A stretch of DNA of 56,286 nt from Gemmatimonadota bacterium (GTDB lineage Bacteria > Gemmatimonadota > Gemmatimonadetes > Gemmatimonadales > Gemmatimonadaceae): the NCBI GenBank assembly GCA_016194585.1, contig JACQBG010000007.1:1-56286 (forward strand), in the 5' to 3' direction. The notes under the pieces are model-generated. The model saw only the letters and a program-made list of their open reading frames with translations. It was not told the origin of the DNA and searched no databases. The translations under genes were made by a program, and so were the position numbers. This document shows, piece by piece, positions 1 to 56,286 of this stretch (positions within the stretch are counted from its first letter, which is position 1; each line of letters starts with the position of its first letter).

Positions 1-1059
1 TCGTCGGTGCACGCGTTCACGACGGGGACGATCGGCTACTTCTTCCTCGGCTTCATCGCCGTCGTGCTCGTCTCGGCGCTCGTGATGGTGGCCGGCGTCT
101 CCGACCGGCTCAAGACGGTGGGGCACTTCGACTCGCCGGCCTCGCGCGAGACGGTGTTCCTGCTCAACAACCTGTTCCTCACCGTGTTCATGTTCACGGT
201 GCTCACGGGCACGCTCTTCCCGCTCGTCGCTGAGCTCGTGCGCGGCGTGAAGGTGAGCGTGGGCGAGCCGTTCTTCAACAAGATGTCGCTCCCCGTGATC
301 GTCGTCCTGCTCTTCCTGATGGGCGTCGGGCCGGCGCTGCCGTGGAAGGCGGCGACGAGCGCCGAGGTGAAGAACAAGCTGCTCCCGCCGCTCGCCGGCG
401 CCCTCGTGCTCACGCTGATCGCGCTCGCCATGGGGATCCACAACGTGTACGGCGTGCTCGCGTTCGCCTGCACCGGCTACGCGATCGTCGCGAACCTGCG
501 CGAGTTCTACATCGGCGCCGCGGCGCGCCGCAACGCGCACGGCGAGGGGTGGGCGCTCGCGCTCACCCGCCTCATCGGCGCGAACCGCCGGCGCTACGGC
601 GGCTACATCTCGCACCTCGGCGTCTTCCTCGTCGCGCTCGGCATCGCCGCCAGCTCGTCGTTGCGCACCGAGCGCGAGGCGACGCTCGAGCCCGGCCAGA
701 GCGTCACGCTCGCCGGCCGCACGGCGCGCCTCAAGTCGGTGTGGGGGCGCGAGGAGCCGCAGCGTTCGGTCATCGGCGCGACGCTGGAGATCATGAACGG
801 CGACAAGGTCACCGGCAAGGTCGAGCCGCGGATGAACTTCTATCCGATGTCGCAGCAGCCCGTGCCGACCCCCCAGGTGCACAGCTACCTCACGGGCGAC
901 CTGTACGCGAACCTGCAGGCGTTCCAGCAGCAGGGGAAGAACGCGACCGTGAAGCTCATCTGGGAGCCGCTCGTGCCGTGGATCTGGTTCGGCGGCGGCG
1001 TCGTCATCCTTGGGGCGATCGTCGGCATCTGGCCGAATCGCCGGAGGAGCGTGGCATGA
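1..1059 (+). CDS. ccmF: Cytochrome c haem lyase subunit CcmF, C-terminal part (5' truncated by window)
   Basis: CcmF is the membrane haem lyase of System I cytochrome c maturation; it moves haem from holo-CcmE to CXXCH motifs in the periplasm. The reading frame is open from base 1, so about 350 C-terminal residues of a roughly 650-residue family are present. Visible: several membrane segments, the family motif GGYISHLGVF with a conserved haem-ligand-type His near residue 205, a periplasmic beta-rich section (from about residue 225) and a last membrane helix ending in a basic tail. The stop overlaps the next start as ATGA. Direct linkage to ccmG and ccmH makes the assignment firm; the true start lies outside the window. 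Confidence 0.93.
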   Translation, partial: SSVHAFTTGTIGYFFLGFIAVVLVSALVMVAGVSDRLKTVGHFDSPASRETVFLLNNLFLTVFMFTVLTGTLFPLVAELVRGVKVSVGEPFFNKMSLPVIVVLLFLMGVGPALPWKAATSAEVKNKLLPPLAGALVLTLIALAMGIHNVYGVLAFACTGYAIVANLREFYIGAAARRNAHGEGWALALTRLIGANRRRYGGYISHLGVFLVALGIAASSSLRTEREATLEPGQSVTLAGRTARLKSVWGREEPQRSVIGATLEIMNGDKVTGKVEPRMNFYPMSQQPVPTPQVHSYLTGDLYANLQAFQQQGKNATVKLIWEPLVPWIWFGGGVVILGAIVGIWPNRRRSVA

Positions 1060-1682
1060 ACTGGAAGCGCGCGTCCATCGCATCGCTGTTCGCGGTGCCC
1101 GTCATCCTGCTGTTCGCCTACGGCATGACGCAGGATCCGAAAGACATCCCGTCCCCCCTGCCGGGGCGGGAGGCGCCCACGTTCTCGCTGAGCGTGTTCG
1201 CCCCCGGGCAGCCGCCGCTCCAGCGGAACGTCGGCGACACCATCCGCCTCGCCGACATGAAAGGCGATGTGGTGGTGCTCAACTTCTGGGCGTCGTGGTG
1301 CCTGGCCTGCCGGGACGAGCACACGACGCTGAGCGAGGTCGCGCGGAACTACGCCGGCAAGCCCGTGCACTTCTACGGCGTGCTGTACAACGACGAGCCC
1401 GCCAACGGCACGAACTGGATCGCCGAGATGGGCGGGCAGAGTTACCCGTCGTTGAACGATCCCAAGGCGCGCACGGCGATCGATTACGGGCTCTACGGCG
1501 TGCCGGAGACGTTCTTCCTCGACCGCAACGGCCGGGTGGCGTACAAGCATACCGGCCCGGTGCCGGCGTCGGTGCTCGCGCGCGTGATCGACTCGCTGAT
1601 GGCGGTCCCGGCGACGGGCGCGGCCGACGCCTCGCCGGCCGGCCCGGCGGGCCCGGCGGCGGCACCGAAGGCGGGGGGCTGA
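1056..1682 (+). CDS. ccmG: Thiol:disulfide interchange protein CcmG/DsbE
   Basis: Membrane-tethered periplasmic thioredoxin-fold reductase that keeps apocytochrome CXXCH thiols reduced for haem attachment. Residues 8-23 form the single N-terminal anchor, the active site is WCLAC (Cys82, Cys85) in the context NFWASWC, and the cis-proline loop is GVPET (Pro150). The C-terminus ends in an Ala/Gly/Pro-rich tail of about 25 residues that looks disordered. Start ATG overlaps the ccmF stop by 4 bases and follows GGAGGAG by about 7 bases. Length (208 aa) is slightly above the usual 180-190 because of the tail. Co-transcription with ccmF and ccmH is very likely. Confidence 0.93.
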   Translation: MNWKRASIASLFAVPVILLFAYGMTQDPKDIPSPLPGREAPTFSLSVFAPGQPPLQRNVGDTIRLADMKGDVVVLNFWASWCLACRDEHTTLSEVARNYAGKPVHFYGVLYNDEPANGTNWIAEMGGQSYPSLNDPKARTAIDYGLYGVPETFFLDRNGRVAYKHTGPVPASVLARVIDSLMAVPATGAADASPAGPAGPAAAPKAGG

Positions 1683-1683
1683 G

Positions 1684-2220
1684 ATGACGCGCCGACTGTG
1701 GGTCGTCCTCGCCCTCATGGCCGCGCCGGTGTTGGCGCGTTCCCAGGGCGCCGCTGTTCCGGCGCCGCTCCCCGACCCGAGGCAGGCCGGCGTGATCTCG
1801 CCGGAGCAGATCCAGAAGGAAGGGAAGAGCGCGGACGAGCGGGCCGCGCTCAATCTGAAGACCGCGGGCGACACGGCGCTCGAGGCGATGACGACGGCGG
1901 TGGCGTCCGAGCTCCGCTGTCCCGTGTGCCAGGGATTGTCGCTGCAGGCCTCCCCCTCGGAGCTCGCGCAGCAGATGCGTGGGCTCGTGAAGGACCAGCT
2001 GGCCGCCGGCAAGACCCCTGATGAGGTGAAGGCCTATTTCGTGTCGAAGTACGGCGAGTGGATCCTGTTGTCGCCCAAGCCGAGGGGCTTCAACTTGCTT
2101 GTCTACGTACTTCCCCTAGTCTTGGTAGGGAGCGGAATAACCTTTATCTGGGTAATGGTACGGAAGTGGAGCCGTCCGGAGCTAACTGATGCTGACCGGA
2201 CACCTTCTGGACCAGCATGA
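1684..2220 (+). CDS. ccmH: Cytochrome c-type biogenesis protein CcmH
   Basis: CcmH is the apocytochrome thiol oxidoreductase of System I, working with CcmG and CcmF. A signal peptide (about residues 1-20) precedes a periplasmic domain with the diagnostic LRCPVCQ motif (Cys79, Cys82), the conserved helix bundle, and the sequence SKYGEWILLSP before a transmembrane helix at about 137-157. At 178 aa it matches the short CcmH form without the CcmI/TPR extension. It starts one base after the ccmG stop. The last 40 or so codons (from about base 2090) switch to A/T-richer codons such as CTA, GTA and ATA, unlike the rest of the gene. Confidence 0.92.
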   Translation: MTRRLWVVLALMAAPVLARSQGAAVPAPLPDPRQAGVISPEQIQKEGKSADERAALNLKTAGDTALEAMTTAVASELRCPVCQGLSLQASPSELAQQMRGLVKDQLAAGKTPDEVKAYFVSKYGEWILLSPKPRGFNLLVYVLPLVLVGSGITFIWVMVRKWSRPELTDADRTPSGPA

Positions 2221-2388
2221 TCCTGTCTTGTAAGCACTTGGGAGCTTGTGAAGTCAGGTAACAAGCGTCCGATTTTCAGGATATGCCTTACGGTACGTAC
2301 GTAGCGCGCACCGTAGACTTACCAACAGGTGAAGCGGGTTCCTTGCGTGCGTTCCCAATTTGAACTGTTGGTCGGAGGCTTGAGTCAT

Positions 2389-3876
2389 ATGATGCATCCC
2401 CGGGTCAAAGTGCTGACGCTGCTGTCGGCCGTGTCCGTTCTCCTCGCCGCGTGCACGTCGGAGAAGCTGGTGTACCGCGATGGGCCGAACTACGCGACGC
2501 CGACGACCGGCGCGCAGGGTTTCATCGGCTACGCCGATGAGGCCACGAAGAAGACGGTCTGCGGATCGTGCCACGTCGAGAAGCAGGCGGCCTGGCAGAC
2601 CACCAAGCATGCGAGCGCGTGGAAGGACCTCTCGACCAGCGGCTCGATGCAGTCCTATTGCCAGCCGTGCCACACGGTCAACGGTCAGGGCAACTCCAAC
2701 AACGATCCCAAGGCAGGCTTCGGCGACGCGTCGGCCGCGCAGTATCACGACGTGCAGTGCGAGAGCTGCCACGGCCCGGGCCTGACGCACGTGTCGAGCC
2801 CGAGCATGACCAACCAGCCCCTGGCGTCGATCAAGGCCGACACGGGGCTCAAGAACGGCTGCGGCGAGTGCCACAGCGGCACGCACAACCCGTTCGTCGA
2901 CGAATGGCGCATCTCCGGCCACGCCTCGACGTGGGCCACCGCGCACAACAGCACCGATCCGTACTGCCAGAGCTGCCACACCGGGCAGGGCGCGCTGGCG
3001 GCCTGGGGCGTGACGTCGAACTACATCGAGAAGAACAACACGTCGGGTGGTACGGCGAACATGCTCGGCGCGACCTGCGCCGTCTGCCACGACCCGCACG
3101 GGTCGCCCAACACCGCGCAGCTCCGCTTCCCGATCAACGCGCCGAGCACCGACGCGAACCTCTGCACCAAGTGCCACCAGCGGCGCGCCACCTTCCAGGA
3201 TGCCATCGCGATGGGGCGCAACAGCGTGCATTCGCCCGAAGGCCCGACGTTGTTCGGTCAGGCGGGCTGGTTCCCGCCGGGCATGAGCGCCGCCGACTCG
3301 ATCGTCAGCTCGCACGGCAGCGTCGCCAAGAACCCCAACCTCTGCGCGACCTGCCACGTCGCGAAGTACTCGGGCACGGATCCGCTCACCAAGGCGGCCA
3401 CGTTCAGTACCGGGCACCGCTTCCTCGCCACCCCGTGCGTCGATGCCGGCGGCCTCCCGCTCAAGGACCAGACGAACTGCCAGGTGACGTCGATGACATT
3501 CCGCAGCTGCGTGAGCGGCAGCTGCCACGCGACGGAATCGCTCGCCCGCAACGCCTTCAACACGGCGACGGCCCGCGTCGGCCTGCTCAATGGTGAAGCG
3601 ACGCGCCTCATCACGCTCATCAAGGCCGGCCCGAAGGCGTCCGATTGCACCTTCTCCACCACGAAGCCGTACAACTCCTGCCTCGGCACGCAGTTCAACC
3701 AGAGCGTCGTGACGAAGACGGGCGGCATCGTCCACAATCCATTCCTCCTCGAGCAGCTCATGATCGCGTCGATCAACCAGCTCAAGAAGGACTACGGCGT
3801 GGCGAGCTCGGCCGACATCAGCCTCGAACCGCAGCTCAAGCGCCCGGACGGCGTGAAGTTCAACGCCAACCACTAA
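2389..3876 (+). CDS. Multiheme c-type cytochrome lipoprotein (8 CXXCH plus one CX4CH)
   Basis: Predicted electron-transfer lipoprotein of 495 aa. A longer frame opens at 2329, but GGAGG at 2374-2378 and the signal peptide favour ATG 2389. The lipobox is LAAC with Cys22 as the lipidated residue. Haem motifs in order are CGSCH (58-62), CQPCH, CESCH, CGECH, CQSCH, CAVCH, CTKCH and CATCH, followed by CVSGSCH, a rare CX4CH spacing that may bind a ninth haem. Segments such as CAVCHDPHG and CXXCH...W..T.H resemble DmsE/c554-type doubled-CXXCH cytochromes. The C-terminal ~120 residues lack haem motifs. It follows ccmH by 168 bases and heads the cytochrome/porin cluster. The electron acceptor cannot be told from sequence. 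Confidence 0.85.
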   Translation: MMHPRVKVLTLLSAVSVLLAACTSEKLVYRDGPNYATPTTGAQGFIGYADEATKKTVCGSCHVEKQAAWQTTKHASAWKDLSTSGSMQSYCQPCHTVNGQGNSNNDPKAGFGDASAAQYHDVQCESCHGPGLTHVSSPSMTNQPLASIKADTGLKNGCGECHSGTHNPFVDEWRISGHASTWATAHNSTDPYCQSCHTGQGALAAWGVTSNYIEKNNTSGGTANMLGATCAVCHDPHGSPNTAQLRFPINAPSTDANLCTKCHQRRATFQDAIAMGRNSVHSPEGPTLFGQAGWFPPGMSAADSIVSSHGSVAKNPNLCATCHVAKYSGTDPLTKAATFSTGHRFLATPCVDAGGLPLKDQTNCQVTSMTFRSCVSGSCHATESLARNAFNTATARVGLLNGEATRLITLIKAGPKASDCTFSTTKPYNSCLGTQFNQSVVTKTGGIVHNPFLLEQLMIASINQLKKDYGVASSADISLEPQLKRPDGVKFNANH

Positions 3877-3889
3877 GCACCTGGTAGTC

Positions 3890-3929
3890 GCGTGCACGGT
3901 CGGATCGGCCCGGAGTCGACCGTGCACGC
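3890..3929 (+). terminator. 13-bp perfect stem-loop after the first multiheme cytochrome gene
   Basis: GCGTGCACGGTCG (3890-3902) is perfectly inverted at 3917-3929 with a 14-base loop. It starts 13 bases after the stop codon and is not followed by a T tract, so it could be a Rho-independent-like terminator, an attenuator tuning downstream cytochrome expression, or an mRNA 3'-end stabiliser. Confidence 0.5.
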
Positions 3930-4004
3930 AGTGACGCGGGATCGACGGGTCACGTTGGCCCGCCGGTCCCGCGCCGCCGTTTTCACCCCGAGCTTCCGCA
4001 TCCG

Positions 4005-4772
4005 ATGATCACGTCGCTGCTCTACGCCCTGACCCAGGGGCCCGCCGTGCTCGTCGGTGGCCCGCTGGCACTGGCCGCCGCCTGGCTGAGTTGGAGTCAC
4101 CGCGTCGCGCTCGGCGCGTGGGTCCGCCGAGCACGCGGCGCGCACGAGCTCGCCCTCTGTGGCGTGATCGGCTTCGCCGCCTTCCCGGCGCCGCAGGACA
4201 CCGCCACCTTCCAGCACGCCCGGCACACGTCCGTCGAATGCGTCGAGTGCCATGGCACCGGCGAGCGGCACGGCAAGCTCAAATTCGGCGGGCCGGAGGG
4301 GTGCCGCTCGTGCCACCACGGAGTGACGCAACCCTCGACGTGCGCGGCCTGTCATGCCACGGCGCCGAAGGCGCGCGACGTGAACGTCACCATCCACGTC
4401 ACCGGTCGCAAGACGTCCCCGACCCGCGCCCTGCGTTTCCGTCACGAGCAGCACGCGAAGCTCGACTGCAAGAGCTGTCACCAGCCGGACGTCGATCGCA
4501 CGGTGGAGAAGAACTGCGTCTCGTGCCACGCCGATCACCACGGGCCGGCGCGCGACTGCACGAGCTGCCACGCCGATGCCCGCAAGGGGCACGACCTCAC
4601 CGCGCACGATGACTGCGCGACCTGTCACAAGGGGAAGGGGCTGCCGGCGCTCACGTTCACGCGCGCGCTCTGCCTCACCTGCCACGCCGCGCAGCGCAAC
4701 CACGAACCGGGCGGCGACTGCGCCGCCTGTCATGCCGTCGCGTCGCACGGCGCGGCGGGAGGGCGCAACTGA
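4005..4772 (+). CDS. Nine-haem c-type cytochrome with hydrophobic N-terminus
   Basis: 255-aa protein with nine CXXCH motifs (CVECH, CRSCH, CAACH, CKSCH, CVSCH, CTSCH, CATCH, CLTCH, CAACH) packed into about 185 residues, several preceded by HxxH patterns like class III (c3/c7-type) cytochromes, which use bis-His haems. Residues 1-35 are hydrophobic and a second hydrophobic stretch lies around 50-62, so the protein is either anchored in the inner membrane or exported by an unusual N-terminus. It could relay electrons from the quinone pool or an inner-membrane enzyme to the outer-membrane module encoded next. Start ATG 4005 is the only reasonable start before the first haem site. Its stop overlaps the next start by one base (TGATG). 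Confidence 0.82.
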   Translation: MITSLLYALTQGPAVLVGGPLALAAAWLSWSHRVALGAWVRRARGAHELALCGVIGFAAFPAPQDTATFQHARHTSVECVECHGTGERHGKLKFGGPEGCRSCHHGVTQPSTCAACHATAPKARDVNVTIHVTGRKTSPTRALRFRHEQHAKLDCKSCHQPDVDRTVEKNCVSCHADHHGPARDCTSCHADARKGHDLTAHDDCATCHKGKGLPALTFTRALCLTCHAAQRNHEPGGDCAACHAVASHGAAGGRN

Positions 4773-6214
4773 TGCTTCGACGACTGCGACTGGTCCTCTG
4801 CGCGCTCCTCCCGGTCGCCGCTTCGGCGCAGGGAGTGCGCGTCACCGGCGTGACGTACATCCAGACCGTGGAGCTCCGCCCGCTCGTCAACGACTCGATC
4901 TCGACCTATTACACCACCGGCAGCGGGGAGTGGCGCACCCTCGCCGACGGCACCCCGGTGCGATGCCTGAGCGGCAACGACTTCTGCACCTACCAGCGCT
5001 CAGGCGCGAACATCTTCGCCGCGCCGCTCGTGCAGGACCTCTCGTTCGCGTCGTGGGGGATCGGCGAGGGACTCAGCATCCATGCCGACGTGCGCGGACG
5101 CACGCAGCTCACGACCGAGGGCCTCATCTATCCGCGCGGCGACCGCAACTTCGAACTCATGGACGCGTACGCCGAGCTCGAACGCTCGTGGGGGCGCGGC
5201 CGCCTCGGCCGGCAGTGGCTCACCGGCGCGCTCGGCGTCTACACGTTCGACGGCGCCGACCTGATGCTGCGGCGCAACAAGTTCTCCGTCGAGGGCTGGG
5301 CGGGGCGCGCGCTCGAGGCGGGGCTCAACAACACCTTCGCCAGCGCCGAGCTCGCGGGGATCGAGAACATCCCGCCCGACCAGGACGGGTACATCTTCGG
5401 CGTGCGCGGGCGGTTCCGCCCCGACGCCATCACGGCCGTGTCCGCGACCTATCAGCGCGTGCTCATCGCCGACCACAGCGGGCTCTATTCCGAGCGGGCC
5501 GCCTTCGATGCGACCACGCGCACGCACGGCGCCGCGATCGACGTCGCCGGCACGTACGACTTCGTGACCGGCGAGTGGAACGAGGCGCGCCTGCGTGTCG
5601 GACGCGCCGGCCTGCACGCGCTCGGCGTCTCGGCGGAGGTGCGCCACAGCGTGCCGTTCTTCGAGACGTGGACGATCTGGGGCGCCTTCACGCCGGTCGG
5701 CTTCAACGAAGCGCGGGCGACGCTTGACTGGCGGATGCAGGGCATGCCGATCGTCATCTCGGCACATGGCGCGTACCGCAAGTACGCCGGCACCGACGCG
5801 GGCCTCACGTTGCGCACCAACGGCTGGCGTGCCGGCGCCGACGTCATGTGGCAGGGGTCGGGGGCGATCTCCGGCTACGCCTCGTACGACGTGGACATCG
5901 GCGACGGCGCGTCGAGCAACGACGTGCGCGCCACGCTGCGCTGGAGCGGCGACGGCGAGCGGACGTTCGGCATCACCGGATCGGCCGTGCAGAACATCTA
6001 CGAGTTCCGGATCGGCACGGGGCGCGTGATCGGTGGCGGCGTCGACGCGGCCTGGCCGATCGCGCCGGACCTGCGCCTGATGGCCGATTGGGGGCTGTAC
6101 CGACAGCTGTTCTCCATCGGCGCCCCCGGACCTGACTGGACACAACGCCGCGCTTCCGTGCGGCTGGAATGGACGCTGGGCCGCGATCCGGGCCTCGCCG
6201 GGAAGGGTAAATGA
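4772..6214 (+). CDS. Outer-membrane beta-barrel protein of the cytochrome cluster (porin-like)
   Basis: 480-aa exported protein: signal peptide 1-20 ending ASAQG, then alternating aromatic/polar beta-strand patterns throughout and a C-terminal strand rich in R, L, E and W. Two cysteines about 6 residues apart (CLSGNDFC, near residue 70) could form a disulfide in a loop. It is shorter than MtrB/PioB porins (around 700 aa) and has no CXXC at its N-terminus, so it is not an obvious MtrB. Its place between two multiheme cytochrome genes, with TGATG and ATGA overlaps on both sides, implies co-translation and a role as the barrel of a porin-cytochrome conduit. That role is inferred from context; the barrel prediction itself is fairly safe. 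Confidence 0.72.
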   Translation: MLRRLRLVLCALLPVAASAQGVRVTGVTYIQTVELRPLVNDSISTYYTTGSGEWRTLADGTPVRCLSGNDFCTYQRSGANIFAAPLVQDLSFASWGIGEGLSIHADVRGRTQLTTEGLIYPRGDRNFELMDAYAELERSWGRGRLGRQWLTGALGVYTFDGADLMLRRNKFSVEGWAGRALEAGLNNTFASAELAGIENIPPDQDGYIFGVRGRFRPDAITAVSATYQRVLIADHSGLYSERAAFDATTRTHGAAIDVAGTYDFVTGEWNEARLRVGRAGLHALGVSAEVRHSVPFFETWTIWGAFTPVGFNEARATLDWRMQGMPIVISAHGAYRKYAGTDAGLTLRTNGWRAGADVMWQGSGAISGYASYDVDIGDGASSNDVRATLRWSGDGERTFGITGSAVQNIYEFRIGTGRVIGGGVDAAWPIAPDLRLMADWGLYRQLFSIGAPGPDWTQRRASVRLEWTLGRDPGLAGKGK

Positions 6215-7707
6215 AGCGACTCATGACGTTCCTCGCCGTCGCGCTGTTCCCGATCGCGCTCGTGTCGCAGGGGGCGGCCTTCCCGCACGCGAAGCACGCG
6301 AAACTCTTCCCGACCTGCCTCGGCTGCCACGCGGGCGTGGCGGACGGCAATGCCGCGCGCATGTTCCCCGCGGTGACGCAGTGCGGTGCGTGCCATGACG
6401 GCAAGCGGCAGAAGCTCGTGACCTATGCGGCTCCCGCGCCGCACGGCGCCGGCCTGCTCAAGTTCTCGCATCCCAAGCACGCCGACCAGGCCGGCGACCA
6501 GGCGACCTGCGCCACGTGCCACGGCGAGGCCGGCGACAAGTCGCCGTGGATGAGCGTCGGACGGCCCGCGCAGTCGCGATGCGCGGGGTGCCACACGCAG
6601 GACGCGCCGGAGCACTTCGCCGACGCCAACAGCTGCTCGTACTGCCACGTCACGCTCGCGCAGGCGACGGGGCTCAGCGACGGACGCGTGAACGCGCTGC
6701 CCAAGCCCGCCTCGCACGCCCAGAAGGACTTCGCGCAGGCACACGGCCTCGCCGCGAAGAAGAGCACCGCGTCGTGCGCGACGTGCCATGCCCGCGAGAG
6801 TTGCGCGCGCTGCCACGTGGACGCGAACCGGTCGGCCGTCATCAAGAAGCTCGCCGCCGATCCGCGCGTCGCGCGCCTCGCGGCGTCGCGGCCGTCGGTG
6901 TACCCCGTGCCGCTCGATCACCGGGCAGCGAACTTCGACCGGCTGCACGGCCCGGCGGCGCGCGCGAACACCGCCCGGTGCGCGATGTGCCATGCGCGGC
7001 CGAGCTGTGCGACCTGCCACACCGCCGACGGCGCGGCGAACGTGCTGTCGAGACTCCCCGATGCCGATGAGGCGGCCGGCCGCGGGGTGCAGTTGAAGCG
7101 CGCGATCGAGCCGCCACACAGCGAGAGCCCGGTGACGCTCACCGGCGCCGGCAGCTGGATGCCCAAGCCGCACGCGACCGACAGCGTGCGGCAGGTGCGG
7201 GTGCATCCCTCGGGGTTCGTGCGGGCGCATGGCGGGGCCGCGTCGGCCGAGGCGCTCAGCTGCCAGGGGTGCCACAAGGAGTCGTTCTGCAAGGATTGCC
7301 ACGTCGGCGAGCGCGTGGGACCGCGCCGCTATCACGTGGCGAACTTCGTCACGCGCCACGCATCGAGCGCCTACGGACGCGACGCCGAGTGCAGCACGTG
7401 CCACAACACGGGGGCGTTCTGCCGCTCGTGCCATCAGCAGGCGGGACTCGCGTCGCAGGGCAACGGCCGCAGTCTCGGCTACCACAACGCGCAGCCACAA
7501 TGGCTGCAGGAACATGGCCGGGCGGCGCGGCAGGAACTGAACACCTGCGCGTCGTGCCATCAGCAGCGGTACTGCATGCAGTGCCACTCCGACCTGGGCT
7601 GGCGTATCAACCCGCACGGACCGAACTTCGACGCGAGCCGTTACGCCAAGGCCAACAGGCAACAGTGCCTGCGGTGCCATTTCAAGGATCCGCTCGGCGG
7701 CAAATAG
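6211..7707 (+). CDS. Sixteen-haem periplasmic/secreted c-type cytochrome
   Basis: 498-aa protein with a cleavable signal peptide (about 1-22) and sixteen CXXCH motifs: CLGCH, CGACH, CATCH, CAGCH, CSYCH, CATCH, CARCH, CAMCH, CATCH, CQGCH, CKDCH, CSTCH, CRSCH, CASCH, CMQCH and CLRCH. Many come in close pairs (for example CATCHARESCARCH), typical of paired-CXXCH cytochromes. An early HAKHAKLFPTCLGCH matches c7-type packing. A haem-free gap of about 90 residues in the middle suggests two haem-bearing lobes. Start ATG overlaps the barrel-gene stop (ATGA). Likely a long-range electron carrier across the periplasm or through/at the barrel; no catalytic signature was seen. Confidence 0.85.
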   Translation: MKRLMTFLAVALFPIALVSQGAAFPHAKHAKLFPTCLGCHAGVADGNAARMFPAVTQCGACHDGKRQKLVTYAAPAPHGAGLLKFSHPKHADQAGDQATCATCHGEAGDKSPWMSVGRPAQSRCAGCHTQDAPEHFADANSCSYCHVTLAQATGLSDGRVNALPKPASHAQKDFAQAHGLAAKKSTASCATCHARESCARCHVDANRSAVIKKLAADPRVARLAASRPSVYPVPLDHRAANFDRLHGPAARANTARCAMCHARPSCATCHTADGAANVLSRLPDADEAAGRGVQLKRAIEPPHSESPVTLTGAGSWMPKPHATDSVRQVRVHPSGFVRAHGGAASAEALSCQGCHKESFCKDCHVGERVGPRRYHVANFVTRHASSAYGRDAECSTCHNTGAFCRSCHQQAGLASQGNGRSLGYHNAQPQWLQEHGRAARQELNTCASCHQQRYCMQCHSDLGWRINPHGPNFDASRYAKANRQQCLRCHFKDPLGGK

Positions 7708-7729
7708 CCGGGCCCAAGGGAGAGTATCG

Positions 7730-8200
7730 ATGACGATGATGATTCGCCCCCGCGCGCGCTGGATGGTGCTGGCCGCCGCCGCGCTGACGCTGGTGGCGTG
7801 CGGCAAGAAGGAAGACGACGGCAAGATCCCGCTCTCGGCGGAGGCGAAGATGCCGGCCGACAGCGTGCACAAGGGGATGGTCCAGCCGGTGCCGGCGCTC
7901 GAGGCGCTCCCGCCGGCGGCGCAGGCGGCGCTCGACAGCGGCAACGCCCTGTTCCGCAAGAAGCTGTACGCACAGGCGATGGAGCGGTATCGCGCGACAG
8001 AGAAGCTCGTCCCGAACCATCCGTCGGCCGTCTACGGCATCTACATGGTCGCGCGGGCGACGAACGACACCACGCTCGCCGACAGCGCGCTCGCCGTGAT
8101 CAAGAAGTACAACGCCGTGATGCCGCACGGGAAGATGGACAGCACCGCTGCGCTCGAGGCACACAAGAAGGCGGGAGTGACCCTGCCGCCGAAGGGCTGA
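7730..8200 (+). CDS. Small lipoprotein with TPR-like helical repeat, end of cytochrome cluster
   Basis: 156-aa predicted lipoprotein. A signal peptide ends with the lipobox LVAC (Cys around residue 24) after ATG 7730; ATG 7736 and 7739 are alternative starts. The mature part contains a helix pair resembling a tetratricopeptide repeat (residues about 63-115, pattern NALFRKKLYAQAMERYR). It follows the 16-haem gene by 22 bases on the same strand and could be an assembly or docking factor for the cytochromes. I do not recognise a named family. Confidence 0.7.
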   Translation: MTMMIRPRARWMVLAAAALTLVACGKKEDDGKIPLSAEAKMPADSVHKGMVQPVPALEALPPAAQAALDSGNALFRKKLYAQAMERYRATEKLVPNHPSAVYGIYMVARATNDTTLADSALAVIKKYNAVMPHGKMDSTAALEAHKKAGVTLPPKG

Positions 8201-8244
8201 GGAACCGCGCGCGGTCCAGCCGCGTTCGGTGCCGTAGTTCCGTG

Positions 8245-8273
8245 CGAGGGCGGGCCACGACGGTCCGCCCTCG
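8245..8273 (+). terminator. Stem-loop after the cytochrome cluster
   Basis: CGAGGGCGG (8245-8253) pairs with CCGCCCTCG (8265-8273) across an 11-base loop, 45 bases after the lipoprotein stop and before the peroxiredoxin start. No strong T tract follows; a terminator or leader hairpin is plausible. Confidence 0.45.
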
Positions 8274-8301
8274 ACGTATCGCTCCCCATCTCCCCCTCAT
8301 C

Positions 8302-8769
8302 ATGACGACGACCATCGCCGCGGGGCAGACCGCCCCCGACTTCACGCTCGATGCCACCGGTGGCACGCCGGTGTCGCTCTCGGCGTTCCGTGGCAAGCAG
8401 CACGTGCTGCTCGCCTTCTTCCCGCTCGCCTTCACGAGCACCTGCACGGCCGAGCTGTGCGCCTTCACCGACGACTACTCGGCGTTCGCGTCGAAGGACG
8501 TGGCGGTGGTGCCGATCAGCGTGGACGCGGTGCCGAGCCTGAAGGTGTTCAAGGCGCAGCACCAGATGGCCGTCGAACTCGCCAGCGACTTCAAGCGCGA
8601 GGTCGCCCGCGCCTACGGCGTGCTCAACGAGGAGAAGTTCTTCGCCAACCGTGCCTACGTGCTCATCGACAAGCAGGGGGTCGTGCGGTGGAGCCACGTC
8701 GAGGCCGTGAACGGGCAGCGTCGCGAGAACGCCGAGATCCTGGCCGAGATCGCCAAGCTCGGCGCCTGA
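8302..8769 (+). CDS. Thiol peroxidase of the AhpC/TSA family (PrxQ/BCP-like)
   Basis: 155-aa cytosolic peroxiredoxin that reduces H2O2 and organic hydroperoxides. The Trx-fold peroxidatic site is in PLAFTSTCTAELC: Cys48 is peroxidatic and Cys53 is the likely resolving Cys, the C-x4-C arrangement of PrxQ/BCP enzymes. No signal peptide. ATG 8302 gives the standard N-terminus (APDFTL at 11-16). It stands alone, convergent with hsp20. A thioredoxin reductase in this window (46291) could help supply reductant. Confidence 0.87.
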   Translation: MTTTIAAGQTAPDFTLDATGGTPVSLSAFRGKQHVLLAFFPLAFTSTCTAELCAFTDDYSAFASKDVAVVPISVDAVPSLKVFKAQHQMAVELASDFKREVARAYGVLNEEKFFANRAYVLIDKQGVVRWSHVEAVNGQRRENAEILAEIAKLGA

Positions 8770-8785
8770 CGCGGGGGAGGGAACG

Positions 8786-8820
8786 CGATGGGCGGCGCCC
8801 TCACCGGGCGCCGCCCATCG
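8786..8820. terminator. 15-bp perfect hairpin between convergent genes (bidirectional terminator)
   Basis: CGATGGGCGGCGCCC (8786-8800) is perfectly inverted at 8806-8820 with loop TCACC. It lies 16 bases past the peroxiredoxin stop and 13 bases from the hsp20 stop on the other strand. Its symmetry and position suit a shared terminator, although neither side has a clear T tract. Confidence 0.65.
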
Positions 8821-8833
8821 GCTGTTCACCAGT

Positions 8834-9259
8834 TCAGACCGTCTTCACCTCGATCTTGCGGGGCGTCGGCGGCACCTTCTTCGCCACCGTCACGGTGAGC
8901 ACGCCGTTCGCGAAGAGCGCCTCGACCTTCTCCTGATCCACCGTCTCGGGGAGGTGGAAGGCCCGGCGGAACGATCCGTAGCTGCGCTCCACGAGATGGA
9001 AGCGCGTATCGGACGTCTGCTCCTCGGCCGCGCGCTCGCCGGCGATCGTGAGAACGCCGCGATCGGCGGTCACCGAGACGCCCTCAGGGGCGACGCCCGG
9101 CAAGTCGACCCGGAAGGTCATCGCCCGCTCGTCCTCGCGGACGTCGACGGCCGGCGCCCACGCGTCGCCGCGCTCGGGGGTGAAGGGGGCGTCGAAGAGG
9201 CGGGTGAGGTCGCGGCGGAAGCTCACCATCGGGAGCGGAAGCGTGGTGCGGTAGAACAT
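8834..9259 (-). CDS. Small heat-shock protein, Hsp20/alpha-crystallin family
   Basis: 141-aa holdase chaperone. The alpha-crystallin domain spans about residues 35-130, with the conserved MTFRVDLPGV start, the GVLTIAGER strand and the closing FANGVLTVTVAK (A-x-x-x-N-G-V-L signature). The frame also has an ATG at 9265, but AGGAGG lies only 1 base before it and 7 bases before ATG 9259, so 9259 is the better start. The short C-terminal tail has no clear I-x-I motif (it ends PRKIEVKTV, where I-E-V may serve). Confidence 0.92.
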   Translation of the reverse strand: MFYRTTLPLPMVSFRRDLTRLFDAPFTPERGDAWAPAVDVREDERAMTFRVDLPGVAPEGVSVTADRGVLTIAGERAAEEQTSDTRFHLVERSYGSFRRAFHLPETVDQEKVEALFANGVLTVTVAKKVPPTPRKIEVKTV

Positions 9260-9400
9260 GGTCATTCCTCCTGGCTGGATCGAAATGGCGGATGGTTCCT
9301 CGGTTCGTTGGGCCGGGCGCCGGCGGATACCGTCGCCCCTGACGGCGGATCGAGCATCGGTCGTGCCATGCTGGAACGGTCAGTCCGACCGGTTCACCCT

Positions 9401-9435
9401 GTCGGCTCGGCAAACCGTCTGTCATTCAAGCCGAC
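9401..9435 (-). promoter_or_regulatory. Possible heat-shock (sigma32-like) promoter/operator upstream of hsp20
   Basis: On the minus strand CTTGAAT (9430-9424) matches a sigma32 -35 element; the -10 region about 13 bases on is only weakly similar. A 7-bp dyad brackets it, as expected for an operator. The position is about 165 bases upstream of the hsp20 start, so the leader would be long. Confidence 0.25.
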
Positions 9436-9487
9436 CGCCGCGCATCAGCTGGAGCGAACGTGCACTCGACGGCAAAAATCGGTCATC

Positions 9488-9516
9488 TTGTCCGTCCGAC
9501 CGCAGGGGCGTACCTT
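9488..9516 (+). promoter_or_regulatory. sigma70-like promoter for the PAS kinase/regulator operon
   Basis: TTGTCC (9488-9493), a 17-base spacer and TACCTT (9511-9516). Transcription would begin near 9523, almost at the GTG of the leader ORF (9526). No closer match was noticed in the region. Confidence 0.45.
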
Positions 9517-9525
9517 TTCCACGCT

Positions 9526-9585
9526 GTGAGCGATTCCGAGCCCGTCACTGATCCCCTTCGCGAGCATCCGCGAGCGTTGCCTTGA
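9526..9585 (+). CDS. Putative 19-aa leader ORF overlapping the kinase start
   Basis: GTG at 9526 opens a 19-codon frame (MSDSEPVTDPLREHPRALP) ending TGA at 9583-9585, which overlaps the TTG start of the kinase in the arrangement TTGA. The predicted transcription start sits at or just before the GTG, so translation would be leaderless. Translational coupling to the kinase is possible. It could also be chance; no homologue is known to me. Confidence 0.3.
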   Translation: MSDSEPVTDPLREHPRALP

Positions 9586-11150
9586 GTACTCCTGTCGCCT
9601 CCGCTTCCGTGCCGACGCCGGCCGCCGCTCCCGGCGGAGCGTTGCCGACGCTCGCGGACATGATCGCGGAACTCGCGTCGATCCGGCCGCTGGAGGAGAG
9701 CGTGGTGCGTTGCCTCGCGCTCCTCGTCGGTGCGGTCGGCGCGCACGAGGCGTCGATCTGGTTGCACGCGCCCGACGTGCTGGTGCGCGCGTGGGGGGTG
9801 GGGGGGCCGGAGACGAGCGCCGCCGAGGTCGAGCACGCACGCGAACAGCCGGCGGCGGCGCCGATGCTCCGGGCGGTGGACATCGCCGCGGGCGACAGGC
9901 CGGCGGGCGCCCTCGTCGTGCGCCTCACGCGAACGCTCGCGGCCGACGAAGAGCTGGTCGTGCGCGCCCTCGCCAACCTGCTCGCCCCGGAGCTCGCGCA
10001 CGCCGAGAAGAGCCGGCAGCTCGAGGTCGAGGTCGAGGCGCGGACGGCGGAGATCGATCGGGAGCGGCGCTTCACGGAGAAGATCATCGACGCCCTCCCC
10101 GTGGGCCTCTACGTGATCGATCGCGAATATCGCATTCAGGCGTGGAACCGGAAGCGCGAGACGGGCATGCAGGGCGTGAGCCGTGAAGAGGCGATCGGCC
10201 GCACGATCTTCGAGATCTTGCACCGGCAGCCCAGCGAGATGCTGCGGCGCGAGTTCGACGAGGTGTTCACGACCGGGCGCATCCAGGAATACCAGATGGA
10301 ATCGCTCGCCACGGGCGAACTGCGCACGTATCGCATCACCAAGATCCCGATGCGGCTCGGCGATTCCGCGGTGACGCACGTGATCACCACGGGCGAGGAC
10401 GTCACCGACTGGAAGGAGGCGCAGCAGCGGTTCGCGCAGGCGGAGAAGCTCGCCGCGATCGGCCAGCTCGCCGCCGGCGTCATGCACGAGATCAACAACC
10501 CGCTGGCGACGATCGCGGCCTGTGCCGAGAGCCTCGGCTTCAAGCTCGGCGACGCGCGCAAGGCGGGGAGCGTGATCCCGACCGACGCCGACGAGTACCT
10601 GCACATCATCGACAACGAAGTGTCGCGCTGCAAGCAGATCGTCGACGGACTGCTCGACTTCAGCCGGCCCAAGCAGGCGCTCAAGGAACGGGTGGATCTC
10701 AACGAGGTGATCGAGCGCACGCTGCTGCTGCTCAAGCACCACGTGCGGTTCAAGAAGCTCACCGTGAGCACGGAGTTCGACGCGACGCTGGAGCGCATCC
10801 CGCAGGCCAACGCCGAGCAGCTCGTGCAGGTGTTCATGGCGCTGCTGCTGAACGCGATGGACGCGATGGGCGACCGCGGGTCGGTCGTGCTGCGCACGCG
10901 CCGCGGCCGGACCAACGACGAGGGCGCGATCGCCGAGGTGATCGACCAGGGGCACGGCATCGCCCGGTCGGAGCTCTCGAAGATCTTCGAGCCGTTCTAC
11001 ACCACGAAGGCGCCGGGGCGTGGCACGGGGCTCGGGCTGTCGATCTGCTATGGCATCATCCAGGAGCACGGCGGCCGCATCGAGGTCGACAGCGTGCTCG
11101 GCCAGGGGAGCACCTTCCGCCTGATCCTGCCGACGGTCGGGCACCGATGA
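9582..11150 (+). CDS. PAS-domain sensor histidine kinase (NtrB-like)
   Basis: 522-aa soluble kinase without transmembrane helices. Order: GAF-like N-terminal region (about 25-140), a coiled coil (140-165), a PAS domain (about 165-280, core GLYVIDREYRIQAWN), HisKA with the H-box GVMHEINNPL (His302), then HATPase_c with the N-box NAMDAM and G-boxes DQGHGI and GTGLGLSI. The H-box style (HEINNPL) is that of NtrB-type kinases that pair with AAA+ regulators. Start TTG 9582 is inferred from the frame; ATG 9660 is possible. Its stop overlaps the next gene's ATG, so the two form a cognate pair. Confidence 0.88.
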   Translation: MSTPVASASVPTPAAAPGGALPTLADMIAELASIRPLEESVVRCLALLVGAVGAHEASIWLHAPDVLVRAWGVGGPETSAAEVEHAREQPAAAPMLRAVDIAAGDRPAGALVVRLTRTLAADEELVVRALANLLAPELAHAEKSRQLEVEVEARTAEIDRERRFTEKIIDALPVGLYVIDREYRIQAWNRKRETGMQGVSREEAIGRTIFEILHRQPSEMLRREFDEVFTTGRIQEYQMESLATGELRTYRITKIPMRLGDSAVTHVITTGEDVTDWKEAQQRFAQAEKLAAIGQLAAGVMHEINNPLATIAACAESLGFKLGDARKAGSVIPTDADEYLHIIDNEVSRCKQIVDGLLDFSRPKQALKERVDLNEVIERTLLLLKHHVRFKKLTVSTEFDATLERIPQANAEQLVQVFMALLLNAMDAMGDRGSVVLRTRRGRTNDEGAIAEVIDQGHGIARSELSKIFEPFYTTKAPGRGTGLGLSICYGIIQEHGGRIEVDSVLGQGSTFRLILPTVGHR

Positions 11151-12514
11151 ACCGCGAGACGCCGATCAAGGTCCTCATCGCCGAGGACGAGCCGCAGCTC
11201 GGCGACCTGCTGCAGAGCTATCTCGTCGGGCGCGGGCATAAGGTGGCCGTGACGCGCGACGGCCGGGCCGGGCTGCGCGCGCTGCGCTCGCAGCCGTTCG
11301 ACGTGGCCCTGCTCGACATCGTGATGCCCGAGATGGACGGCCTCGAAGTGCTCCGGCAGGTGCGGGACGATCCGTCGCCGCCGGAGTGCATCATCATCAC
11401 GGGGAACGGCACGATCGACACGGCGATCGCGGCGATGCGTCTCGGCGCGTACGACTACGTGTCGAAGCCGTACCGCCTCGCCGAGATCGACGCGCTCGTG
11501 CGGCGCGCCTTCGAGAAGCGGCAGCTGGCGAGCGACAACCGGCGGCTCACGTCGCGGCTCTCGCGCATGGACGGCTCGCGCGAGTTCACGACCGTGTACG
11601 CGCCGATGCAGGCGGTGCTCGCCGCGGCGCGGCGCGCGGCGGTGACGGAGTCGCCGGTGCTGATCGTGGGCGAGGCCGGCACCGGGAAGTCGGCGCTGGC
11701 GCGCTACCTGCACGCGAACTCGCCGCGCACCGACGGCCCGATCGTCGACGCGTCGTGCCCCGGCCTGCCGCCGGGCAAGCCGGACGTCGAGCTGTTCGGC
11801 GCCGAGCGGAGCGACGAAGGCTTCGACGCGCGCCCGTCGTCGGGGCTGTGCGAGCTCGCCGGCGGGGGGACGCTCGTGCTCGACGACGTGGGGCAGCTCG
11901 AGCTCACGGCCCAGCTCCCGCTCGCCGAGGCGCTGCAGCAGCGCGCCTTCCATCGTGTCGGGTCGCGCACGCGCATCGAGCTCGAGGCGCGGGTGCTCGC
12001 GACGACGAGTCTCGACCTGCACGCGGCGGTGCGGGGCGGCGCGTTCCGCGCGGACCTCTTCGCTTTGCTCGGCAACGTGACGCTCACGCTGCCGCCGCTC
12101 CGCGACCGCACGGTCGACATCCCCCTGCTGGCCGCGGGTTTCCTCCGGGAGCTGGGCGGGGTGCGCGGCCCGACGCTCGCCGACGAGGCCGTGGACGCGC
12201 TGCAGCGGTACGCCTGGCCGGGCAATCTGCGCGAGTTGCGCAACGTGCTCGAGCGGGCCGTGCTGCTCGCCGGCGGCGGCATCGTCCACGCGCACGACCT
12301 GCCGTTGCCGGCGGCGACCGGGGCGATCGACCGCGGGGAGGAGGCGCCGCTCTCCCTCGCCGAGGTGGAGCGGCGGCACATCGCCGCGGTGCTGCAGCGC
12401 ACGAACTGGCATCAGGGGCGCTCGGCCCAGCTGCTCGGCATCTCGGTGAAGACGCTCTACCGCAAGATCCGCGAGTACGGGTTCGCCCGCCCGCAGAACC
12501 AGGCGTCCGCATGA
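11147..12514 (+). CDS. NtrC-type response regulator with degenerate sigma54-interaction domain
   Basis: 455-aa receiver-AAA+-FIS protein. The receiver (1-120) has acidic pocket EDE and phospho-acceptor Asp57 (LLDIVMPEMDG). The AAA+ domain has Walker A GEAGTGKS (175-182) and a Walker B-like LVLDDVG, with DD in place of the usual DE. Where sigma54 activators carry GAFTGA after ELFG, this protein reads ELFGAERSDEGF (215 onward), so the loop that contacts sigma54 is absent. The C-terminal FIS helix-turn-helix (about 412-447) is intact. It probably acts as a sigma70-type regulator or repressor. Overlaps both neighbours by ATGA. Confidence 0.87.
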   Translation: MNRETPIKVLIAEDEPQLGDLLQSYLVGRGHKVAVTRDGRAGLRALRSQPFDVALLDIVMPEMDGLEVLRQVRDDPSPPECIIITGNGTIDTAIAAMRLGAYDYVSKPYRLAEIDALVRRAFEKRQLASDNRRLTSRLSRMDGSREFTTVYAPMQAVLAAARRAAVTESPVLIVGEAGTGKSALARYLHANSPRTDGPIVDASCPGLPPGKPDVELFGAERSDEGFDARPSSGLCELAGGGTLVLDDVGQLELTAQLPLAEALQQRAFHRVGSRTRIELEARVLATTSLDLHAAVRGGAFRADLFALLGNVTLTLPPLRDRTVDIPLLAAGFLRELGGVRGPTLADEAVDALQRYAWPGNLRELRNVLERAVLLAGGGIVHAHDLPLPAATGAIDRGEEAPLSLAEVERRHIAAVLQRTNWHQGRSAQLLGISVKTLYRKIREYGFARPQNQASA

Positions 12515-13179
12515 AGGTGCTCGTCATCGAGGACGACCCGACGGTCGGTCAGTTCGTGAAGCGCGGGCTCGAGGAACAGCGGTGGAGCGTGGACCTCGTG
12601 GCCGACGGCGAGGAAGGAGAGCGGCTGGCGCGCAGCCAGCCGTACGACCTCGTCGTGCTCGACATGCGCCTGCCCGGGCGGTCGGGGATCGAGGTGCTGC
12701 GGAACCTGCGCGCCAAGGGGTTCGAGCGGCCCGTGCTCGTGCTGACCGCGCAGGACGCGGTGGACGCGAAGGTCGAGACGCTGCGCGCCGGCGCCGACGA
12801 CTACGTGACGAAGCCGTTCGCGTTCGAGGAGCTGCTCGCCCGGGTGGAGGCGCTGGCGCGCCGGCCGCGCGCGCTCGCGTCGCCGGTGCTCAAGGTCGCC
12901 GACCTCGAGGTGGACCTCGACGCGCGCGAGGTGCGGCGGGGCGGCAAGCCGGTCGAGCTCACGCCGAAGGAGTTCCTCGTGCTCGAGTACCTCGCGCGGC
13001 ACGTCGGGCGGGTGATGAGCCGCACGCTCATCACGGAGTACGCGTGGGGCTACCACTTCGACCCGGGGACCAACATCGTCGACGTGGTGATCAACCACCT
13101 GCGCAAGAAGATCGACGCCGGCCATTCGAAGAAGCTCATCTCGACGGTGCGCGGCGTCGGCTACGTGATCAAGGCGTAG
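12511..13179 (+). CDS. OmpR/PhoB-family response regulator
   Basis: 222-aa two-domain regulator. Receiver: acidic residues ED(D) at 7-9, phospho-acceptor Asp51, switch Thr80 and Lys101 (YVTKPF). A winged-helix DNA-binding domain occupies about 125-222 (ELTPKEFLVLEYL, NIVDVVINHLRKKID, VRGVGYV). ATG overlaps the NtrC-like gene's stop, so four regulatory genes are in one transcription unit. It pairs with the kinase 9 bases downstream. Confidence 0.93.
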   Translation: MKVLVIEDDPTVGQFVKRGLEEQRWSVDLVADGEEGERLARSQPYDLVVLDMRLPGRSGIEVLRNLRAKGFERPVLVLTAQDAVDAKVETLRAGADDYVTKPFAFEELLARVEALARRPRALASPVLKVADLEVDLDAREVRRGGKPVELTPKEFLVLEYLARHVGRVMSRTLITEYAWGYHFDPGTNIVDVVINHLRKKIDAGHSKKLISTVRGVGYVIKA

Positions 13180-13188
13180 GGGGGCGCC

Positions 13189-14619
13189 GTGGCGTCGATC
13201 CGGGCGCGCATCACCCTCTCGTTCGCGCTGGCGCTGACGGTGACGCTCGGCATCGTCACGGCCGCGGTGGTGGCGCAGCGCCGCGCCGTCGCGATCGCCG
13301 ACCTGCGCGAGCGCGGCCGGGTGATCTCGACGATCGCGGCCCGCATGGTCGCCAACTCGTCGACGAGCGACGAGCAGACGTACACCCTCGACTTCACCAC
13401 CATGAAGGGGTTCGGCCCGCGCATGGTGCAGACGCTGGCGGCGCTCCCGGAATACGTCATCGTGCTCGACTCGGGGCGGGTGATGTACCGCTCGCCGTCG
13501 GTGGCCGCGCTGTCGGACTCCGACCAGACGCAGTTGCTGCGGTCGGCGCCGCAGATCACGGAGACGGGGCTCCCGCGCGTGCAGCTCGCGACCGGGGCGG
13601 CGCTCGTCACCGACCTGCGCAACGTCGAGCGGGTGGGGCAGTCGCGCCAGGTCGTCGTCGCGGTGGCGATGGACCCGGTGCAGGTCGCGACGCGCGAGGT
13701 GGTCGAGGCGATGTCGATCACGGGTGGCATCATCCTCCTCTTCTCGATCGTGCTCGCCTGGTGGATCACGGCGCGCATCGAGGAGATCGACCGGATGATC
13801 GACGACGTGTCGGCGATCAGCGACGGGCGATCGCTGCACCGGCGCATCCCGGTGGAGGGAGGGGACGACGAGATCGGGCGCCTCGGCGTCACGCTGAACG
13901 CCATGATCGCGCGGCTCGAGACGTCGTTCGCCGGCCTCCGCCGCTTCACGGCCGACGCCAGCCACGAGCTCAAGACGCCGCTCACCGTGCTGCGCGCCGA
14001 TATCGAGCGCGCGATGACGGCGCCGGCGCGCGGCACCGAGCAGCTCGTCGCGCTCGAGGAGGCGTTGCAGGAGACGGCGCGCATGGCCGACCTCGTCGAG
14101 TCGCTGCTCACGCTCGCCCGCGCCGACGAGGGGCGCTTCGACCTGCATCGCGAGCCCGTCTCCGTCGACGCCCTCGCGCGCGACGTGGCCGAGACGGCGC
14201 ACATCCTCGGCGAGAGCGCCGGGCTCACCGTGTCGGTGACGAGCCTCACGCCGGCGACGGTGATGGGCGACCGGGTCCGCCTGCGGCAGCTGTTCCTGAA
14301 CCTCATCACGAACGCCATCAAGTACACGGCGCGCGGGGGGCGCGTCGACGTCTCGCTCGAGACGCGCGACGGCCACGCCGTCTTCAGCGTGAAGGACACC
14401 GGGATCGGCATCGCCGGCGCCGACCTTCCCTTCATCTTCGACCGGTTCTGGCGCGTCGACCGGGCGCGCTCGCGGTCGGAGCGCGGCGGCGTGGGGTTGG
14501 GCCTCGCGATCAGCCAATGGATCGCGCAGGCCCACGGCGGCTCGATCACCGTGACCTCGCGCATGGGGCGCGGCAGCACGTTCAGCGTGAGCATCCCGCT
14601 GGCCCCCACCGAAGCGTAA
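13189..14619 (+). CDS. Membrane sensor histidine kinase (OmpR-class partner)
   Basis: 476-aa kinase with two transmembrane helices (about 10-30 and 170-195) enclosing a periplasmic sensor domain, then a HAMP segment (about 195-245), HisKA with DASHELKTPLT (His259), and HATPase_c with N-box NLITNAIKYT and G-boxes DTGIGI and GVGLGLAI. GTG 13189 follows GGGGG after a 9-base gap from the regulator. The stimulus is unknown; the periplasmic domain shows no recognisable family. Confidence 0.9.
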   Translation: MASIRARITLSFALALTVTLGIVTAAVVAQRRAVAIADLRERGRVISTIAARMVANSSTSDEQTYTLDFTTMKGFGPRMVQTLAALPEYVIVLDSGRVMYRSPSVAALSDSDQTQLLRSAPQITETGLPRVQLATGAALVTDLRNVERVGQSRQVVVAVAMDPVQVATREVVEAMSITGGIILLFSIVLAWWITARIEEIDRMIDDVSAISDGRSLHRRIPVEGGDDEIGRLGVTLNAMIARLETSFAGLRRFTADASHELKTPLTVLRADIERAMTAPARGTEQLVALEEALQETARMADLVESLLTLARADEGRFDLHREPVSVDALARDVAETAHILGESAGLTVSVTSLTPATVMGDRVRLRQLFLNLITNAIKYTARGGRVDVSLETRDGHAVFSVKDTGIGIAGADLPFIFDRFWRVDRARSRSERGGVGLGLAISQWIAQAHGGSITVTSRMGRGSTFSVSIPLAPTEA

Positions 14620-14762
14620 TCGGCGCGATATCGAATCCTCACCGTCCGGTGGGGGCGCGGCTCATGCGGCGGCGGTATCGTGCAGCAGGACGGAGGGGCG
14701 ATCGCGGCGTGACGCCGGGTCGCGCGACGCCGCGGCGGACCAGACCCAATGCTAACGAGCGG

Positions 14763-14791
14763 TTAAGCAATTCTTAATCTTGGGGTATTAC
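14763..14791 (+). promoter_or_regulatory. Possible sigma70-like promoter for the tonB-exb cluster
   Basis: TTAAGC (14763-14768), 17-base spacer, TATTAC (14786-14791), in an A/T-richer pocket of an otherwise GC-rich 246-base gap. The tonB-like start lies 75 bases further on. The gap holds no gene. Confidence 0.35.
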
Positions 14792-14865
14792 CGGCCCGGT
14801 GTCGCAATTGTAGCTTCACGGCTCGTACGTCAGTACGGATCACACGATCAGCCAGGGGTCTCGAC

Positions 14866-15576
14866 TTGCTCAACAACCTGCTGGAGTCCAAACCGCAGAA
14901 GCAGAAGTCGGTGGGCGGCACGATCGCTTCCGGCATCATGCACGTCATCATCATCGCCGTGGCGGTGCAGGCGACGTTGAATGCGGGCCAGAAGAAGGAA
15001 ACCCGCGAGCAGAAGATCGACTTCGTGCAGGTGAAGAAGGACGAGCCGCCTCCGCCGAAGGACGAGCCGAAGCCGCCGCCGCCGGACGTGACCGCGGCGC
15101 CGCCGCCGCCGAAGGGGTTCCAGGTGCTCACGGCGCCGGTGAACATCCCCGACGTGCTCCCCGAGATCGACCTCTCGAAGAAGCTGACGAACGAGGCCGA
15201 CTTCACGGGCAAGGGCGTCGCCGGCGGACGCGACAAGGGCGTGGTCGGTGGCGTAGCGCCGGTGAACAGCGACCAGCCCCTGTTCGAGTTCCAGGTGGAG
15301 AAGCCGGTGATGCAGGCCCCGGGCTCGGCGCAGCCGCGCTACCCGGACATCCTGAAGTCGGCCGGCGTCGAAGGCGAGGTGCTGGCGCAGTTCGTGGTCG
15401 ACACCACCGGGCGCGCCGAGGTGAACACGTTCAAGGTGCTCAAGACGTCGCATGAGTTGTTCGCGTCGGCCGTGAAGAACGCGCTGCCGAACATGAAGTT
15501 CCTGCCGGCCGAGGTCGGCGGGCGCAAAGTGAAGCAGCTGGTGCAGCAGCCGTTCGTCTTCGCGATCTCGAAGTAA
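14866..15576 (+). CDS. TonB-family energy transducer (first copy)
   Basis: 236-aa TonB-like protein: cytoplasmic N-terminus, one membrane helix (about 21-40), a Pro/Lys-rich spacer (about 57-84), and a C-terminal TonB domain (about 150-236; RYPDILKSAGVEGEVLAQF matches the YP...G.V...F signature). It transmits proton-motive energy from ExbB/ExbD to outer-membrane receptors. Start TTG 14866 is the only start giving the N-terminal anchor. Followed by exbB after 33 bases. The membrane helix is less hydrophobic near its start, with a His inside (IMHVIII). Confidence 0.85.
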   Translation: MLNNLLESKPQKQKSVGGTIASGIMHVIIIAVAVQATLNAGQKKETREQKIDFVQVKKDEPPPPKDEPKPPPPDVTAAPPPPKGFQVLTAPVNIPDVLPEIDLSKKLTNEADFTGKGVAGGRDKGVVGGVAPVNSDQPLFEFQVEKPVMQAPGSAQPRYPDILKSAGVEGEVLAQFVVDTTGRAEVNTFKVLKTSHELFASAVKNALPNMKFLPAEVGGRKVKQLVQQPFVFAISK

Positions 15577-15609
15577 CCTTCCGTCGTCCCAACGTTTTCT
15601 GAGGCGCAA

Positions 15610-16347
15610 ATGAATCTCTCCCTGATCGAGCTCTACAATCAGATGGGCGGCTTCGCCAAGGGCATCGTGTACGTCCTGGCGATCATGTCGATCTACTCGC
15701 TGTCCATCATGATCCAGAAGTGGTGGTATCTGCGCAGCGCGCAGGCGGAGACGCGGAAGTTCGCCCCCGAGTTCTCGCAGTTCCTCGAAGAGGACAACCT
15801 CACCGAGGCGATCAACCTCGCCGTGGGCTACAAGAAGTCGCACGTCGCCCGCGTGCTCGGCAACGCGCTCTCGGAGATCAAGCCGCTGATCCAGGACGGC
15901 TCGGTGACGGTGGCCGACATCAACTCGGCGGAACGGGCGATCGAGCGCGAGATGCTGATGACGATCGTGCTCATCAAGCGCGGCCTCGGCGTGCTCGCCA
16001 CGGTCGGCGCGACGGCGCCGTTCGTCGGCCTCCTCGGCACGACGATGGGCATCGTGAACGCCTTCACGGGCATGGCCGCGGGCGGCGGCGGCGGCATCGC
16101 CTCGATCGCCGGCGGCGTGGCCGAGGCGCTCATCACGACGGCCTTCGGTCTCCTCGTGGCCATCCCGGCGGTGTGGGCGTACAACTACTTCCAGACCAAG
16201 ATCGACAACATCACGGCCGAGATGACGTATTCGTCGAAGGAAATGATCGACTACCTCATCAAGGGCGTCTCCGGCGAGTTCGGCCGCAGCCGCTTCACCC
16301 GCGAGTTCAACACCGCCGCTCAGGCTGCGGGCAAGTCCGCCGTCTGA
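15610..16347 (+). CDS. exbB: MotA/TolQ/ExbB proton channel family protein
   Basis: 245-aa inner-membrane subunit of the TonB energising complex. Three membrane segments are visible (about 15-35, 120-150, 165-195); the signature region TVGATAPFVGLLGTTMGIVNAF around 132-153 is diagnostic, followed by a Gly-rich loop and AEALITTAFGLLVAIPA. Pairs with the two ExbD proteins downstream. ATG 15610 follows GAGG. Confidence 0.92.
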   Translation: MNLSLIELYNQMGGFAKGIVYVLAIMSIYSLSIMIQKWWYLRSAQAETRKFAPEFSQFLEEDNLTEAINLAVGYKKSHVARVLGNALSEIKPLIQDGSVTVADINSAERAIEREMLMTIVLIKRGLGVLATVGATAPFVGLLGTTMGIVNAFTGMAAGGGGGIASIAGGVAEALITTAFGLLVAIPAVWAYNYFQTKIDNITAEMTYSSKEMIDYLIKGVSGEFGRSRFTREFNTAAQAAGKSAV

Positions 16348-16379
16348 GTCCGCGTCTCTAATCTTTCGGAGAATCGCCA

Positions 16380-16853
16380 ATGGCGATGTCGATGGGTGGG
16401 GGCGGGATCAAGGCGGAGCCGAACGTCACGCCGATGATCGACGTGATGCTCGTGCTGCTGATCATCTTCATGATCGTGATCCCGCAGATCAACGCGGGGT
16501 TCTCCGCCGTCCCGCCGCAAGGCCAGAACCTGAAACCGCACCCGGAAGAGGATAACGACCAGATCCTCGGCCTCGATGCGGACGGGCGCTACTACCTGAA
16601 CAAGAAGCCGATCAAGGCCGAGGACGTGGGCGCCGCCGTGAAGGCGATCTACGACGCCCGCACCACGGACAAGATCATGTACGTGAAGGCGCACAAGGAC
16701 CTCAAGTACGACAAGGTCCTCGACGCCCTCGACCTGATCTCCAAGAACGGCGTGCGCGTGACGGGGTTCATCACGGACCAGAAGCCAGGGACCCAGTCCG
16801 TCGTGGCGGGGGATAACCTGTCCGACGTGATGAAGAAGGGAGGAACCCCGTAA
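16380..16853 (+). CDS. exbD: ExbD/TolR biopolymer transport protein (first copy)
   Basis: 157-aa protein: short cytoplasmic N-terminus, single membrane helix (about 20-40) with the essential Asp in NVTPMIDVMLVLLIIF, and a periplasmic C-terminal domain. The Asp sits in the ExbB pore and carries protons. Good Shine-Dalgarno CGGAGA upstream. The stop overlaps the second exbD by one base (TAATG). It has about 15 more C-terminal residues than its paralogue. Confidence 0.92.
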   Translation: MAMSMGGGGIKAEPNVTPMIDVMLVLLIIFMIVIPQINAGFSAVPPQGQNLKPHPEEDNDQILGLDADGRYYLNKKPIKAEDVGAAVKAIYDARTTDKIMYVKAHKDLKYDKVLDALDLISKNGVRVTGFITDQKPGTQSVVAGDNLSDVMKKGGTP

Positions 16854-17287
16854 TGGCCATGTCTGCGAACAGCGGCGCCGGGCTCACCAACGAGCCCAAC
16901 GTGACGCCGATGATCGACGTGCTCCTCGTGCTGCTCATCATCTTCATGATGATCATTCCGATGAGCCGGAAGGCGATCGACGTGCAGTTGCCGGACCCGA
17001 CCCCGACGGTCGCTCCCGCGAACACGGTCTCGAACCAGATCGTGCTCGAGGTGCTCCCCGGCGCGACCGGAGCCGAGTACGCGATCAACAAGGAGAAGGT
17101 GCCGGCCGACCGGCTGCAGGCCCGCATCAAGGAGATCTACGACCCGCGTCCCGAGAAGATCATCTTCGTGAAGGGTGATCCGGCCGTGACGTTCCAGGAC
17201 GTGATCTTCGCGATGGACGCCGCGCGTGGCGGCGGCGTGAAGGTCATCGGCTCCGCGCCGAAGGATCAACCGGCCGGCAAGAAGTAG
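16853..17287 (+). CDS. exbD: ExbD/TolR biopolymer transport protein (second copy)
   Basis: 144-aa paralogue of the preceding gene, with NVTPMIDVLLVLLIIF carrying the proton-relay Asp and a periplasmic domain diverged from copy one. Two adjacent ExbD-type genes after one exbB suggest a hetero-dimer in the ExbB pore. Starts in a one-base overlap with copy one. Confidence 0.92.
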   Translation: MAMSANSGAGLTNEPNVTPMIDVLLVLLIIFMMIIPMSRKAIDVQLPDPTPTVAPANTVSNQIVLEVLPGATGAEYAINKEKVPADRLQARIKEIYDPRPEKIIFVKGDPAVTFQDVIFAMDAARGGGVKVIGSAPKDQPAGKK

Positions 17288-17311
17288 TCACTGACGGTCT
17301 GTTTCGCGATG

Positions 17312-17343
17312 CGGCGGACGAACCTTTTGGGGTTCGTCCGCCG
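17312..17343 (+). terminator. 13-bp perfect hairpin between exbD2 and the second tonB
   Basis: CGGCGGACGAACC (17312-17324) is perfectly inverted at 17331-17343 with loop TTTTGG. It begins 25 bases after exbD2. It is followed by TATCATTATC, not a T run; it may terminate or attenuate transcription before the second tonB. Confidence 0.5.
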
Positions 17344-17361
17344 TATCATTATCAGGACCAC

Positions 17362-18168
17362 ATGACTGAGACGCTCCCCCCGCCGCCACGGCGGCCCTAT
17401 CGGCCGCCCATCGGTATCCCCCTCCCGAAGCAGAACCGGGCCGGCGGAGCCGTGGCCTCGGTGTTCCTGCACCTGCTGATCATCCTGCTGCTGATCGGTC
17501 CCTTCTGGGTGCGGCAGGTGATCCTCACCCCGATGGAGGATGGCGGCGGCCCCGGCGCGCGGGGCGGCGGCGGCGGGGGCAACGGCGGCACGGGTGGCAT
17601 CGTGCAGGAGCGGCTGCGTTACATGGTCGTGCAGCCGCCTCCGCCCCCGCCCGTGCCGAAGCCCGTGCCGGTGGTGGCTCCGCCGGTGGTGAAGCCGCCG
17701 GAGCCCGAGAAGCCGAAGCCCGAACCACCGAAGGCAGCGCCGCAGCCGGACGCCGCCAAGGACGCCTCGCAGGTGATCGGTACCGGCGGCGGCACGGGGC
17801 ACGACGGCTCGGCGGGGAGCGGACCCGGGTCGGGTGGCGGCGTGGGTTCGGGAGTCGGCACCGGGCGCGGCTCGGCGACCGGGCCTGGCACGGGTGGCGG
17901 GGCGGGACGGATCTATCCGCCCTCGGTGACGACGCTCGCGCTGCTCCCGCTTCCGGTGCCGTCGAAGGTGAAGCCATACACCCTCGTCGCGAGGTTCGAG
18001 GTGGACGAGAAGGGGAACGGCAAGCTCATCGACTGGACGCCGTCGAAGGATTCGGACTACAACAAGAAGGTGAAGGCGATGCTCGAGGAGGTGCGGTTCC
18101 GCCCGGCGGTGCGGTCCGACGGCACCCCGGTGAAGGCCACCTACCAGATCACCGCCCAAGCGTACTGA
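17362..18168 (+). CDS. TonB-family protein (second copy) with Gly-rich linker
   Basis: 268-aa protein with a cytoplasmic N-terminus (Pro/Arg-rich, 1-30), one membrane helix (about 32-55), a Gly-rich segment (62-80), a Pro/Lys spacer (about 92-130), a second long Gly/Ser/Thr stretch (about 138-180) and a weak TonB-like C-terminal domain (about 190-268, ending FRPAVRSDGTPVKATYQ). The Gly/Ser linker is unusual, as TonB linkers are normally Pro/Lys-rich. ATG 17362 follows AGGA. It lies 74 bases after exbD2 behind a hairpin. Confidence 0.75.
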   Translation: MTETLPPPPRRPYRPPIGIPLPKQNRAGGAVASVFLHLLIILLLIGPFWVRQVILTPMEDGGGPGARGGGGGGNGGTGGIVQERLRYMVVQPPPPPPVPKPVPVVAPPVVKPPEPEKPKPEPPKAAPQPDAAKDASQVIGTGGGTGHDGSAGSGPGSGGGVGSGVGTGRGSATGPGTGGGAGRIYPPSVTTLALLPLPVPSKVKPYTLVARFEVDEKGNGKLIDWTPSKDSDYNKKVKAMLEEVRFRPAVRSDGTPVKATYQITAQAY

Positions 18169-18259
18169 ACGGCCTGTTTTTCGGCCCTCTCGCTCTGGCC
18201 TAACCCGCGTTCGTCCAGTAACTTCCGGCGATTCTACCCGGACCCGGCGCGGACACCAC

Positions 18260-19732
18260 ATGGCCCAGCCCACCAGCGGCAACGGCGAGTTCGTAAAAGC
18301 GATGACGCTGACCGACGCGACGATGCTCGTCGCGGGGTCGATGATCGGCTCAGGCATCTTCATCGTGTCGGCCGACATCGGGCGTACGCTGGGCTCGCCC
18401 GGCTGGCTGCTGATCGCGTGGATCATGACGGCCGTCATCACCGTGCTCGGGGCCCTCGCCTATGGCGAGCTGGCGGCGATGTACCCGCGGGCGGGCGGGA
18501 TGTACACGTTCCTCCGCGAGTCGATGAGCCCCCTCATGGGGTTCCTCTACGGCTGGACCCTGTTCCTCGTGATCCAGACGGGGACGATCGCCGCGGTGGC
18601 AGTGGGGTTCGGCAAGTTCCTCGGCGTGCTGGTCCCGGCCTTCGGTCCTGAGCGGTACCCGTGGTTCCCGCAGGTCGACTTCGCGGTCGGCGGCTCGACG
18701 ATCGAGCTGGGGCTCTCGCCGCAGCGCCTGGTCGCGCTGGCGTCGATCTGGGTGCTCACGTGGATCAACCTGCGTGGCGTCAAGGAAGGGAAGTTCGTCC
18801 AGACGACGCTCACGTTCGTGAAGACGGCGTCGCTCGCGCTCCTCGTGCTGCTGGCCATCACGATCGGCCGCAACAGCGACGCGATCGCGGCGAACTTCGG
18901 GGCGGGGAAGCTCTTCGCCGGCACGCCGGCGTGGAGCGCGCTGTTCGTGGTCACGTTCGGTTCGGCGCTCACCGGCTCGCTCTTCTCGGCCGACTCGTGG
19001 CACAGTCCGACGTTCGCCGCCGCCGAGGTGCAGAACCCGCAGCGCAACCTCCCGCTCGCGATGCTGCTCGGCACCGGGATGGTGATGCTGCTGTACGTGC
19101 TCGCGAACGTCGGCTACCTGAGCGTGCTGCCGCTGCACGGCGCGGCCGACGGCGCGACGGTGCTGGCGCGCGGCATCGACCACGCGACGCAGGACCGCGT
19201 GGCGACGGCGGTGATGGAGAGCATGTTCGGCGCGAGCGGCGGCGTCATCATGGCGGTGGCGATCCTCATCTCGACGTTCGGGTGCAACAATGGCCTCATC
19301 CTGAGCGGCGCCCGGGTGTACTGGGCGATGGCGAAGGACGGCCTCTTCTTCGCCAAGGCGGGGACGCTGAGCACGAACGGCGTCCCCGCGTTCGCGCTGG
19401 TGCTGCAGTCGGTGTGGACGAGCGCGCTGTGCCTCACGGGCACGTACAACCAGTTGCTCGACTACGTGATCTTCGCGGCGCTGCTGTTCTACGCGCTCAC
19501 GACGATCGGACTGTTCATCCTGCGCGTGAAGCGGCCGGACGAGCCACGGCCGTACAAGGCGATCGGCTATCCGCTGCTCCCCGCGCTGTACGTGGTGTTC
19601 GCGGCCGGCGTGGCGGTGACGCTGCTCGTCGCCGACAAGACGCGGGTGCAGGCCCTGTCGGGGCTCGTGCTCGTGCTGCTCGGCGTGCCGGTGTTCCTGT
19701 TGTGGCGGCGGTCGGCGACGGCCTCCGCGTAG
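18260..19732 (+). CDS. APC-family amino acid permease (first)
   Basis: 490-aa integral membrane transporter with about 12 helices. The N-terminal unwound-helix motif GSMIGSGIFIVSADIG (about 31-46) is the APC substrate-binding signature; another conserved region is AAEVQNPQRNLPLAM, which resembles LAT/APA-type exchangers. The substrate cannot be named. Alone on its strand; the next gene starts 67 bases later. Confidence 0.88.
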   Translation: MAQPTSGNGEFVKAMTLTDATMLVAGSMIGSGIFIVSADIGRTLGSPGWLLIAWIMTAVITVLGALAYGELAAMYPRAGGMYTFLRESMSPLMGFLYGWTLFLVIQTGTIAAVAVGFGKFLGVLVPAFGPERYPWFPQVDFAVGGSTIELGLSPQRLVALASIWVLTWINLRGVKEGKFVQTTLTFVKTASLALLVLLAITIGRNSDAIAANFGAGKLFAGTPAWSALFVVTFGSALTGSLFSADSWHSPTFAAAEVQNPQRNLPLAMLLGTGMVMLLYVLANVGYLSVLPLHGAADGATVLARGIDHATQDRVATAVMESMFGASGGVIMAVAILISTFGCNNGLILSGARVYWAMAKDGLFFAKAGTLSTNGVPAFALVLQSVWTSALCLTGTYNQLLDYVIFAALLFYALTTIGLFILRVKRPDEPRPYKAIGYPLLPALYVVFAAGVAVTLLVADKTRVQALSGLVLVLLGVPVFLLWRRSATASA

Positions 19733-19799
19733 CGTCCGGCGGGACGGCGCGGCAGGTCGCGACGCCCCGCATCTTCGAATCCCTTCACTGTCCTTCGTA

Positions 19800-21980
19800 A
19801 TGCCTTCGCAGTCCACCCTCCTGATGATCATCCTGGGCGCGTCGATCGGCGCCCTCGTGTTCGCCGTCGGTCTCGCGCGCTGGGTGCTGGCGCGCAGCAC
19901 CGGCACGCCGGAGATGCGCAAGATCTCCGACGCCATCCAGACCGGCGCCGAAGCGTACCTGGCCCGACAGAACAAGACGATCGCGATGCTCGCGGTGCTC
20001 GTGGCCGCGGTGCTGGCGGTCGGGTATGGCGTGCTGCGCGGCCACGCCGCCACCGATCCGGTCGACGACCCCAAGGTGTTCGCGCTCTTCATCACGCTCT
20101 CGTTCCTCCTTGGCGCACTGAGCTCGGGGATCGCCGGTTACATGGGGATGTGGGTGTCGATCCGCACGAACATCCGCGTCGCGTCGGCGGCGATGGGCTC
20201 GCTGAACGCGGCGCTGCAGACGGCGCTGCGCGGCGGCGCGGTGTCGGGGCTGTTCACCGTCGCGATGAGCCTGCTCGGCGTCGGCGGCCTGTTCGCCATC
20301 CTGACGTTCTTCATCCCGGCCGGGCTCAGTTCGGACGCGTGGACGCAGAAGATCCCCTTCCTGATCGTCGGCTATGGCTTCGGCGCCTCGTTCGTGGCGC
20401 TGTTCGCGCAGCTCGGCGGCGGCATCTACACGAAGGCGGCCGACGTCGGCGCCGACCTCGTGGGCAAGGTCGAGGCGGGGATCCCGGAGGACGACCCGCG
20501 CAACCCGGCGGTGATCGCCGACCTCGTGGGCGACAACGTCGGCGACTGCGCCGGCCGCGGCGCCGACCTGTTCGAGAGCACGGCGGCCGAGAACATCGGC
20601 GCGATGATCCTCGGCGTGTTGCTGTTCAAGACCTTCGGCGTGGCGGGGATCCTCTTCCCGCTCATCATCGGGTCGTTGGGGCTGGTGGCGTCGATCGTCG
20701 GCGTGATGTCGGTGAGCACGACGGAGGACGCCGACCCGATGAAGGCGCTGAACCGCGGCTATTACATCACGGCCGCGCTGGTGAGCGTGGCGATCTTCTT
20801 CGCCTGCAAATGGCTGCTCGTGACGCCCGACGCGCCCGACGCGTGGTGGCACTACTTCATCTGCGCGATGATCGGCGTGGCGACGTCGATCGCGTTCGTC
20901 TTCATCACGCAGTACTACACGGAGTACCGGTACCGTCCGGTGCTCTCGATCGCGAGCGCCTCGCAGACGGGCCCGGCGACGAACATCATCATGGGGCTCA
21001 GCGTCGGCATGGAGTCGACGGTGCTCCCCGTGTTCACGATCGCGATCGCGCTGGTGTCGAGCTTCATGGTCGGCCGCGCGAGCGGCATCCTGATCGACGG
21101 ACTGCCCGCGGGCGGGCTGTTCGGCACGGCGGTGGCGACGATGGGGATGCTGGGCACGGCGGGCTACATCCTCGCGATGGACGTGTTCGGCCCGATCACC
21201 GACAACGCCGGCGGCATCGTCGAGATGTCGAAGGCGCCCTCCGAGATCCGCGACAAGACGGACCGTCTCGACTCGGTGGGGAACACGACGAAGGCGCTCA
21301 CGAAGGGGTACGCGATCGGCTCGGCGGCGCTGGCCGCCTTCCTCCTCTTCTCGGCGTACCTCGACGAGGTGAAGAACTACACGCAGCAGACGCTGCACGT
21401 CGACCTGAGCAAGCCGCAGGTGTTCGTGAGCGCGCTCATCGGCGGCATGCTCGTGTTCTGGTTCTCCTCGCTGGCGATGACGGCGGTGAGCAAGGCCGCG
21501 CAGAGCGTGATCACCGAGGTGCGCCGCCAGTTCAAGGAGCGTCCGGGGATCATGCAGGGGACCGAGGAGCCGGACTACGCGGCGTGCGTGGACATCGTGA
21601 CGGTCGGCGCGCTGAAGGCGATGGTGCTGCCGGGCGCGCTGGTGCTGGCCTTCCCGATCGGCGTGGGGCTCACATTCAAGTATCTGGGCGGCCAGGGCGA
21701 GCACCTCGGCGCCGAGGCGGTCGCGGGCTTCCTGATGATCGCGACGGTGGTGGGCATCCTCATGGCCGGCTTCCTGAACAACGGCGGCGGCGCGTGGGAC
21801 AACGCCAAGAAGTACATCGAGACGGGCGTGTACGGCGGCAAGAAGTCGGACGCGCACAAGGCGGCGGTGGTCGGCGACACCGTCGGCGACCCGTTCAAGG
21901 ACACCGCGGGGCCGTCGTTGCACGTGCTCATCAAGCTGCTCTCGACGATCACGCTGGTGCTGGCTCCGCTCTTCATCTGA
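19800..21980 (+). CDS. hppA: Membrane-bound proton-translocating pyrophosphatase, K+-independent type
   Basis: 726-aa polytopic (about 16 helices) ion-pumping inorganic pyrophosphatase. Diagnostic substrate-binding motifs are DVGADLVGKVE and DNVGDCAGRGADLFE (about 218-262), and the C-terminal GDTVGDPFKDTAGPS. The potassium switch reads GNTTKA with Lys498; in this family Lys there marks K+-independent enzymes, whereas Ala (GNTTAA) marks K+-dependent ones. It couples PPi hydrolysis to proton export and would add to the membrane potential used by the symporters and TonB systems nearby. ATG 19800. Confidence 0.95.
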   Translation: MPSQSTLLMIILGASIGALVFAVGLARWVLARSTGTPEMRKISDAIQTGAEAYLARQNKTIAMLAVLVAAVLAVGYGVLRGHAATDPVDDPKVFALFITLSFLLGALSSGIAGYMGMWVSIRTNIRVASAAMGSLNAALQTALRGGAVSGLFTVAMSLLGVGGLFAILTFFIPAGLSSDAWTQKIPFLIVGYGFGASFVALFAQLGGGIYTKAADVGADLVGKVEAGIPEDDPRNPAVIADLVGDNVGDCAGRGADLFESTAAENIGAMILGVLLFKTFGVAGILFPLIIGSLGLVASIVGVMSVSTTEDADPMKALNRGYYITAALVSVAIFFACKWLLVTPDAPDAWWHYFICAMIGVATSIAFVFITQYYTEYRYRPVLSIASASQTGPATNIIMGLSVGMESTVLPVFTIAIALVSSFMVGRASGILIDGLPAGGLFGTAVATMGMLGTAGYILAMDVFGPITDNAGGIVEMSKAPSEIRDKTDRLDSVGNTTKALTKGYAIGSAALAAFLLFSAYLDEVKNYTQQTLHVDLSKPQVFVSALIGGMLVFWFSSLAMTAVSKAAQSVITEVRRQFKERPGIMQGTEEPDYAACVDIVTVGALKAMVLPGALVLAFPIGVGLTFKYLGGQGEHLGAEAVAGFLMIATVVGILMAGFLNNGGGAWDNAKKYIETGVYGGKKSDAHKAAVVGDTVGDPFKDTAGPSLHVLIKLLSTITLVLAPLFI

Positions 21981-22001
21981 TCTCGTCAACGTCCACGACG
22001 C

Positions 22002-22044
22002 GTCGACGGTTAACCGTTAGCGGTTAACCGTCGACCGTTAACGG
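22002..22044. repeat. Nested palindrome: 15-bp perfect inverted repeat plus CCGTTAACGG
   Basis: GTCGACGGTTAACCG (22002-22016) is perfectly inverted at 22021-22035 around loop TTAG; a further palindrome CCGTTAACGG overlaps at 22035-22044. Each arm itself contains GGTTAACC. It begins 21 bases after hppA and may be its terminator, an operator, or a dispersed repeat element. Confidence 0.7.
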
Positions 22045-22088
22045 CTGGTGGAGTCCGGATCGCTCGGACGGGTGTGGAATCCGCAGGG

Positions 22089-22139
22089 GTGAACAGCCGT
22101 GAACGGTCCGCCGTTCACTGTTCACCGTGTACCGTTCAC
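22089..22139. repeat. GTGAAC/GTTCAC palindrome cluster
   Basis: GTGAACGG (22099-22106) pairs with CCGTTCAC (22111-22118) around loop TCCG, flanked outside by GTGAACAG (22089-22096) and CTGTTCAC (22118-22125); CCGTTCAC recurs at 22132-22139. It lies just before the next permease start and resembles the upstream TTAACC palindrome in layout but not in sequence. Confidence 0.6.
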
Positions 22140-22177
22140 TCGCAGTCGCAGTCCACTGCCAAGCACGGGACTACGTT

Positions 22178-23683
22178 TTGATCCGTTCTCTCTTCGCGCG
22201 CAAGCCCATCGCCGAGATGGTCGCCGACAGCGAGCACTCCGGCCTACGCCGGGCGCTCGGGACGGGCGACCTCGTGATGCTGTCGATCGGCGCGGTGATC
22301 GGCGCCGGCATCTTCTCGTCGATCGGCACGGCGGCGGCCGGACAGCTGGCCGCCGACGGGACGACCGTCGTGCGCTACGGCGCCGGGCCGGCGCTGGTCG
22401 TGTCGTTCGTGCTGCTTGGCGCCGTCTGCGCGCTCGCGGCGCTCTGCTACGCCGAGCTGGCGGCGATGATCCCGCAGGCCGGCAGCGCGTACGCGTATTC
22501 GTACGCCACCTTGGGCGAGCTCGTCGCCTGGATCATCGGCTGGGACCTGATCCTCGAGTACGCCGTGGGCAACGTCGCCGTGGCGATCAGCTGGAGCGGC
22601 TACTTCGTGTCGCTGCTCTCGGGGGTCGGGGTGAACCTCCCCGGCTGGCTGGTGCACGGGTACCGCGAGGTGGCGCTGGCGGCGCCGGACTCGCCCCTCA
22701 AGGCGCTCATGCAGAGCGCGCCGCACCTCGGCGGGGTGCCGCTGCTGGTGAACGTGCCGGCCTTCGTGATCGTGGCGCTCATCACCTGGCTGCTCGTCAT
22801 CGGCGTGCGCGAGAGCACGCGCGTGAACAACGTGATGGTGGCGGTGAAGCTCGCCGTGCTGGCGCTCTTCGTGATCGTGGGCGTGCAGCACATCGACACC
22901 GCCAACTACCATCCGTTCGCGCCGAACGGGTTCCGTGGCGTGCACCAGGGCGCGGCGATCGTGTTCTTCGCCTACATCGGCTTCGACGCGATCTCGACGG
23001 CGGCTGAGGAGACGAAGGACCCGCAGCGCACGATGCCGCGCGGCATCATGCTCGGGCTGCTGGTGTGCACGCTCATCTACATCATCGTCGGCGCGGTCGC
23101 GACGGGACTCGTCCCCTACAAGCAGTTGCTCGCCAACGATCCGCTCTCCGAGGCGTTCAACCGCGCCGGGCTGCAGCGCTTCTCGTGGATCATCTCGCTC
23201 GGCGCGGTGGTCTCGATGAGCGCGGTGCTGCTGGTGTTCCAGTACGGACAGCCGCGCATCTTCATGGCGATGGCGCGCGACGGCCTGCTGCCGCGGTTCG
23301 CGGCGAAGATCCACTCGAAGTACCGCACGCCGCACATCACGACGATCATCACGGGGGTGTTCGTCGCCACGTGGGCGCTCATCGGCGACGCCGGCGAGAC
23401 GTACGACCTCACGAACATCGGGACGCTGTTCGCGTTCGTGCTCGTCTGCCTGGGCGTGCTGGTGCTCCGGCGGACCGATCCGGGCCGCGTGCGCCCCTTC
23501 CGCGTCAAGTTCGTGTGGCCCGTGGCCCTCGGCGGCGCGGCGGCGTGCGTCTTCGTGATGCGCGGGCTGCCGCCCGAGGCGTGGGTGCGGTTCGGCCTCT
23601 GGCTCGTCATCGGGCTCGTCCTCTACGTCGCCTACGGCTACAAGAACTCCACGCTTCGAAGCGGCTCGCCGCAACGGTCATGA
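22178..23683 (+). CDS. APC-family amino acid permease (cationic amino acid transporter-like)
   Basis: About 501 aa, 12 or more helices. Motifs [18 protein letters not shown] near residue 37 and [15 protein letters not shown] are typical of the CAT subgroup. The open frame begins earlier at GTG 22127, but that stretch belongs to the palindrome cluster, so TTG 22178 is the likelier start (ATG 22217 is another). Its stop overlaps the next gene as ATGA. The substrate is probably a cationic or broad-range amino acid by family. Confidence 0.88.
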
Positions 23684-24930
23684 CCAAACCGCGCATCAGC
23701 GCCACCCAGTGGATCGGCATCGCGATGGTGCTGGGCATCGCGCTCGGCTACCTGTTCCCGGCGGCCGACTTCCCGGGGCTCGCGTCGGCCGAGAAGGCGG
23801 TGTCCGCCGTGTTCCTGCGGATGATCAAGTCGCTGATCGTGCCCCTGCTGTTCAGCACGCTCGTCGTCGGCATCGCCGGGCACGGCGACGACATGAAGAA
23901 GGTCGGCCGCCTCGCCTTCCGGTCGATCCTCTATTTCGAGGTGGTGACGACGCTCGCGCTCGTCGTCGGCCTGCTCGCCGTGAACGTCATCAAGCCCGGC
24001 GTCGGGATCAACCTCGCGGTCGCGTCGGCCGACAAGGGGGCCGAGTTCGCGAAGACGCAGGTGACGTTCAGCGGCGTCATCGAGCACATGGTGCCGCAGA
24101 GTTTCTTCGAGGCCGCCACCCACAACGAAGTGCTGCAGATCGTCTTCTTCTCGATCCTGTTCGCGGTGGGGCTCTCGCGCGTACAGGGGAAGCCGAAGCA
24201 GGTGATGCTCGACTTCTGCGAGTCGCTGTCGGAGGTGATGTTCAAGTTCGTCGGCATCGTCATGGCGTTCGCGCCGTTCGGCATCGGGGCGGCGATCGCG
24301 ACGACGATCGGGGCCAGCGGGCTCGGCGTGCTGAAGAACCTGCTCATCCTCGTCGGCACGCTGTACGGCGCGCTGGTGGTGTTCGTGCTCGGCGTGCTGC
24401 TCCCCATCGCCCTCGCCGCGCGCATCCCGCTGCGCGCGTTCTGGAGCCGGGTGAAGGAGCCGTGGCTGATCGCCTTCTCGACGGCCTCGAGCGAGGCGGC
24501 GCTGCCGCTCGCCATGCAGTCGCTCGAGAAGTTCGGGCTCCCCAAGCGCATCATCGCGTTCGTGCTCCCCACGGGCTACTCGTTCAACCTCGACGGCTCC
24601 ACGCTCTACCTCGCCGTGGCGAGCGTGTTCGCCGCGCAGGCGGGCGGCATCGACATGTCGATCGGCAATCAGCTGCTCATGATGCTGACGCTGATGCTCA
24701 CGTCGAAGGGAGTCGCCGCGGTGCCGCGCGCCTCGCTCGTCATCCTCTCGGGGGCGTTGGCGATGTTCGGCCTGCCGCTGCAGGCCGTCGCGGTGATCCT
24801 CGGCGTCGATGCGCTCATGGACATGGCGCGCACGTCGATCAACCTGCTGGGCAACTGCCTTGCGACCGCCGTCATGGCGCGCTGGGAAGGGGAGTTCCCG
24901 GAACACCCCGTGGCGGCCGACGGCGCCTGA
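23680..24930 (+). CDS. Dicarboxylate/amino acid:cation symporter (DAACS, GltP/DctA family)
   Basis: 416-aa secondary transporter. Recognisable elements: the helical hairpin serine motif [13 protein letters not shown] (about 268-280), [13 protein letters not shown] (NLDG) in TM7, and [13 protein letters not shown] in TM8, which binds the substrate carboxylate and amino groups. It imports glutamate/aspartate or C4-dicarboxylates with H+ or Na+. ATG overlaps the permease stop by 4 bases, so the two transporters are translationally coupled. An aspartase (49205) elsewhere could use imported aspartate. Confidence 0.93.
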
Positions 24931-25031
24931 GTCCACACCCGGGCGGCGTGGCGGTGAGGGAAGGGAAGGCTGGCGGCGAGGGGCGACTTTGCGCACACTT
25001 CCCGCACCTTTCCCCCTCAGGAGTGCCACCG

Positions 25032-26471
25032 GTGCCGCGTCGCCTCGTCCTGTCGTCGCTCGTCCTCGCCCTCGTCATCTCGCTCCCGGCGGCCGCGCAG
25101 GAGACCCCCACCGAGCGTGACGCCGCGCGCGGCGTCCTGCAGCAGATGGCTCTGCTCGAGAAGTCGATCGACGTCCCGGCGATCGTGGCGCGCCTCACCG
25201 GCCCGAACGCGACGCGAGACGCCGTCGTGGCGCGGGCCCAGGCCCTGATGACCGGCGAGCTGCTCGCGCTCGGCGACGACATCACGCGGCATCCGGAGCA
25301 CGGGTTCGTCGAGACGCGCTCCGTCGACAAGCTCGTCACCTGGCTGCGCGCCCACGACTTCACGGTCACCGTGGGGGTGGCCGGCCTGCCGACCGCGTTC
25401 GTCGCCAAGGCGAACCGCAACAGCGGCGCGCCCAACCTCGGCATCATCGTCGAGTACGACGCGCTGCGCGGCACGAAGGGGGATTTCCACGGCGACCAGC
25501 ACAGCACGCAGGGACCGATCGGGCTGGCTGCCGCGGTCGCGATGTCGGAATACCTCGCCGCGAACCATCTCCCAGGGACGGTCACCGTCTACGGCACGCC
25601 GGGCGAGGAGATGATGCCGCCGAACGCCAAGACCGTGATGCGCGATTCCGGCGTATTCGCCGGCGCCGACGTGCTCGTGCGGAGCCACTCGAGCATGGCC
25701 ACGACGAGGCCCGCCCCTGGCTTCGGCACCTGCTGCATGAACATCGACGGCACCAAGTACACCTTCAGCGGCGCCCCGGCGCACCAGCTGACGGCGTGGA
25801 ACGGACGCAACGCGCTCACGGCGGTCATCCACCTCTTCAACAACATCGACGGCCTGCGCAGCAACATCCGCCCCGAGGCGCGCATCCAGGGCGTGATCAC
25901 CGAGGGTGGCGCTGCGCCGAACGTCGTCCCCGACAGGACGGCGGCCGACTTCTACATCCGGTACCCGGACGCCGTCTATCTCGCGCAGATGACACAGATG
26001 ATCGACGACGCGGCACGTGCGGCGGCGCTCGAGACCGGCACCAAGGTGAAGATCGACCACTACGGCGACGCGCGCGACGGCATCTCCGTGGCCTCGCTCG
26101 CCGAGGTCGGGTTCGCGTACATGAAGAAGTACGGCGCGACGAACATCGCGCCCGAGCCGGGCAAGCCGCAGGGCTACGAGGAGACGGGGAGCGTGTCGAG
26201 CGACATCCCAGGGCTCGGCTTCAGCGCCGCGAGCTCGTCCGCGCCGAACCACACGTACGAGATGGAGGCCGACGCGCTCGGCGAGATCGGCCACAAGGGG
26301 TTCGTCGTCGACGCGCAGGCCATGACGGCGCTCCTCTTCGACTTCGCCACGCGTCCCGACTATCGCGCCGCGGTGAAACAGGAGTTCGCCGGCATCAAGG
26401 CACAGTTCGGCGCCTATCAGGAGGCGCTGAAGAAGGTCTACGTGCTGCCGAAGGTGCCCGACCCGAAGTGA
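25032..26471 (+). CDS. Secreted M20-family amidohydrolase (AbgB-like)
   Basis: 479-aa exported peptidase/amidohydrolase. AGGAG (25019-25023) lies 8 bases before GTG 25032, favouring it over GTG 25023. Signal peptide 1-22 ends PAAAQ. The M20 core follows with the Glu pair in GTPGEEMMPPN, a dimerisation insert (about 230-345) with SGAPAHQL, and the late His in SSAPNHTYEME. The usual CGHD metal motif is replaced by FHGDQHSTQG, so the metal site may be a variant. C-terminal extension of about 50 residues is rich in K/Y. Likely substrates are N-acylated amino acids or peptides; not determinable. Confidence 0.82.
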   Translation: MPRRLVLSSLVLALVISLPAAAQETPTERDAARGVLQQMALLEKSIDVPAIVARLTGPNATRDAVVARAQALMTGELLALGDDITRHPEHGFVETRSVDKLVTWLRAHDFTVTVGVAGLPTAFVAKANRNSGAPNLGIIVEYDALRGTKGDFHGDQHSTQGPIGLAAAVAMSEYLAANHLPGTVTVYGTPGEEMMPPNAKTVMRDSGVFAGADVLVRSHSSMATTRPAPGFGTCCMNIDGTKYTFSGAPAHQLTAWNGRNALTAVIHLFNNIDGLRSNIRPEARIQGVITEGGAAPNVVPDRTAADFYIRYPDAVYLAQMTQMIDDAARAAALETGTKVKIDHYGDARDGISVASLAEVGFAYMKKYGATNIAPEPGKPQGYEETGSVSSDIPGLGFSAASSSAPNHTYEMEADALGEIGHKGFVVDAQAMTALLFDFATRPDYRAAVKQEFAGIKAQFGAYQEALKKVYVLPKVPDPK

Positions 26472-26493
26472 CGATACCGGGGCGGAGCGACGT

Positions 26494-27192
26494 TCACGCC
26501 GCCGGCCGGGCGCTCCGCGCGCGCGCCGCCAGCGTGACGCCGGCGGCGACGAACACGGTCAGCCCCCAGAGCGTGTAGAGCGTCATCTCGCGCGTGGGGT
26601 CGTCGAGCTCCCAGCCGGAGAGGTAGAGCACCCACCCGATCGTCGCGAACCAGAGCCCGGTGGCGAACATGGTTCCCGCCCGGAGCCAGCGCGCGAGCGA
26701 CGACGGACGAAGGAGTTCCAGCGCGACCGACGCCGCGGTCGCCGCCAGCAGGCACAGCAGCAGGCGGTGCGACGTCGCTTCGAGGCCCGCGAGGTTGCCG
26801 TGGCCGACGAAGAGCACGGCGTTGACGACGATGGCCGTGAGCAGCGCGGCGTGCGTGGCCTGCGGGCCGACCCGTCCACGGCGCGCGAGGAGGTCGACGA
26901 ATCCCGTCAAGCCGTAGCCGACGAACATCGTCATGTGCTGCCACGCCATCGCCTTCGACATCGCGCTCCACGTCGCCGGCGGGATGTGGAGGAGCACCGC
27001 GACGACGGCGAAGACCATCTTCGTGGCGGGCATGTAACGCTGCGATTCCAGCGGGACGGGCGACGATGGACCGGCGTCGCGCCGGAGCGCCAGCATCCAT
27101 ACCACCGCCCACACCATGAAGCCGATGCCGGGTCCGACGTGCCCCGCGAGGTCGCCCGTGACCTCGTGCATGTCCATCGTCTCATGCTGCAT
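26494..27192 (-). CDS. TMEM45/DUF716-like multi-pass membrane protein
   Basis: 232-aa protein with six or seven predicted membrane helices. Recalled similarity to eukaryotic TMEM45A/B is clear in several blocks: GHVGPGIGF near residue 17 (GHALPGSFF), WQHMTMFVGYGLTGFVDLL (WQHSTMYLFFAVSGIVDML), SHRLLLCLLAATAASVALE (HSLLLYALFGGCVSISLE) and TGLWFATIGWVLY (QGTWFWQIGFVLF). Function unknown. ATG 27192 follows AGGAA by 7 bases. It is 51 bases downstream of the sugar kinase on the same strand, and 22 bases from the convergent M20 gene. Confidence 0.8.
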   Translation of the reverse strand: MQHETMDMHEVTGDLAGHVGPGIGFMVWAVVWMLALRRDAGPSSPVPLESQRYMPATKMVFAVVAVLLHIPPATWSAMSKAMAWQHMTMFVGYGLTGFVDLLARRGRVGPQATHAALLTAIVVNAVLFVGHGNLAGLEATSHRLLLCLLAATAASVALELLRPSSLARWLRAGTMFATGLWFATIGWVLYLSGWELDDPTREMTLYTLWGLTVFVAAGVTLAARARSARPAA

Positions 27193-27243
27193 CGGAAGTT
27201 CCTGGGATGAGGCGGGTCAGCGCCGCTCCGCGATGGTCCGCGT

Positions 27244-28170
27244 TCAGGCCCGCGCGAGCATCGCCAGCGCGTCGCGGATGGCGCCGCGCACCGGCACCAC
27301 ATCGTCGGCGTGCAGTTGCGTGCCCGGCACCGCGGACTTGAGCCGCATCTCCACCAGCTTGCGCAGATAGCTGCCGCGGCGCAGCAGCCCCCCGGCGAGC
27401 GCGACGGGGATCGCCGCGCGTTCGTCGGTGAACAGCTGCCGCGCCAGCGTCCGGATGTGGATCACGAGCTCCTCGGCGGCGAGCGCGCAGAGCGAGTTCG
27501 CGCGCAGGTCGCCGTTGGCCGCCGCCTGCATCACCGGTTCCGCGAGCGCCGCAATATCCGCGACGGTGGCGGCAGCCGCCCAGGCGACGAGTTCGTCCGG
27601 CGTCTCCGCCTGGAGATGCGTGAGGATCACGCCGAGCAGGGCCGTGGCCGGCTCGCGCTCGTCGGCCGTCGCCGTGACGATGCTGAGCGCGCGCCGGCCG
27701 ATCCAGCCGCCGCTCCCTTCGTCGCCGCAGATCGGACCCCAGCCGCCACAGCGGGCCATCTTGCCGCCCGGGGCCCGGCCATATGCCACGGAGCCGGTTC
27801 CCGCGATGAGGAGGATCCCGGCCTCGTCGGCGAACGCGTCGGCGAAGGCCACCATCGCATCCGGGAGCACCACCAGCTCCTCGGCGAGGCCGCGGTCCGT
27901 CATCTCCATCAGGAACGCCGAGTACTCGGCGTCGCGCCCCACGCCGGCCACGCCCACGCACATCGCGGCCGGTGTCGACTCCGCATGGCCGGCCATCTCG
28001 AGCGCGTCACGCACGAGCTGCTCGATCACGTCGGCCGAGCGGGCGCTCTCGCCGGGACGCACGGCACTCGCCGCGCCGGTCACCGAGGCGAGCTCCGCTC
28101 CCGCGCCGTCCGCCACTACCACGGTGGTCTTGGTGCCACCGCCATCCACGCCGATCACGATTGAACTCAT
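27244..28170 (-). CDS. BadF/BadG-type amino-sugar kinase (NagK/MurK-like)
   Basis: 308-aa ASKHA-fold ATPase. Phosphate-binding loop GVDGGGTKTTVV (7-18), second ATP motif LLIAGTGSVAYG, and GGWGPICGDEGSGGWIG, a Gly-rich core typical of N-acetylglucosamine kinases and of the GlcNAc/MurNAc kinase MurK. It would phosphorylate imported GlcNAc and/or MurNAc. It follows the SSS transporter by 11 bases and the NagB/PIG-L fusion further up, forming a plausible amino-sugar operon. MurK versus NagK cannot be settled by sequence alone; no MurQ etherase gene is in the window. ATG 28170. Confidence 0.86.
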   Translation of the reverse strand: MSSIVIGVDGGGTKTTVVVADGAGAELASVTGAASAVRPGESARSADVIEQLVRDALEMAGHAESTPAAMCVGVAGVGRDAEYSAFLMEMTDRGLAEELVVLPDAMVAFADAFADEAGILLIAGTGSVAYGRAPGGKMARCGGWGPICGDEGSGGWIGRRALSIVTATADEREPATALLGVILTHLQAETPDELVAWAAAATVADIAALAEPVMQAAANGDLRANSLCALAAEELVIHIRTLARQLFTDERAAIPVALAGGLLRRGSYLRKLVEMRLKSAVPGTQLHADDVVPVRGAIRDALAMLARA

Positions 28171-28181
28171 AGCCGGGAAAG

Positions 28182-29693
28182 CTAGCGCCTGTCGCTCGCC
28201 GGGGAAGCGTGCGTGAGGGCCATCAGCGAGCCGGCCGTGAGCGTGATCGTGAGCCCGATGAGCACGTACCAGGGCCAGGCGACGGCGGCGAAGGGGCCGA
28301 GCAGGTGGGCGAGTGACGGGTAGGCGGCGGAGAGCGGTTTCGCGAAGACGATGAACGCCATCACCGTCAGGCCGACCGACATCCCGACGATCGCGTCGCG
28401 CTGCTGCGCGCGGCGGTTCATGATGCCGAGGAAGAACGCTCCGAGGAGCGCGCCCTGCGTGAACGACGCGATCGAGAGGCCGATCACCACGACCGGCGTC
28501 TTCCCCTCCGGGAAGAAGAGGGCGCCCGCGGTGAGCACGATGCCCCATCCGAGCGCGAACCACCGGCCGATGGCGAAGGTCCGCGGATCGTCCGCGTGCC
28601 GGCCGCTCAGCGGCAGGTAGATGTCGTGCGTCGTCGTCGCGGCGAGCGAGTTGATGGCGCCCGAGTGCGTGCTCATCGTCGCCGCGAGGATCGACGCGAC
28701 GAGCAGCCCGATCATCCCGTGCGGCATCCGTTCGAAGATGAACGTCGGGAAGATCGTGTCGGGGGAGTCGAACGTCCGTCCGGCGAAATACGTCCAGAGC
28801 CCGATGCCCACCGTGAGGAAGAGCGTCATCAGCACGATGACGGCGAGGCCGCTGCCGATGATGGCCTTCTGCGCGTCGCGCAGCGACCGCGCCGACAGCA
28901 TGCGTTGCACGATCGTCTGGTCGGCGCCGTGGGAGGCCATCGTGAGGAACGCGCCGCCGATGACACCGGCCCAGATCGTGTGCGGCCGGTCGATGCCGGT
29001 GTAGAAGTCGAACACGCGCAACTTGTCCTGCGCGCGCGCCGCGTCGAGGATGTGCGTCCATCCGCCCGCGACCACGTGGCCGAGGAGGAGCACCGCCGCC
29101 AGCCCGCCCGTCGCGTACACGCCCGCCTGCAGCAACTCCGTCCACACCACGGCGCGCATCCCGCCCTTGTAGGTGTACACGATCGTCAGCACGCCGAGGA
29201 GCAGGATCGACACCGGCATCACCCACTGCCGGGGGAGCGACGGCCCGATGATGAGCGCGATCGGGATGGCCGAGGCGAACACGCGCACGGAATCGGCCAT
29301 GGCGCGCGTCGCCATGAAGACGACGGAGGTGAACCGCCGCGTCGCCGGACCGAAACGCGTGCCGAGCAGCGCGTACGCCGTCACCAGCTCGCCCTTGAAG
29401 TAGCGCGGCAGCAGCACGATGGCCACCACCACGCGGCCGACGATGTAGCCGAGGCAGACCTGCAGGAACCCGAAGTTCCCGATGAACGCCAACCCGGGCA
29501 CCGAGATGAAGGTCAGCGCGGAAGTCTCCGACGCGACGATCGAGAACATCACCGCCCACCACGGGAGCGAGCGGCCGGCCACGAAATAATCCGTGGAGTT
29601 CTTCTGGTTGCGCCCGAGCCATACGCCGAGCGCGGTGGTGCCTCCGAGGTAGGCGACCAGCACGACGATGTCGAGCCAGCCGATCCTACTCAA
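28182..29693 (-). CDS. Sodium:solute symporter (SSS family), amino-sugar operon
   Basis: 503-aa transporter with about 13 helices; SSS signatures include GRSLPWW near residue 40, SIVASETSALTFISVPG, and the central YTYKGGMRAVVWTELLQ. TTG 29693 overlaps the stop of the NagB/PIG-L gene (TTGAGTAG), so the two are coupled. Its neighbours (deaminase/deacetylase before, sugar kinase after) make an amino sugar such as GlcNAc or MurNAc the best-guess substrate; this is inferred from context. Confidence 0.88.
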   Translation of the reverse strand: MSRIGWLDIVVLVAYLGGTTALGVWLGRNQKNSTDYFVAGRSLPWWAVMFSIVASETSALTFISVPGLAFIGNFGFLQVCLGYIVGRVVVAIVLLPRYFKGELVTAYALLGTRFGPATRRFTSVVFMATRAMADSVRVFASAIPIALIIGPSLPRQWVMPVSILLLGVLTIVYTYKGGMRAVVWTELLQAGVYATGGLAAVLLLGHVVAGGWTHILDAARAQDKLRVFDFYTGIDRPHTIWAGVIGGAFLTMASHGADQTIVQRMLSARSLRDAQKAIIGSGLAVIVLMTLFLTVGIGLWTYFAGRTFDSPDTIFPTFIFERMPHGMIGLLVASILAATMSTHSGAINSLAATTTHDIYLPLSGRHADDPRTFAIGRWFALGWGIVLTAGALFFPEGKTPVVVIGLSIASFTQGALLGAFFLGIMNRRAQQRDAIVGMSVGLTVMAFIVFAKPLSAAYPSLAHLLGPFAAVAWPWYVLIGLTITLTAGSLMALTHASPASDRR

Positions 29694-31542
29694 CGACGTA
29701 CGCCTCCATCGCGAAGTACTCGGCGAGCCCGAGGCGGTCGAGCATCTTGGCCGTGTCGGTGTTGCGCGCTTCGACCCGCTGCCAGAACTCGCGGTCGTCC
29801 TGCCCGGGGAACGGCGCCGAGTCCTTCTGCGACTGATGTTTGAAGATCGCCTGGATCTTCAGTCGCAGTTCCTCCTGCGACATCGGCACGAGCCAGGTGG
29901 CCTCCGTCACCGGCCACTCCTGCCACGCGCCGCGGTAGAGCCAGATCTCCGGGCGCCCGACCGCGTCCTTCGACGGCCAGAGCTCCGCCACGGCGAGGTC
30001 GATCGCTTCCTTGCACATGCGGTGCGTGCCGTGCGGATCGGAGAGGTCGCCGGCGACGAAGAGGATCTCCGGCCGCTTCTCCTCGAGCAGCGCCTTCACG
30101 ATCGCCACGTCCGCCGGCCCGATCGGATCCTTCTTCACCTTCCCCGTCTGGTAGAACGGCAGGTTGAGGAAGCGCGCCGCGGTGGCGGGGAGTCCCGAAG
30201 TCTCGATGCCGCTCACCGCCTCCGATTCGCGGATGATCCGCTTGAGGTCGAGCACTTCCGGGATGTCGACGTCTCCCGGCTTCTTCGCGGCGAAGAACTC
30301 GCGCACCCGCGCCGCGAGCCGCGTCACCTCGGCGCGGCCGAGGCGGTCGCTCCCGCCGAGGCGCTCGAGCAGGTCGACGTAGCGCCGCACGTCGTGGTCG
30401 AACACCGCGATGTTGCCGCTCGTCATGTAGGCGACGGTCATCGCGTTGCCGTTGAGCGCGAGCTTGTGGAGGATCCCGCCCATCGAGATGACGTCGTCGT
30501 CGGGGTGCGGCGAGAACACCACCACCCGCTTGCCCCGGGCGAGCTTGGAGCGACCGCGGATCTTGCCGCCGAGCGTGTTGAACACCTCGCCGTTCACCGC
30601 GCCCGGCGACCCGTAGCGCGCGACGAGCGAGGAGAGCTTGTGGTCGGCGTAGTCGGCCTGCGTGAGCTTCAGGATCGCCTTGCCCGTCTCGTGCGAGAGC
30701 CAGACGACGGCGCGCAGCGCGAGCGCCGGCGTCCACGCCACCTCGTCGAGCAGCCACGGCGTGGCGATGCGCGTAAGGTCGGCGGCGGCCGCGGCGTCCA
30801 CGTAGAACGTGGTGTTCGCGTGCCGCTGCAGGAACGTCGCCGCGACCTCGACGCTGATCTCCCCCTCGACGGCGCGGCGGACGATGCGCGACTTGTGCTC
30901 GCCGGTCGCGAGGATGGCCACCTCGCGCGCCTCGAGGATCGTCGCCACCCCCATCGTCACCGCCTCCTTCGGCACGTGCTCCTCGCCGAAGAAGTCGGCG
31001 GCGGCGTCGCGGCGCGTCACGTTGTCGAGATGGATGAGGCGAGTGCGGCTCTGCGCCCCGGAGCCGGGCTCGTTGAAGCCGATGTGCCCCGTCTTGCCGA
31101 TGCCGAGCAGCTGGAAGTCGATCCCGCCGGCGTCGCGGATCGCCCGCTCGTAGTCGGCGCACCACTGGTCGATCGTGCTCCGCGGCACGGTGCCGCCCGG
31201 GATGTGCACGTTCGCCTTGTCGATGTCGACGTGCGCGAAGAGGTTCTCCCACATGAAGCGGTGGTAGGAGTGGATGCTCTCCACGGGCATCGGCCAGTAC
31301 TCGTCGAGATTGAACGTCACGACGTTCCGGAAGCTCAACCCGTCCTCGCGATGGAGGCGGATGAGCTCCCGGTACACGCCGATCGGCGTCGAGCCGGTGG
31401 CGAGGCCGAGCACCACCTGGCGTCCGGCGGCCTGCCGTTCACGGATGAGCGTCGCGATGCGCGCCGCCACCAGGCGGGCCAGCTCCGCATGGTCGTCGAC
31501 GATGACGACGGGGATCTTCTCGAGGTCGGTATGTGGCATCAT
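29686..31542 (-). CDS. Fusion of glucosamine-6-phosphate deaminase (NagB) and PIG-L/LmbE deacetylase domains
   Basis: 618-aa two-domain enzyme. Residues 1-260 are NagB-like: LATGSTP (48-54), FNLDEYW near 80, and GKTGHIGFNEPG, where the catalytic Asp of E. coli NagB (VDGHIAF) is replaced by Thr while the His and Glu remain. Residues about 330-600 are a PIG-L/LmbE-type zinc deacetylase, with SPHPDDD (His346, Asp348, Asp349) and the late zinc ligand in SDPHGTH near 506. Together it could deacetylate GlcNAc and deaminate GlcN-6-P, yielding fructose-6-P. ATG 31542, ATG 31539 also possible. Heads an operon with the SSS transporter and kinase. Confidence 0.88.
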   Translation of the reverse strand: MMPHTDLEKIPVVIVDDHAELARLVAARIATLIRERQAAGRQVVLGLATGSTPIGVYRELIRLHREDGLSFRNVVTFNLDEYWPMPVESIHSYHRFMWENLFAHVDIDKANVHIPGGTVPRSTIDQWCADYERAIRDAGGIDFQLLGIGKTGHIGFNEPGSGAQSRTRLIHLDNVTRRDAAADFFGEEHVPKEAVTMGVATILEAREVAILATGEHKSRIVRRAVEGEISVEVAATFLQRHANTTFYVDAAAAADLTRIATPWLLDEVAWTPALALRAVVWLSHETGKAILKLTQADYADHKLSSLVARYGSPGAVNGEVFNTLGGKIRGRSKLARGKRVVVFSPHPDDDVISMGGILHKLALNGNAMTVAYMTSGNIAVFDHDVRRYVDLLERLGGSDRLGRAEVTRLAARVREFFAAKKPGDVDIPEVLDLKRIIRESEAVSGIETSGLPATAARFLNLPFYQTGKVKKDPIGPADVAIVKALLEEKRPEILFVAGDLSDPHGTHRMCKEAIDLAVAELWPSKDAVGRPEIWLYRGAWQEWPVTEATWLVPMSQEELRLKIQAIFKHQSQKDSAPFPGQDDREFWQRVEARNTDTAKMLDRLGLAEYFAMEAYVVE

Positions 31543-31554
31543 CGGATGTGAAAC

Positions 31555-31584
31555 GGCCCGCGATCCACTCGGGGATCGCGGGCC
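31555..31584 (-). terminator. 12-bp hairpin between the A-type Fe-S gene and the NagB fusion
   Basis: GGCCCGCGATCC (31555-31566) is perfectly inverted at 31573-31584 with a 6-base loop. On the minus strand it lies 60 bases after the stop of the Fe-S carrier gene and ends in GTTTCAC, a weak T tract, just before the NagB fusion start. Confidence 0.5.
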
Positions 31585-31643
31585 TCGTTCGGACGGCGGG
31601 ACTCGGCGGCCGCTATGTCGGTCGACAGCCGTGGCACCGCCGA

Positions 31644-32000
31644 TCAGGCGTTGAACGAACTGCCGCAGCCGCAGCTGCCGGTCGCGTTGGGGTTCTTGAA
31701 CGTGAAGCCCGAACCCTGCATCGACGACGTGTAGTCGATCGTCACGCCGCCGAGGTACTGCATCGAGAACGGATCGACGAACAGCCGGAACCCTTCCTGC
31801 GCGACGATCGAATCGTCGTCCGCGGCCTGGTCCTCGATCAGCAGGCTGTACTTGAATCCCGAGCAGCCGCCCGGCTGCACGGCCACACGCAGGCCGCCGA
31901 CGTCGGGCGACACGCCCTCGGCTTCCATGAACTTCTTGACCTCGACGGCCGCCGCGGCGGTGACGGTGACGGCGACTTCGGGCTGATTGATCGTGCTCAC
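31644..32000 (-). CDS. A-type iron-sulfur cluster carrier (HesB/IscA/ErpA family)
   Basis: 118-aa Fe-S assembly carrier. The three cluster-ligating Cys are in GGCSGFKY and near the C-terminus in GSCGCGSSF, the exact ATC spacing. The C-terminal FNA tail resembles ErpA/HesB. Start GTG 32000 follows GGAGT by 5 bases on the minus strand. Its stop is 102 bases before the NagB start with a hairpin between, so it is likely a separate transcript. It could mature the Rrf2 regulator's cluster, but that link is speculative. Confidence 0.92.
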   Translation of the reverse strand: MSTINQPEVAVTVTAAAAVEVKKFMEAEGVSPDVGGLRVAVQPGGCSGFKYSLLIEDQAADDDSIVAQEGFRLFVDPFSMQYLGGVTIDYTSSMQGSGFTFKNPNATGSCGCGSSFNA

Positions 32001-32060
32001 GGGATACTCCTTCGACGGGGGCGCAAGCGCTGTGCCGCGCCACGCCGTTAATATAGGGCA

Positions 32061-32639
32061 ATGGGGAGCCCTTCTCAAGGAATTCGGACCGCCCGGCGCT
32101 GGGCCAGGGAGCTGGTGCCGGTGGCGGTCCTGCTGGCGCTCCTCTTCGGGAGCGCCGCCCTGGCGTGGAAACTCCTCACGCGCCCCGATCCTCGCCCCAC
32201 GGTGGTCGTCAACGACGCCGAGCGGAACGCGCCCCCGTACTTCTCGGTCGCCGCGGCGGCCGTGGACCTCGAGGTCATCGCACCCGACGGCCGCCGCGCG
32301 ACCACCATCGCGACCTCGGACTCGAGCCGGCGTCTTCCCGCCGCCGAGACGAACGTCGACTGCGGCGGCTACGGGCGCGAGAAGGAATCGGAGTCGGCGT
32401 GCACGGCGAGCATCATCGTGCACGAGCCGGCCATGGGCGCCTGGAAGGTGGTCGTCACGTCGAGCGACTCCACGCGCGGCGAGGCCGTGAGCGTCGGCTA
32501 CGGCGGAAAGGGGTTCCGGCGCTCCGGTGGGTTCGCGGTGCGCGTCCTCGTCGACGCGCACCGGTCGGTGGAGTTCTCGATCGCCGTCGCCCCGGAAGGG
32601 GTCAGCCAAACGTCGAAGGTGACGGCTCCGCCGCGCTGA
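32061..32639 (+). CDS. Hypothetical single-pass membrane protein
   Basis: 192-aa protein: basic N-terminus, one membrane helix (about 18-38), and an extracytoplasmic beta-rich domain with a Cys pair near residues 100 and 112 (ETNVDCGGYG...ESACTA). The C-terminal end resembles a small immunoglobulin-like or lipocalin-like beta domain, but no family is recognised. Its 3' end overlaps the convergent SSS gene by 38 bases. The 61-base gap upstream separates it from the divergent Fe-S gene. Confidence 0.65.
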   Translation: MGSPSQGIRTARRWARELVPVAVLLALLFGSAALAWKLLTRPDPRPTVVVNDAERNAPPYFSVAAAAVDLEVIAPDGRRATTIATSDSSRRLPAAETNVDCGGYGREKESESACTASIIVHEPAMGAWKVVVTSSDSTRGEAVSVGYGGKGFRRSGGFAVRVLVDAHRSVEFSIAVAPEGVSQTSKVTAPPR

Positions 32640-34419
32640 ACGACCGCGAGATCCACCAGAACGCCGCCACGGCGATGGCGAGCATCACGAGCCCGCTGCC
32701 CGTGAACCCGAAGATGATCTTCCCGATGCCGAAGAGCGTCGAGTAGACCGCGACGATGCCGGCGATCCAGTTCGTCCACGCCAGCGCGCCGCCGGGGATC
32801 GCCTCGCGGCCGAAGCCGAGGCGGCCGGACACCGCCGCCCACCCCGGCCCGCCCGGGCGCACGCGCCGGTAGAACGCGTCGAGCGTCGCCTCGGGCTCGG
32901 GCTTCGTGAGGAAGGTGACGGCGAGCCACACGACGGTGCTGCAGGCGACCGTCACGAGCATGATCGTGGCCGTCGCGTTGGGGTCGTCCTTGGCGAACTG
33001 CGGTTTGATGAACGCGAAGCCCGCGACGCTAACCATAAAACTGGTTACCATCGCCGAGATCTCGCTCCACGCGTTGATCCGCCACCAGTACCAGCGCAGG
33101 ATCAGCACCAGCCCCGTTCCCGCGCCGAGCGCGAGCAGCAGCTCCCACGCCTTCTCGACGCTCGAGAGCTGGCTCGTCACCACCACCGACGCGAGGAACA
33201 GCAACACCGTCGTGAGCCGCGACACGCCGACGTAGTGCTTCTCGCTCCCGTCGCGCTTCACGAACCGCTTGTAGAAGTCGTTCACCAGATACGACGCCCC
33301 CCAGTTCAGGTGCGTGCCGACGGTGCTCATGTACGCCGCCGCGAAGCCGGCGAGCATGAAGCCGCGCCACGGTGTCGGCAGCAGGTCGACGAACGCCTTC
33401 ACGTACCCCGACTCCTTGTCCTGCAGGGTGGGGTAGAGGATCACCGTCGCGAGGCCGGTCACGATCCACGGCCACGGGCGCAGCGCGTAGTGCGCGATCT
33501 GGAAGAACAGCGTGGCGAGCACGCCGTCGCGTTCCGTCTTGGCGCTGAAGATCCGCTGCGCCACGTAGCCGCCGCCGCCGGGCTCCGCGCCGGGATACCA
33601 CGCCGCCCACCACTGCACGCTCAGGTACACGGCGAGCGTCATCACGGGCATCCACGCATACGCGTGGAAGCCGGCCGCGTCCCAGCTCAACGGGAGCACC
33701 GAGAGCGCCGCCTTCTGGCTCCCGAAGTGCTCGGCGAGCTTCACCTTCATCACGTCGATGCCGCCGACGGCGCGCACCGCGTACACCGCCAGGATGATGA
33801 CGGCGCTCATCTTGATCACGAACTGCACGAGGTCGGTCCAGAGCACGGCCCACATCCCCGCGGCGACCGAGTAGGCGAGGGTGATCACGAAGCAGATGCC
33901 CACGGCGACGACCTCGCCGCTCACCGTGAAGCCGGCGACGTGCACGTCGCGCAGGCCGAGCGAGATGGTGAGGATCTTGATCATCGCCCGCGTGACCCAG
34001 CCGAGGATGATGAGGTTGATGGGGATCGCGAGGTAGAGCGCGCGGAACCCGCGCAGGAACGCCGCCGGCCGGCCGCTGTAGCGCACCTCGGCGAGCTCGA
34101 CGTCGGTCATCACCCGGGCGCGGCGCCAGAGCCGCGCGAAGAAGAAGACGGTGAGCATCCCGCTCATCACGAAGTTCCACCAGAGCCAGTTGCCGGCGAC
34201 TCCCTTCGAGGCGACGAGCCCGGTGACGACGAGCGGCGTGTCCGCGGCGAACGTCGTCGCGACCATCGCCGCGCCGGCGAGCCACCACGGCACCTGCCGC
34301 CCCGAGAGGAAGTACTCGTCGAGGCTCTCGCCGCCCCGCTTCGTGAAGTAGAGTCCGATCCCCGCCGAGAGCAGGAAGTACGACGCGACGATCGCCCAGT
34401 CGACGACGGTGAGGGTCAT
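32602..34419 (-). CDS. Sodium:solute symporter (SSS family), GH3-linked
   Basis: 605-aa symporter with about 14 helices. Motifs include SGRQVPWW near residue 39, the long Leu/Val-rich TM arrays and GMWAVLWTDLVQF. Larger than the other SSS gene (605 against 503), with a longer C-terminal region typical of some SSS subgroups. ATG 34419 overlaps the stop of the beta-lactamase-like ORF (ATGA), tying it to the GH3 gene; probably imports products of peptidoglycan turnover, by context only. Confidence 0.88.
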   Translation of the reverse strand: MTLTVVDWAIVASYFLLSAGIGLYFTKRGGESLDEYFLSGRQVPWWLAGAAMVATTFAADTPLVVTGLVASKGVAGNWLWWNFVMSGMLTVFFFARLWRRARVMTDVELAEVRYSGRPAAFLRGFRALYLAIPINLIILGWVTRAMIKILTISLGLRDVHVAGFTVSGEVVAVGICFVITLAYSVAAGMWAVLWTDLVQFVIKMSAVIILAVYAVRAVGGIDVMKVKLAEHFGSQKAALSVLPLSWDAAGFHAYAWMPVMTLAVYLSVQWWAAWYPGAEPGGGGYVAQRIFSAKTERDGVLATLFFQIAHYALRPWPWIVTGLATVILYPTLQDKESGYVKAFVDLLPTPWRGFMLAGFAAAYMSTVGTHLNWGASYLVNDFYKRFVKRDGSEKHYVGVSRLTTVLLFLASVVVTSQLSSVEKAWELLLALGAGTGLVLILRWYWWRINAWSEISAMVTSFMVSVAGFAFIKPQFAKDDPNATATIMLVTVACSTVVWLAVTFLTKPEPEATLDAFYRRVRPGGPGWAAVSGRLGFGREAIPGGALAWTNWIAGIVAVYSTLFGIGKIIFGFTGSGLVMLAIAVAAFWWISRSFSAAEPSPSTFG

Positions 34420-35318
34420 TTCGAGGGGCCCGTGAGAAGGGGAGCGCCGGTGACGAGGTGCATCACGAGGTCGGCGACTTGCGTGCGGACGGCGGTGATG
34501 CGGGTGTTCGCGCGCGTCGGGTTCACTCGGTTCGTGAGCAGGAGCACGAACAGGTCGTGTCCAGGGTCCATCCAGAGCGAACCGCCGGTGAAGCCGGTGT
34601 GGCCGAACGCGGGGCGGGTCATCAGGTGCCCCGCGGAGTTGGTGCCGTTGGCCGTCTCCCAGAGGAAGGCGCGCGAGGAGAAGGTCGAGTCGACCACGGT
34701 CGTGAAGCGCTTCACCATGGCGCTCGAGGCGATGCGCGCCGCGCCGAGCCGGCCGCCGTTGAGCCACATCTGTGCGTAGCGCGTCATGTCGTGCGCGCTG
34801 CTGAACAGCCCCGCGTGCGGCGACACGCCGCCGAGCGCGAACGCGTTCTCGTCGTGCACTTCGCCCACGAGGTGGCGCTGGCGCCACGGGTCGATCTCCG
34901 TGGGGGCGATGCGGGGGCGCAGCGACGCGGGCGGGTTGTACTGCGTCTCGTCCATGTGCAGCGGGCCGAACACGTGCTGCTTCGCATAGGCGTCGATGCG
35001 CTGCCCGGTGATCGTGCGGAGGATCTCGCCGAGGAGGATGGCGTTGAGGTCGGAGTAGACCATGCGCACCCCCGGGAGCGTGTCGAGCGGCGTCGCGTAC
35101 ACGAGCGCCATGGCCGAGTCGGGGGTGCTCGCTTCCTTGTAGAGCGGGCGCCAGGCCGGCATGCCGGAGCTGTGCGTGAGCAGGTGGCGCACGAGCACGA
35201 GTTCCTTGTGCGTGCCCGTCCAGTTCGGGAGGTAGCGCTGCACGGGCGCGTCGGGGTCGAGCTTCCCCTGCTCGATGAGTTGCATGATCGAGGGCGCGAG
35301 CGCGGTGACCTTGGTGAG
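34416..35318 (-). pseudogene. Beta-lactamase-like (serine hydrolase) C-terminal half of the GH3 fusion, cut off by TAG
   Basis: Downstream half of a GH3/serine-beta-lactamase fusion (about 300 codons; first ATG at 35285). It retains HSSGMP, the YxN-like YSDLN and the KTG-like HTGFTGG, but lacks the SxxK motif because the serine codon is TAG at 35319-35321. Starting from ATG 35285 would leave out the nucleophile, so a stand-alone product could not acylate. The frame is intact to 34416. It is a broken half, or the result of readthrough, or a sequencing error. Confidence 0.7.
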
Positions 35319-35321
35319 CTA
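35319..35321 (-). other. In-frame TAG at the catalytic serine codon of the beta-lactamase domain
   Basis: On the minus strand the frame reads D-L-A-TAG-L-T-K; the class C-like motif is S-L-T-K. TCG to TAG is a single base change (G to T on the given strand). The reading frame continues without other stops for about 300 codons. TAG is a normal stop elsewhere here (e.g. 17285-17287, 19730-19732), so genome-wide recoding is unlikely. Confidence 0.9.
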
Positions 35322-37409
35322 GGCGAGGTCCCACAGCGTGTGCTCGTCGGGGCGCGGCGAGGGCGCCCAGTCGAGATGGCCGGCGCCGTACTGCGCGAGC
35401 ACGCGGTCCTTGCGTCCGACGACGACGTAGGCGCCCGGGAAGGCGCTGTCGGCGACGGCGCGGTCGAGGAGCACGCGCAGCGAATCGGTGAGGCGCTTCG
35501 AGAGCGGGTCGGCGGCGGGCACGTCGTCTCCGGCGTCGTTCGTGGAACCGACGAACGGACGCGCGAGTCCGTCGCCGCGGGTGAAGAACCCGGGGAGCGA
35601 GATCGGCGCGTGGCCGGCGATCGGGGCGCGCCCGTCGATCGCCATCGCCGCGGCGCGCTCGAGCGCCGGCCCGCGGCCGTAGGTGACGAGGTAGCTCCCG
35701 ACCTGCGGGAACTCGCGGATCACGTACGGGTTGCCATGCGCGGCGACGATCACCGGATGCGTCGTGGCGAGCGAGTCGATCCAGTGCGCGACGTGCGCGG
35801 CCACGGCGAACCGTCCCTCTCCCTCGATGGTGCGCACGTGGGTGCTGACGATCACGCGCTCCGCCGGGTGCACGAGCGAGTCGAGCGCGGCGCGCGTCCA
35901 ACGGGGGGTGATGCGTACCAGCCGCGCGTGCGGCAGCCGCTCGCGCAGCGTGGCGGCGAACAACCGTCCGGATTCGTTGTCGCCTTCGGGCGCGTACGTC
36001 ACGACGAGCGTCGGCGCGTCGTCGTGCAGCGGCACGAGCGCGCGTTCGTCGCGCAGCAGCGTGACCGCCTCGCTCGCGATCTTGTCGGCCATCGCGCGGT
36101 GCGGCGCCGCGCCCACCACCTCCCGCAGCGAGTCGAGCGGGACGATCGGCCGCTGCACGGCGCCCGTGCGGAGCTTGAGCTCGAGGATGCGGCGCACCGA
36201 CGCGTCGATGCGCTCGCGCGGGATCTCCCCGCGCTCGACGGCGGCGACGACGGCGTCGATGGCGCGCCGCACGTCGGTCGGTTTGAGCAGCACGTCGGCG
36301 CCGGCGAGCACGGCGAGCACCGCGCTCCGCTCCACCGTGTAGCCCTTGCCCACCCCTTCCATCGAGAGGGCGTCGGTGATGGTGAGTCCGCGGAACCCCA
36401 GCGAGTCGCGCAGCAGCGCCGTGACGATCGCGGGCTCGAGCGTCGCCGGCACGGTGTCGTGCGAGACGGCCGGCAGCGCGATGTGCGCCGTCATCACGCC
36501 CGCGACGCCGGCCGCGATCGCGGCGCGGAAGGGCACGAGTTCCGTCGTCGCGAGACGCGCCCGGTCGCTGCGCACGATCGGCAGCGCGAGATGGGAGTCG
36601 GTGTCGGTGTCGCCGTGCCCGGGGAAATGCTTCGCCGTCGCCGCGACGCCCTCGTCCTGCAGTCCGCGGATGAACGCCGACGCGAGTCGGGCGACCTGTT
36701 CCGGATCCTCGCCGAACGAACGGGTGTTGATCACCGGGTTCGCCGGGTTGTTGTTGACGTCCACCACGGGCGCGTACGCCATGTGGATGCCGATGGCCCG
36801 CGCTTCGCGTCCCGTGATGCGTCCCGCGAGCTCCGCGTTGTCGCCGTGTCCGGTCGCGCCGATCGCCATCTCGCTGGGCAGGATCGTCGCCGCCCCCGCC
36901 GTCATCGCCGAGGAGCCGAACGTGCCCCCCTCGAGGCGCCCGAGTCCCGGCTCGACGTCCGACGACACGAGCAACGGCACTTTCGCGAGCCGCTGCAGGT
37001 CGTTCACCTTAGAGGCGACCTCGAACGGCGACCCGAGCGACATGTTGACGCCGCCGACGCCGTCCTCCACCACCCACCGCCGCGCTTCGACGAACGACGG
37101 GTCGGTGGTGCTGGTGTAGTCGCCGAGGAGCCAGACGGTGAGCATCTGTCCCACGCGCTCGCGCAGCGTGAGTCGATCCATCGTCTGGTCGATCCACTGT
37201 CGCGCCGCGTCGTTGAGCGGGGCGGCGAGCGAGGGGGCGAAGTCGGGTCCGGTCCGCGCCTCGGTGGCGCGCGCAGGGCGAGAGGGCAGGGTGGCCGCCG
37301 TGCGCGGCGGCGCGGGAGGCGCGGGAGGCGGCGCGACACGGCGCGCGGGCGTCAGGGAGCACGCGGCGCAGGTCAACGCGAGGAGAACGACGTGGCGACG
37401 GGGCATCAT
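35319..37409 (-). CDS. GH3 NagZ-like beta-N-acetylglucosaminidase lipoprotein (part 1 of an interrupted fusion)
   Basis: 696-aa frame ending at TAG (35319-35321). The lipobox TCAAC after MMPRRHVVLLAL predicts a lipoprotein. The GH3 domain (about 45-400) has the NagZ general acid/base loop KHFPGHG (260-266) and the nucleophile Asp346 in TDALSMEG. A second domain with a Rossmann-like fold follows (about 440-580), then a linker into a beta-lactamase domain cut at WDLA-stop-LTK. The GH3 part may work alone. Start is ATG 37409 or 37406. Its 5' end overlaps the divergent NamZ frame by 18 bases. Substrate: GlcNAc at the non-reducing end of muropeptide/glycan fragments. Confidence 0.8.
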   Translation of the reverse strand: MMPRRHVVLLALTCAACSLTPARRVAPPPAPPAPPRTAATLPSRPARATEARTGPDFAPSLAAPLNDAARQWIDQTMDRLTLRERVGQMLTVWLLGDYTSTTDPSFVEARRWVVEDGVGGVNMSLGSPFEVASKVNDLQRLAKVPLLVSSDVEPGLGRLEGGTFGSSAMTAGAATILPSEMAIGATGHGDNAELAGRITGREARAIGIHMAYAPVVDVNNNPANPVINTRSFGEDPEQVARLASAFIRGLQDEGVAATAKHFPGHGDTDTDSHLALPIVRSDRARLATTELVPFRAAIAAGVAGVMTAHIALPAVSHDTVPATLEPAIVTALLRDSLGFRGLTITDALSMEGVGKGYTVERSAVLAVLAGADVLLKPTDVRRAIDAVVAAVERGEIPRERIDASVRRILELKLRTGAVQRPIVPLDSLREVVGAAPHRAMADKIASEAVTLLRDERALVPLHDDAPTLVVTYAPEGDNESGRLFAATLRERLPHARLVRITPRWTRAALDSLVHPAERVIVSTHVRTIEGEGRFAVAAHVAHWIDSLATTHPVIVAAHGNPYVIREFPQVGSYLVTYGRGPALERAAAMAIDGRAPIAGHAPISLPGFFTRGDGLARPFVGSTNDAGDDVPAADPLSKRLTDSLRVLLDRAVADSAFPGAYVVVGRKDRVLAQYGAGHLDWAPSPRPDEHTLWDLA

Positions 37410-38658
37410 CAGGCGGCGTGGCGGTGGCTGTGGCATCGGCTCGTGTGCGTCGTGGCGGCGTCGGCCGCGTGCGCGCGACCGGGCGCCCGGACCGCGGGCG
37501 AGGGGGCGGTGGCGGAACGCGTGCGCCCCGGCATCAGCGTGCTGCTCGACGAGCGCATCGGTCTCGTCGCCCACAAGCGTGTGGCGTTGGTCAGACCCTC
37601 GCGCCCGCAAGGCGGGGGTGCAGCTGGTCGCGCTGTTCGCCCCCGAGCACGGCGTGCGCGGCACCGAGAACCATCCGTTCGTGCAGGGCGAAGTCGACGC
37701 GCGGAGCGGGTTGATCGTGCACTCCTTGTATCAGAACGGCACGGTGCCTCCGGCCGATTCGCTGCTCGCCGGCGTGGACGCGCTCGTGGTGGACCTGCAG
37801 GACAGCGGAACCCGGACCTGGACGTACGTCGGCGCGATGCTGTACTCGATGCGCGCCGCGGCGCGCCTCCACCTCCCGGTCCTCGTGCTCGACCGGCCCG
37901 ATCCCATCACTGGCTCGCGCATCGAAGGTCCGATGCTCGACCGTGCCCTCGCCGACGCGAACGATCCGGCGCCGGGGCACCGCGGCAAGGCGCACGCATT
38001 ATACGCCGTTCCGCTCAGGCACGGAATGACGATGGGCGAGATGGCGCTGATGTTCAATGACCGGCTCGCCCTCGGCGCCGACCTCACGGTGGTCCCCGCC
38101 AAGGGATGGCGGCGCGCCATGTGGTTCGACGAGACGCGCCTGAAGTGGGTGCGGCCGTCACCGAGCCTCCCCTCGCTGACGAGCGTGCTCGTGTACCCGG
38201 GGCTGGTGATGTTCGAGGCGACCAACGTCTCGGTGGGGCGCGGCACGGAGGAGCCTTTCCAGCGCGTCGGCGCGCCCTGGCTGCGGTCGCGGGCGGTGGT
38301 CGACCTTCTCGCCGACCGGCTGATCCCGGGCGTGCGGTTCGAGACGGAACGGTTCACGCCCCAGTCACCCGCCGATGACAAGTACGGCGGCGTCTCGATC
38401 CCCGGCGTCCGCGTCGTCGTCACCGACCGCGACCAGTTCAGTCCGTCGCGGGTGGGGGCGGCGCTCCTCTGGGCGATCGCGCGCACCTCGCGCGACTCGC
38501 TCACCTTCCGGCTGCCGCGGTTCGACGAGCTGTTCGGCTCGGCGCGCGCGCGCGAAGCGATCGTCCGGGGCGACGACCCCGATTCGGTGCTCGATCGCGA
38601 ACTCCCCGCAGTCACGGCGTGGCGCGAATCGGTCCGTCGGTATTTCCTTTACCGGTGA
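37392..38658 (+). pseudogene. NamZ-like (DUF1343) exo-beta-N-acetylmuramidase, disrupted by deletion/frameshift
   Basis: The family releases N-acetylmuramic acid from glycan ends. The N-terminus is in frame from GTG 37392, preceded by AGGAG (6-base spacing), with a signal peptide ending ASAAC. It reads to HKRVALV near 37592; the rest, from RKAGVQLVALFAPEHG (about 37609) to the stop at 38658, is in another frame. The NTG-type region expected between is missing, about 55-60 bases. Downstream family motifs are intact: DLQDSGTRTWTYV, VLDRPDPITG, EGPMLD and PGLVMFEATNVSVGRGTEEPF. Divergent from the GH3 gene. Either a pseudogene or an assembly/sequencing fault. Confidence 0.78.
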
Positions 38659-38799
38659 ACACGCATCCGCTGTTGCACGGGGTCATGCGCGGCGCTTAAC
38701 TTGCGTTGGGTCCGCATCCCTCCGTGCGGCTACCTATTTTGCGCTGCCACAAGCGGTTAGGGAGTCCAAGGCACGCGCCGCTCTCGCCCCTTCGCTGGA

Positions 38800-39495
38800 A
38801 TGCAGACAGTCTGGCAGGCGATAAAGGCGGGTTACCTGCGCCTGATCGAGCCGATCGCCGACGCGCTCGTGCGTCGGCGCGTGAGTCCGAACGTCATCAC
38901 GACGATCGGCACCTGCTGCACGCTCGCCGCCGCCGCGATCTACGCCTCGGGACACATCAGCATCGCCGGCTGGGTGCTCGGGCTCACCGCGGTGTTCGAC
39001 GTCCTCGACGGCACCGTGGCGCGGCGCACCGGGCGTGAGACGGCGTTCGGCGCGTTCTACGACTCCACGCTCGACCGCGTCGCCGACGGCGCGCTGCTCG
39101 GCGGACTCGCCCTCTTCTGGGCGTCCGACGGTCCGCGCCACAGCGTGGTGATGGTGGGCGTCTGCCTCGTGGCCATCATCGGCACCTTCCTGACCTCGTA
39201 CACGCGAGCGCGCGCCGACGGTCTCGGCATCGACGCCAAGGTCGGCCTGATGCAGCGTCCCGAACGGATCGTGCTCCTCTCGGCCCCCCAAGCGTTCTTC
39301 GGCCTCGCGCTCGACGGCTGGGTCCTGATCGCGATCGTCTGGCTGCTCGCCGCCACGGCGTGGATCACCGCCGTGCAACGCATCCTGTTCGTACGGCGGG
39401 TGACGTCGGCGCCGCAGGCGCCGCCGCACACGCCGCTCCCCAACGCGGATGGCGGTGGCGCTCCCCAGCCGTTGCCGGCGTCCTCTCCTCGCTGA
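38800..39495 (+). CDS. CDP-alcohol phosphotransferase (possible phosphatidylinositol-phosphate synthase)
   Basis: 231-aa membrane enzyme. The full signature D-x2-DG-x2-AR-x8-G-x3-D-x3-D is visible as Asp67, Asp70, Gly71, Ala74, Arg75, Gly84, Asp88 and Asp92. Five or six helices. A Pro-rich tail follows residue 205. It joins a CDP-activated lipid to an alcohol phosphate. The gene directly downstream makes inositol-3-phosphate, so phosphatidylinositol-phosphate (or similar) synthesis is likely; PgsA-type activity is the alternative. ATG 38800; the stop lies 14 bases before ino1. A TACCTA box at 38731 may be part of its promoter. Confidence 0.85.
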   Translation: MQTVWQAIKAGYLRLIEPIADALVRRRVSPNVITTIGTCCTLAAAAIYASGHISIAGWVLGLTAVFDVLDGTVARRTGRETAFGAFYDSTLDRVADGALLGGLALFWASDGPRHSVVMVGVCLVAIIGTFLTSYTRARADGLGIDAKVGLMQRPERIVLLSAPQAFFGLALDGWVLIAIVWLLAATAWITAVQRILFVRRVTSAPQAPPHTPLPNADGGGAPQPLPASSPR

Positions 39496-39509
39496 GGTTA
39501 CCCGCTTCC

Positions 39510-40819
<1,310 letters not shown>

Positions 40820-40823
<4 letters not shown>

Positions 40824-41269
40824 ACCCACGTGCGCTCCTTGGATGGTCGCTGCTCGCCCTCGGCGGCGTGGCCGCGGCGGCCTGTGGCCCCGCCGACCCG
40901 CCCACCGACCAGCGGGGATGGACGGACGATTTCGAGATCCGCATCCACGCCGACGTCGTGCCGCCGCGCGCCGAGGAGCCGACCCACTATACCGTGACGG
41001 TCAAGGACAAGAAGACGCGCCAGCCCGTGGTGAACGGGCAGGGGCGCATCTTCGCCACGAATTCCGACCGCCACACCATCTGGGACGGCTTCACCTACGG
41101 TCCCGAGGTGGGAACCTACCATGCGACCCTGACGTTCCTCACCGCCGGCGAATGGGCGATGGGGGTGCAGTTCCGCGCCGACTCGACGAAGCCGCTGCAG
41201 CGCACGCTCGATTGGCGCCAGATGATCCGTGTGGGACTCGAACCAGGCGAACAAGAGACCAAACCGTGA
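40820..41269 (+). CDS. Small lipoprotein, function unknown
   Basis: 149-aa predicted lipoprotein with signal peptide and lipobox AAAC (Cys around 22). The mature region is a single beta-sandwich-like domain of about 110 residues (HYTVTVKDKKTRQPVV, YHATLTFLTAGEWAMGV), reminiscent of FixH/YtkA-like copper or scaffold domains, but metal-binding residues are not evident. GTG start overlaps the ino1 stop (GTGA) and its own stop overlaps the next gene (GTGA). Confidence 0.65.
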
Positions 41270-41577
41270 AGCATTTCCATCGTTGCAGCGTGATGCCCGA
41301 CGCCGTCCTCGCCGAGGCCGACGCCTTCTTCCCGACGATCGGCCTGCGGCAGACGCACGCCGCGCATCGCGCCCGCACCTTCGAGGGCGTCGTCGGCACC
41401 CCGGACGAGCCCCAGTCGCTCACGCTCACCGTGCGCATGGAGGGCGGGCACTACACGTTCGTCGAAGCGCACACGACGGCGCAGGGCGAGAGCCGACTCG
41501 ACCGCAACGTGAAGAAGTTCTTCGTGCGGTTGCACCGCCTCACCGACGCGCGGCACGCGTCGGCCGCGGCGTACTGA
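41266..41577 (+). CDS. Conserved-looking hypothetical protein, 103 aa
   Basis: Small soluble protein starting at GTG 41266 in a GTGA overlap. It contains a single Cys (HRCSV) near residue 7 and a beta-rich middle (TLTVRMEGGHYTFVEAHT). No family recognised. Its position in the ino1-to-odhB run suggests cotranscription. Confidence 0.55.
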   Translation: MKHFHRCSVMPDAVLAEADAFFPTIGLRQTHAAHRARTFEGVVGTPDEPQSLTLTVRMEGGHYTFVEAHTTAQGESRLDRNVKKFFVRLHRLTDARHASAAAY

Positions 41578-41581
41578 CGGC

Positions 41582-41878
41582 GTGACCGGCCCCGCCCGCC
41601 CCGGCGCCGGGGGCGGCGACGCTCCCGGCGTCTCCGGCTTCCGCCGCGTCGCCATCGGCTGCGTCACCGCCTGGCTCGGGATGTTCAGCGGCGCGATGAT
41701 CCTGGTGCTGGTGTCCAAGATCTTCGCCTACGTCACGCATGCGCCGGCGTGTCCGGGCATTCCGTCGTGCGATTGGTACATTTATGCCATGGTCGGCGGC
41801 GCGATCGGCGCGCTGACCCTGCCGGTGCTGGTGCTGCGGGTGCTGGGCAAGCCGGCCAAGCGACCGAAAACCGAGTGA
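41582..41878 (+). CDS. Small two-helix membrane protein, unknown
   Basis: 98-aa protein, GTG start. Residues 1-20 are Gly/Pro-rich; two membrane helices (about 24-50 and 68-88) flank a short loop with two Cys (CPGIPSCDW) that could form a disulfide. Ends in KPAKRPKTE. It lies 11 bases before the acyltransferase gene. Confidence 0.55.
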   Translation: MTGPARPGAGGGDAPGVSGFRRVAIGCVTAWLGMFSGAMILVLVSKIFAYVTHAPACPGIPSCDWYIYAMVGGAIGALTLPVLVLRVLGKPAKRPKTE

Positions 41879-41888
41879 GGATATCGCG

Positions 41889-43232
41889 GTGGCACGCGTA
41901 GACGTCATCATGCCCCAGATGGGGGAGTCGATCGCCGAAGGGACGGTTTCCCGTTGGCTGAAGAAGGTCGGCGACGAAGTGAAGCGGGACGAGCCGATCT
42001 TCGAGATCTCGACCGACAAGGTGGACGCCGAGATCCCGGCGCCCACGGCGGGAGTGCTCGCGGAGATCATCGTGCACGAGGGGACGACCGTGTCGGTCAA
42101 CGCCATCGTCGCCCGCATCGAGACGGAGAAGGGGGCATCCATCGCCGCCGCGCCGGCGCCCGCGCCGGCGGCGGTGTCAGCGGCGGCCGCCCCCGCCGCA
42201 GTGGCTGCGGTGGCTGCGCCAGCCCCGGCCGCGGCGACTCCTGCCGCACCGCGCGCGTCGGCGCCCGCCGCGCCGAACGGCAGCTTCGAAGAGCGCGTGC
42301 GCACCAAGAGTTCTCCGCTCGTGCGCCGCATCGCGGCGGAAAAGGGGATCGAGATCGCGGCGCTGACGGGCACCGGCATCGCCGGTCGCGTCACGAAGCG
42401 CGACCTCGTGAGCTTCCTCGAGAGCGGCGCGCCCGTGCCGGCGCTCCCGGCCGGGCTCCCCTCGGGTGCGATGGCCGTGCCGGCGATGGAAGCGCACGCG
42501 ACACCGATGGCCACGGCATGGCCCGGCGACGTCGTCGAGCCGATGACCAAGCTCCGCCGCCTCACCTCCGACCACATGGCGCAGGCGCGCCGCGTCGCCG
42601 CGCACGTCACGACGTTCTTCGAGATGGACCTCACGCGCCTCGCGCGCGTGCGTGCCGCGATGCGCGGCGAGTTCGAGGCGCAGACGGGGCAGAAGCTCAC
42701 CTACCTGCCGTTCATCATCCAGGCGACGGTCGCGACGCTCAAGCGGCATCCGATCATCAACGCCGCGGTCAACGCGAGCGACATCATCTACCGCAAACGC
42801 TACAACATCGGCATCGCCGTCGCGCTCGAGCCGACGGGGCTCATCGTGCCGGTCATCAAGCACGCCGAGGATCTCTCGCTGAGCGGGCTCGCGAAGGCGG
42901 CCAACGAGATGGCGTCGCGGGCGCGCTCGAAGAAGCTCGGCCCCGCCGACGCGCAGGACGCGACCTTCACGATCACCAACGCGGGTGTGTTCGGCTCGAT
43001 CATCGGCACGCCGATCATCCCCGTCGGGACGACGGCGATCCTCTGCCTCGGCGCGATCGAGAAGCGGCCGAAGGTCGTCACCGGCGCCGACGGCGAGGAC
43101 ACGATCGCGATCCGTACGTGCGCCTATTTCTCGCTCTCGTTCGATCACCGCGTGGTGGACGGCGCCGACGCCGACCGGTTCATGGCCGACCTGAAGAAGA
43201 CGCTCGAGACCGTTCCCGACCGCGGCTGGTAG
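41889..43232 (+). CDS. Dihydrolipoyl acyltransferase (E2) of a 2-oxoacid dehydrogenase complex
   Basis: 447-aa E2 core. The lipoyl domain (1-76) carries the lipoylated Lys in STDKVDAE (Lys42); an Ala/Pro-rich hinge follows (about 84-130), then the E3-binding peripheral subunit domain (SSPLVRRIAAEKGIEIAAL, about 139-175), and the catalytic domain (about 215-447) ending in SFDHRVVDGADADRF (HRxxDG with catalytic His). Substrate class (pyruvate, 2-oxoglutarate or branched-chain) is not resolved; the lipoyl domain is single, as in SucB/BkdB types. GTG 41889. Confidence 0.92.
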   Translation: MARVDVIMPQMGESIAEGTVSRWLKKVGDEVKRDEPIFEISTDKVDAEIPAPTAGVLAEIIVHEGTTVSVNAIVARIETEKGASIAAAPAPAPAAVSAAAAPAAVAAVAAPAPAAATPAAPRASAPAAPNGSFEERVRTKSSPLVRRIAAEKGIEIAALTGTGIAGRVTKRDLVSFLESGAPVPALPAGLPSGAMAVPAMEAHATPMATAWPGDVVEPMTKLRRLTSDHMAQARRVAAHVTTFFEMDLTRLARVRAAMRGEFEAQTGQKLTYLPFIIQATVATLKRHPIINAAVNASDIIYRKRYNIGIAVALEPTGLIVPVIKHAEDLSLSGLAKAANEMASRARSKKLGPADAQDATFTITNAGVFGSIIGTPIIPVGTTAILCLGAIEKRPKVVTGADGEDTIAIRTCAYFSLSFDHRVVDGADADRFMADLKKTLETVPDRGW

Positions 43233-43263
43233 GCCGCGGCCGGCACCGTTTCCCTCCGACACG

Positions 43264-43524
43264 ATGCCCCGCGCCCTCTCCATCCAGCGATCGATCGTGC
43301 CCGCCGGCGAGCGCGACAAGTACCTCGAGCGGCTGAAGACGCGGCGTGCGCACTATGAGCGCGCCGGCTGCAAATTCTGGGTGTTCGAGGAGGCGGCGCT
43401 GACTGGCGCCTTCATCGAATTCACCGAGGCGTCCGACGCGGCCAAGCTGGCCGCCGCGCACGCCGCGTCCCCCGATCGCGTGCTCGACCCGGCGCGCATC
43501 TACACCGAAGTGGAGCTGAGCTGA
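43264..43524 (+). CDS. Small hypothetical protein, 86 aa
   Basis: ATG 43264, stop abutting the next start (TGAATG). Composition fits an alpha/beta fold with an N-terminal strand and helix (IQRSIVPAGERDKYLERL) and a final strand, possibly ferredoxin-like, as in antibiotic-biosynthesis monooxygenase-type dimers; no motif confirms this. Not named. Confidence 0.55.
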   Translation: MPRALSIQRSIVPAGERDKYLERLKTRRAHYERAGCKFWVFEEAALTGAFIEFTEASDAAKLAAAHAASPDRVLDPARIYTEVELS

Positions 43525-43791
43525 ATGCCGAACCGCACGATCGAGATCGAAGGGCAGCGCTGGAGCGTCTTCCCCTCCGGCTACGTCACCCAGAGCGATG
43601 GCGACGAGTTCGGCGTGCTCTTCGTGCGCGGCACGGGCGCGGAGCGCGTCGTGCGCGTCTCCCGCTACTCGCCGACCGGCACGCGCTCGCGCGAACGCGC
43701 GCTCGCCGAGATGAGCGATGCGGCGCTCCATGAGCTGTTCGCCTGCTCGCAGTCGAGCGCGATGTCGCCCGAGGCCGGCTACGCCTCGTGA
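43525..43791 (+). CDS. Small hypothetical protein, 88 aa
   Basis: Starts at ATG 43525 immediately after the previous stop. Beta-strand rich (EIEGQRWSVFPSGYVTQ, FGVLFVRG) with a helical end; a single Cys. Not recognised. Its stop overlaps the PHP gene (GTGA), so it belongs to the same transcript. Confidence 0.55.
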   Translation: MPNRTIEIEGQRWSVFPSGYVTQSDGDEFGVLFVRGTGAERVVRVSRYSPTGTRSRERALAEMSDAALHELFACSQSSAMSPEAGYAS

Positions 43792-44687
43792 ATGAACCCA
43801 CCGGCGCCGACGGCGCGTCGTACACGCGCACGGCACCGGCGGCGGCCGGCTCCGTCGACCTGCACGCCCACACCACCGCTTCGGACGGCGCGCGCTCGCC
43901 TCTCGAGACCGTGACGGCCGCGGCCGGCGCGGGACTGGCCGCCCTCGCGATCACCGACCACGACACCGTCGGCGGCGTCGCCGCCGCGATCGCGGCCGCG
44001 GCCGCGTTCGGTGTGCGCATCGTGCCGGGCATCGAGCTCAGCGTCTTCGACGGCGACCGCGAGGTACACCTGCTCGGCCTGCATCTCGACCGGCTCGAAC
44101 TCATCGAGGACGCGCTCGCCGACATCCGGGATGCGCGCGTGGCGCGCGCCGTGACCATCGTCGGCAAGCTCAACGCGCTCGGCGTGCCGGTCACGGTCGA
44201 GGCCGTGCTCGCCGAGGCCGCGGGTGGCGCGGTCGGTCGTCCGCACGTCGCCCGCGCGATCATCGCCGGCGGGTGGGCACGCGACCAGCGCGACGCCTTC
44301 GACCGCTACCTCGGCGCGGGGCGGCCGGCGAACGTGGAGAAGCGCCGGCTCGAGCTCGCCGAGGGGATCCGCCTCGTGCACGAGGCCGGAGGCATCGCTG
44401 TCGTCGCGCATCCAGGGCCCGATGGCCGGCGCGAGTTCGTCGAGCCGGCCGTCGCCATGGGGCTCGACGGTCTCGAGGTGCGCCATCCGGGGCATTCGGC
44501 GGAGGACGTGCGGCGCATCGCGGCGCTCGTGCGCCACTTCGACCTCGTGCCGAGCGGCGGCTCCGACTGGCACGGGGCGGCCACCGGGCCGCGCGTGCTC
44601 GGCAGCCAACTCGTGCCGCCGGAGTGGCTCGCGTTGCAGGACGCACGCGTCGCCGCGCGACGCGCCGAGCGGGTCGCCAACGCGTGA
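43788..44687 (+). CDS. PHP-domain metal-dependent phosphoesterase (RNase AM/YciV-like)
   Basis: 299-aa hydrolase. PHP motifs in order: DLHAHTTASDG (24-34), ITDHDTV (about 56-62), the Glu in PGIELS (about 84), the HPGPDG motif and C-terminal GSDWHG, giving the usual trinuclear metal site. Family members remove 5'-phosphates or act as 5'-3' exoribonucleases on short RNAs. GTG start in GTGA overlap. The next gene also begins in a GTGA overlap. Confidence 0.88.
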   Translation: MNEPTGADGASYTRTAPAAAGSVDLHAHTTASDGARSPLETVTAAAGAGLAALAITDHDTVGGVAAAIAAAAAFGVRIVPGIELSVFDGDREVHLLGLHLDRLELIEDALADIRDARVARAVTIVGKLNALGVPVTVEAVLAEAAGGAVGRPHVARAIIAGGWARDQRDAFDRYLGAGRPANVEKRRLELAEGIRLVHEAGGIAVVAHPGPDGRREFVEPAVAMGLDGLEVRHPGHSAEDVRRIAALVRHFDLVPSGGSDWHGAATGPRVLGSQLVPPEWLALQDARVAARRAERVANA

Positions 44688-45418
44688 GCGCGCTGGCCGG
44701 CCAGGTGGCGCTCGTCACCGGCGGTGGCCGGCGCGTCGGCCGCGCCATCGCGCTGGCCCTCGGTGAGGCCGGGGCGCGCGTGGCGGTGCACCACCACGGG
44801 AGCGCCGACGGCGCGCGGGAGACGGTCGCGGCGATCGCGGCGCTCGGCGGAGAGGGGGCGACGTTCGCCGCCGACCTGCGCGACGCGGCGGCGCCCGCGG
44901 CGCTCGTCGACGACGTCACGCGACGGTTCGGCCGCGTCGACCTGCTCGTGAACTCGGCCGCGTCGATGATGCGCACGCCGCTCTCGAGCGTGACGGCTGC
45001 GGAGTGGGACGAGGTGTTCGCGCTCAACCTGCGCGCGCCATTCTTCCTCTCGCTTGCCGCCGCGCGCGCGATGGGGCTCGCCGGCGGCGCCATCGTGAAC
45101 ATCAGCGACCACATGGGATTCGAGTCGTGGCCGCAATTCGTTCCGCATGGCGTCGCCAAGGCGGCGGTCGCCGACATGACCCGCGCGCTCGCCGCGGCGC
45201 TCGCGCCGCGTGTGCGCGTGAACGCCGTCGCGCCGGGCACGGTCCTCGCCCCTGAGGGGTGGCCCGCCGTCGAGCAGGCGAAGGCCGCGGCGGCGACGCC
45301 GCTCAAGCGGCTCGGCACGCCCGAGGACGTCGCGGGCGCGGTGCTGTATCTCGCCTCAGCACCCTACGTGACCGGCGAGACCATCTTCGTCGACGGTGGC
45401 CGGCACGGCGCTCGCTGA
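44684..45418 (+). CDS. Short-chain dehydrogenase/reductase with altered active site
   Basis: 244-aa SDR. Cofactor motif TGGGRRVGRA (about 10-19), NSAAS, catalytic Ser in NISDHMG; but the YxxxK pair reads HGVAK (His in place of Tyr, Lys kept). The TGxxxRRxG style resembles pteridine reductase/FolM-like or 3-oxoacyl-ACP reductases. C-terminal FVDGG is typical. Whether His replaces Tyr as the acid is an open question. GTG 44684 overlaps the PHP stop. Confidence 0.85.
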   Translation: MSALAGQVALVTGGGRRVGRAIALALGEAGARVAVHHHGSADGARETVAAIAALGGEGATFAADLRDAAAPAALVDDVTRRFGRVDLLVNSAASMMRTPLSSVTAAEWDEVFALNLRAPFFLSLAAARAMGLAGGAIVNISDHMGFESWPQFVPHGVAKAAVADMTRALAAALAPRVRVNAVAPGTVLAPEGWPAVEQAKAAAATPLKRLGTPEDVAGAVLYLASAPYVTGETIFVDGGRHGAR

Positions 45419-46163
45419 CGTCGCGCCGCGGCGCGTGTACGGCACCGTCGTCGTGGTGGGAGGCGGGTGCTACGGCTCGTACTACGTCCGGCAGTTGCAG
45501 CGTGCCAGCGAGCGTGGGGCGGTGCGGATCGCGCGGCTGGTCGTGGTCGACCGGGACCCGCGCTGCGCGGTCGCGGTGCGGCGCGACGAGGCCGCGGGGC
45601 TGCGCCCGGAGCTCCGCGTCGCCGCATGGCATGACTTCTTCGACGGGTATCTCCGCGAGGCAGGTGAGGCCGACGCCATCGTCCCGTCCCCGCTCATGCC
45701 GCACCTCTTCCTCCACTGGATGGCGCGCCGCGCGCGGGAGCGGCAGCCGGGGCGGCAGATCGAGATCGTCGCGCCAGGGGCGGTCGAGGGGGTCCCCTGG
45801 CAGCGGGAGGGGGATGCGGCGAGGTACGTGAGCTTCGCCGAGTGGATGTGTCCGGTGAACTGCATCGAGCCGGCCCGCTGCCCGCACACGCGCGCCGAGC
45901 GCACGTGGAGCTTGCCCGTCGCGCTGCGTCGCGTGCCCCCTCGCGCCACCACGGGAGCGCCGGTTGGGCGCGGCCGCGAGTGGGATGCCGCCGCGCTCCT
46001 GCACTGCACGCACCGGGCGTATGGCGTGGGGATGATCGATGCCGCCGACGTGCTCGCCGCCGACGCCCTCGTGCGGGACGTGTCGGCGCACGGGGCGGTG
46101 CGGGTGCTCGTCGGCTCGGTGTCGCACTGCCACGGCGCCCTCGGGATCATCGCGCTCGGTTGA
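45396..46163 (+). CDS. Orphan protein with Rossmann-like GGGCYG and a ferredoxin-like Cys cluster
   Basis: 255-aa protein from GTG 45396 (overlaps the SDR by 23 bases; GTG 45435 would avoid overlap). The N-terminus VVVVGGGCYGSYYVRQL looks like a nucleotide-binding fold. In the middle, CPVNCIEPARCPHT is spaced like an iron-sulfur ligand set. A further His/Cys pair occurs in HCTHRA, and SHCHG near the end. I do not recognise it. Fold inference: dinucleotide-binding protein with a cysteine-rich insert. Confidence 0.6.
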   Translation: MAGTALADVAPRRVYGTVVVVGGGCYGSYYVRQLQRASERGAVRIARLVVVDRDPRCAVAVRRDEAAGLRPELRVAAWHDFFDGYLREAGEADAIVPSPLMPHLFLHWMARRARERQPGRQIEIVAPGAVEGVPWQREGDAARYVSFAEWMCPVNCIEPARCPHTRAERTWSLPVALRRVPPRATTGAPVGRGREWDAAALLHCTHRAYGVGMIDAADVLAADALVRDVSAHGAVRVLVGSVSHCHGALGIIALG

Positions 46164-46290
46164 CGCGTTCACTGGACGGCGGGGCGCGACGGACGCTGCC
46201 GGGGAGCGGCTGGCATCCGGCGCCCGGACCGCGCCTACACATCCGGCTCGCAAAGGGCGAAATTGCGGCATCACTCTACCGGAAATACGC

Positions 46291-47274
46291 GTGGCACGTT
46301 TCGAACACGACGTCGTGATCATCGGGGCCGGCCCGGCCGGTCTCTGCGCGGGGATGTACGCCGGGCGCTCCCTCCTCAAGGCGGTCGTCCTCGAGCAGGG
46401 GATGCCCGGGGGCGAGTTGCTCAACACCGAAGTGATCGAGGATTACATCGGGTTCGAGCACATCCTCGGCTACGAGCTCGCCGACAAGTTCGCGAACCAC
46501 GCGACCAAGTTCGGCGCCGAAGTGAAGACCTACGTGCGCGTCGAGCGCATCGCGAAGGTGGCCGACGGCACCTTCGAGACGAGCGTGGAGGGAGGGGACG
46601 TGTACGCGTCGCCGGCGGTGATCGTCACGGCGGGCGGCACCCCCGTGAAGCTCGACGTGCCGGGGGAGGCCGAGTACGCCGGCAAGGGCGTCTCGTACTG
46701 CGCCATCTGCGACGGCGCGTTCTTCAAGGGACACACGATCGTCGTCGTCGGTGGTGGCGACGCCGCGGTCGAGGAAGCCGACTTCCTGACGCGGTACGCC
46801 GAGAAGGTCTATCTCGTGCACCGGCGCGACGACTTCCGCGCGTCGAAGATCGCCCAGCAGCGCGTGTTCGCGAACCCGAAGATCGAGATCATCCGCGACA
46901 CGGTCGTCGATGAGATCGCGGGCGAGGCGGGACTCATGACCCACGCCAAGCTGCGCAACGTGAAGAACGGCGAGAAGCGCGACCTCCCGGCGACGGGGAT
47001 CTTCATCTTCGTCGGTTTCCGGCCGAACACGGGGGTGATCGACGGGCACTTCCAGCACGACGCGGCCGGCTACATCCTCACCGACACCAACATGCAGACG
47101 TCGATCCCCGGCCTCTTCGCGGCCGGCGACGTGCGCGTGCAGCTCACGCGGCAAGTGACGACCGCGGTCGGCGACGCGACCACGGCGGCGATCGCCGTCG
47201 AGAAGTTCCTGACCGCCCGCCGCAACGGGCATCCCGCGCCGGAACCGGTGCCGACGCTCGTGCGCAGCCCGTGA
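46291..47274 (+). CDS. trxB: Thioredoxin reductase
   Basis: 327-aa flavoprotein reducing thioredoxin with NADPH. FAD motif GAGPAGLCAG (about 11-20), redox-active CAIC (Cys137, Cys140), NADPH motif GGGDAAVEE (about 155-163) and the C-terminal FAD motif GLFAAGDV. GTG 46291 is the best start. It ends one gene before a metallo-beta-lactamase-fold hydrolase in GTGA overlap. Could supply electrons (via thioredoxin) to the peroxiredoxin and CcmG paths. Confidence 0.94.
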   Translation: MARFEHDVVIIGAGPAGLCAGMYAGRSLLKAVVLEQGMPGGELLNTEVIEDYIGFEHILGYELADKFANHATKFGAEVKTYVRVERIAKVADGTFETSVEGGDVYASPAVIVTAGGTPVKLDVPGEAEYAGKGVSYCAICDGAFFKGHTIVVVGGGDAAVEEADFLTRYAEKVYLVHRRDDFRASKIAQQRVFANPKIEIIRDTVVDEIAGEAGLMTHAKLRNVKNGEKRDLPATGIFIFVGFRPNTGVIDGHFQHDAAGYILTDTNMQTSIPGLFAAGDVRVQLTRQVTTAVGDATTAAIAVEKFLTARRNGHPAPEPVPTLVRSP

Positions 47275-47918
47275 CCATGCGCGTCCGTGCCGCGACCGTC
47301 GGTCCGTTCCAGGAGAACGCCTATCTCGTGATGGACGAGACGACGCGTGACGCGGTGCTGATCGATCCGGGCGACGAGGGGGAGCGGCTGCTCGCCGAGG
47401 TGGAACGGGCCGGCGCGAACCTCCGGGCGGTGTGGATCACGCATGGGCACATCGACCACATCGGCGCCATCGCCGCGATCGTGCGGGCGTGGAAAGTGCC
47501 GGTGTTGCTGCATCCGCTCGACCGTCCGCTGTACGACCGCGGCGCGAGCCAGGCGGCGCACTTCGGCGTCCCGTTCGAGCAGCCACCGGCGCCGGACGGC
47601 GATCTCGGCGAAGGGGACGAGCTGGAGGTCGGCACGTTGCGCTTCCGCGTGATGCACGTTCCCGGGCACGCGCCGGGGCACGTCGCGTTCGTCGGCGAAG
47701 GCGCCGTGTTCGGCGGCGACTGTCTCTTTGCGGGCTCCATCGGCCGCACCGACCTGTCACTCTCGAGTCCCGCCGACCTCGAGCGGTCGTTGGAGCGGTT
47801 CGCGGCGTTGCCGGGTGACACGGTCGTCTACGCAGGGCACGGCCCGGCGACGACGGTCGCCGCCGAGCTCGAGGGGAACCCGTTCCTCAACGGCGTCGCC
47901 AGGATCCCGCGCCGATGA
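47271..47918 (+). CDS. Metallo-beta-lactamase-fold hydrolase (glyoxalase II-like)
   Basis: 215-aa hydrolase with the two-metal motif HGHIDH (58-63), GHAPGHV with the third His, GGDCLF, and the final His in YAGHGPAT. Similar to hydroxyacylglutathione hydrolase-like or YcbL-type proteins. GTG 47271 overlaps trxB; ATG 47277 is an alternative. The next gene begins in an ATGA overlap. Confidence 0.88.
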   Translation: MTMRVRAATVGPFQENAYLVMDETTRDAVLIDPGDEGERLLAEVERAGANLRAVWITHGHIDHIGAIAAIVRAWKVPVLLHPLDRPLYDRGASQAAHFGVPFEQPPAPDGDLGEGDELEVGTLRFRVMHVPGHAPGHVAFVGEGAVFGGDCLFAGSIGRTDLSLSSPADLERSLERFAALPGDTVVYAGHGPATTVAAELEGNPFLNGVARIPRR

Positions 47919-48406
47919 CGCGCCGCTGGCCGCTCACCGCCGCCACGCTCGCCTGGGCGGCATGGCTCGGCGCCGCGTTGCTCACGGTCGCGGTGGTGGC
48001 CCCCGGCGCCTTCGCCGTGCTCCCGTCGCGATCCCTGGCGGGGACGATGGTCGGGCGCGTGCTGCCGGTCGTGTTCGCGTCGGGCATGCTCATCGGGGTG
48101 GCGGTCGCCGCGCTGCTGGGGGTCGGCCCGGGGCGGCGTGTCCCATCGATCACGGCGCTCTGTGCCGCGGCCGCCTGCGCGGTGTCGCATTTTCTGGTCG
48201 ACCCGAAGATCGCCCAGCTGCGCGTGGAGATCGGGGGGCCGGTCGATGCCCTGCCGGCTGACGATGCCCGGCGCGTGGCTTTCGGGCTGTTGCACGGGTA
48301 TAGCGTGGGTGGGCTGGGCGTGGCCATGTTGGCGGCGACCCTCTCGCTGGCATTCGTTCTTCACCTCGCGCGTCCTGCCGTCGCCGGCCGCGCCAACCCG
48401 AACTGA
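47915..48406 (+). CDS. DUF4149-like multi-pass membrane protein
   Basis: 163-aa protein with four predicted helices (about 10-35, 48-68, 78-98, 125-148). The arrangement and the conserved GRVLPVVFASG and FGLLHGYSVG patches resemble the DUF4149/TMEM205 family. Function not established. ATG overlaps the hydrolase stop. Confidence 0.7.
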   Translation: MTRRWPLTAATLAWAAWLGAALLTVAVVAPGAFAVLPSRSLAGTMVGRVLPVVFASGMLIGVAVAALLGVGPGRRVPSITALCAAAACAVSHFLVDPKIAQLRVEIGGPVDALPADDARRVAFGLLHGYSVGGLGVAMLAATLSLAFVLHLARPAVAGRANPN

Positions 48407-48413
48407 TACTCCG

Positions 48414-49205
48414 ATGCCTCGTCGTGCTCCGCTGCTCGTCGCCGTCCTCTCGCTCTCCCTCACCGCGTGCCTCAACACGGGCCCGCACACGGGAACGCCG
48501 GTCGGCATCATCCTGATGAACGCGCGCAGCACCGGTTCCGGATTCACGACATATCCGACGGCGAACTTCTACCGCGCGAACAACGTCACCTTGTCGTCGG
48601 CGGGCGCGGCGTCGGATTCCTGCCAGCTCGCGCCCTACGCCGCGGCGACGGGCGCGACCGACGCGATCGCCATCGGCGCCGGAACGGGGGTGGCGATCTC
48701 GGTCTCCGGACGGACCGATACGCTCCGCAAGACCTCCGCGAGCGACCTGACCTACCGTCTCTCGTCGGCGTCGGGACTCGCCTTCACCCCGGGCGATTCC
48801 GCCTTCTTCACGATCGCCGGCGACGTGGCGGGCTTCGTCGCCACCTCCGTGCACGCCAAGACCGCCGAGGCCTTCTCGGCGTCGGCGCTCGCGGTGCCGC
48901 CCGCGGGGCAGGATCTGCCGGTGACGTGGTCGCAGCCCAACGACGCGAATGGCGCGATGGTCGTCTCGCTCCGCTACAACGATCCCCTCGCCTCGGGGAC
49001 GGGACTGAACGTGCAGATCTACTGCGACTTCCACGACAAAGGCACAGGGACGATCCCGGCCGCGCTCGTCGCCAAGTGGGCGGGGAGCAGCATGCGCGAG
49101 ACCCTCATGCAGCGCCTGCGGACGATGATCTGGCAGGATCCCAACTCGTCGCAGTACGTGAACGTGGTCTCGACGTTCGAGATCCCGACCCCGCTCTCGC
49201 CCTGA
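48414..49205 (+). CDS. Hypothetical lipoprotein
   Basis: 263-aa predicted lipoprotein: signal peptide and lipobox LTAC (Cys around 19). Mature part is Ser/Thr/Ala-rich and beta-rich, with one disulfide candidate (SDSCQL and IYCDFH). No domain recognised. ATG 48414; stop overlaps aspA by one base (TGATG). Confidence 0.65.
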   Translation: MPRRAPLLVAVLSLSLTACLNTGPHTGTPVGIILMNARSTGSGFTTYPTANFYRANNVTLSSAGAASDSCQLAPYAAATGATDAIAIGAGTGVAISVSGRTDTLRKTSASDLTYRLSSASGLAFTPGDSAFFTIAGDVAGFVATSVHAKTAEAFSASALAVPPAGQDLPVTWSQPNDANGAMVVSLRYNDPLASGTGLNVQIYCDFHDKGTGTIPAALVAKWAGSSMRETLMQRLRTMIWQDPNSSQYVNVVSTFEIPTPLSP

Positions 49206-50632
49206 TGCCGGATCCGCGGCGGCCGGCGACGCGCGTCGAGCGGGATCCGCTCGGGGCGCACGACGTGCCCGCCGACGCGTTGTACGGCGTGCAGACGGCC
49301 CGGGCGGTCGAGAACTTCGCGATCAGCGGGCTCCGCCCGCTGCCGGCCTTCGTCGACGCCGTCGTGCGCATCAAGCGCGCGGCGGCGTTGACGCACAAGG
49401 CCACCGGCCGGCTCGAGCCACGCCTCGCCGACGCCATCGTGCGCGCGGCCGATGAAGTGCTCGGCGGCGCGCACCGAGCGCAGTTCGTCGTCGACGTCTA
49501 TCAGGCGGGCGCCGGCACCTCGCACAACATGAACGTCAACGAGGTGCTCGCGAACCGCGCCAACGAACTGCTCGGCGCGGAACGCGGCGCCTATGCGCCC
49601 GTGCATCCGAACGATCACGTCAACATGGCGCAGTCCACGAACGACGTGATCCCCACGGCCATCCGCGTCGCGGCGCTCACCGAACTCGGTGGGTTCGCGC
49701 TCGCCGCGCACGGGCTCGCCTCCTCGTTCGCCGACAAGGGGGGCGCCTTCGACCATATCATCAAGGCGGGACGCACCCATCTGCAGGACGCGATGCCCAT
49801 CCGTCTCGGGCAGGAGTTCGCGGCGTGGGGGCACACCGTCGCGCGCGCCCTCCGGCGGGTGCTCGACGCCGCCGAGTTCCTCCGCGACCTCGGCATCGGC
49901 GGCACGGCGGTCGGCACCGGCGTCAACGCCGAACCGTCGTATCCCGACCTGATGGTCGGGCAGCTGCGCGCCGACACGAAGCTCGTCCTGCGCGCCGGCA
50001 ACGATCGCGTGCAGCTCATGCAGTCGATGGGCGACGTGGCCGCGTTCAGCGGCGCGCTGCGCGCCTTCGCGATCGACCTGTCGAAGGTCGCCTCCGACCT
50101 CCGCCTGCTGGCGAGCGGGCCGCGCACAGGCTTCGCCGAGATCGTCCTGCCGGCGGTGCAGCCCGGATCGAGCATCATGCCGGGGAAGGTGAACCCCTCG
50201 GTGCCCGAGATGGTGAACCAGGTGTGCTTCCAGGTGATGGGGAACGACGCCGCCGTCGCCGTCGCGAGCGAGCACGGGCAGCTCGAGCTCAACGTCATGA
50301 TGCCGGTGATCGCCCACAACGTGCTCTTCTCGATGACCATCCTCGCCAACGCCATGCGCGCGCTCGACGACCGGTGCGTGCGCGGCATCGTGGCCGACGA
50401 GGCGATGTGCGCGCACTGGGTGGAGCGCTCCGCCGCCCTCGCCACGGCGCTCGCGCCGCAGATCGGCTACCAGCGTGCGGCCGAGCTGGCCAAGGAGTCG
50501 GTGCGCAGCGGCGAACTGATCCGCCACCTCGCCGCGCGCGAGGAGGTGCTGCCGCCGGCCGAGCTCGAGGCCGCGCTCGACCTGCGGCGGTTGACCGACA
50601 TCGGCGTGCCCGGGCGCCCGGACGGCAGGTAA
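49205..50632 (+). CDS. aspA: Aspartate ammonia-lyase (aspartase)
   Basis: 475-aa fumarase/aspartase superfamily enzyme converting aspartate to fumarate and ammonia. The N-terminus ERDPLGAHDVPADALYGVQT is characteristic of aspartase rather than fumarase; the signature GSSIMPGKVNP (321-331) holds the mobile catalytic loop. GTSHNMNVNE and STNDVIPT bind substrate. Full length (family about 470). ATG overlaps the lipoprotein stop by one base. A glutamate/aspartate-type symporter (23680) is on this chromosome. Confidence 0.9.
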   Translation: MPDPRRPATRVERDPLGAHDVPADALYGVQTARAVENFAISGLRPLPAFVDAVVRIKRAAALTHKATGRLEPRLADAIVRAADEVLGGAHRAQFVVDVYQAGAGTSHNMNVNEVLANRANELLGAERGAYAPVHPNDHVNMAQSTNDVIPTAIRVAALTELGGFALAAHGLASSFADKGGAFDHIIKAGRTHLQDAMPIRLGQEFAAWGHTVARALRRVLDAAEFLRDLGIGGTAVGTGVNAEPSYPDLMVGQLRADTKLVLRAGNDRVQLMQSMGDVAAFSGALRAFAIDLSKVASDLRLLASGPRTGFAEIVLPAVQPGSSIMPGKVNPSVPEMVNQVCFQVMGNDAAVAVASEHGQLELNVMMPVIAHNVLFSMTILANAMRALDDRCVRGIVADEAMCAHWVERSAALATALAPQIGYQRAAELAKESVRSGELIRHLAAREEVLPPAELEAALDLRRLTDIGVPGRPDGR

Positions 50633-50643
50633 CCGCAGCCGCC

Positions 50644-50672
50644 TTGTAGGACCGCCGTGGAGCCCATATTCT
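50644..50672 (+). promoter_or_regulatory. sigma70-like promoter of the Rrf2 regulator
   Basis: TTGTAG (50644-50649), 17-base spacer, TATTCT (50667-50672). Only 5 bases separate the -10 box from ATG 50678, so the transcript should be leaderless or nearly so. The AAGG before ATG is therefore probably not a functional SD. Confidence 0.6.
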
Positions 50673-50677
50673 GAAGG

Positions 50678-51133
50678 ATGCGCATCACGACGTGGGCCGA
50701 GTACGGTGTCATCTGCGCGCTGCACCTCGCGCGCCGGACCGACGAAGGGCCGGTCACCGGGCGCGAGATCGCCGCGCGCGAGAAGCTCCCCGCCGACTAC
50801 GTGGAGCAGATCCTGCTGCGACTGCGCCGCGCGTCGATCGTCGCCAGTACGCGTGGCGCGAAGGGCGGCTACACGCTCGCCCGCCCGTCGTCGGAGATCA
50901 CGCTGCGCGAGATCCTCAGTGCGGCCGAACTCCATACGTTCGACGTGCACTGCGACCACCACCCGATCGACGAAGTGCGCTGCTCGGCGAGCGGCGACTG
51001 CAGCGTGCGCCCGGTGTGGCAGATGCTGCAGCGCCGCATCGACCAGGTGCTCGAGGGCGTGCGCCTCAGCGACCTCCTGATGCCGGAGGTCGACGTGCGG
51101 CAGCGCGTGGGCCTGCCGGTCGTCAACGCCTGA
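50678..51133 (+). CDS. Rrf2-family transcriptional regulator with three cysteines
   Basis: 151-aa winged-helix regulator. HTH in residues 25-60 (KLPADYVEQILLRLRRASIV); three Cys (92, 102, 108: HCDHHPIDEVRC...GDC) could ligate an Fe-S cluster as in IscR (Cys92, 98, 104), but the first spacing is 9 rather than 5 residues. Possible regulator of sulfur/iron-sulfur or oxidative-stress genes. It follows aspA by 45 bases and has its own promoter. Confidence 0.88.
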   Translation: MRITTWAEYGVICALHLARRTDEGPVTGREIAAREKLPADYVEQILLRLRRASIVASTRGAKGGYTLARPSSEITLREILSAAELHTFDVHCDHHPIDEVRCSASGDCSVRPVWQMLQRRIDQVLEGVRLSDLLMPEVDVRQRVGLPVVNA

Positions 51134-51149
51134 CCGTCGCGCGCCCCGC

Positions 51150-51719
51150 GTGTTGATCCCGCTCACCGCCGAATGGCGCGTCGATCGCGAGCGCAAGCGC
51201 CGCGCCGGCGCGTTCCTCGCCGCGCTGCGCCGCGAGCCCGACGACGCCGACGTGCGGTGGCTCGCCGATGCCGCCGCGCAGGGCGATGTCGACCACGCGC
51301 GCTGGGAGCTGCGCTACGCGCGCCTCGCGCTCGGCGTGCTCACCGCGCAGCGCGACGCCCTCGACGATCGCACCAGCTCCGACGTCGTCGCGGCACTCGC
51401 CGTGGCACTGCGGGACGATCCGGGCGTCGCCCCCGACTTGCGGGTCCTCGCCGAGAAGCAGTTCAACGACCGGCTCGGAGCGTACCGCGAGGCGTTGAAC
51501 GCGCACGGTGGCTCCGTCGGGGCGGGCGAACGCCTGGGGCGCGTGCTGCTCGCTTTCGCCTCCGACGGTGCCCGCAGCGCGGGCACCCCGCTCGCGCGCG
51601 CCGTGGAACTGCTCTCGGGCTACGTCGCCGAGGCGAACCAGTCGCTGCGCGACGTGTACGGCGCGGCGCAGCTGCCCGAACACCTTCCCCCGTCGGAACT
51701 GGGCGCGATCAAGGGGTAG
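51150..51719 (+). CDS. Hypothetical helical protein, 189 aa
   Basis: GTG 51150. All-helical composition, Arg/Glu/Asp/Ala-rich, no Cys or signal peptide. The final 11 bases overlap the convergent gene at 51709. Unknown; nothing recognised. Confidence 0.6.
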   Translation: MLIPLTAEWRVDRERKRRAGAFLAALRREPDDADVRWLADAAAQGDVDHARWELRYARLALGVLTAQRDALDDRTSSDVVAALAVALRDDPGVAPDLRVLAEKQFNDRLGAYREALNAHGGSVGAGERLGRVLLAFASDGARSAGTPLARAVELLSGYVAEANQSLRDVYGAAQLPEHLPPSELGAIKG

Positions 51720-52488
51720 TTTGCGCCGGCGAGGCGGCGGGCGCACGCACCGCGCTGCCACCGGCACCGCGGGCAGGATCGTGTGCGTCGAGATCCCGGC
51801 ACTCCATGCGGTAGCCGCCGCCGCGCCAGTTCACGTAGGTCATCACGAGCGCCGAGCACACGGTGTGCGCCGCCGGCGCGCGCAGCTGCAGGAACCAGTG
51901 GTTGTCGTCGGCCACCGACGTCTCCACCTGCAGCGAGGGGTCGCGCAGCGCTTCGACGGCGAGCTTGCTCGCCAGCGTCGCGGGATCCTCGTACACGCCG
52001 GTGCTCTGGAGGACCTTCTCCTCGTCGTCGTAGAGCGTGTTGAACCCGGCGCTGATGCGTTGCACGGCGAGGTTCGCGCGCACCGTCGCCGGCACCGACC
52101 GGGCGAGGCGCGGGGCCACGACGGCGCCGGCGACGCGCACGCCCACCCCCCAGAGCACGACCTCGAGATCGCGGCGCACCGTCGGGGTGAGCGCGCCGAG
52201 CCAGCGGGGCCAACGCCGGCGACCGCGCACCGGTCGTCGCCGGAGATCGTCGGCCAGCGCGTCCGCGCTCTCCGCGCGATGCGCGGCGGGCACGGCGACC
52301 GTCGGGAGCGGTGTCCGGCGCGGCACGGCCGGCGTGCCACTCATCGGCGTGCGCCTCGCGCGCGGATCCTGCACCCACGGCGGCGCGCTCGCGATCACCG
52401 TCTTCCCCCAGGTGGGGGCGGAGGAATCCTCGAACACCGGCGGGCGCACGGGCGTGCGCCGCAGGAACTCGGCGCGGTCGGCGTCCAT
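51709..52488 (-). CDS. Hypothetical protein, 259 aa
   Basis: The frame extends further upstream through the tRNA region, so the ATG at 52488 (MDADRAEFLRRTP) is preferred. The N-terminal half is Pro/Arg-rich and disordered; a helix-rich centre (VVLWGVGVRVAGAVV, about residues 98-112) and a C-terminal beta region with two Cys (TVCSALVM, RMECRDL). Not recognised. Convergent overlap of 11 bases with the neighbour. Confidence 0.55.
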   Translation of the reverse strand: MDADRAEFLRRTPVRPPVFEDSSAPTWGKTVIASAPPWVQDPRARRTPMSGTPAVPRRTPLPTVAVPAAHRAESADALADDLRRRPVRGRRRWPRWLGALTPTVRRDLEVVLWGVGVRVAGAVVAPRLARSVPATVRANLAVQRISAGFNTLYDDEEKVLQSTGVYEDPATLASKLAVEALRDPSLQVETSVADDNHWFLQLRAPAAHTVCSALVMTYVNWRGGGYRMECRDLDAHDPARGAGGSAVRAPAASPAQTTP

Positions 52489-52594
52489 CGCTGCCCCGGG
52501 GCCGGTCGGCCGCCCCGGCGGGTCCTTCCTCGCGTTCGGGTGCACCCGGGGAGTATCGGCGCGGGACGCGTCGACCTGAGTCCCTCGTGCAACG

Positions 52595-52633
52595 CACGAC
52601 GCGCCGCCGGGCAGGGCCGGGCGGCGCGTCGTG
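52595..52633 (-). terminator. 14-bp perfect stem-loop downstream of tRNA-Leu
   Basis: CACGACGCGCCGCC (52595-52608) is perfectly inverted at 52620-52633 with an 11-base loop. On the minus strand it sits 22 bases after the tRNA 3' end, so it is the likely tRNA terminator. Confidence 0.65.
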
Positions 52634-52655
52634 AATGACCATGGACTTCTTCCAG

Positions 52656-52739
52656 TGCCGAAGGGGGGACTCGAACCCCCACGGGCTTGCACCCACTGGC
52701 TCCTGAAGCCAGCGCGTCTACCAGTTCCACCACTTCGGC
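52656..52739 (-). tRNA. tRNA-Leu (CAG anticodon)
   Basis: 84-nt cloverleaf: acceptor GCCGAAG pairs with CTTCGGC, D-stem region with GGTAGACG, anticodon stem CTGGC/GCCAG with loop TTCAGGA (anticodon CAG), a variable arm GTGGGTGCAAGCCCGT characteristic of Leu, and T-loop GGGGGTTCGAGTCCCCC. The 3' CCA is not encoded. CUG is a very common Leu codon in this GC-rich sequence. Confidence 0.95.
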
Positions 52740-52857
52740 GTGGACGAGCAAGATAACGCGTTGTGCGGCGATACCCAAGGGTGCACCGGATCGTCTGTTC
52801 TCGTGAGGTGGAGTCCCCGCTCCGCTAACTTTCGAGTCACCCGTTCCCGCTGCCGCC

Positions 52858-53349
52858 GTGCCCCCAAAGTCCGCCCCCCCCGCGAAGGATGCCGCCGAGG
52901 CGATCGAGTCGATCGCGCGCAACAAGCGCGCGCGTTTCGACTACGAGATCCTCGACACCTTCGAGGCCGGCGTGATGCTCACCGGCACCGAGGTCAAGTC
53001 GCTGCGCGCGGGGAAGGCGAACATCGTCGACGCCTACGGCATCGTGAAGGACGGCGAGGTGTGGCTGCTCAACGCGAACATCTCCCCGTACGACCAGGGG
53101 AACCGGTTCAACCACGAGGCCACCCGCACGCGCAAGCTCCTCCTGCACGGGCGCGAGATCAAGCGCCTCATCGGCGCCGTCGAACGGCAGGGGCTCACGC
53201 TGGTCGCGCTCGAGCTCTATTTCAAGCGCGGCCGCGCCAAGGTGCGCCTCGCGCTCGCGCGCGGCAAGAAGCTCCACGACAAGCGCGCCGACCTCAAGGA
53301 GAAGGACGACAAGCGAGAGATCGCGCGCGCGCTGAAGGTGCGCCGCTGA
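52858..53349 (+). CDS. smpB: SsrA-binding protein SmpB
   Basis: 163-aa tmRNA partner in trans-translation. Family motifs: [52 protein letters not shown] and the C-terminal basic tail KGKKLHDKR...REI. GTG 52858 starts near a conserved N-terminus. Its stop overlaps the amidase ATG (TGATG). No ssrA gene is seen nearby. Confidence 0.95.
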
Positions 53350-54569
53350 TGGTGGGCGCCCTCCTGCTCGCGCTCGCGATCGCCGCGCCGCGCGACGATA
53401 GCGTGTCGGTGCGCGTCGGCACGCGCGACACGTCGATCGCCATCGTGGCGTCGGCCGCCGGCCCCGCGGTGAGCGCGACGGCCCTCTTCCCGCTCGTCGG
53501 CGTGCGCGTCGACGCGGCCGGGCCGGGCCGTTTCGTGCTCACCCGCGGCGACGTCACGGTCACCCTCGTCGACGGCGCACCCTGGGCCGCGACCCGCACG
53601 ATGAGCTTCTCGCTCGCCGCGCCGCCGACGCTCCGCGCCGGCGCCCTGCTCGTCCCCATCGCGTCACTCGGCGTGCTCGTGTCGCGCTTGGGTGGCGACA
53701 TCACCTGGGACGCCGAGCGGCGCGAACTCACCGAGCCGCGCGAGCGGGTGCCTGTGGCGGCGGCGGTCGCGCCGCGCGCGAGCGCACCGTCGCGCGCGGC
53801 CGCCGTTCCCGCGACGAGCGCGCTCCGCGCCTCCAACCATCGCGTCGTCGTCGACGCCGGGCATGGCGGCCCCGACAACGGGATGCACGGGCCCATCGGT
53901 GGCCGCATCACGCTCTACGAGAAGGACATCACGCTCGCCGTCTCGAAGCAGCTCGCCGCGGCGCTCCGCTCGCGCGGGCTCGACGTCGTGATGACCCGCA
54001 CCACCGACACGCTCATCGCCCTCTCCGACCGCGGCCGCATCGCGAACCAGCGCAAGGGCGACCTGTTCATCTCCATCCACGTCAACGCGGCGAACCCGCA
54101 CTGGAAGTCGCCCGGCGCCGCCCGCGGGTTCGAGACGTATTTTCTCTCGGAAGCCAAGACCGAGGACGAACGCCGCGTGGCCAAGATGGAGAACGAATCG
54201 GTACGCTTCGACGGCGACACCGACGTCGGCAAGGGCGATCCGCTCGACTTCCTGCTCACCGACATGCTGCAGAACGAGCACCTCCGTGAATCGAGCGACC
54301 TCGCCGCCGTCATCCAGCAACGGCTCGGCCGCATGCATCCGGGGCCCAGCCGCGGCGTGAAGCAGGCGGGGTTCCGCGTGCTCGTCACGTCGTTCATGCC
54401 GTCGGTGCTCGTCGAGATCGGGTTCGGCACCAATCCCGCCGAGGCCGCCTTCATCTCGAGCCCCGCGGGGCAGCGCGAGATCGCCGACGCGGTCGCCGAC
54501 GCGGCGGTCGAGTACCTCTCGCACTACGAGCGGCGCACCGGCGCGTCCGCCACGGGCGGCCGGCAGTGA
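53349..54569 (+). CDS. N-acetylmuramoyl-L-alanine amidase (Amidase_3)
   Basis: 406-aa cell-wall hydrolase. A short signal peptide (about 1-13, [13 protein letters not shown]), then a beta-rich N-terminal domain (about 15-130) resembling AMIN/copper amine oxidase-like wall-targeting modules, a Pro/Ala linker, and the catalytic domain (about 165-395) with zinc ligands His172 (DAGHGG), Glu191 (YEKDI) and His244 (SIHVN), and catalytic Glu356 (VEIGFGTN). The gap between the last two motifs is normal for the group. Cuts the bond between MurNAc and L-Ala. Coupled with smpB and pyrD by overlaps. Confidence 0.9.
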   Translation: MVGALLLALAIAAPRDDSVSVRVGTRDTSIAIVASAAGPAVSATALFPLVGVRVDAAGPGRFVLTRGDVTVTLVDGAPWAATRTMSFSLAAPPTLRAGALLVPIASLGVLVSRLGGDITWDAERRELTEPRERVPVAAAVAPRASAPSRAAAVPATSALRASNHRVVVDAGHGGPDNGMHGPIGGRITLYEKDITLAVSKQLAAALRSRGLDVVMTRTTDTLIALSDRGRIANQRKGDLFISIHVNAANPHWKSPGAARGFETYFLSEAKTEDERRVAKMENESVRFDGDTDVGKGDPLDFLLTDMLQNEHLRESSDLAAVIQQRLGRMHPGPSRGVKQAGFRVLVTSFMPSVLVEIGFGTNPAEAAFISSPAGQREIADAVADAAVEYLSHYERRTGASATGGRQ

Positions 54570-55501
54570 GCCCCGCCGCGACGCCGCTCGCCATGCGGGT
54601 CGCCGGCCTGTCGTTCCAGAACCCCGTGCTCCTCGCGGCCGGAACGGCCGCCTACGGGCGCGAGCTCGACGACGTGGTGTGCCTCGAGTCGCTCGGCGGA
54701 CTCGTCACCAAGGCCGTGAGCCTCGAGCCGCGCCAGGGCGCGCCGGCGCCCCGCGTCGCCGATTTCGACGGCGGCATGATCAACGCCGTCGGCCTCGCGA
54801 ACCCCGGCGTCGACGAGGTGAAGGCAGAGCACCTCCCGTGGCTCGCGCGGCACGTCGCGAACGCACGCGTGCTCGTGAACGTCGTCGGCCGCGTGGTGGA
54901 GGATTTCGGCGACGTCGTCGCCCGACTCGACGACTCCGCCGGCTTCGCCGCCTACGAACTGAACGTCAGCTGCCCCAACACGCGCGCCGGCGGGCTCGAG
55001 TTCGGCGCCGACACCGCCGCCCTCACGACGGTCGTCTCCCGCGCGCGCGCCGCGACCGCGCGCCCGCTCTTCGTGAAGCTCTCGCCCACGCTCGCCGACA
55101 TCGGCGGCGCGGCGCGTGCGGCCGTCGACGCGGGCGCCGACGGCATCACGGTGATCAACACCATCCCCGGCCTCGTCATCGACCTCGCCACGCGCAAGCC
55201 GGCACTCGGTTTCGGCTCGGGCGGCGTGAGCGGCCCCGGGCTCCGACCGGTCGGCGTGCTCGCCACGTGGAAGGTGCGGCGCGCCGTCAGCGTGCCGGTC
55301 ATCGGCGTGGGCGGCGTCTCGTCGGCCGAGGACGCGCTGCAGTATATTGTGGCGGGCGCGTCGCTCGTCGCCGTCGGCACCGCCGCGCTCGCGAACCCCA
55401 GAGTACCGGAGCGAATCGTGCGCGACCTCGGCCGCTGGTGCGACCGGCACAACGTGACCGCCCTCGCCGACCTCGTCGGCACGCTCGAATGGCCGGCGTG
55501 A
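54566..55501 (+). CDS. pyrD: Dihydroorotate dehydrogenase (class 1, PyrD)
   Basis: 311-aa FMN enzyme of pyrimidine synthesis, oxidising dihydroorotate. The catalytic Cys136 in NVSCPNTR indicates class 1 (1B-like) rather than membrane-bound class 2. FMN-binding VIGVGGVSS near residue 246 and VKLSPT are conserved. No PyrK gene in the window. GTG overlaps the amidase stop; the PyrF start overlaps its own stop. Confidence 0.93.
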   Translation: MSPAATPLAMRVAGLSFQNPVLLAAGTAAYGRELDDVVCLESLGGLVTKAVSLEPRQGAPAPRVADFDGGMINAVGLANPGVDEVKAEHLPWLARHVANARVLVNVVGRVVEDFGDVVARLDDSAGFAAYELNVSCPNTRAGGLEFGADTAALTTVVSRARAATARPLFVKLSPTLADIGGAARAAVDAGADGITVINTIPGLVIDLATRKPALGFGSGGVSGPGLRPVGVLATWKVRRAVSVPVIGVGGVSSAEDALQYIVAGASLVAVGTAALANPRVPERIVRDLGRWCDRHNVTALADLVGTLEWPA

Positions 55502-56217
55502 CCGCGCCGCGCACCGCTCCACTCCCCATCGTCGCCCTCGACGTCGGCTCGCTCGCCGACGCGCAGCGGCTCGTGCGGCAACTCGGACCCGCCACGACCT
55601 TCTACAAAGTGGGGTTGCAGCTCTTCTCCGCCGAGGGGCCACGCGCCGTCGAATGGCTCCACGGCGAGGGGAAGCGCGTCTTCCTCGATCTCAAGCTGCA
55701 CGACATCCCGAACACCGTGCGCGGCGCCGCCGCGAGCGCGGGCGCGCTCGGCGTGTCGCTGCTCACCGTGCACGCGCTCGGTGGCGCGGCGATGTTGCGC
55801 GCCGCGGTCGAGGGGGCCGCCGGCCGCACGAACATCATGGCCGTGACCGTCCTGACGTCGATGGACGCCGCGACATTGGCACGGTCGATGGGCCACCCGA
55901 CCGAGATCGCGGGCGAAGTGTTGCGGCTCGCGCAGGAAGCGTGCGACGCGCAGACGCATGGCATCGTGTGCGCCGGCACCGAGTGCGCGGCGGTGCGCGC
56001 GCGATTCGGTGACGCACTGCAGCCGCTCGTTCCCGGCCTCCGGCCGGCCGGCGGGGCCGCGCACGACCAGTCGCGCGTCGTGACCGCCGCGGAGGCGGCC
56101 CGGGCCGGCGCGGCATACGTGATCTTCGGACGCGCCGTGACCGCCGCCGCCGATCCGGTCGGCGCCTACGCGACGCTCGCGGCGGAGTTGCAACCAGCGG
56201 CGCAGGAGAAGTCGTGA
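55498..56217 (+). CDS. pyrF: Orotidine 5'-phosphate decarboxylase
   Basis: 239-aa TIM-barrel enzyme converting OMP to UMP. Catalytic DLKLHDIPNTV (Asp-x-Lys-x-x-Asp) is present, along with IVALDVG at the start and a phosphate-binding FGRAVT near the end. GTG 55498 gives a GTGA overlap with pyrD as in most gene pairs here; ATG 55489 is the alternative. Completes a smpB-amidase-pyrD-pyrF operon. Confidence 0.93.
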   Translation: MTAPRTAPLPIVALDVGSLADAQRLVRQLGPATTFYKVGLQLFSAEGPRAVEWLHGEGKRVFLDLKLHDIPNTVRGAAASAGALGVSLLTVHALGGAAMLRAAVEGAAGRTNIMAVTVLTSMDAATLARSMGHPTEIAGEVLRLAQEACDAQTHGIVCAGTECAAVRARFGDALQPLVPGLRPAGGAAHDQSRVVTAAEAARAGAAYVIFGRAVTAAADPVGAYATLAAELQPAAQEKS

Positions 56218-56230
56218 CCGCGTGAAGACG

Positions 56231-56286
56231 GGCCGGGCGGGCCGGGCGGGCCGGGCGGGCCGGGCGGGCCGGGGCCGGGCCGGGCG
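56231..56286 (+). repeat. GGCCGGGCG tandem repeat at the window end
   Basis: Four exact copies of the 9-mer GGCCGGGCG (56231-56266) followed by a decayed copy (GGCCGGGGC) and GGCCGGGCG-like remainder to the last base. It begins 13 bases after pyrF. Its position at the very end suggests a low-complexity repeat that may have ended the assembly. Confidence 0.85.

Follow-up and report, generated by a model that had tools for sequence, protein, structure and literature searches.

A candidate trans-outer-membrane electron conduit of Gemmatimonadota that pairs a predicted 22-strand barrel with a 16-haem cytochrome

Soils, peat, groundwater and sediments commonly harbour Gemmatimonadota, yet to our knowledge there are hardly any accounts of extracellular respiration in this phylum. 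An earlier survey identified MtrCAB in one of its members (PMC8805035). In a 56,286-nucleotide stretch of a Gemmatimonadaceae genome (hereafter, the window), multihaem cytochrome genes flank a gene for a predicted outer-membrane barrel (Table 1), which raises the questions of (i) whether this cluster encodes a porin-cytochrome conduit; (ii) whether its barrel belongs to a known conduit family; and (iii) how such a conduit would be connected to the quinol pool.

Table 1. Coordinates and predicted products of the genes at the window locus
Feature	Position	Strand	Description
ccmF	7-1059	+	ORF; cytochrome c maturation
ccmG	about 1056-1682	+	ORF; cytochrome c maturation
ccmH	1684-2220	+	ORF; CcmH Pfam match, E 9.4e-29; cytochrome c maturation
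Nonahaem lipoprotein	2389-3876	+	8 CXXCH and 1 CX4CH; OcwA/OmhA relative; candidate cell-surface terminal cytochrome
Gene A, short form, 255 aa	4005-4772	+	N-terminal membrane stretch and 9-haem C-terminal domain
Outer-membrane beta-barrel, 480 aa	4772-6214	+	Signal peptide; 22 predicted strands, plug absent; candidate C16 sheath
C16, 16-haem cytochrome	6211-7707	+	Signal peptide; candidate wire within barrel
Small lipoprotein, TPR/BamD-like	7730-8200	+	Adjoins cassette in a minority of relatives

ORF calls confirmed that the five genes from the nonahaem lipoprotein to the small lipoprotein lie where the original prediction had placed them, all on the same strand, and the count of CXXCH motifs, given there as at least 33, is exactly that (8 in the lipoprotein, 9 in gene A and 16 in C16). 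Genome-wide, the corresponding DNA pattern occurs 131 times in the forward and 138 times in the reverse direction, as compared with 99 and 103 times in a backwards control, so that about 0.2 would be expected by chance on one strand of the cluster. The gene overlaps are likewise present, amounting to one base (TGATG) between gene A and the barrel gene and four bases (ATGA) between the barrel gene and C16; as 128 bp separate the lipoprotein gene from gene A, coupling by overlap is limited to the last three genes. A scan for promoters and terminators revealed no signal exceeding chance. The placement of ccmFGH directly upstream holds for the window locus, but not as a general feature, since ccmF/H were found in only 8 of the 33 relatives' loci having sufficient upstream flank; the ccm genes are probably upstream neighbours that lie outside the conduit proper.

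Homologues of the barrel define 68 named loci, nearly all from Gemmatimonadota MAGs, and the order lipoprotein, gene A, barrel, C16 is kept across the phylum. A C16-type multihaem gene lies directly 3' of the barrel gene in all 63 loci with enough sequence, a multihaem gene lies directly 5' of it in 51 of 56 loci, and the lipoprotein gene is found upstream in 37 of 40. Barrel homologues unaccompanied by cytochrome genes were sought, and none was detected among the loci with sufficient flank. With the barrel present in 89 of 298 sampled genomes of the phylum (about 30%), a conduit of this distribution would point to extracellular electron transfer as a common trait of Gemmatimonadota. No description of the cassette was found in the literature searched, the scope of which did not extend to subscription papers and preprints.

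The AlphaFold model of the barrel is a confident one (mean pLDDT 85) and, in agreement with the original prediction, depicts a barrel, having 22 strands and lacking a plug. Its top structural matches (VIA, Z 18.9) are the barrel portions of 22-strand TonB receptors, the alignment beginning past the receptor plug domain. Membership in the MtrB/PioB family, which had already been doubted, was rejected: a profile search with PF11854 (MtrB_PioB) did not match the window barrel, which has no Pfam match, and matched only one of 27 homologues (E 0.039), while hhalign against the MtrB-type barrels of relatives gave a probability of 28% over 177 columns. MtrB, moreover, has 26 strands (PMC7198977), as opposed to the 22 predicted here, and shows no detectable kinship to the cluster barrel. 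Comparison with PDB sequences yielded no useful match, and a search of 65 barrel homologues against NCBIfam returned stray single matches only, none of them meaningful. The short length of the barrel, which had also been taken as the mark of a distinct type, is by itself not unusual, given that Geobacter ExtB, ExtE and ExtI are predicted to contain 18, 21 and 21 transmembrane segments (PMC6148476). The barrel family probably differs from the well-studied conduit barrels, is widespread in one phylum, and provides a marker that Mtr-based searches miss.

C16, the signal peptide of which lacks a lipobox, is predicted to be periplasmic, and the cytochrome encoded beside the barrel in homologues mostly has 16 haems as well (range 9–18, incomplete genes included). 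Conserved histidines outside the motifs number 15 for the 16 haem sites of C16, nine for the nine haems of the lipoprotein (which does not imply an assignment of ligands to haems), and 11 for 11 and 10 for 9 haems in the two parts of gene A, in keeping with the expectation for bis-His wires. The second half of the C16 AlphaFold model is poor; Foldseek found no match to the model, and VIA found a single weak one, to alternative complex III (Z 3.4), which we consider uninformative, given that the model contains no haems and is of low confidence over half its length. An assignment of C16 as HmcA was also rejected, the matches to HmcA-type 16-haem cytochromes being partial and scoring 19 bits against an NCBIfam cut-off of 400. 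The low residue-to-haem ratios of C16 (about 31) and gene A (about 28) suit conducting cytochromes, and might be taken to indicate that the barrel serves to secrete or anchor a cytochrome forming an OmcS/OmcE-like nanowire by polymerisation outside the cell, leaving C16 unsheathed. We regard this as very improbable, as no result obtained here indicates polymerisation, the order of barrel and then C16 is fixed, and a plugless 22-strand barrel requires an occupant of its lumen. The invariant gene pairing and the translational overlap point to C16 as that occupant, sheathed by the barrel.

In the lipoprotein, the CX4CH motif at residues 374–380 has its two cysteines and its histidine conserved in 37 of 37 homologues, 30 of which have CX4CH and seven CX2CH at this site. 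It is therefore almost certainly a ninth haem site, which would bring the cluster total to 34. The protein is related in sequence to OcwA of Thermincola potens, a nonahaem cytochrome (6i5b, E 7.7e-11), and its family profile matches both OmhA of Carboxydothermus ferrireducens (6qvm, E 1.4e-20) and OcwA (E 2e-16), two terminal reductases of the cell surface. Nonahaem OcwA/OmhA relatives in Gram-negative organisms have been noted before (PMC7829351). Unlike OcwA and OmhA, the cluster protein is a lipoprotein and belongs to a diderm cassette that includes a barrel; its lipobox cysteine is conserved at 90% or more, and we infer that it would be exposed at the surface. The same profile also reaches HAO and octahaem nitrite reductases, and OcwA, two of whose haems (2 and 5) are open, shows slow activity towards nitrite and hydroxylamine (PMC6703420). 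The lipoprotein could, on these grounds, be an NrfA/HAO-like reductase of soluble nitrogen or sulfur oxyanions, to which the barrel and C16 feed electrons or pass small substrates. We consider such a role improbable: the CXXCK motif is absent, the nine further conserved histidines would leave no obvious open haem, in contrast to OcwA, and the barrel-C16 pair would be hard to explain if the substrate were periplasmic.

Gene A was originally described as a 9-haem protein with a hydrophobic N terminus. This is borne out, and the membrane anchor stretch of the protein, predicted to be periplasmic, lacks a lipobox; what that description did not recognise is that a larger protein has been reduced to this form. 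In most relatives, gene A encodes a 20-haem protein that begins with a NapC/NrfH-type quinol-dehydrogenase domain (NrfH match of the full-length form, E 9.9e-12; PF03264 in 20 of 27 members), akin to NapC, NrfH and CymA but here part of a 20-haem chain. In the window, this domain and the middle haem domain are missing, while all nine C-terminal haems are kept. An assembly or frameshift artefact is unlikely, since a similar short form occurs in an independent genome (L041/L068) and the reading frame continues uninterrupted across the junction; on the tree, the NapC domain was lost in at least two separate events. These losses could mean that the conduit of the window lineage is a partly disabled remnant. 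Such decay is highly unlikely in our view: the reading frames are all intact and the overlaps retained, the barrel is 70–79% identical to its nearest relatives, the short gene A of both the window and L068 retains nine haems, and the deletion is accompanied by a CbcL-like alternative.

This alternative, encoded elsewhere in the window genome, is a 952-aa protein with 19 CXXCH motifs (L062), in which an N-terminal multihaem c domain is followed by a HydC/FdnI-like cytochrome b (PF01292, cytochrome b561, 32.4 bits, cut-off 30.1; formate dehydrogenase gamma-like match, E 1.7e-9), and which we liken to CbcL/MtrH/MtoC by architecture. An ImcH-like NapC-family protein is encoded as well. In families f1 and f2, eight of nine genomes without the NapC fusion have a CbcL-like protein, as against none of 22 with it (Fisher p 1.1e-6, shared ancestry ignored). 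The either/or pattern is weakened by the f3 genomes, which carry the fusion together with CbcL-like proteins; with f3 added, the counts are 5 of 28 and 8 of 9 (p 2.5e-4, shared ancestry again ignored). The CbcL-like gene stands beside the cassette in eight named loci, none of which has a fused gene A. In the genome of L068 (G017, 78% complete), which has the short gene A, no CbcL-like protein was detected. A natural exchange of this kind makes the coupling of the conduit to the quinol pool testable.

The architecture of the cluster, the unplugged 22-strand barrel, the 63/63 pairing with C16 and the kinship of the lipoprotein to OcwA/OmhA support the porin-cytochrome electron conduit originally put forward as a candidate, and we think it likely that the cluster is an outward trans-outer-membrane conduit for extracellular respiration with a swappable quinol module. 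Electrons would pass from the quinol pool through gene A to C16 in the barrel and on to the surface lipoprotein. In most relatives, the NapC/NrfH-type domain would oxidise quinol, so that one polypeptide would bridge the inner membrane and the conduit; in the window lineage, this step has probably been transferred to the CbcL-like 19-haem/cytochrome b protein and the ImcH-like protein. On the periplasmic side, the 9-haem domain of gene A would feed C16, and the OcwA-like lipoprotein, presumably at the cell surface, may then reduce an acceptor outside the cell, for example an Fe(III) or Mn(IV) oxide. The direction cannot be set from sequence, and homologues of CymA and CbcL/MtrH/MtoC occur in metal reducers and Fe(II) oxidisers alike (PMC6295460); the same parts could carry electrons inward, from Fe(II) or another external donor through the lipoprotein and C16 to quinone via the NapC-like or CbcL-like module. 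We judge this rather unlikely, as the lipoprotein is kin to terminal reductases found in Fe(III)-reducing organisms, and RuBisCO was not found in the window genome, so that lithoautotrophic electron uptake by the RuBisCO route is not indicated, although lithoheterotrophy or carbon fixation without RuBisCO may occur.

Compared with the general definition of porin-cytochrome systems (PMC6148476), the cluster has multihaem cytochromes predicted to be periplasmic (C16 and gene A), an integral outer-membrane barrel of 22 predicted strands, and a redox-cofactor lipoprotein for which outer-membrane sorting is putative. It shares with MtrCAB, PioAB and MtoAB the combination of barrel and periplasmic multihaem cytochrome on the sheathed-wire principle, and with MtrCAB a surface multihaem lipoprotein; however, C16 has 16 haems where the MtrA-type partner has 10. 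The Geobacter Omb-Oma-Omc and ExtABCD/ExtEFG conduits, compared by description rather than sequence, also combine a periplasmic multihaem protein, a shorter barrel and surface lipoprotein cytochromes, but differ in haem counts and gene order. PCC3 and PCC4, proposed by He et al. (2017) mainly for Proteobacteria, are likewise non-Mtr, non-Pcc sets with an inner-membrane redox partner, which is, however, a five-helix protein that is not NapC-like; PCC3 combines porins of up to 42 segments with cytochromes of 34 and 21 haems (medians), while PCC4 contains periplasmic cytochromes with 4, 5 and 10 haems and lacks a surface cytochrome (PMC5566968). We propose, tentatively, a separate, phylum-specific conduit class, in which a barrel would sheathe a 16-haem wire, a 20-haem NapC fusion would usually lead from quinol to the barrel, and this module would have been lost repeatedly, with a CbcL-type gate replacing it, the window genome included. 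Several relatives additionally encode true MtrAB pairs (10 haems, barrel of about 770 aa) at separate loci. The small lipoprotein gene follows the cassette in 16 of 47 loci.

In the window (G+C 70%), which forms contig C32 of a 3.34 Mb, 98%-complete genome, ccmF, ccmG and ccmH are followed by five genes on one strand, and the density of CXXCH motifs in this cluster is far above background. This is the same-strand run of multihaem genes and a barrel gene that the original prediction had described after ccmFGH, and the overlaps said to join its three central genes were also found (1 base between gene A and the barrel gene, 4 bases between the barrel gene and that of C16, the 16-haem cytochrome). 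The first lipoprotein, for which 8–9 haems had been proposed, contains, besides eight CXXCH motifs, a conserved CX4CH that is swapped for CXXCH in 7 of 37 homologues; this motif is almost certainly a ninth haem site, which brings the cluster to 34 haems.

Features of the cassette in the window and of the CbcL-like protein encoded elsewhere in the same genome
Feature	Position	Strand	Characteristics
Lipoprotein	2389-3876	+	8 CXXCH
Gene A	4005-4772	+	9 CXXCH
Barrel, 480 aa	4772-6214	+	outer-membrane barrel (predicted)
C16	6211-7707	+	16 CXXCH
Small TPR-like lipoprotein	7730-8200	+	last of the five genes
CbcL-like protein, 952 aa	contig C13, locus L062:13420-16278		19 CXXCH and cytochrome b561-type C-terminus

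The barrel was detected in 41 of 99 relatives and, counting a few weak matches, in 89 of 298 genomes sampled across the phylum. Scanning 84,980 species genomes for one conserved peptide pattern yielded 68 named loci; with a search of this scope, distant relatives may exist in other phyla. Nearly all of these loci are titled Gemmatimonadetes/Gemmatimonadota or a subgroup, the exceptions being one titled only 'bacterium' and two cassette-bearing contigs (L127 and L135) of a single MAG labelled Candidatus Kuenenia stuttgartiensis, a label that likely reflects mis-binning or mislabelling. Homologues usually lacking cytochrome genes would have spoken against a conduit; the opposite was found, a multihaem gene (9–18 CXXCH) lying directly 3' of the barrel gene in all 63 loci whose sequence extends far enough. 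The gene before the barrel is also multihaem in 51 of 56 loci, and the nonahaem-type lipoprotein is encoded upstream in 37 of 40. Linkage to ccm genes, seen in 8 of 33 loci, is a local feature. Downstream of one cassette (L110:7250-11814) are two overlapping haem-rich frames with 23 and at least 32 CXXCH.

As the window barrel had no match in a Pfam search, only one of 27 homologues touched PF11854 (E 0.039), and a profile–profile comparison of window-type with MtrB-type barrels, a check proposed at the outset, gave a probability of 28% over 177 columns, we rejected the identification of the cluster as MtrAB. No PF11854 barrel was detected in the window genome, but 12 of 99 relatives have one above the cut-off; in the 11 loci fetched these barrels form ordinary MtrAB pairs, adjoining a 10-haem gene in ten loci and, in one, a 4-haem frame truncated at the end of its contig. 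Several genomes (e.g., G006, G012, G017, G018, G021, G063 and G064) contain both systems. The MtrAB-type pairs of L136–L146 combine a 10-haem cytochrome with a barrel frame of ~740–910 aa, apart from the window-type cassette, and in L145 ~3 kb separate the pair from a CbcL-like gene with 19 haem sites.

Structure prediction bore out the barrel assignment. The AlphaFold2 model, built with 65 homologues from the loci collected in this analysis (mean pLDDT 85), has 22 long strands by our count from the listed structure elements, short periplasmic turns alternating with longer outer loops, and no plug domain. Throughout the alignment the strands alternate between hydrophobic and polar faces, with many Arg, Gly and Ser residues on the side predicted to face inwards. 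The top Foldseek matches were outer-membrane barrels, with MtrB (6r2q) at rank 28; a second structural aligner placed 22-strand TonB receptor barrels first (Z 18.9), aligned past their plug domains. Since an unplugged 22-strand pore would leak if empty, the model fits a sheath around C16, which we infer to be the role of the barrel.

The lipoprotein profile best matched PDB entries 6qvm (E 1.4e-20) and 6i5b (E 2e-16), which we take to be Carboxydothermus ferrireducens OmhA and Thermincola potens OcwA, respectively. Nine further histidines are conserved among homologues, which, for nine haems, may point to bis-His ligation, unlike in OcwA, where haems 2 and 5 are open. OmhA and OcwA have been described as terminal reductases of the cell surface, whether putative or characterised (PMC7829351, PMC6703420), and nonahaem OcwA relatives have already been reported in Gram-negatives (PMC7829351).

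Gene A is longer in relatives, encoding 650–690 aa in L042 and L072, for example. The first 390 residues contain membrane segments, a CXXCHxM motif and 11 haem sites (9 CXXCH, 2 CX4CH), and match NrfH (E 9.9e-12) and, in 20 of 27 members, PF03264; with the 9-haem domain as the last part, one chain carries 20 haem sites. The window gene A retains the initial MITSLL, a single membrane stretch (AVLVGGPLALAAAWLSWSHR, aligning to GILIGGPLALIVAWQCWKHR) and the 9-haem end. In a tree built from barrel plus C16, the window and L068, both with this short form, sit beside L042/L069 (gene A of L069 being interrupted by a contig end), and L070/L102, whose short form has a signal peptide only, sit beside L071/L072, whose gene A is fused to the NapC-type domain; this points to at least two losses of the domain in the genus. 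In L095 (12111-13262, downstream of C16), a NapC-like 9-CXXCH domain is a gene of its own, unfused to gene A, which supports modularity.

Proteins of the CbcL/MtrH/MtoC architecture have 3–23 haems and 416–1034 aa (PMC6295460), and the 952-aa protein of the window genome shares this layout. Its gene adjoins those of a 12-haem protein and a small c554-like protein, with a NapC-family 6-CXXCH protein resembling ImcH on the opposite strand; this second multihaem locus occupies 9676-16278 of L062 (C13:14000-33333). Loss of the gene A domain is associated with a CbcL-like protein: among f1 and f2 family genomes with readable gene A, it occurs in 0 of 22 with the fusion versus 8 of 9 without (Fisher p 1.1e-6), and with family f3 added in 5 of 28 versus 8 of 9 (p 2.5e-4), the tests counting as independent genomes that are not. 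We sorted fused from short genes using the locus tables, scoring two contig-cut genes as fused from their remnants and excluding three copies cut too short. A clear CbcL-like gene lies within eight named loci (five full-length, 45–47% identity), none of which has a fused gene A. In f3, G060, G062, G064, G068 and G070 have CbcL-like cytochrome b domains as tandem pairs or triplets on a single contig, some in open frames of >1,000 codons, and these genomes mostly carry NapC-fused gene A too.

The CbcL-like (or ImcH-like) protein would oxidise quinol in the window organism, a task that in most relatives would fall to the NapC domain of gene A; electrons would then pass through the 9-haem domain of gene A to C16 within the barrel, and from there via the surface nonahaem protein to an extracellular acceptor. 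The flow is probably outward, given that the lipoprotein is related to terminal reductases and that RuBisCO was not found in the window genome.

On predicted features, the cluster qualifies as a conduit under the three-part definition used for Geobacter (PMC6148476). It shares a shorter barrel with the Geobacter Ext conduits, a likeness of length. PCC3/PCC4 (PMC5566968) have other haem numbers, another barrel size and a different inner-membrane partner. Our literature search found no paper describing the cassette; for this phylum, one MtrCAB, from a member of the Gemmatimonadetes, appears in a published survey (PMC8805035), and a second survey names one CbcL-like homologue and two that resemble ImcH (PMC6295460). 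The interest of the cassette lies in its spread across a poorly studied phylum and in the way its quinol module has been exchanged in nature.

Elsewhere in the window, a 1099-aa frame (32602-35901, - strand) has a sodium:solute symporter domain at residues 530–951 and no Pfam match in its remainder; it could represent a gene fusion or a frame called too long. A membrane H+-pyrophosphatase is encoded at 19800-21980 (PF03030, E 4.8e-260), and a peroxiredoxin gene (8302-8769) lies 3' of the cassette, as it does in L042 (76% identity).
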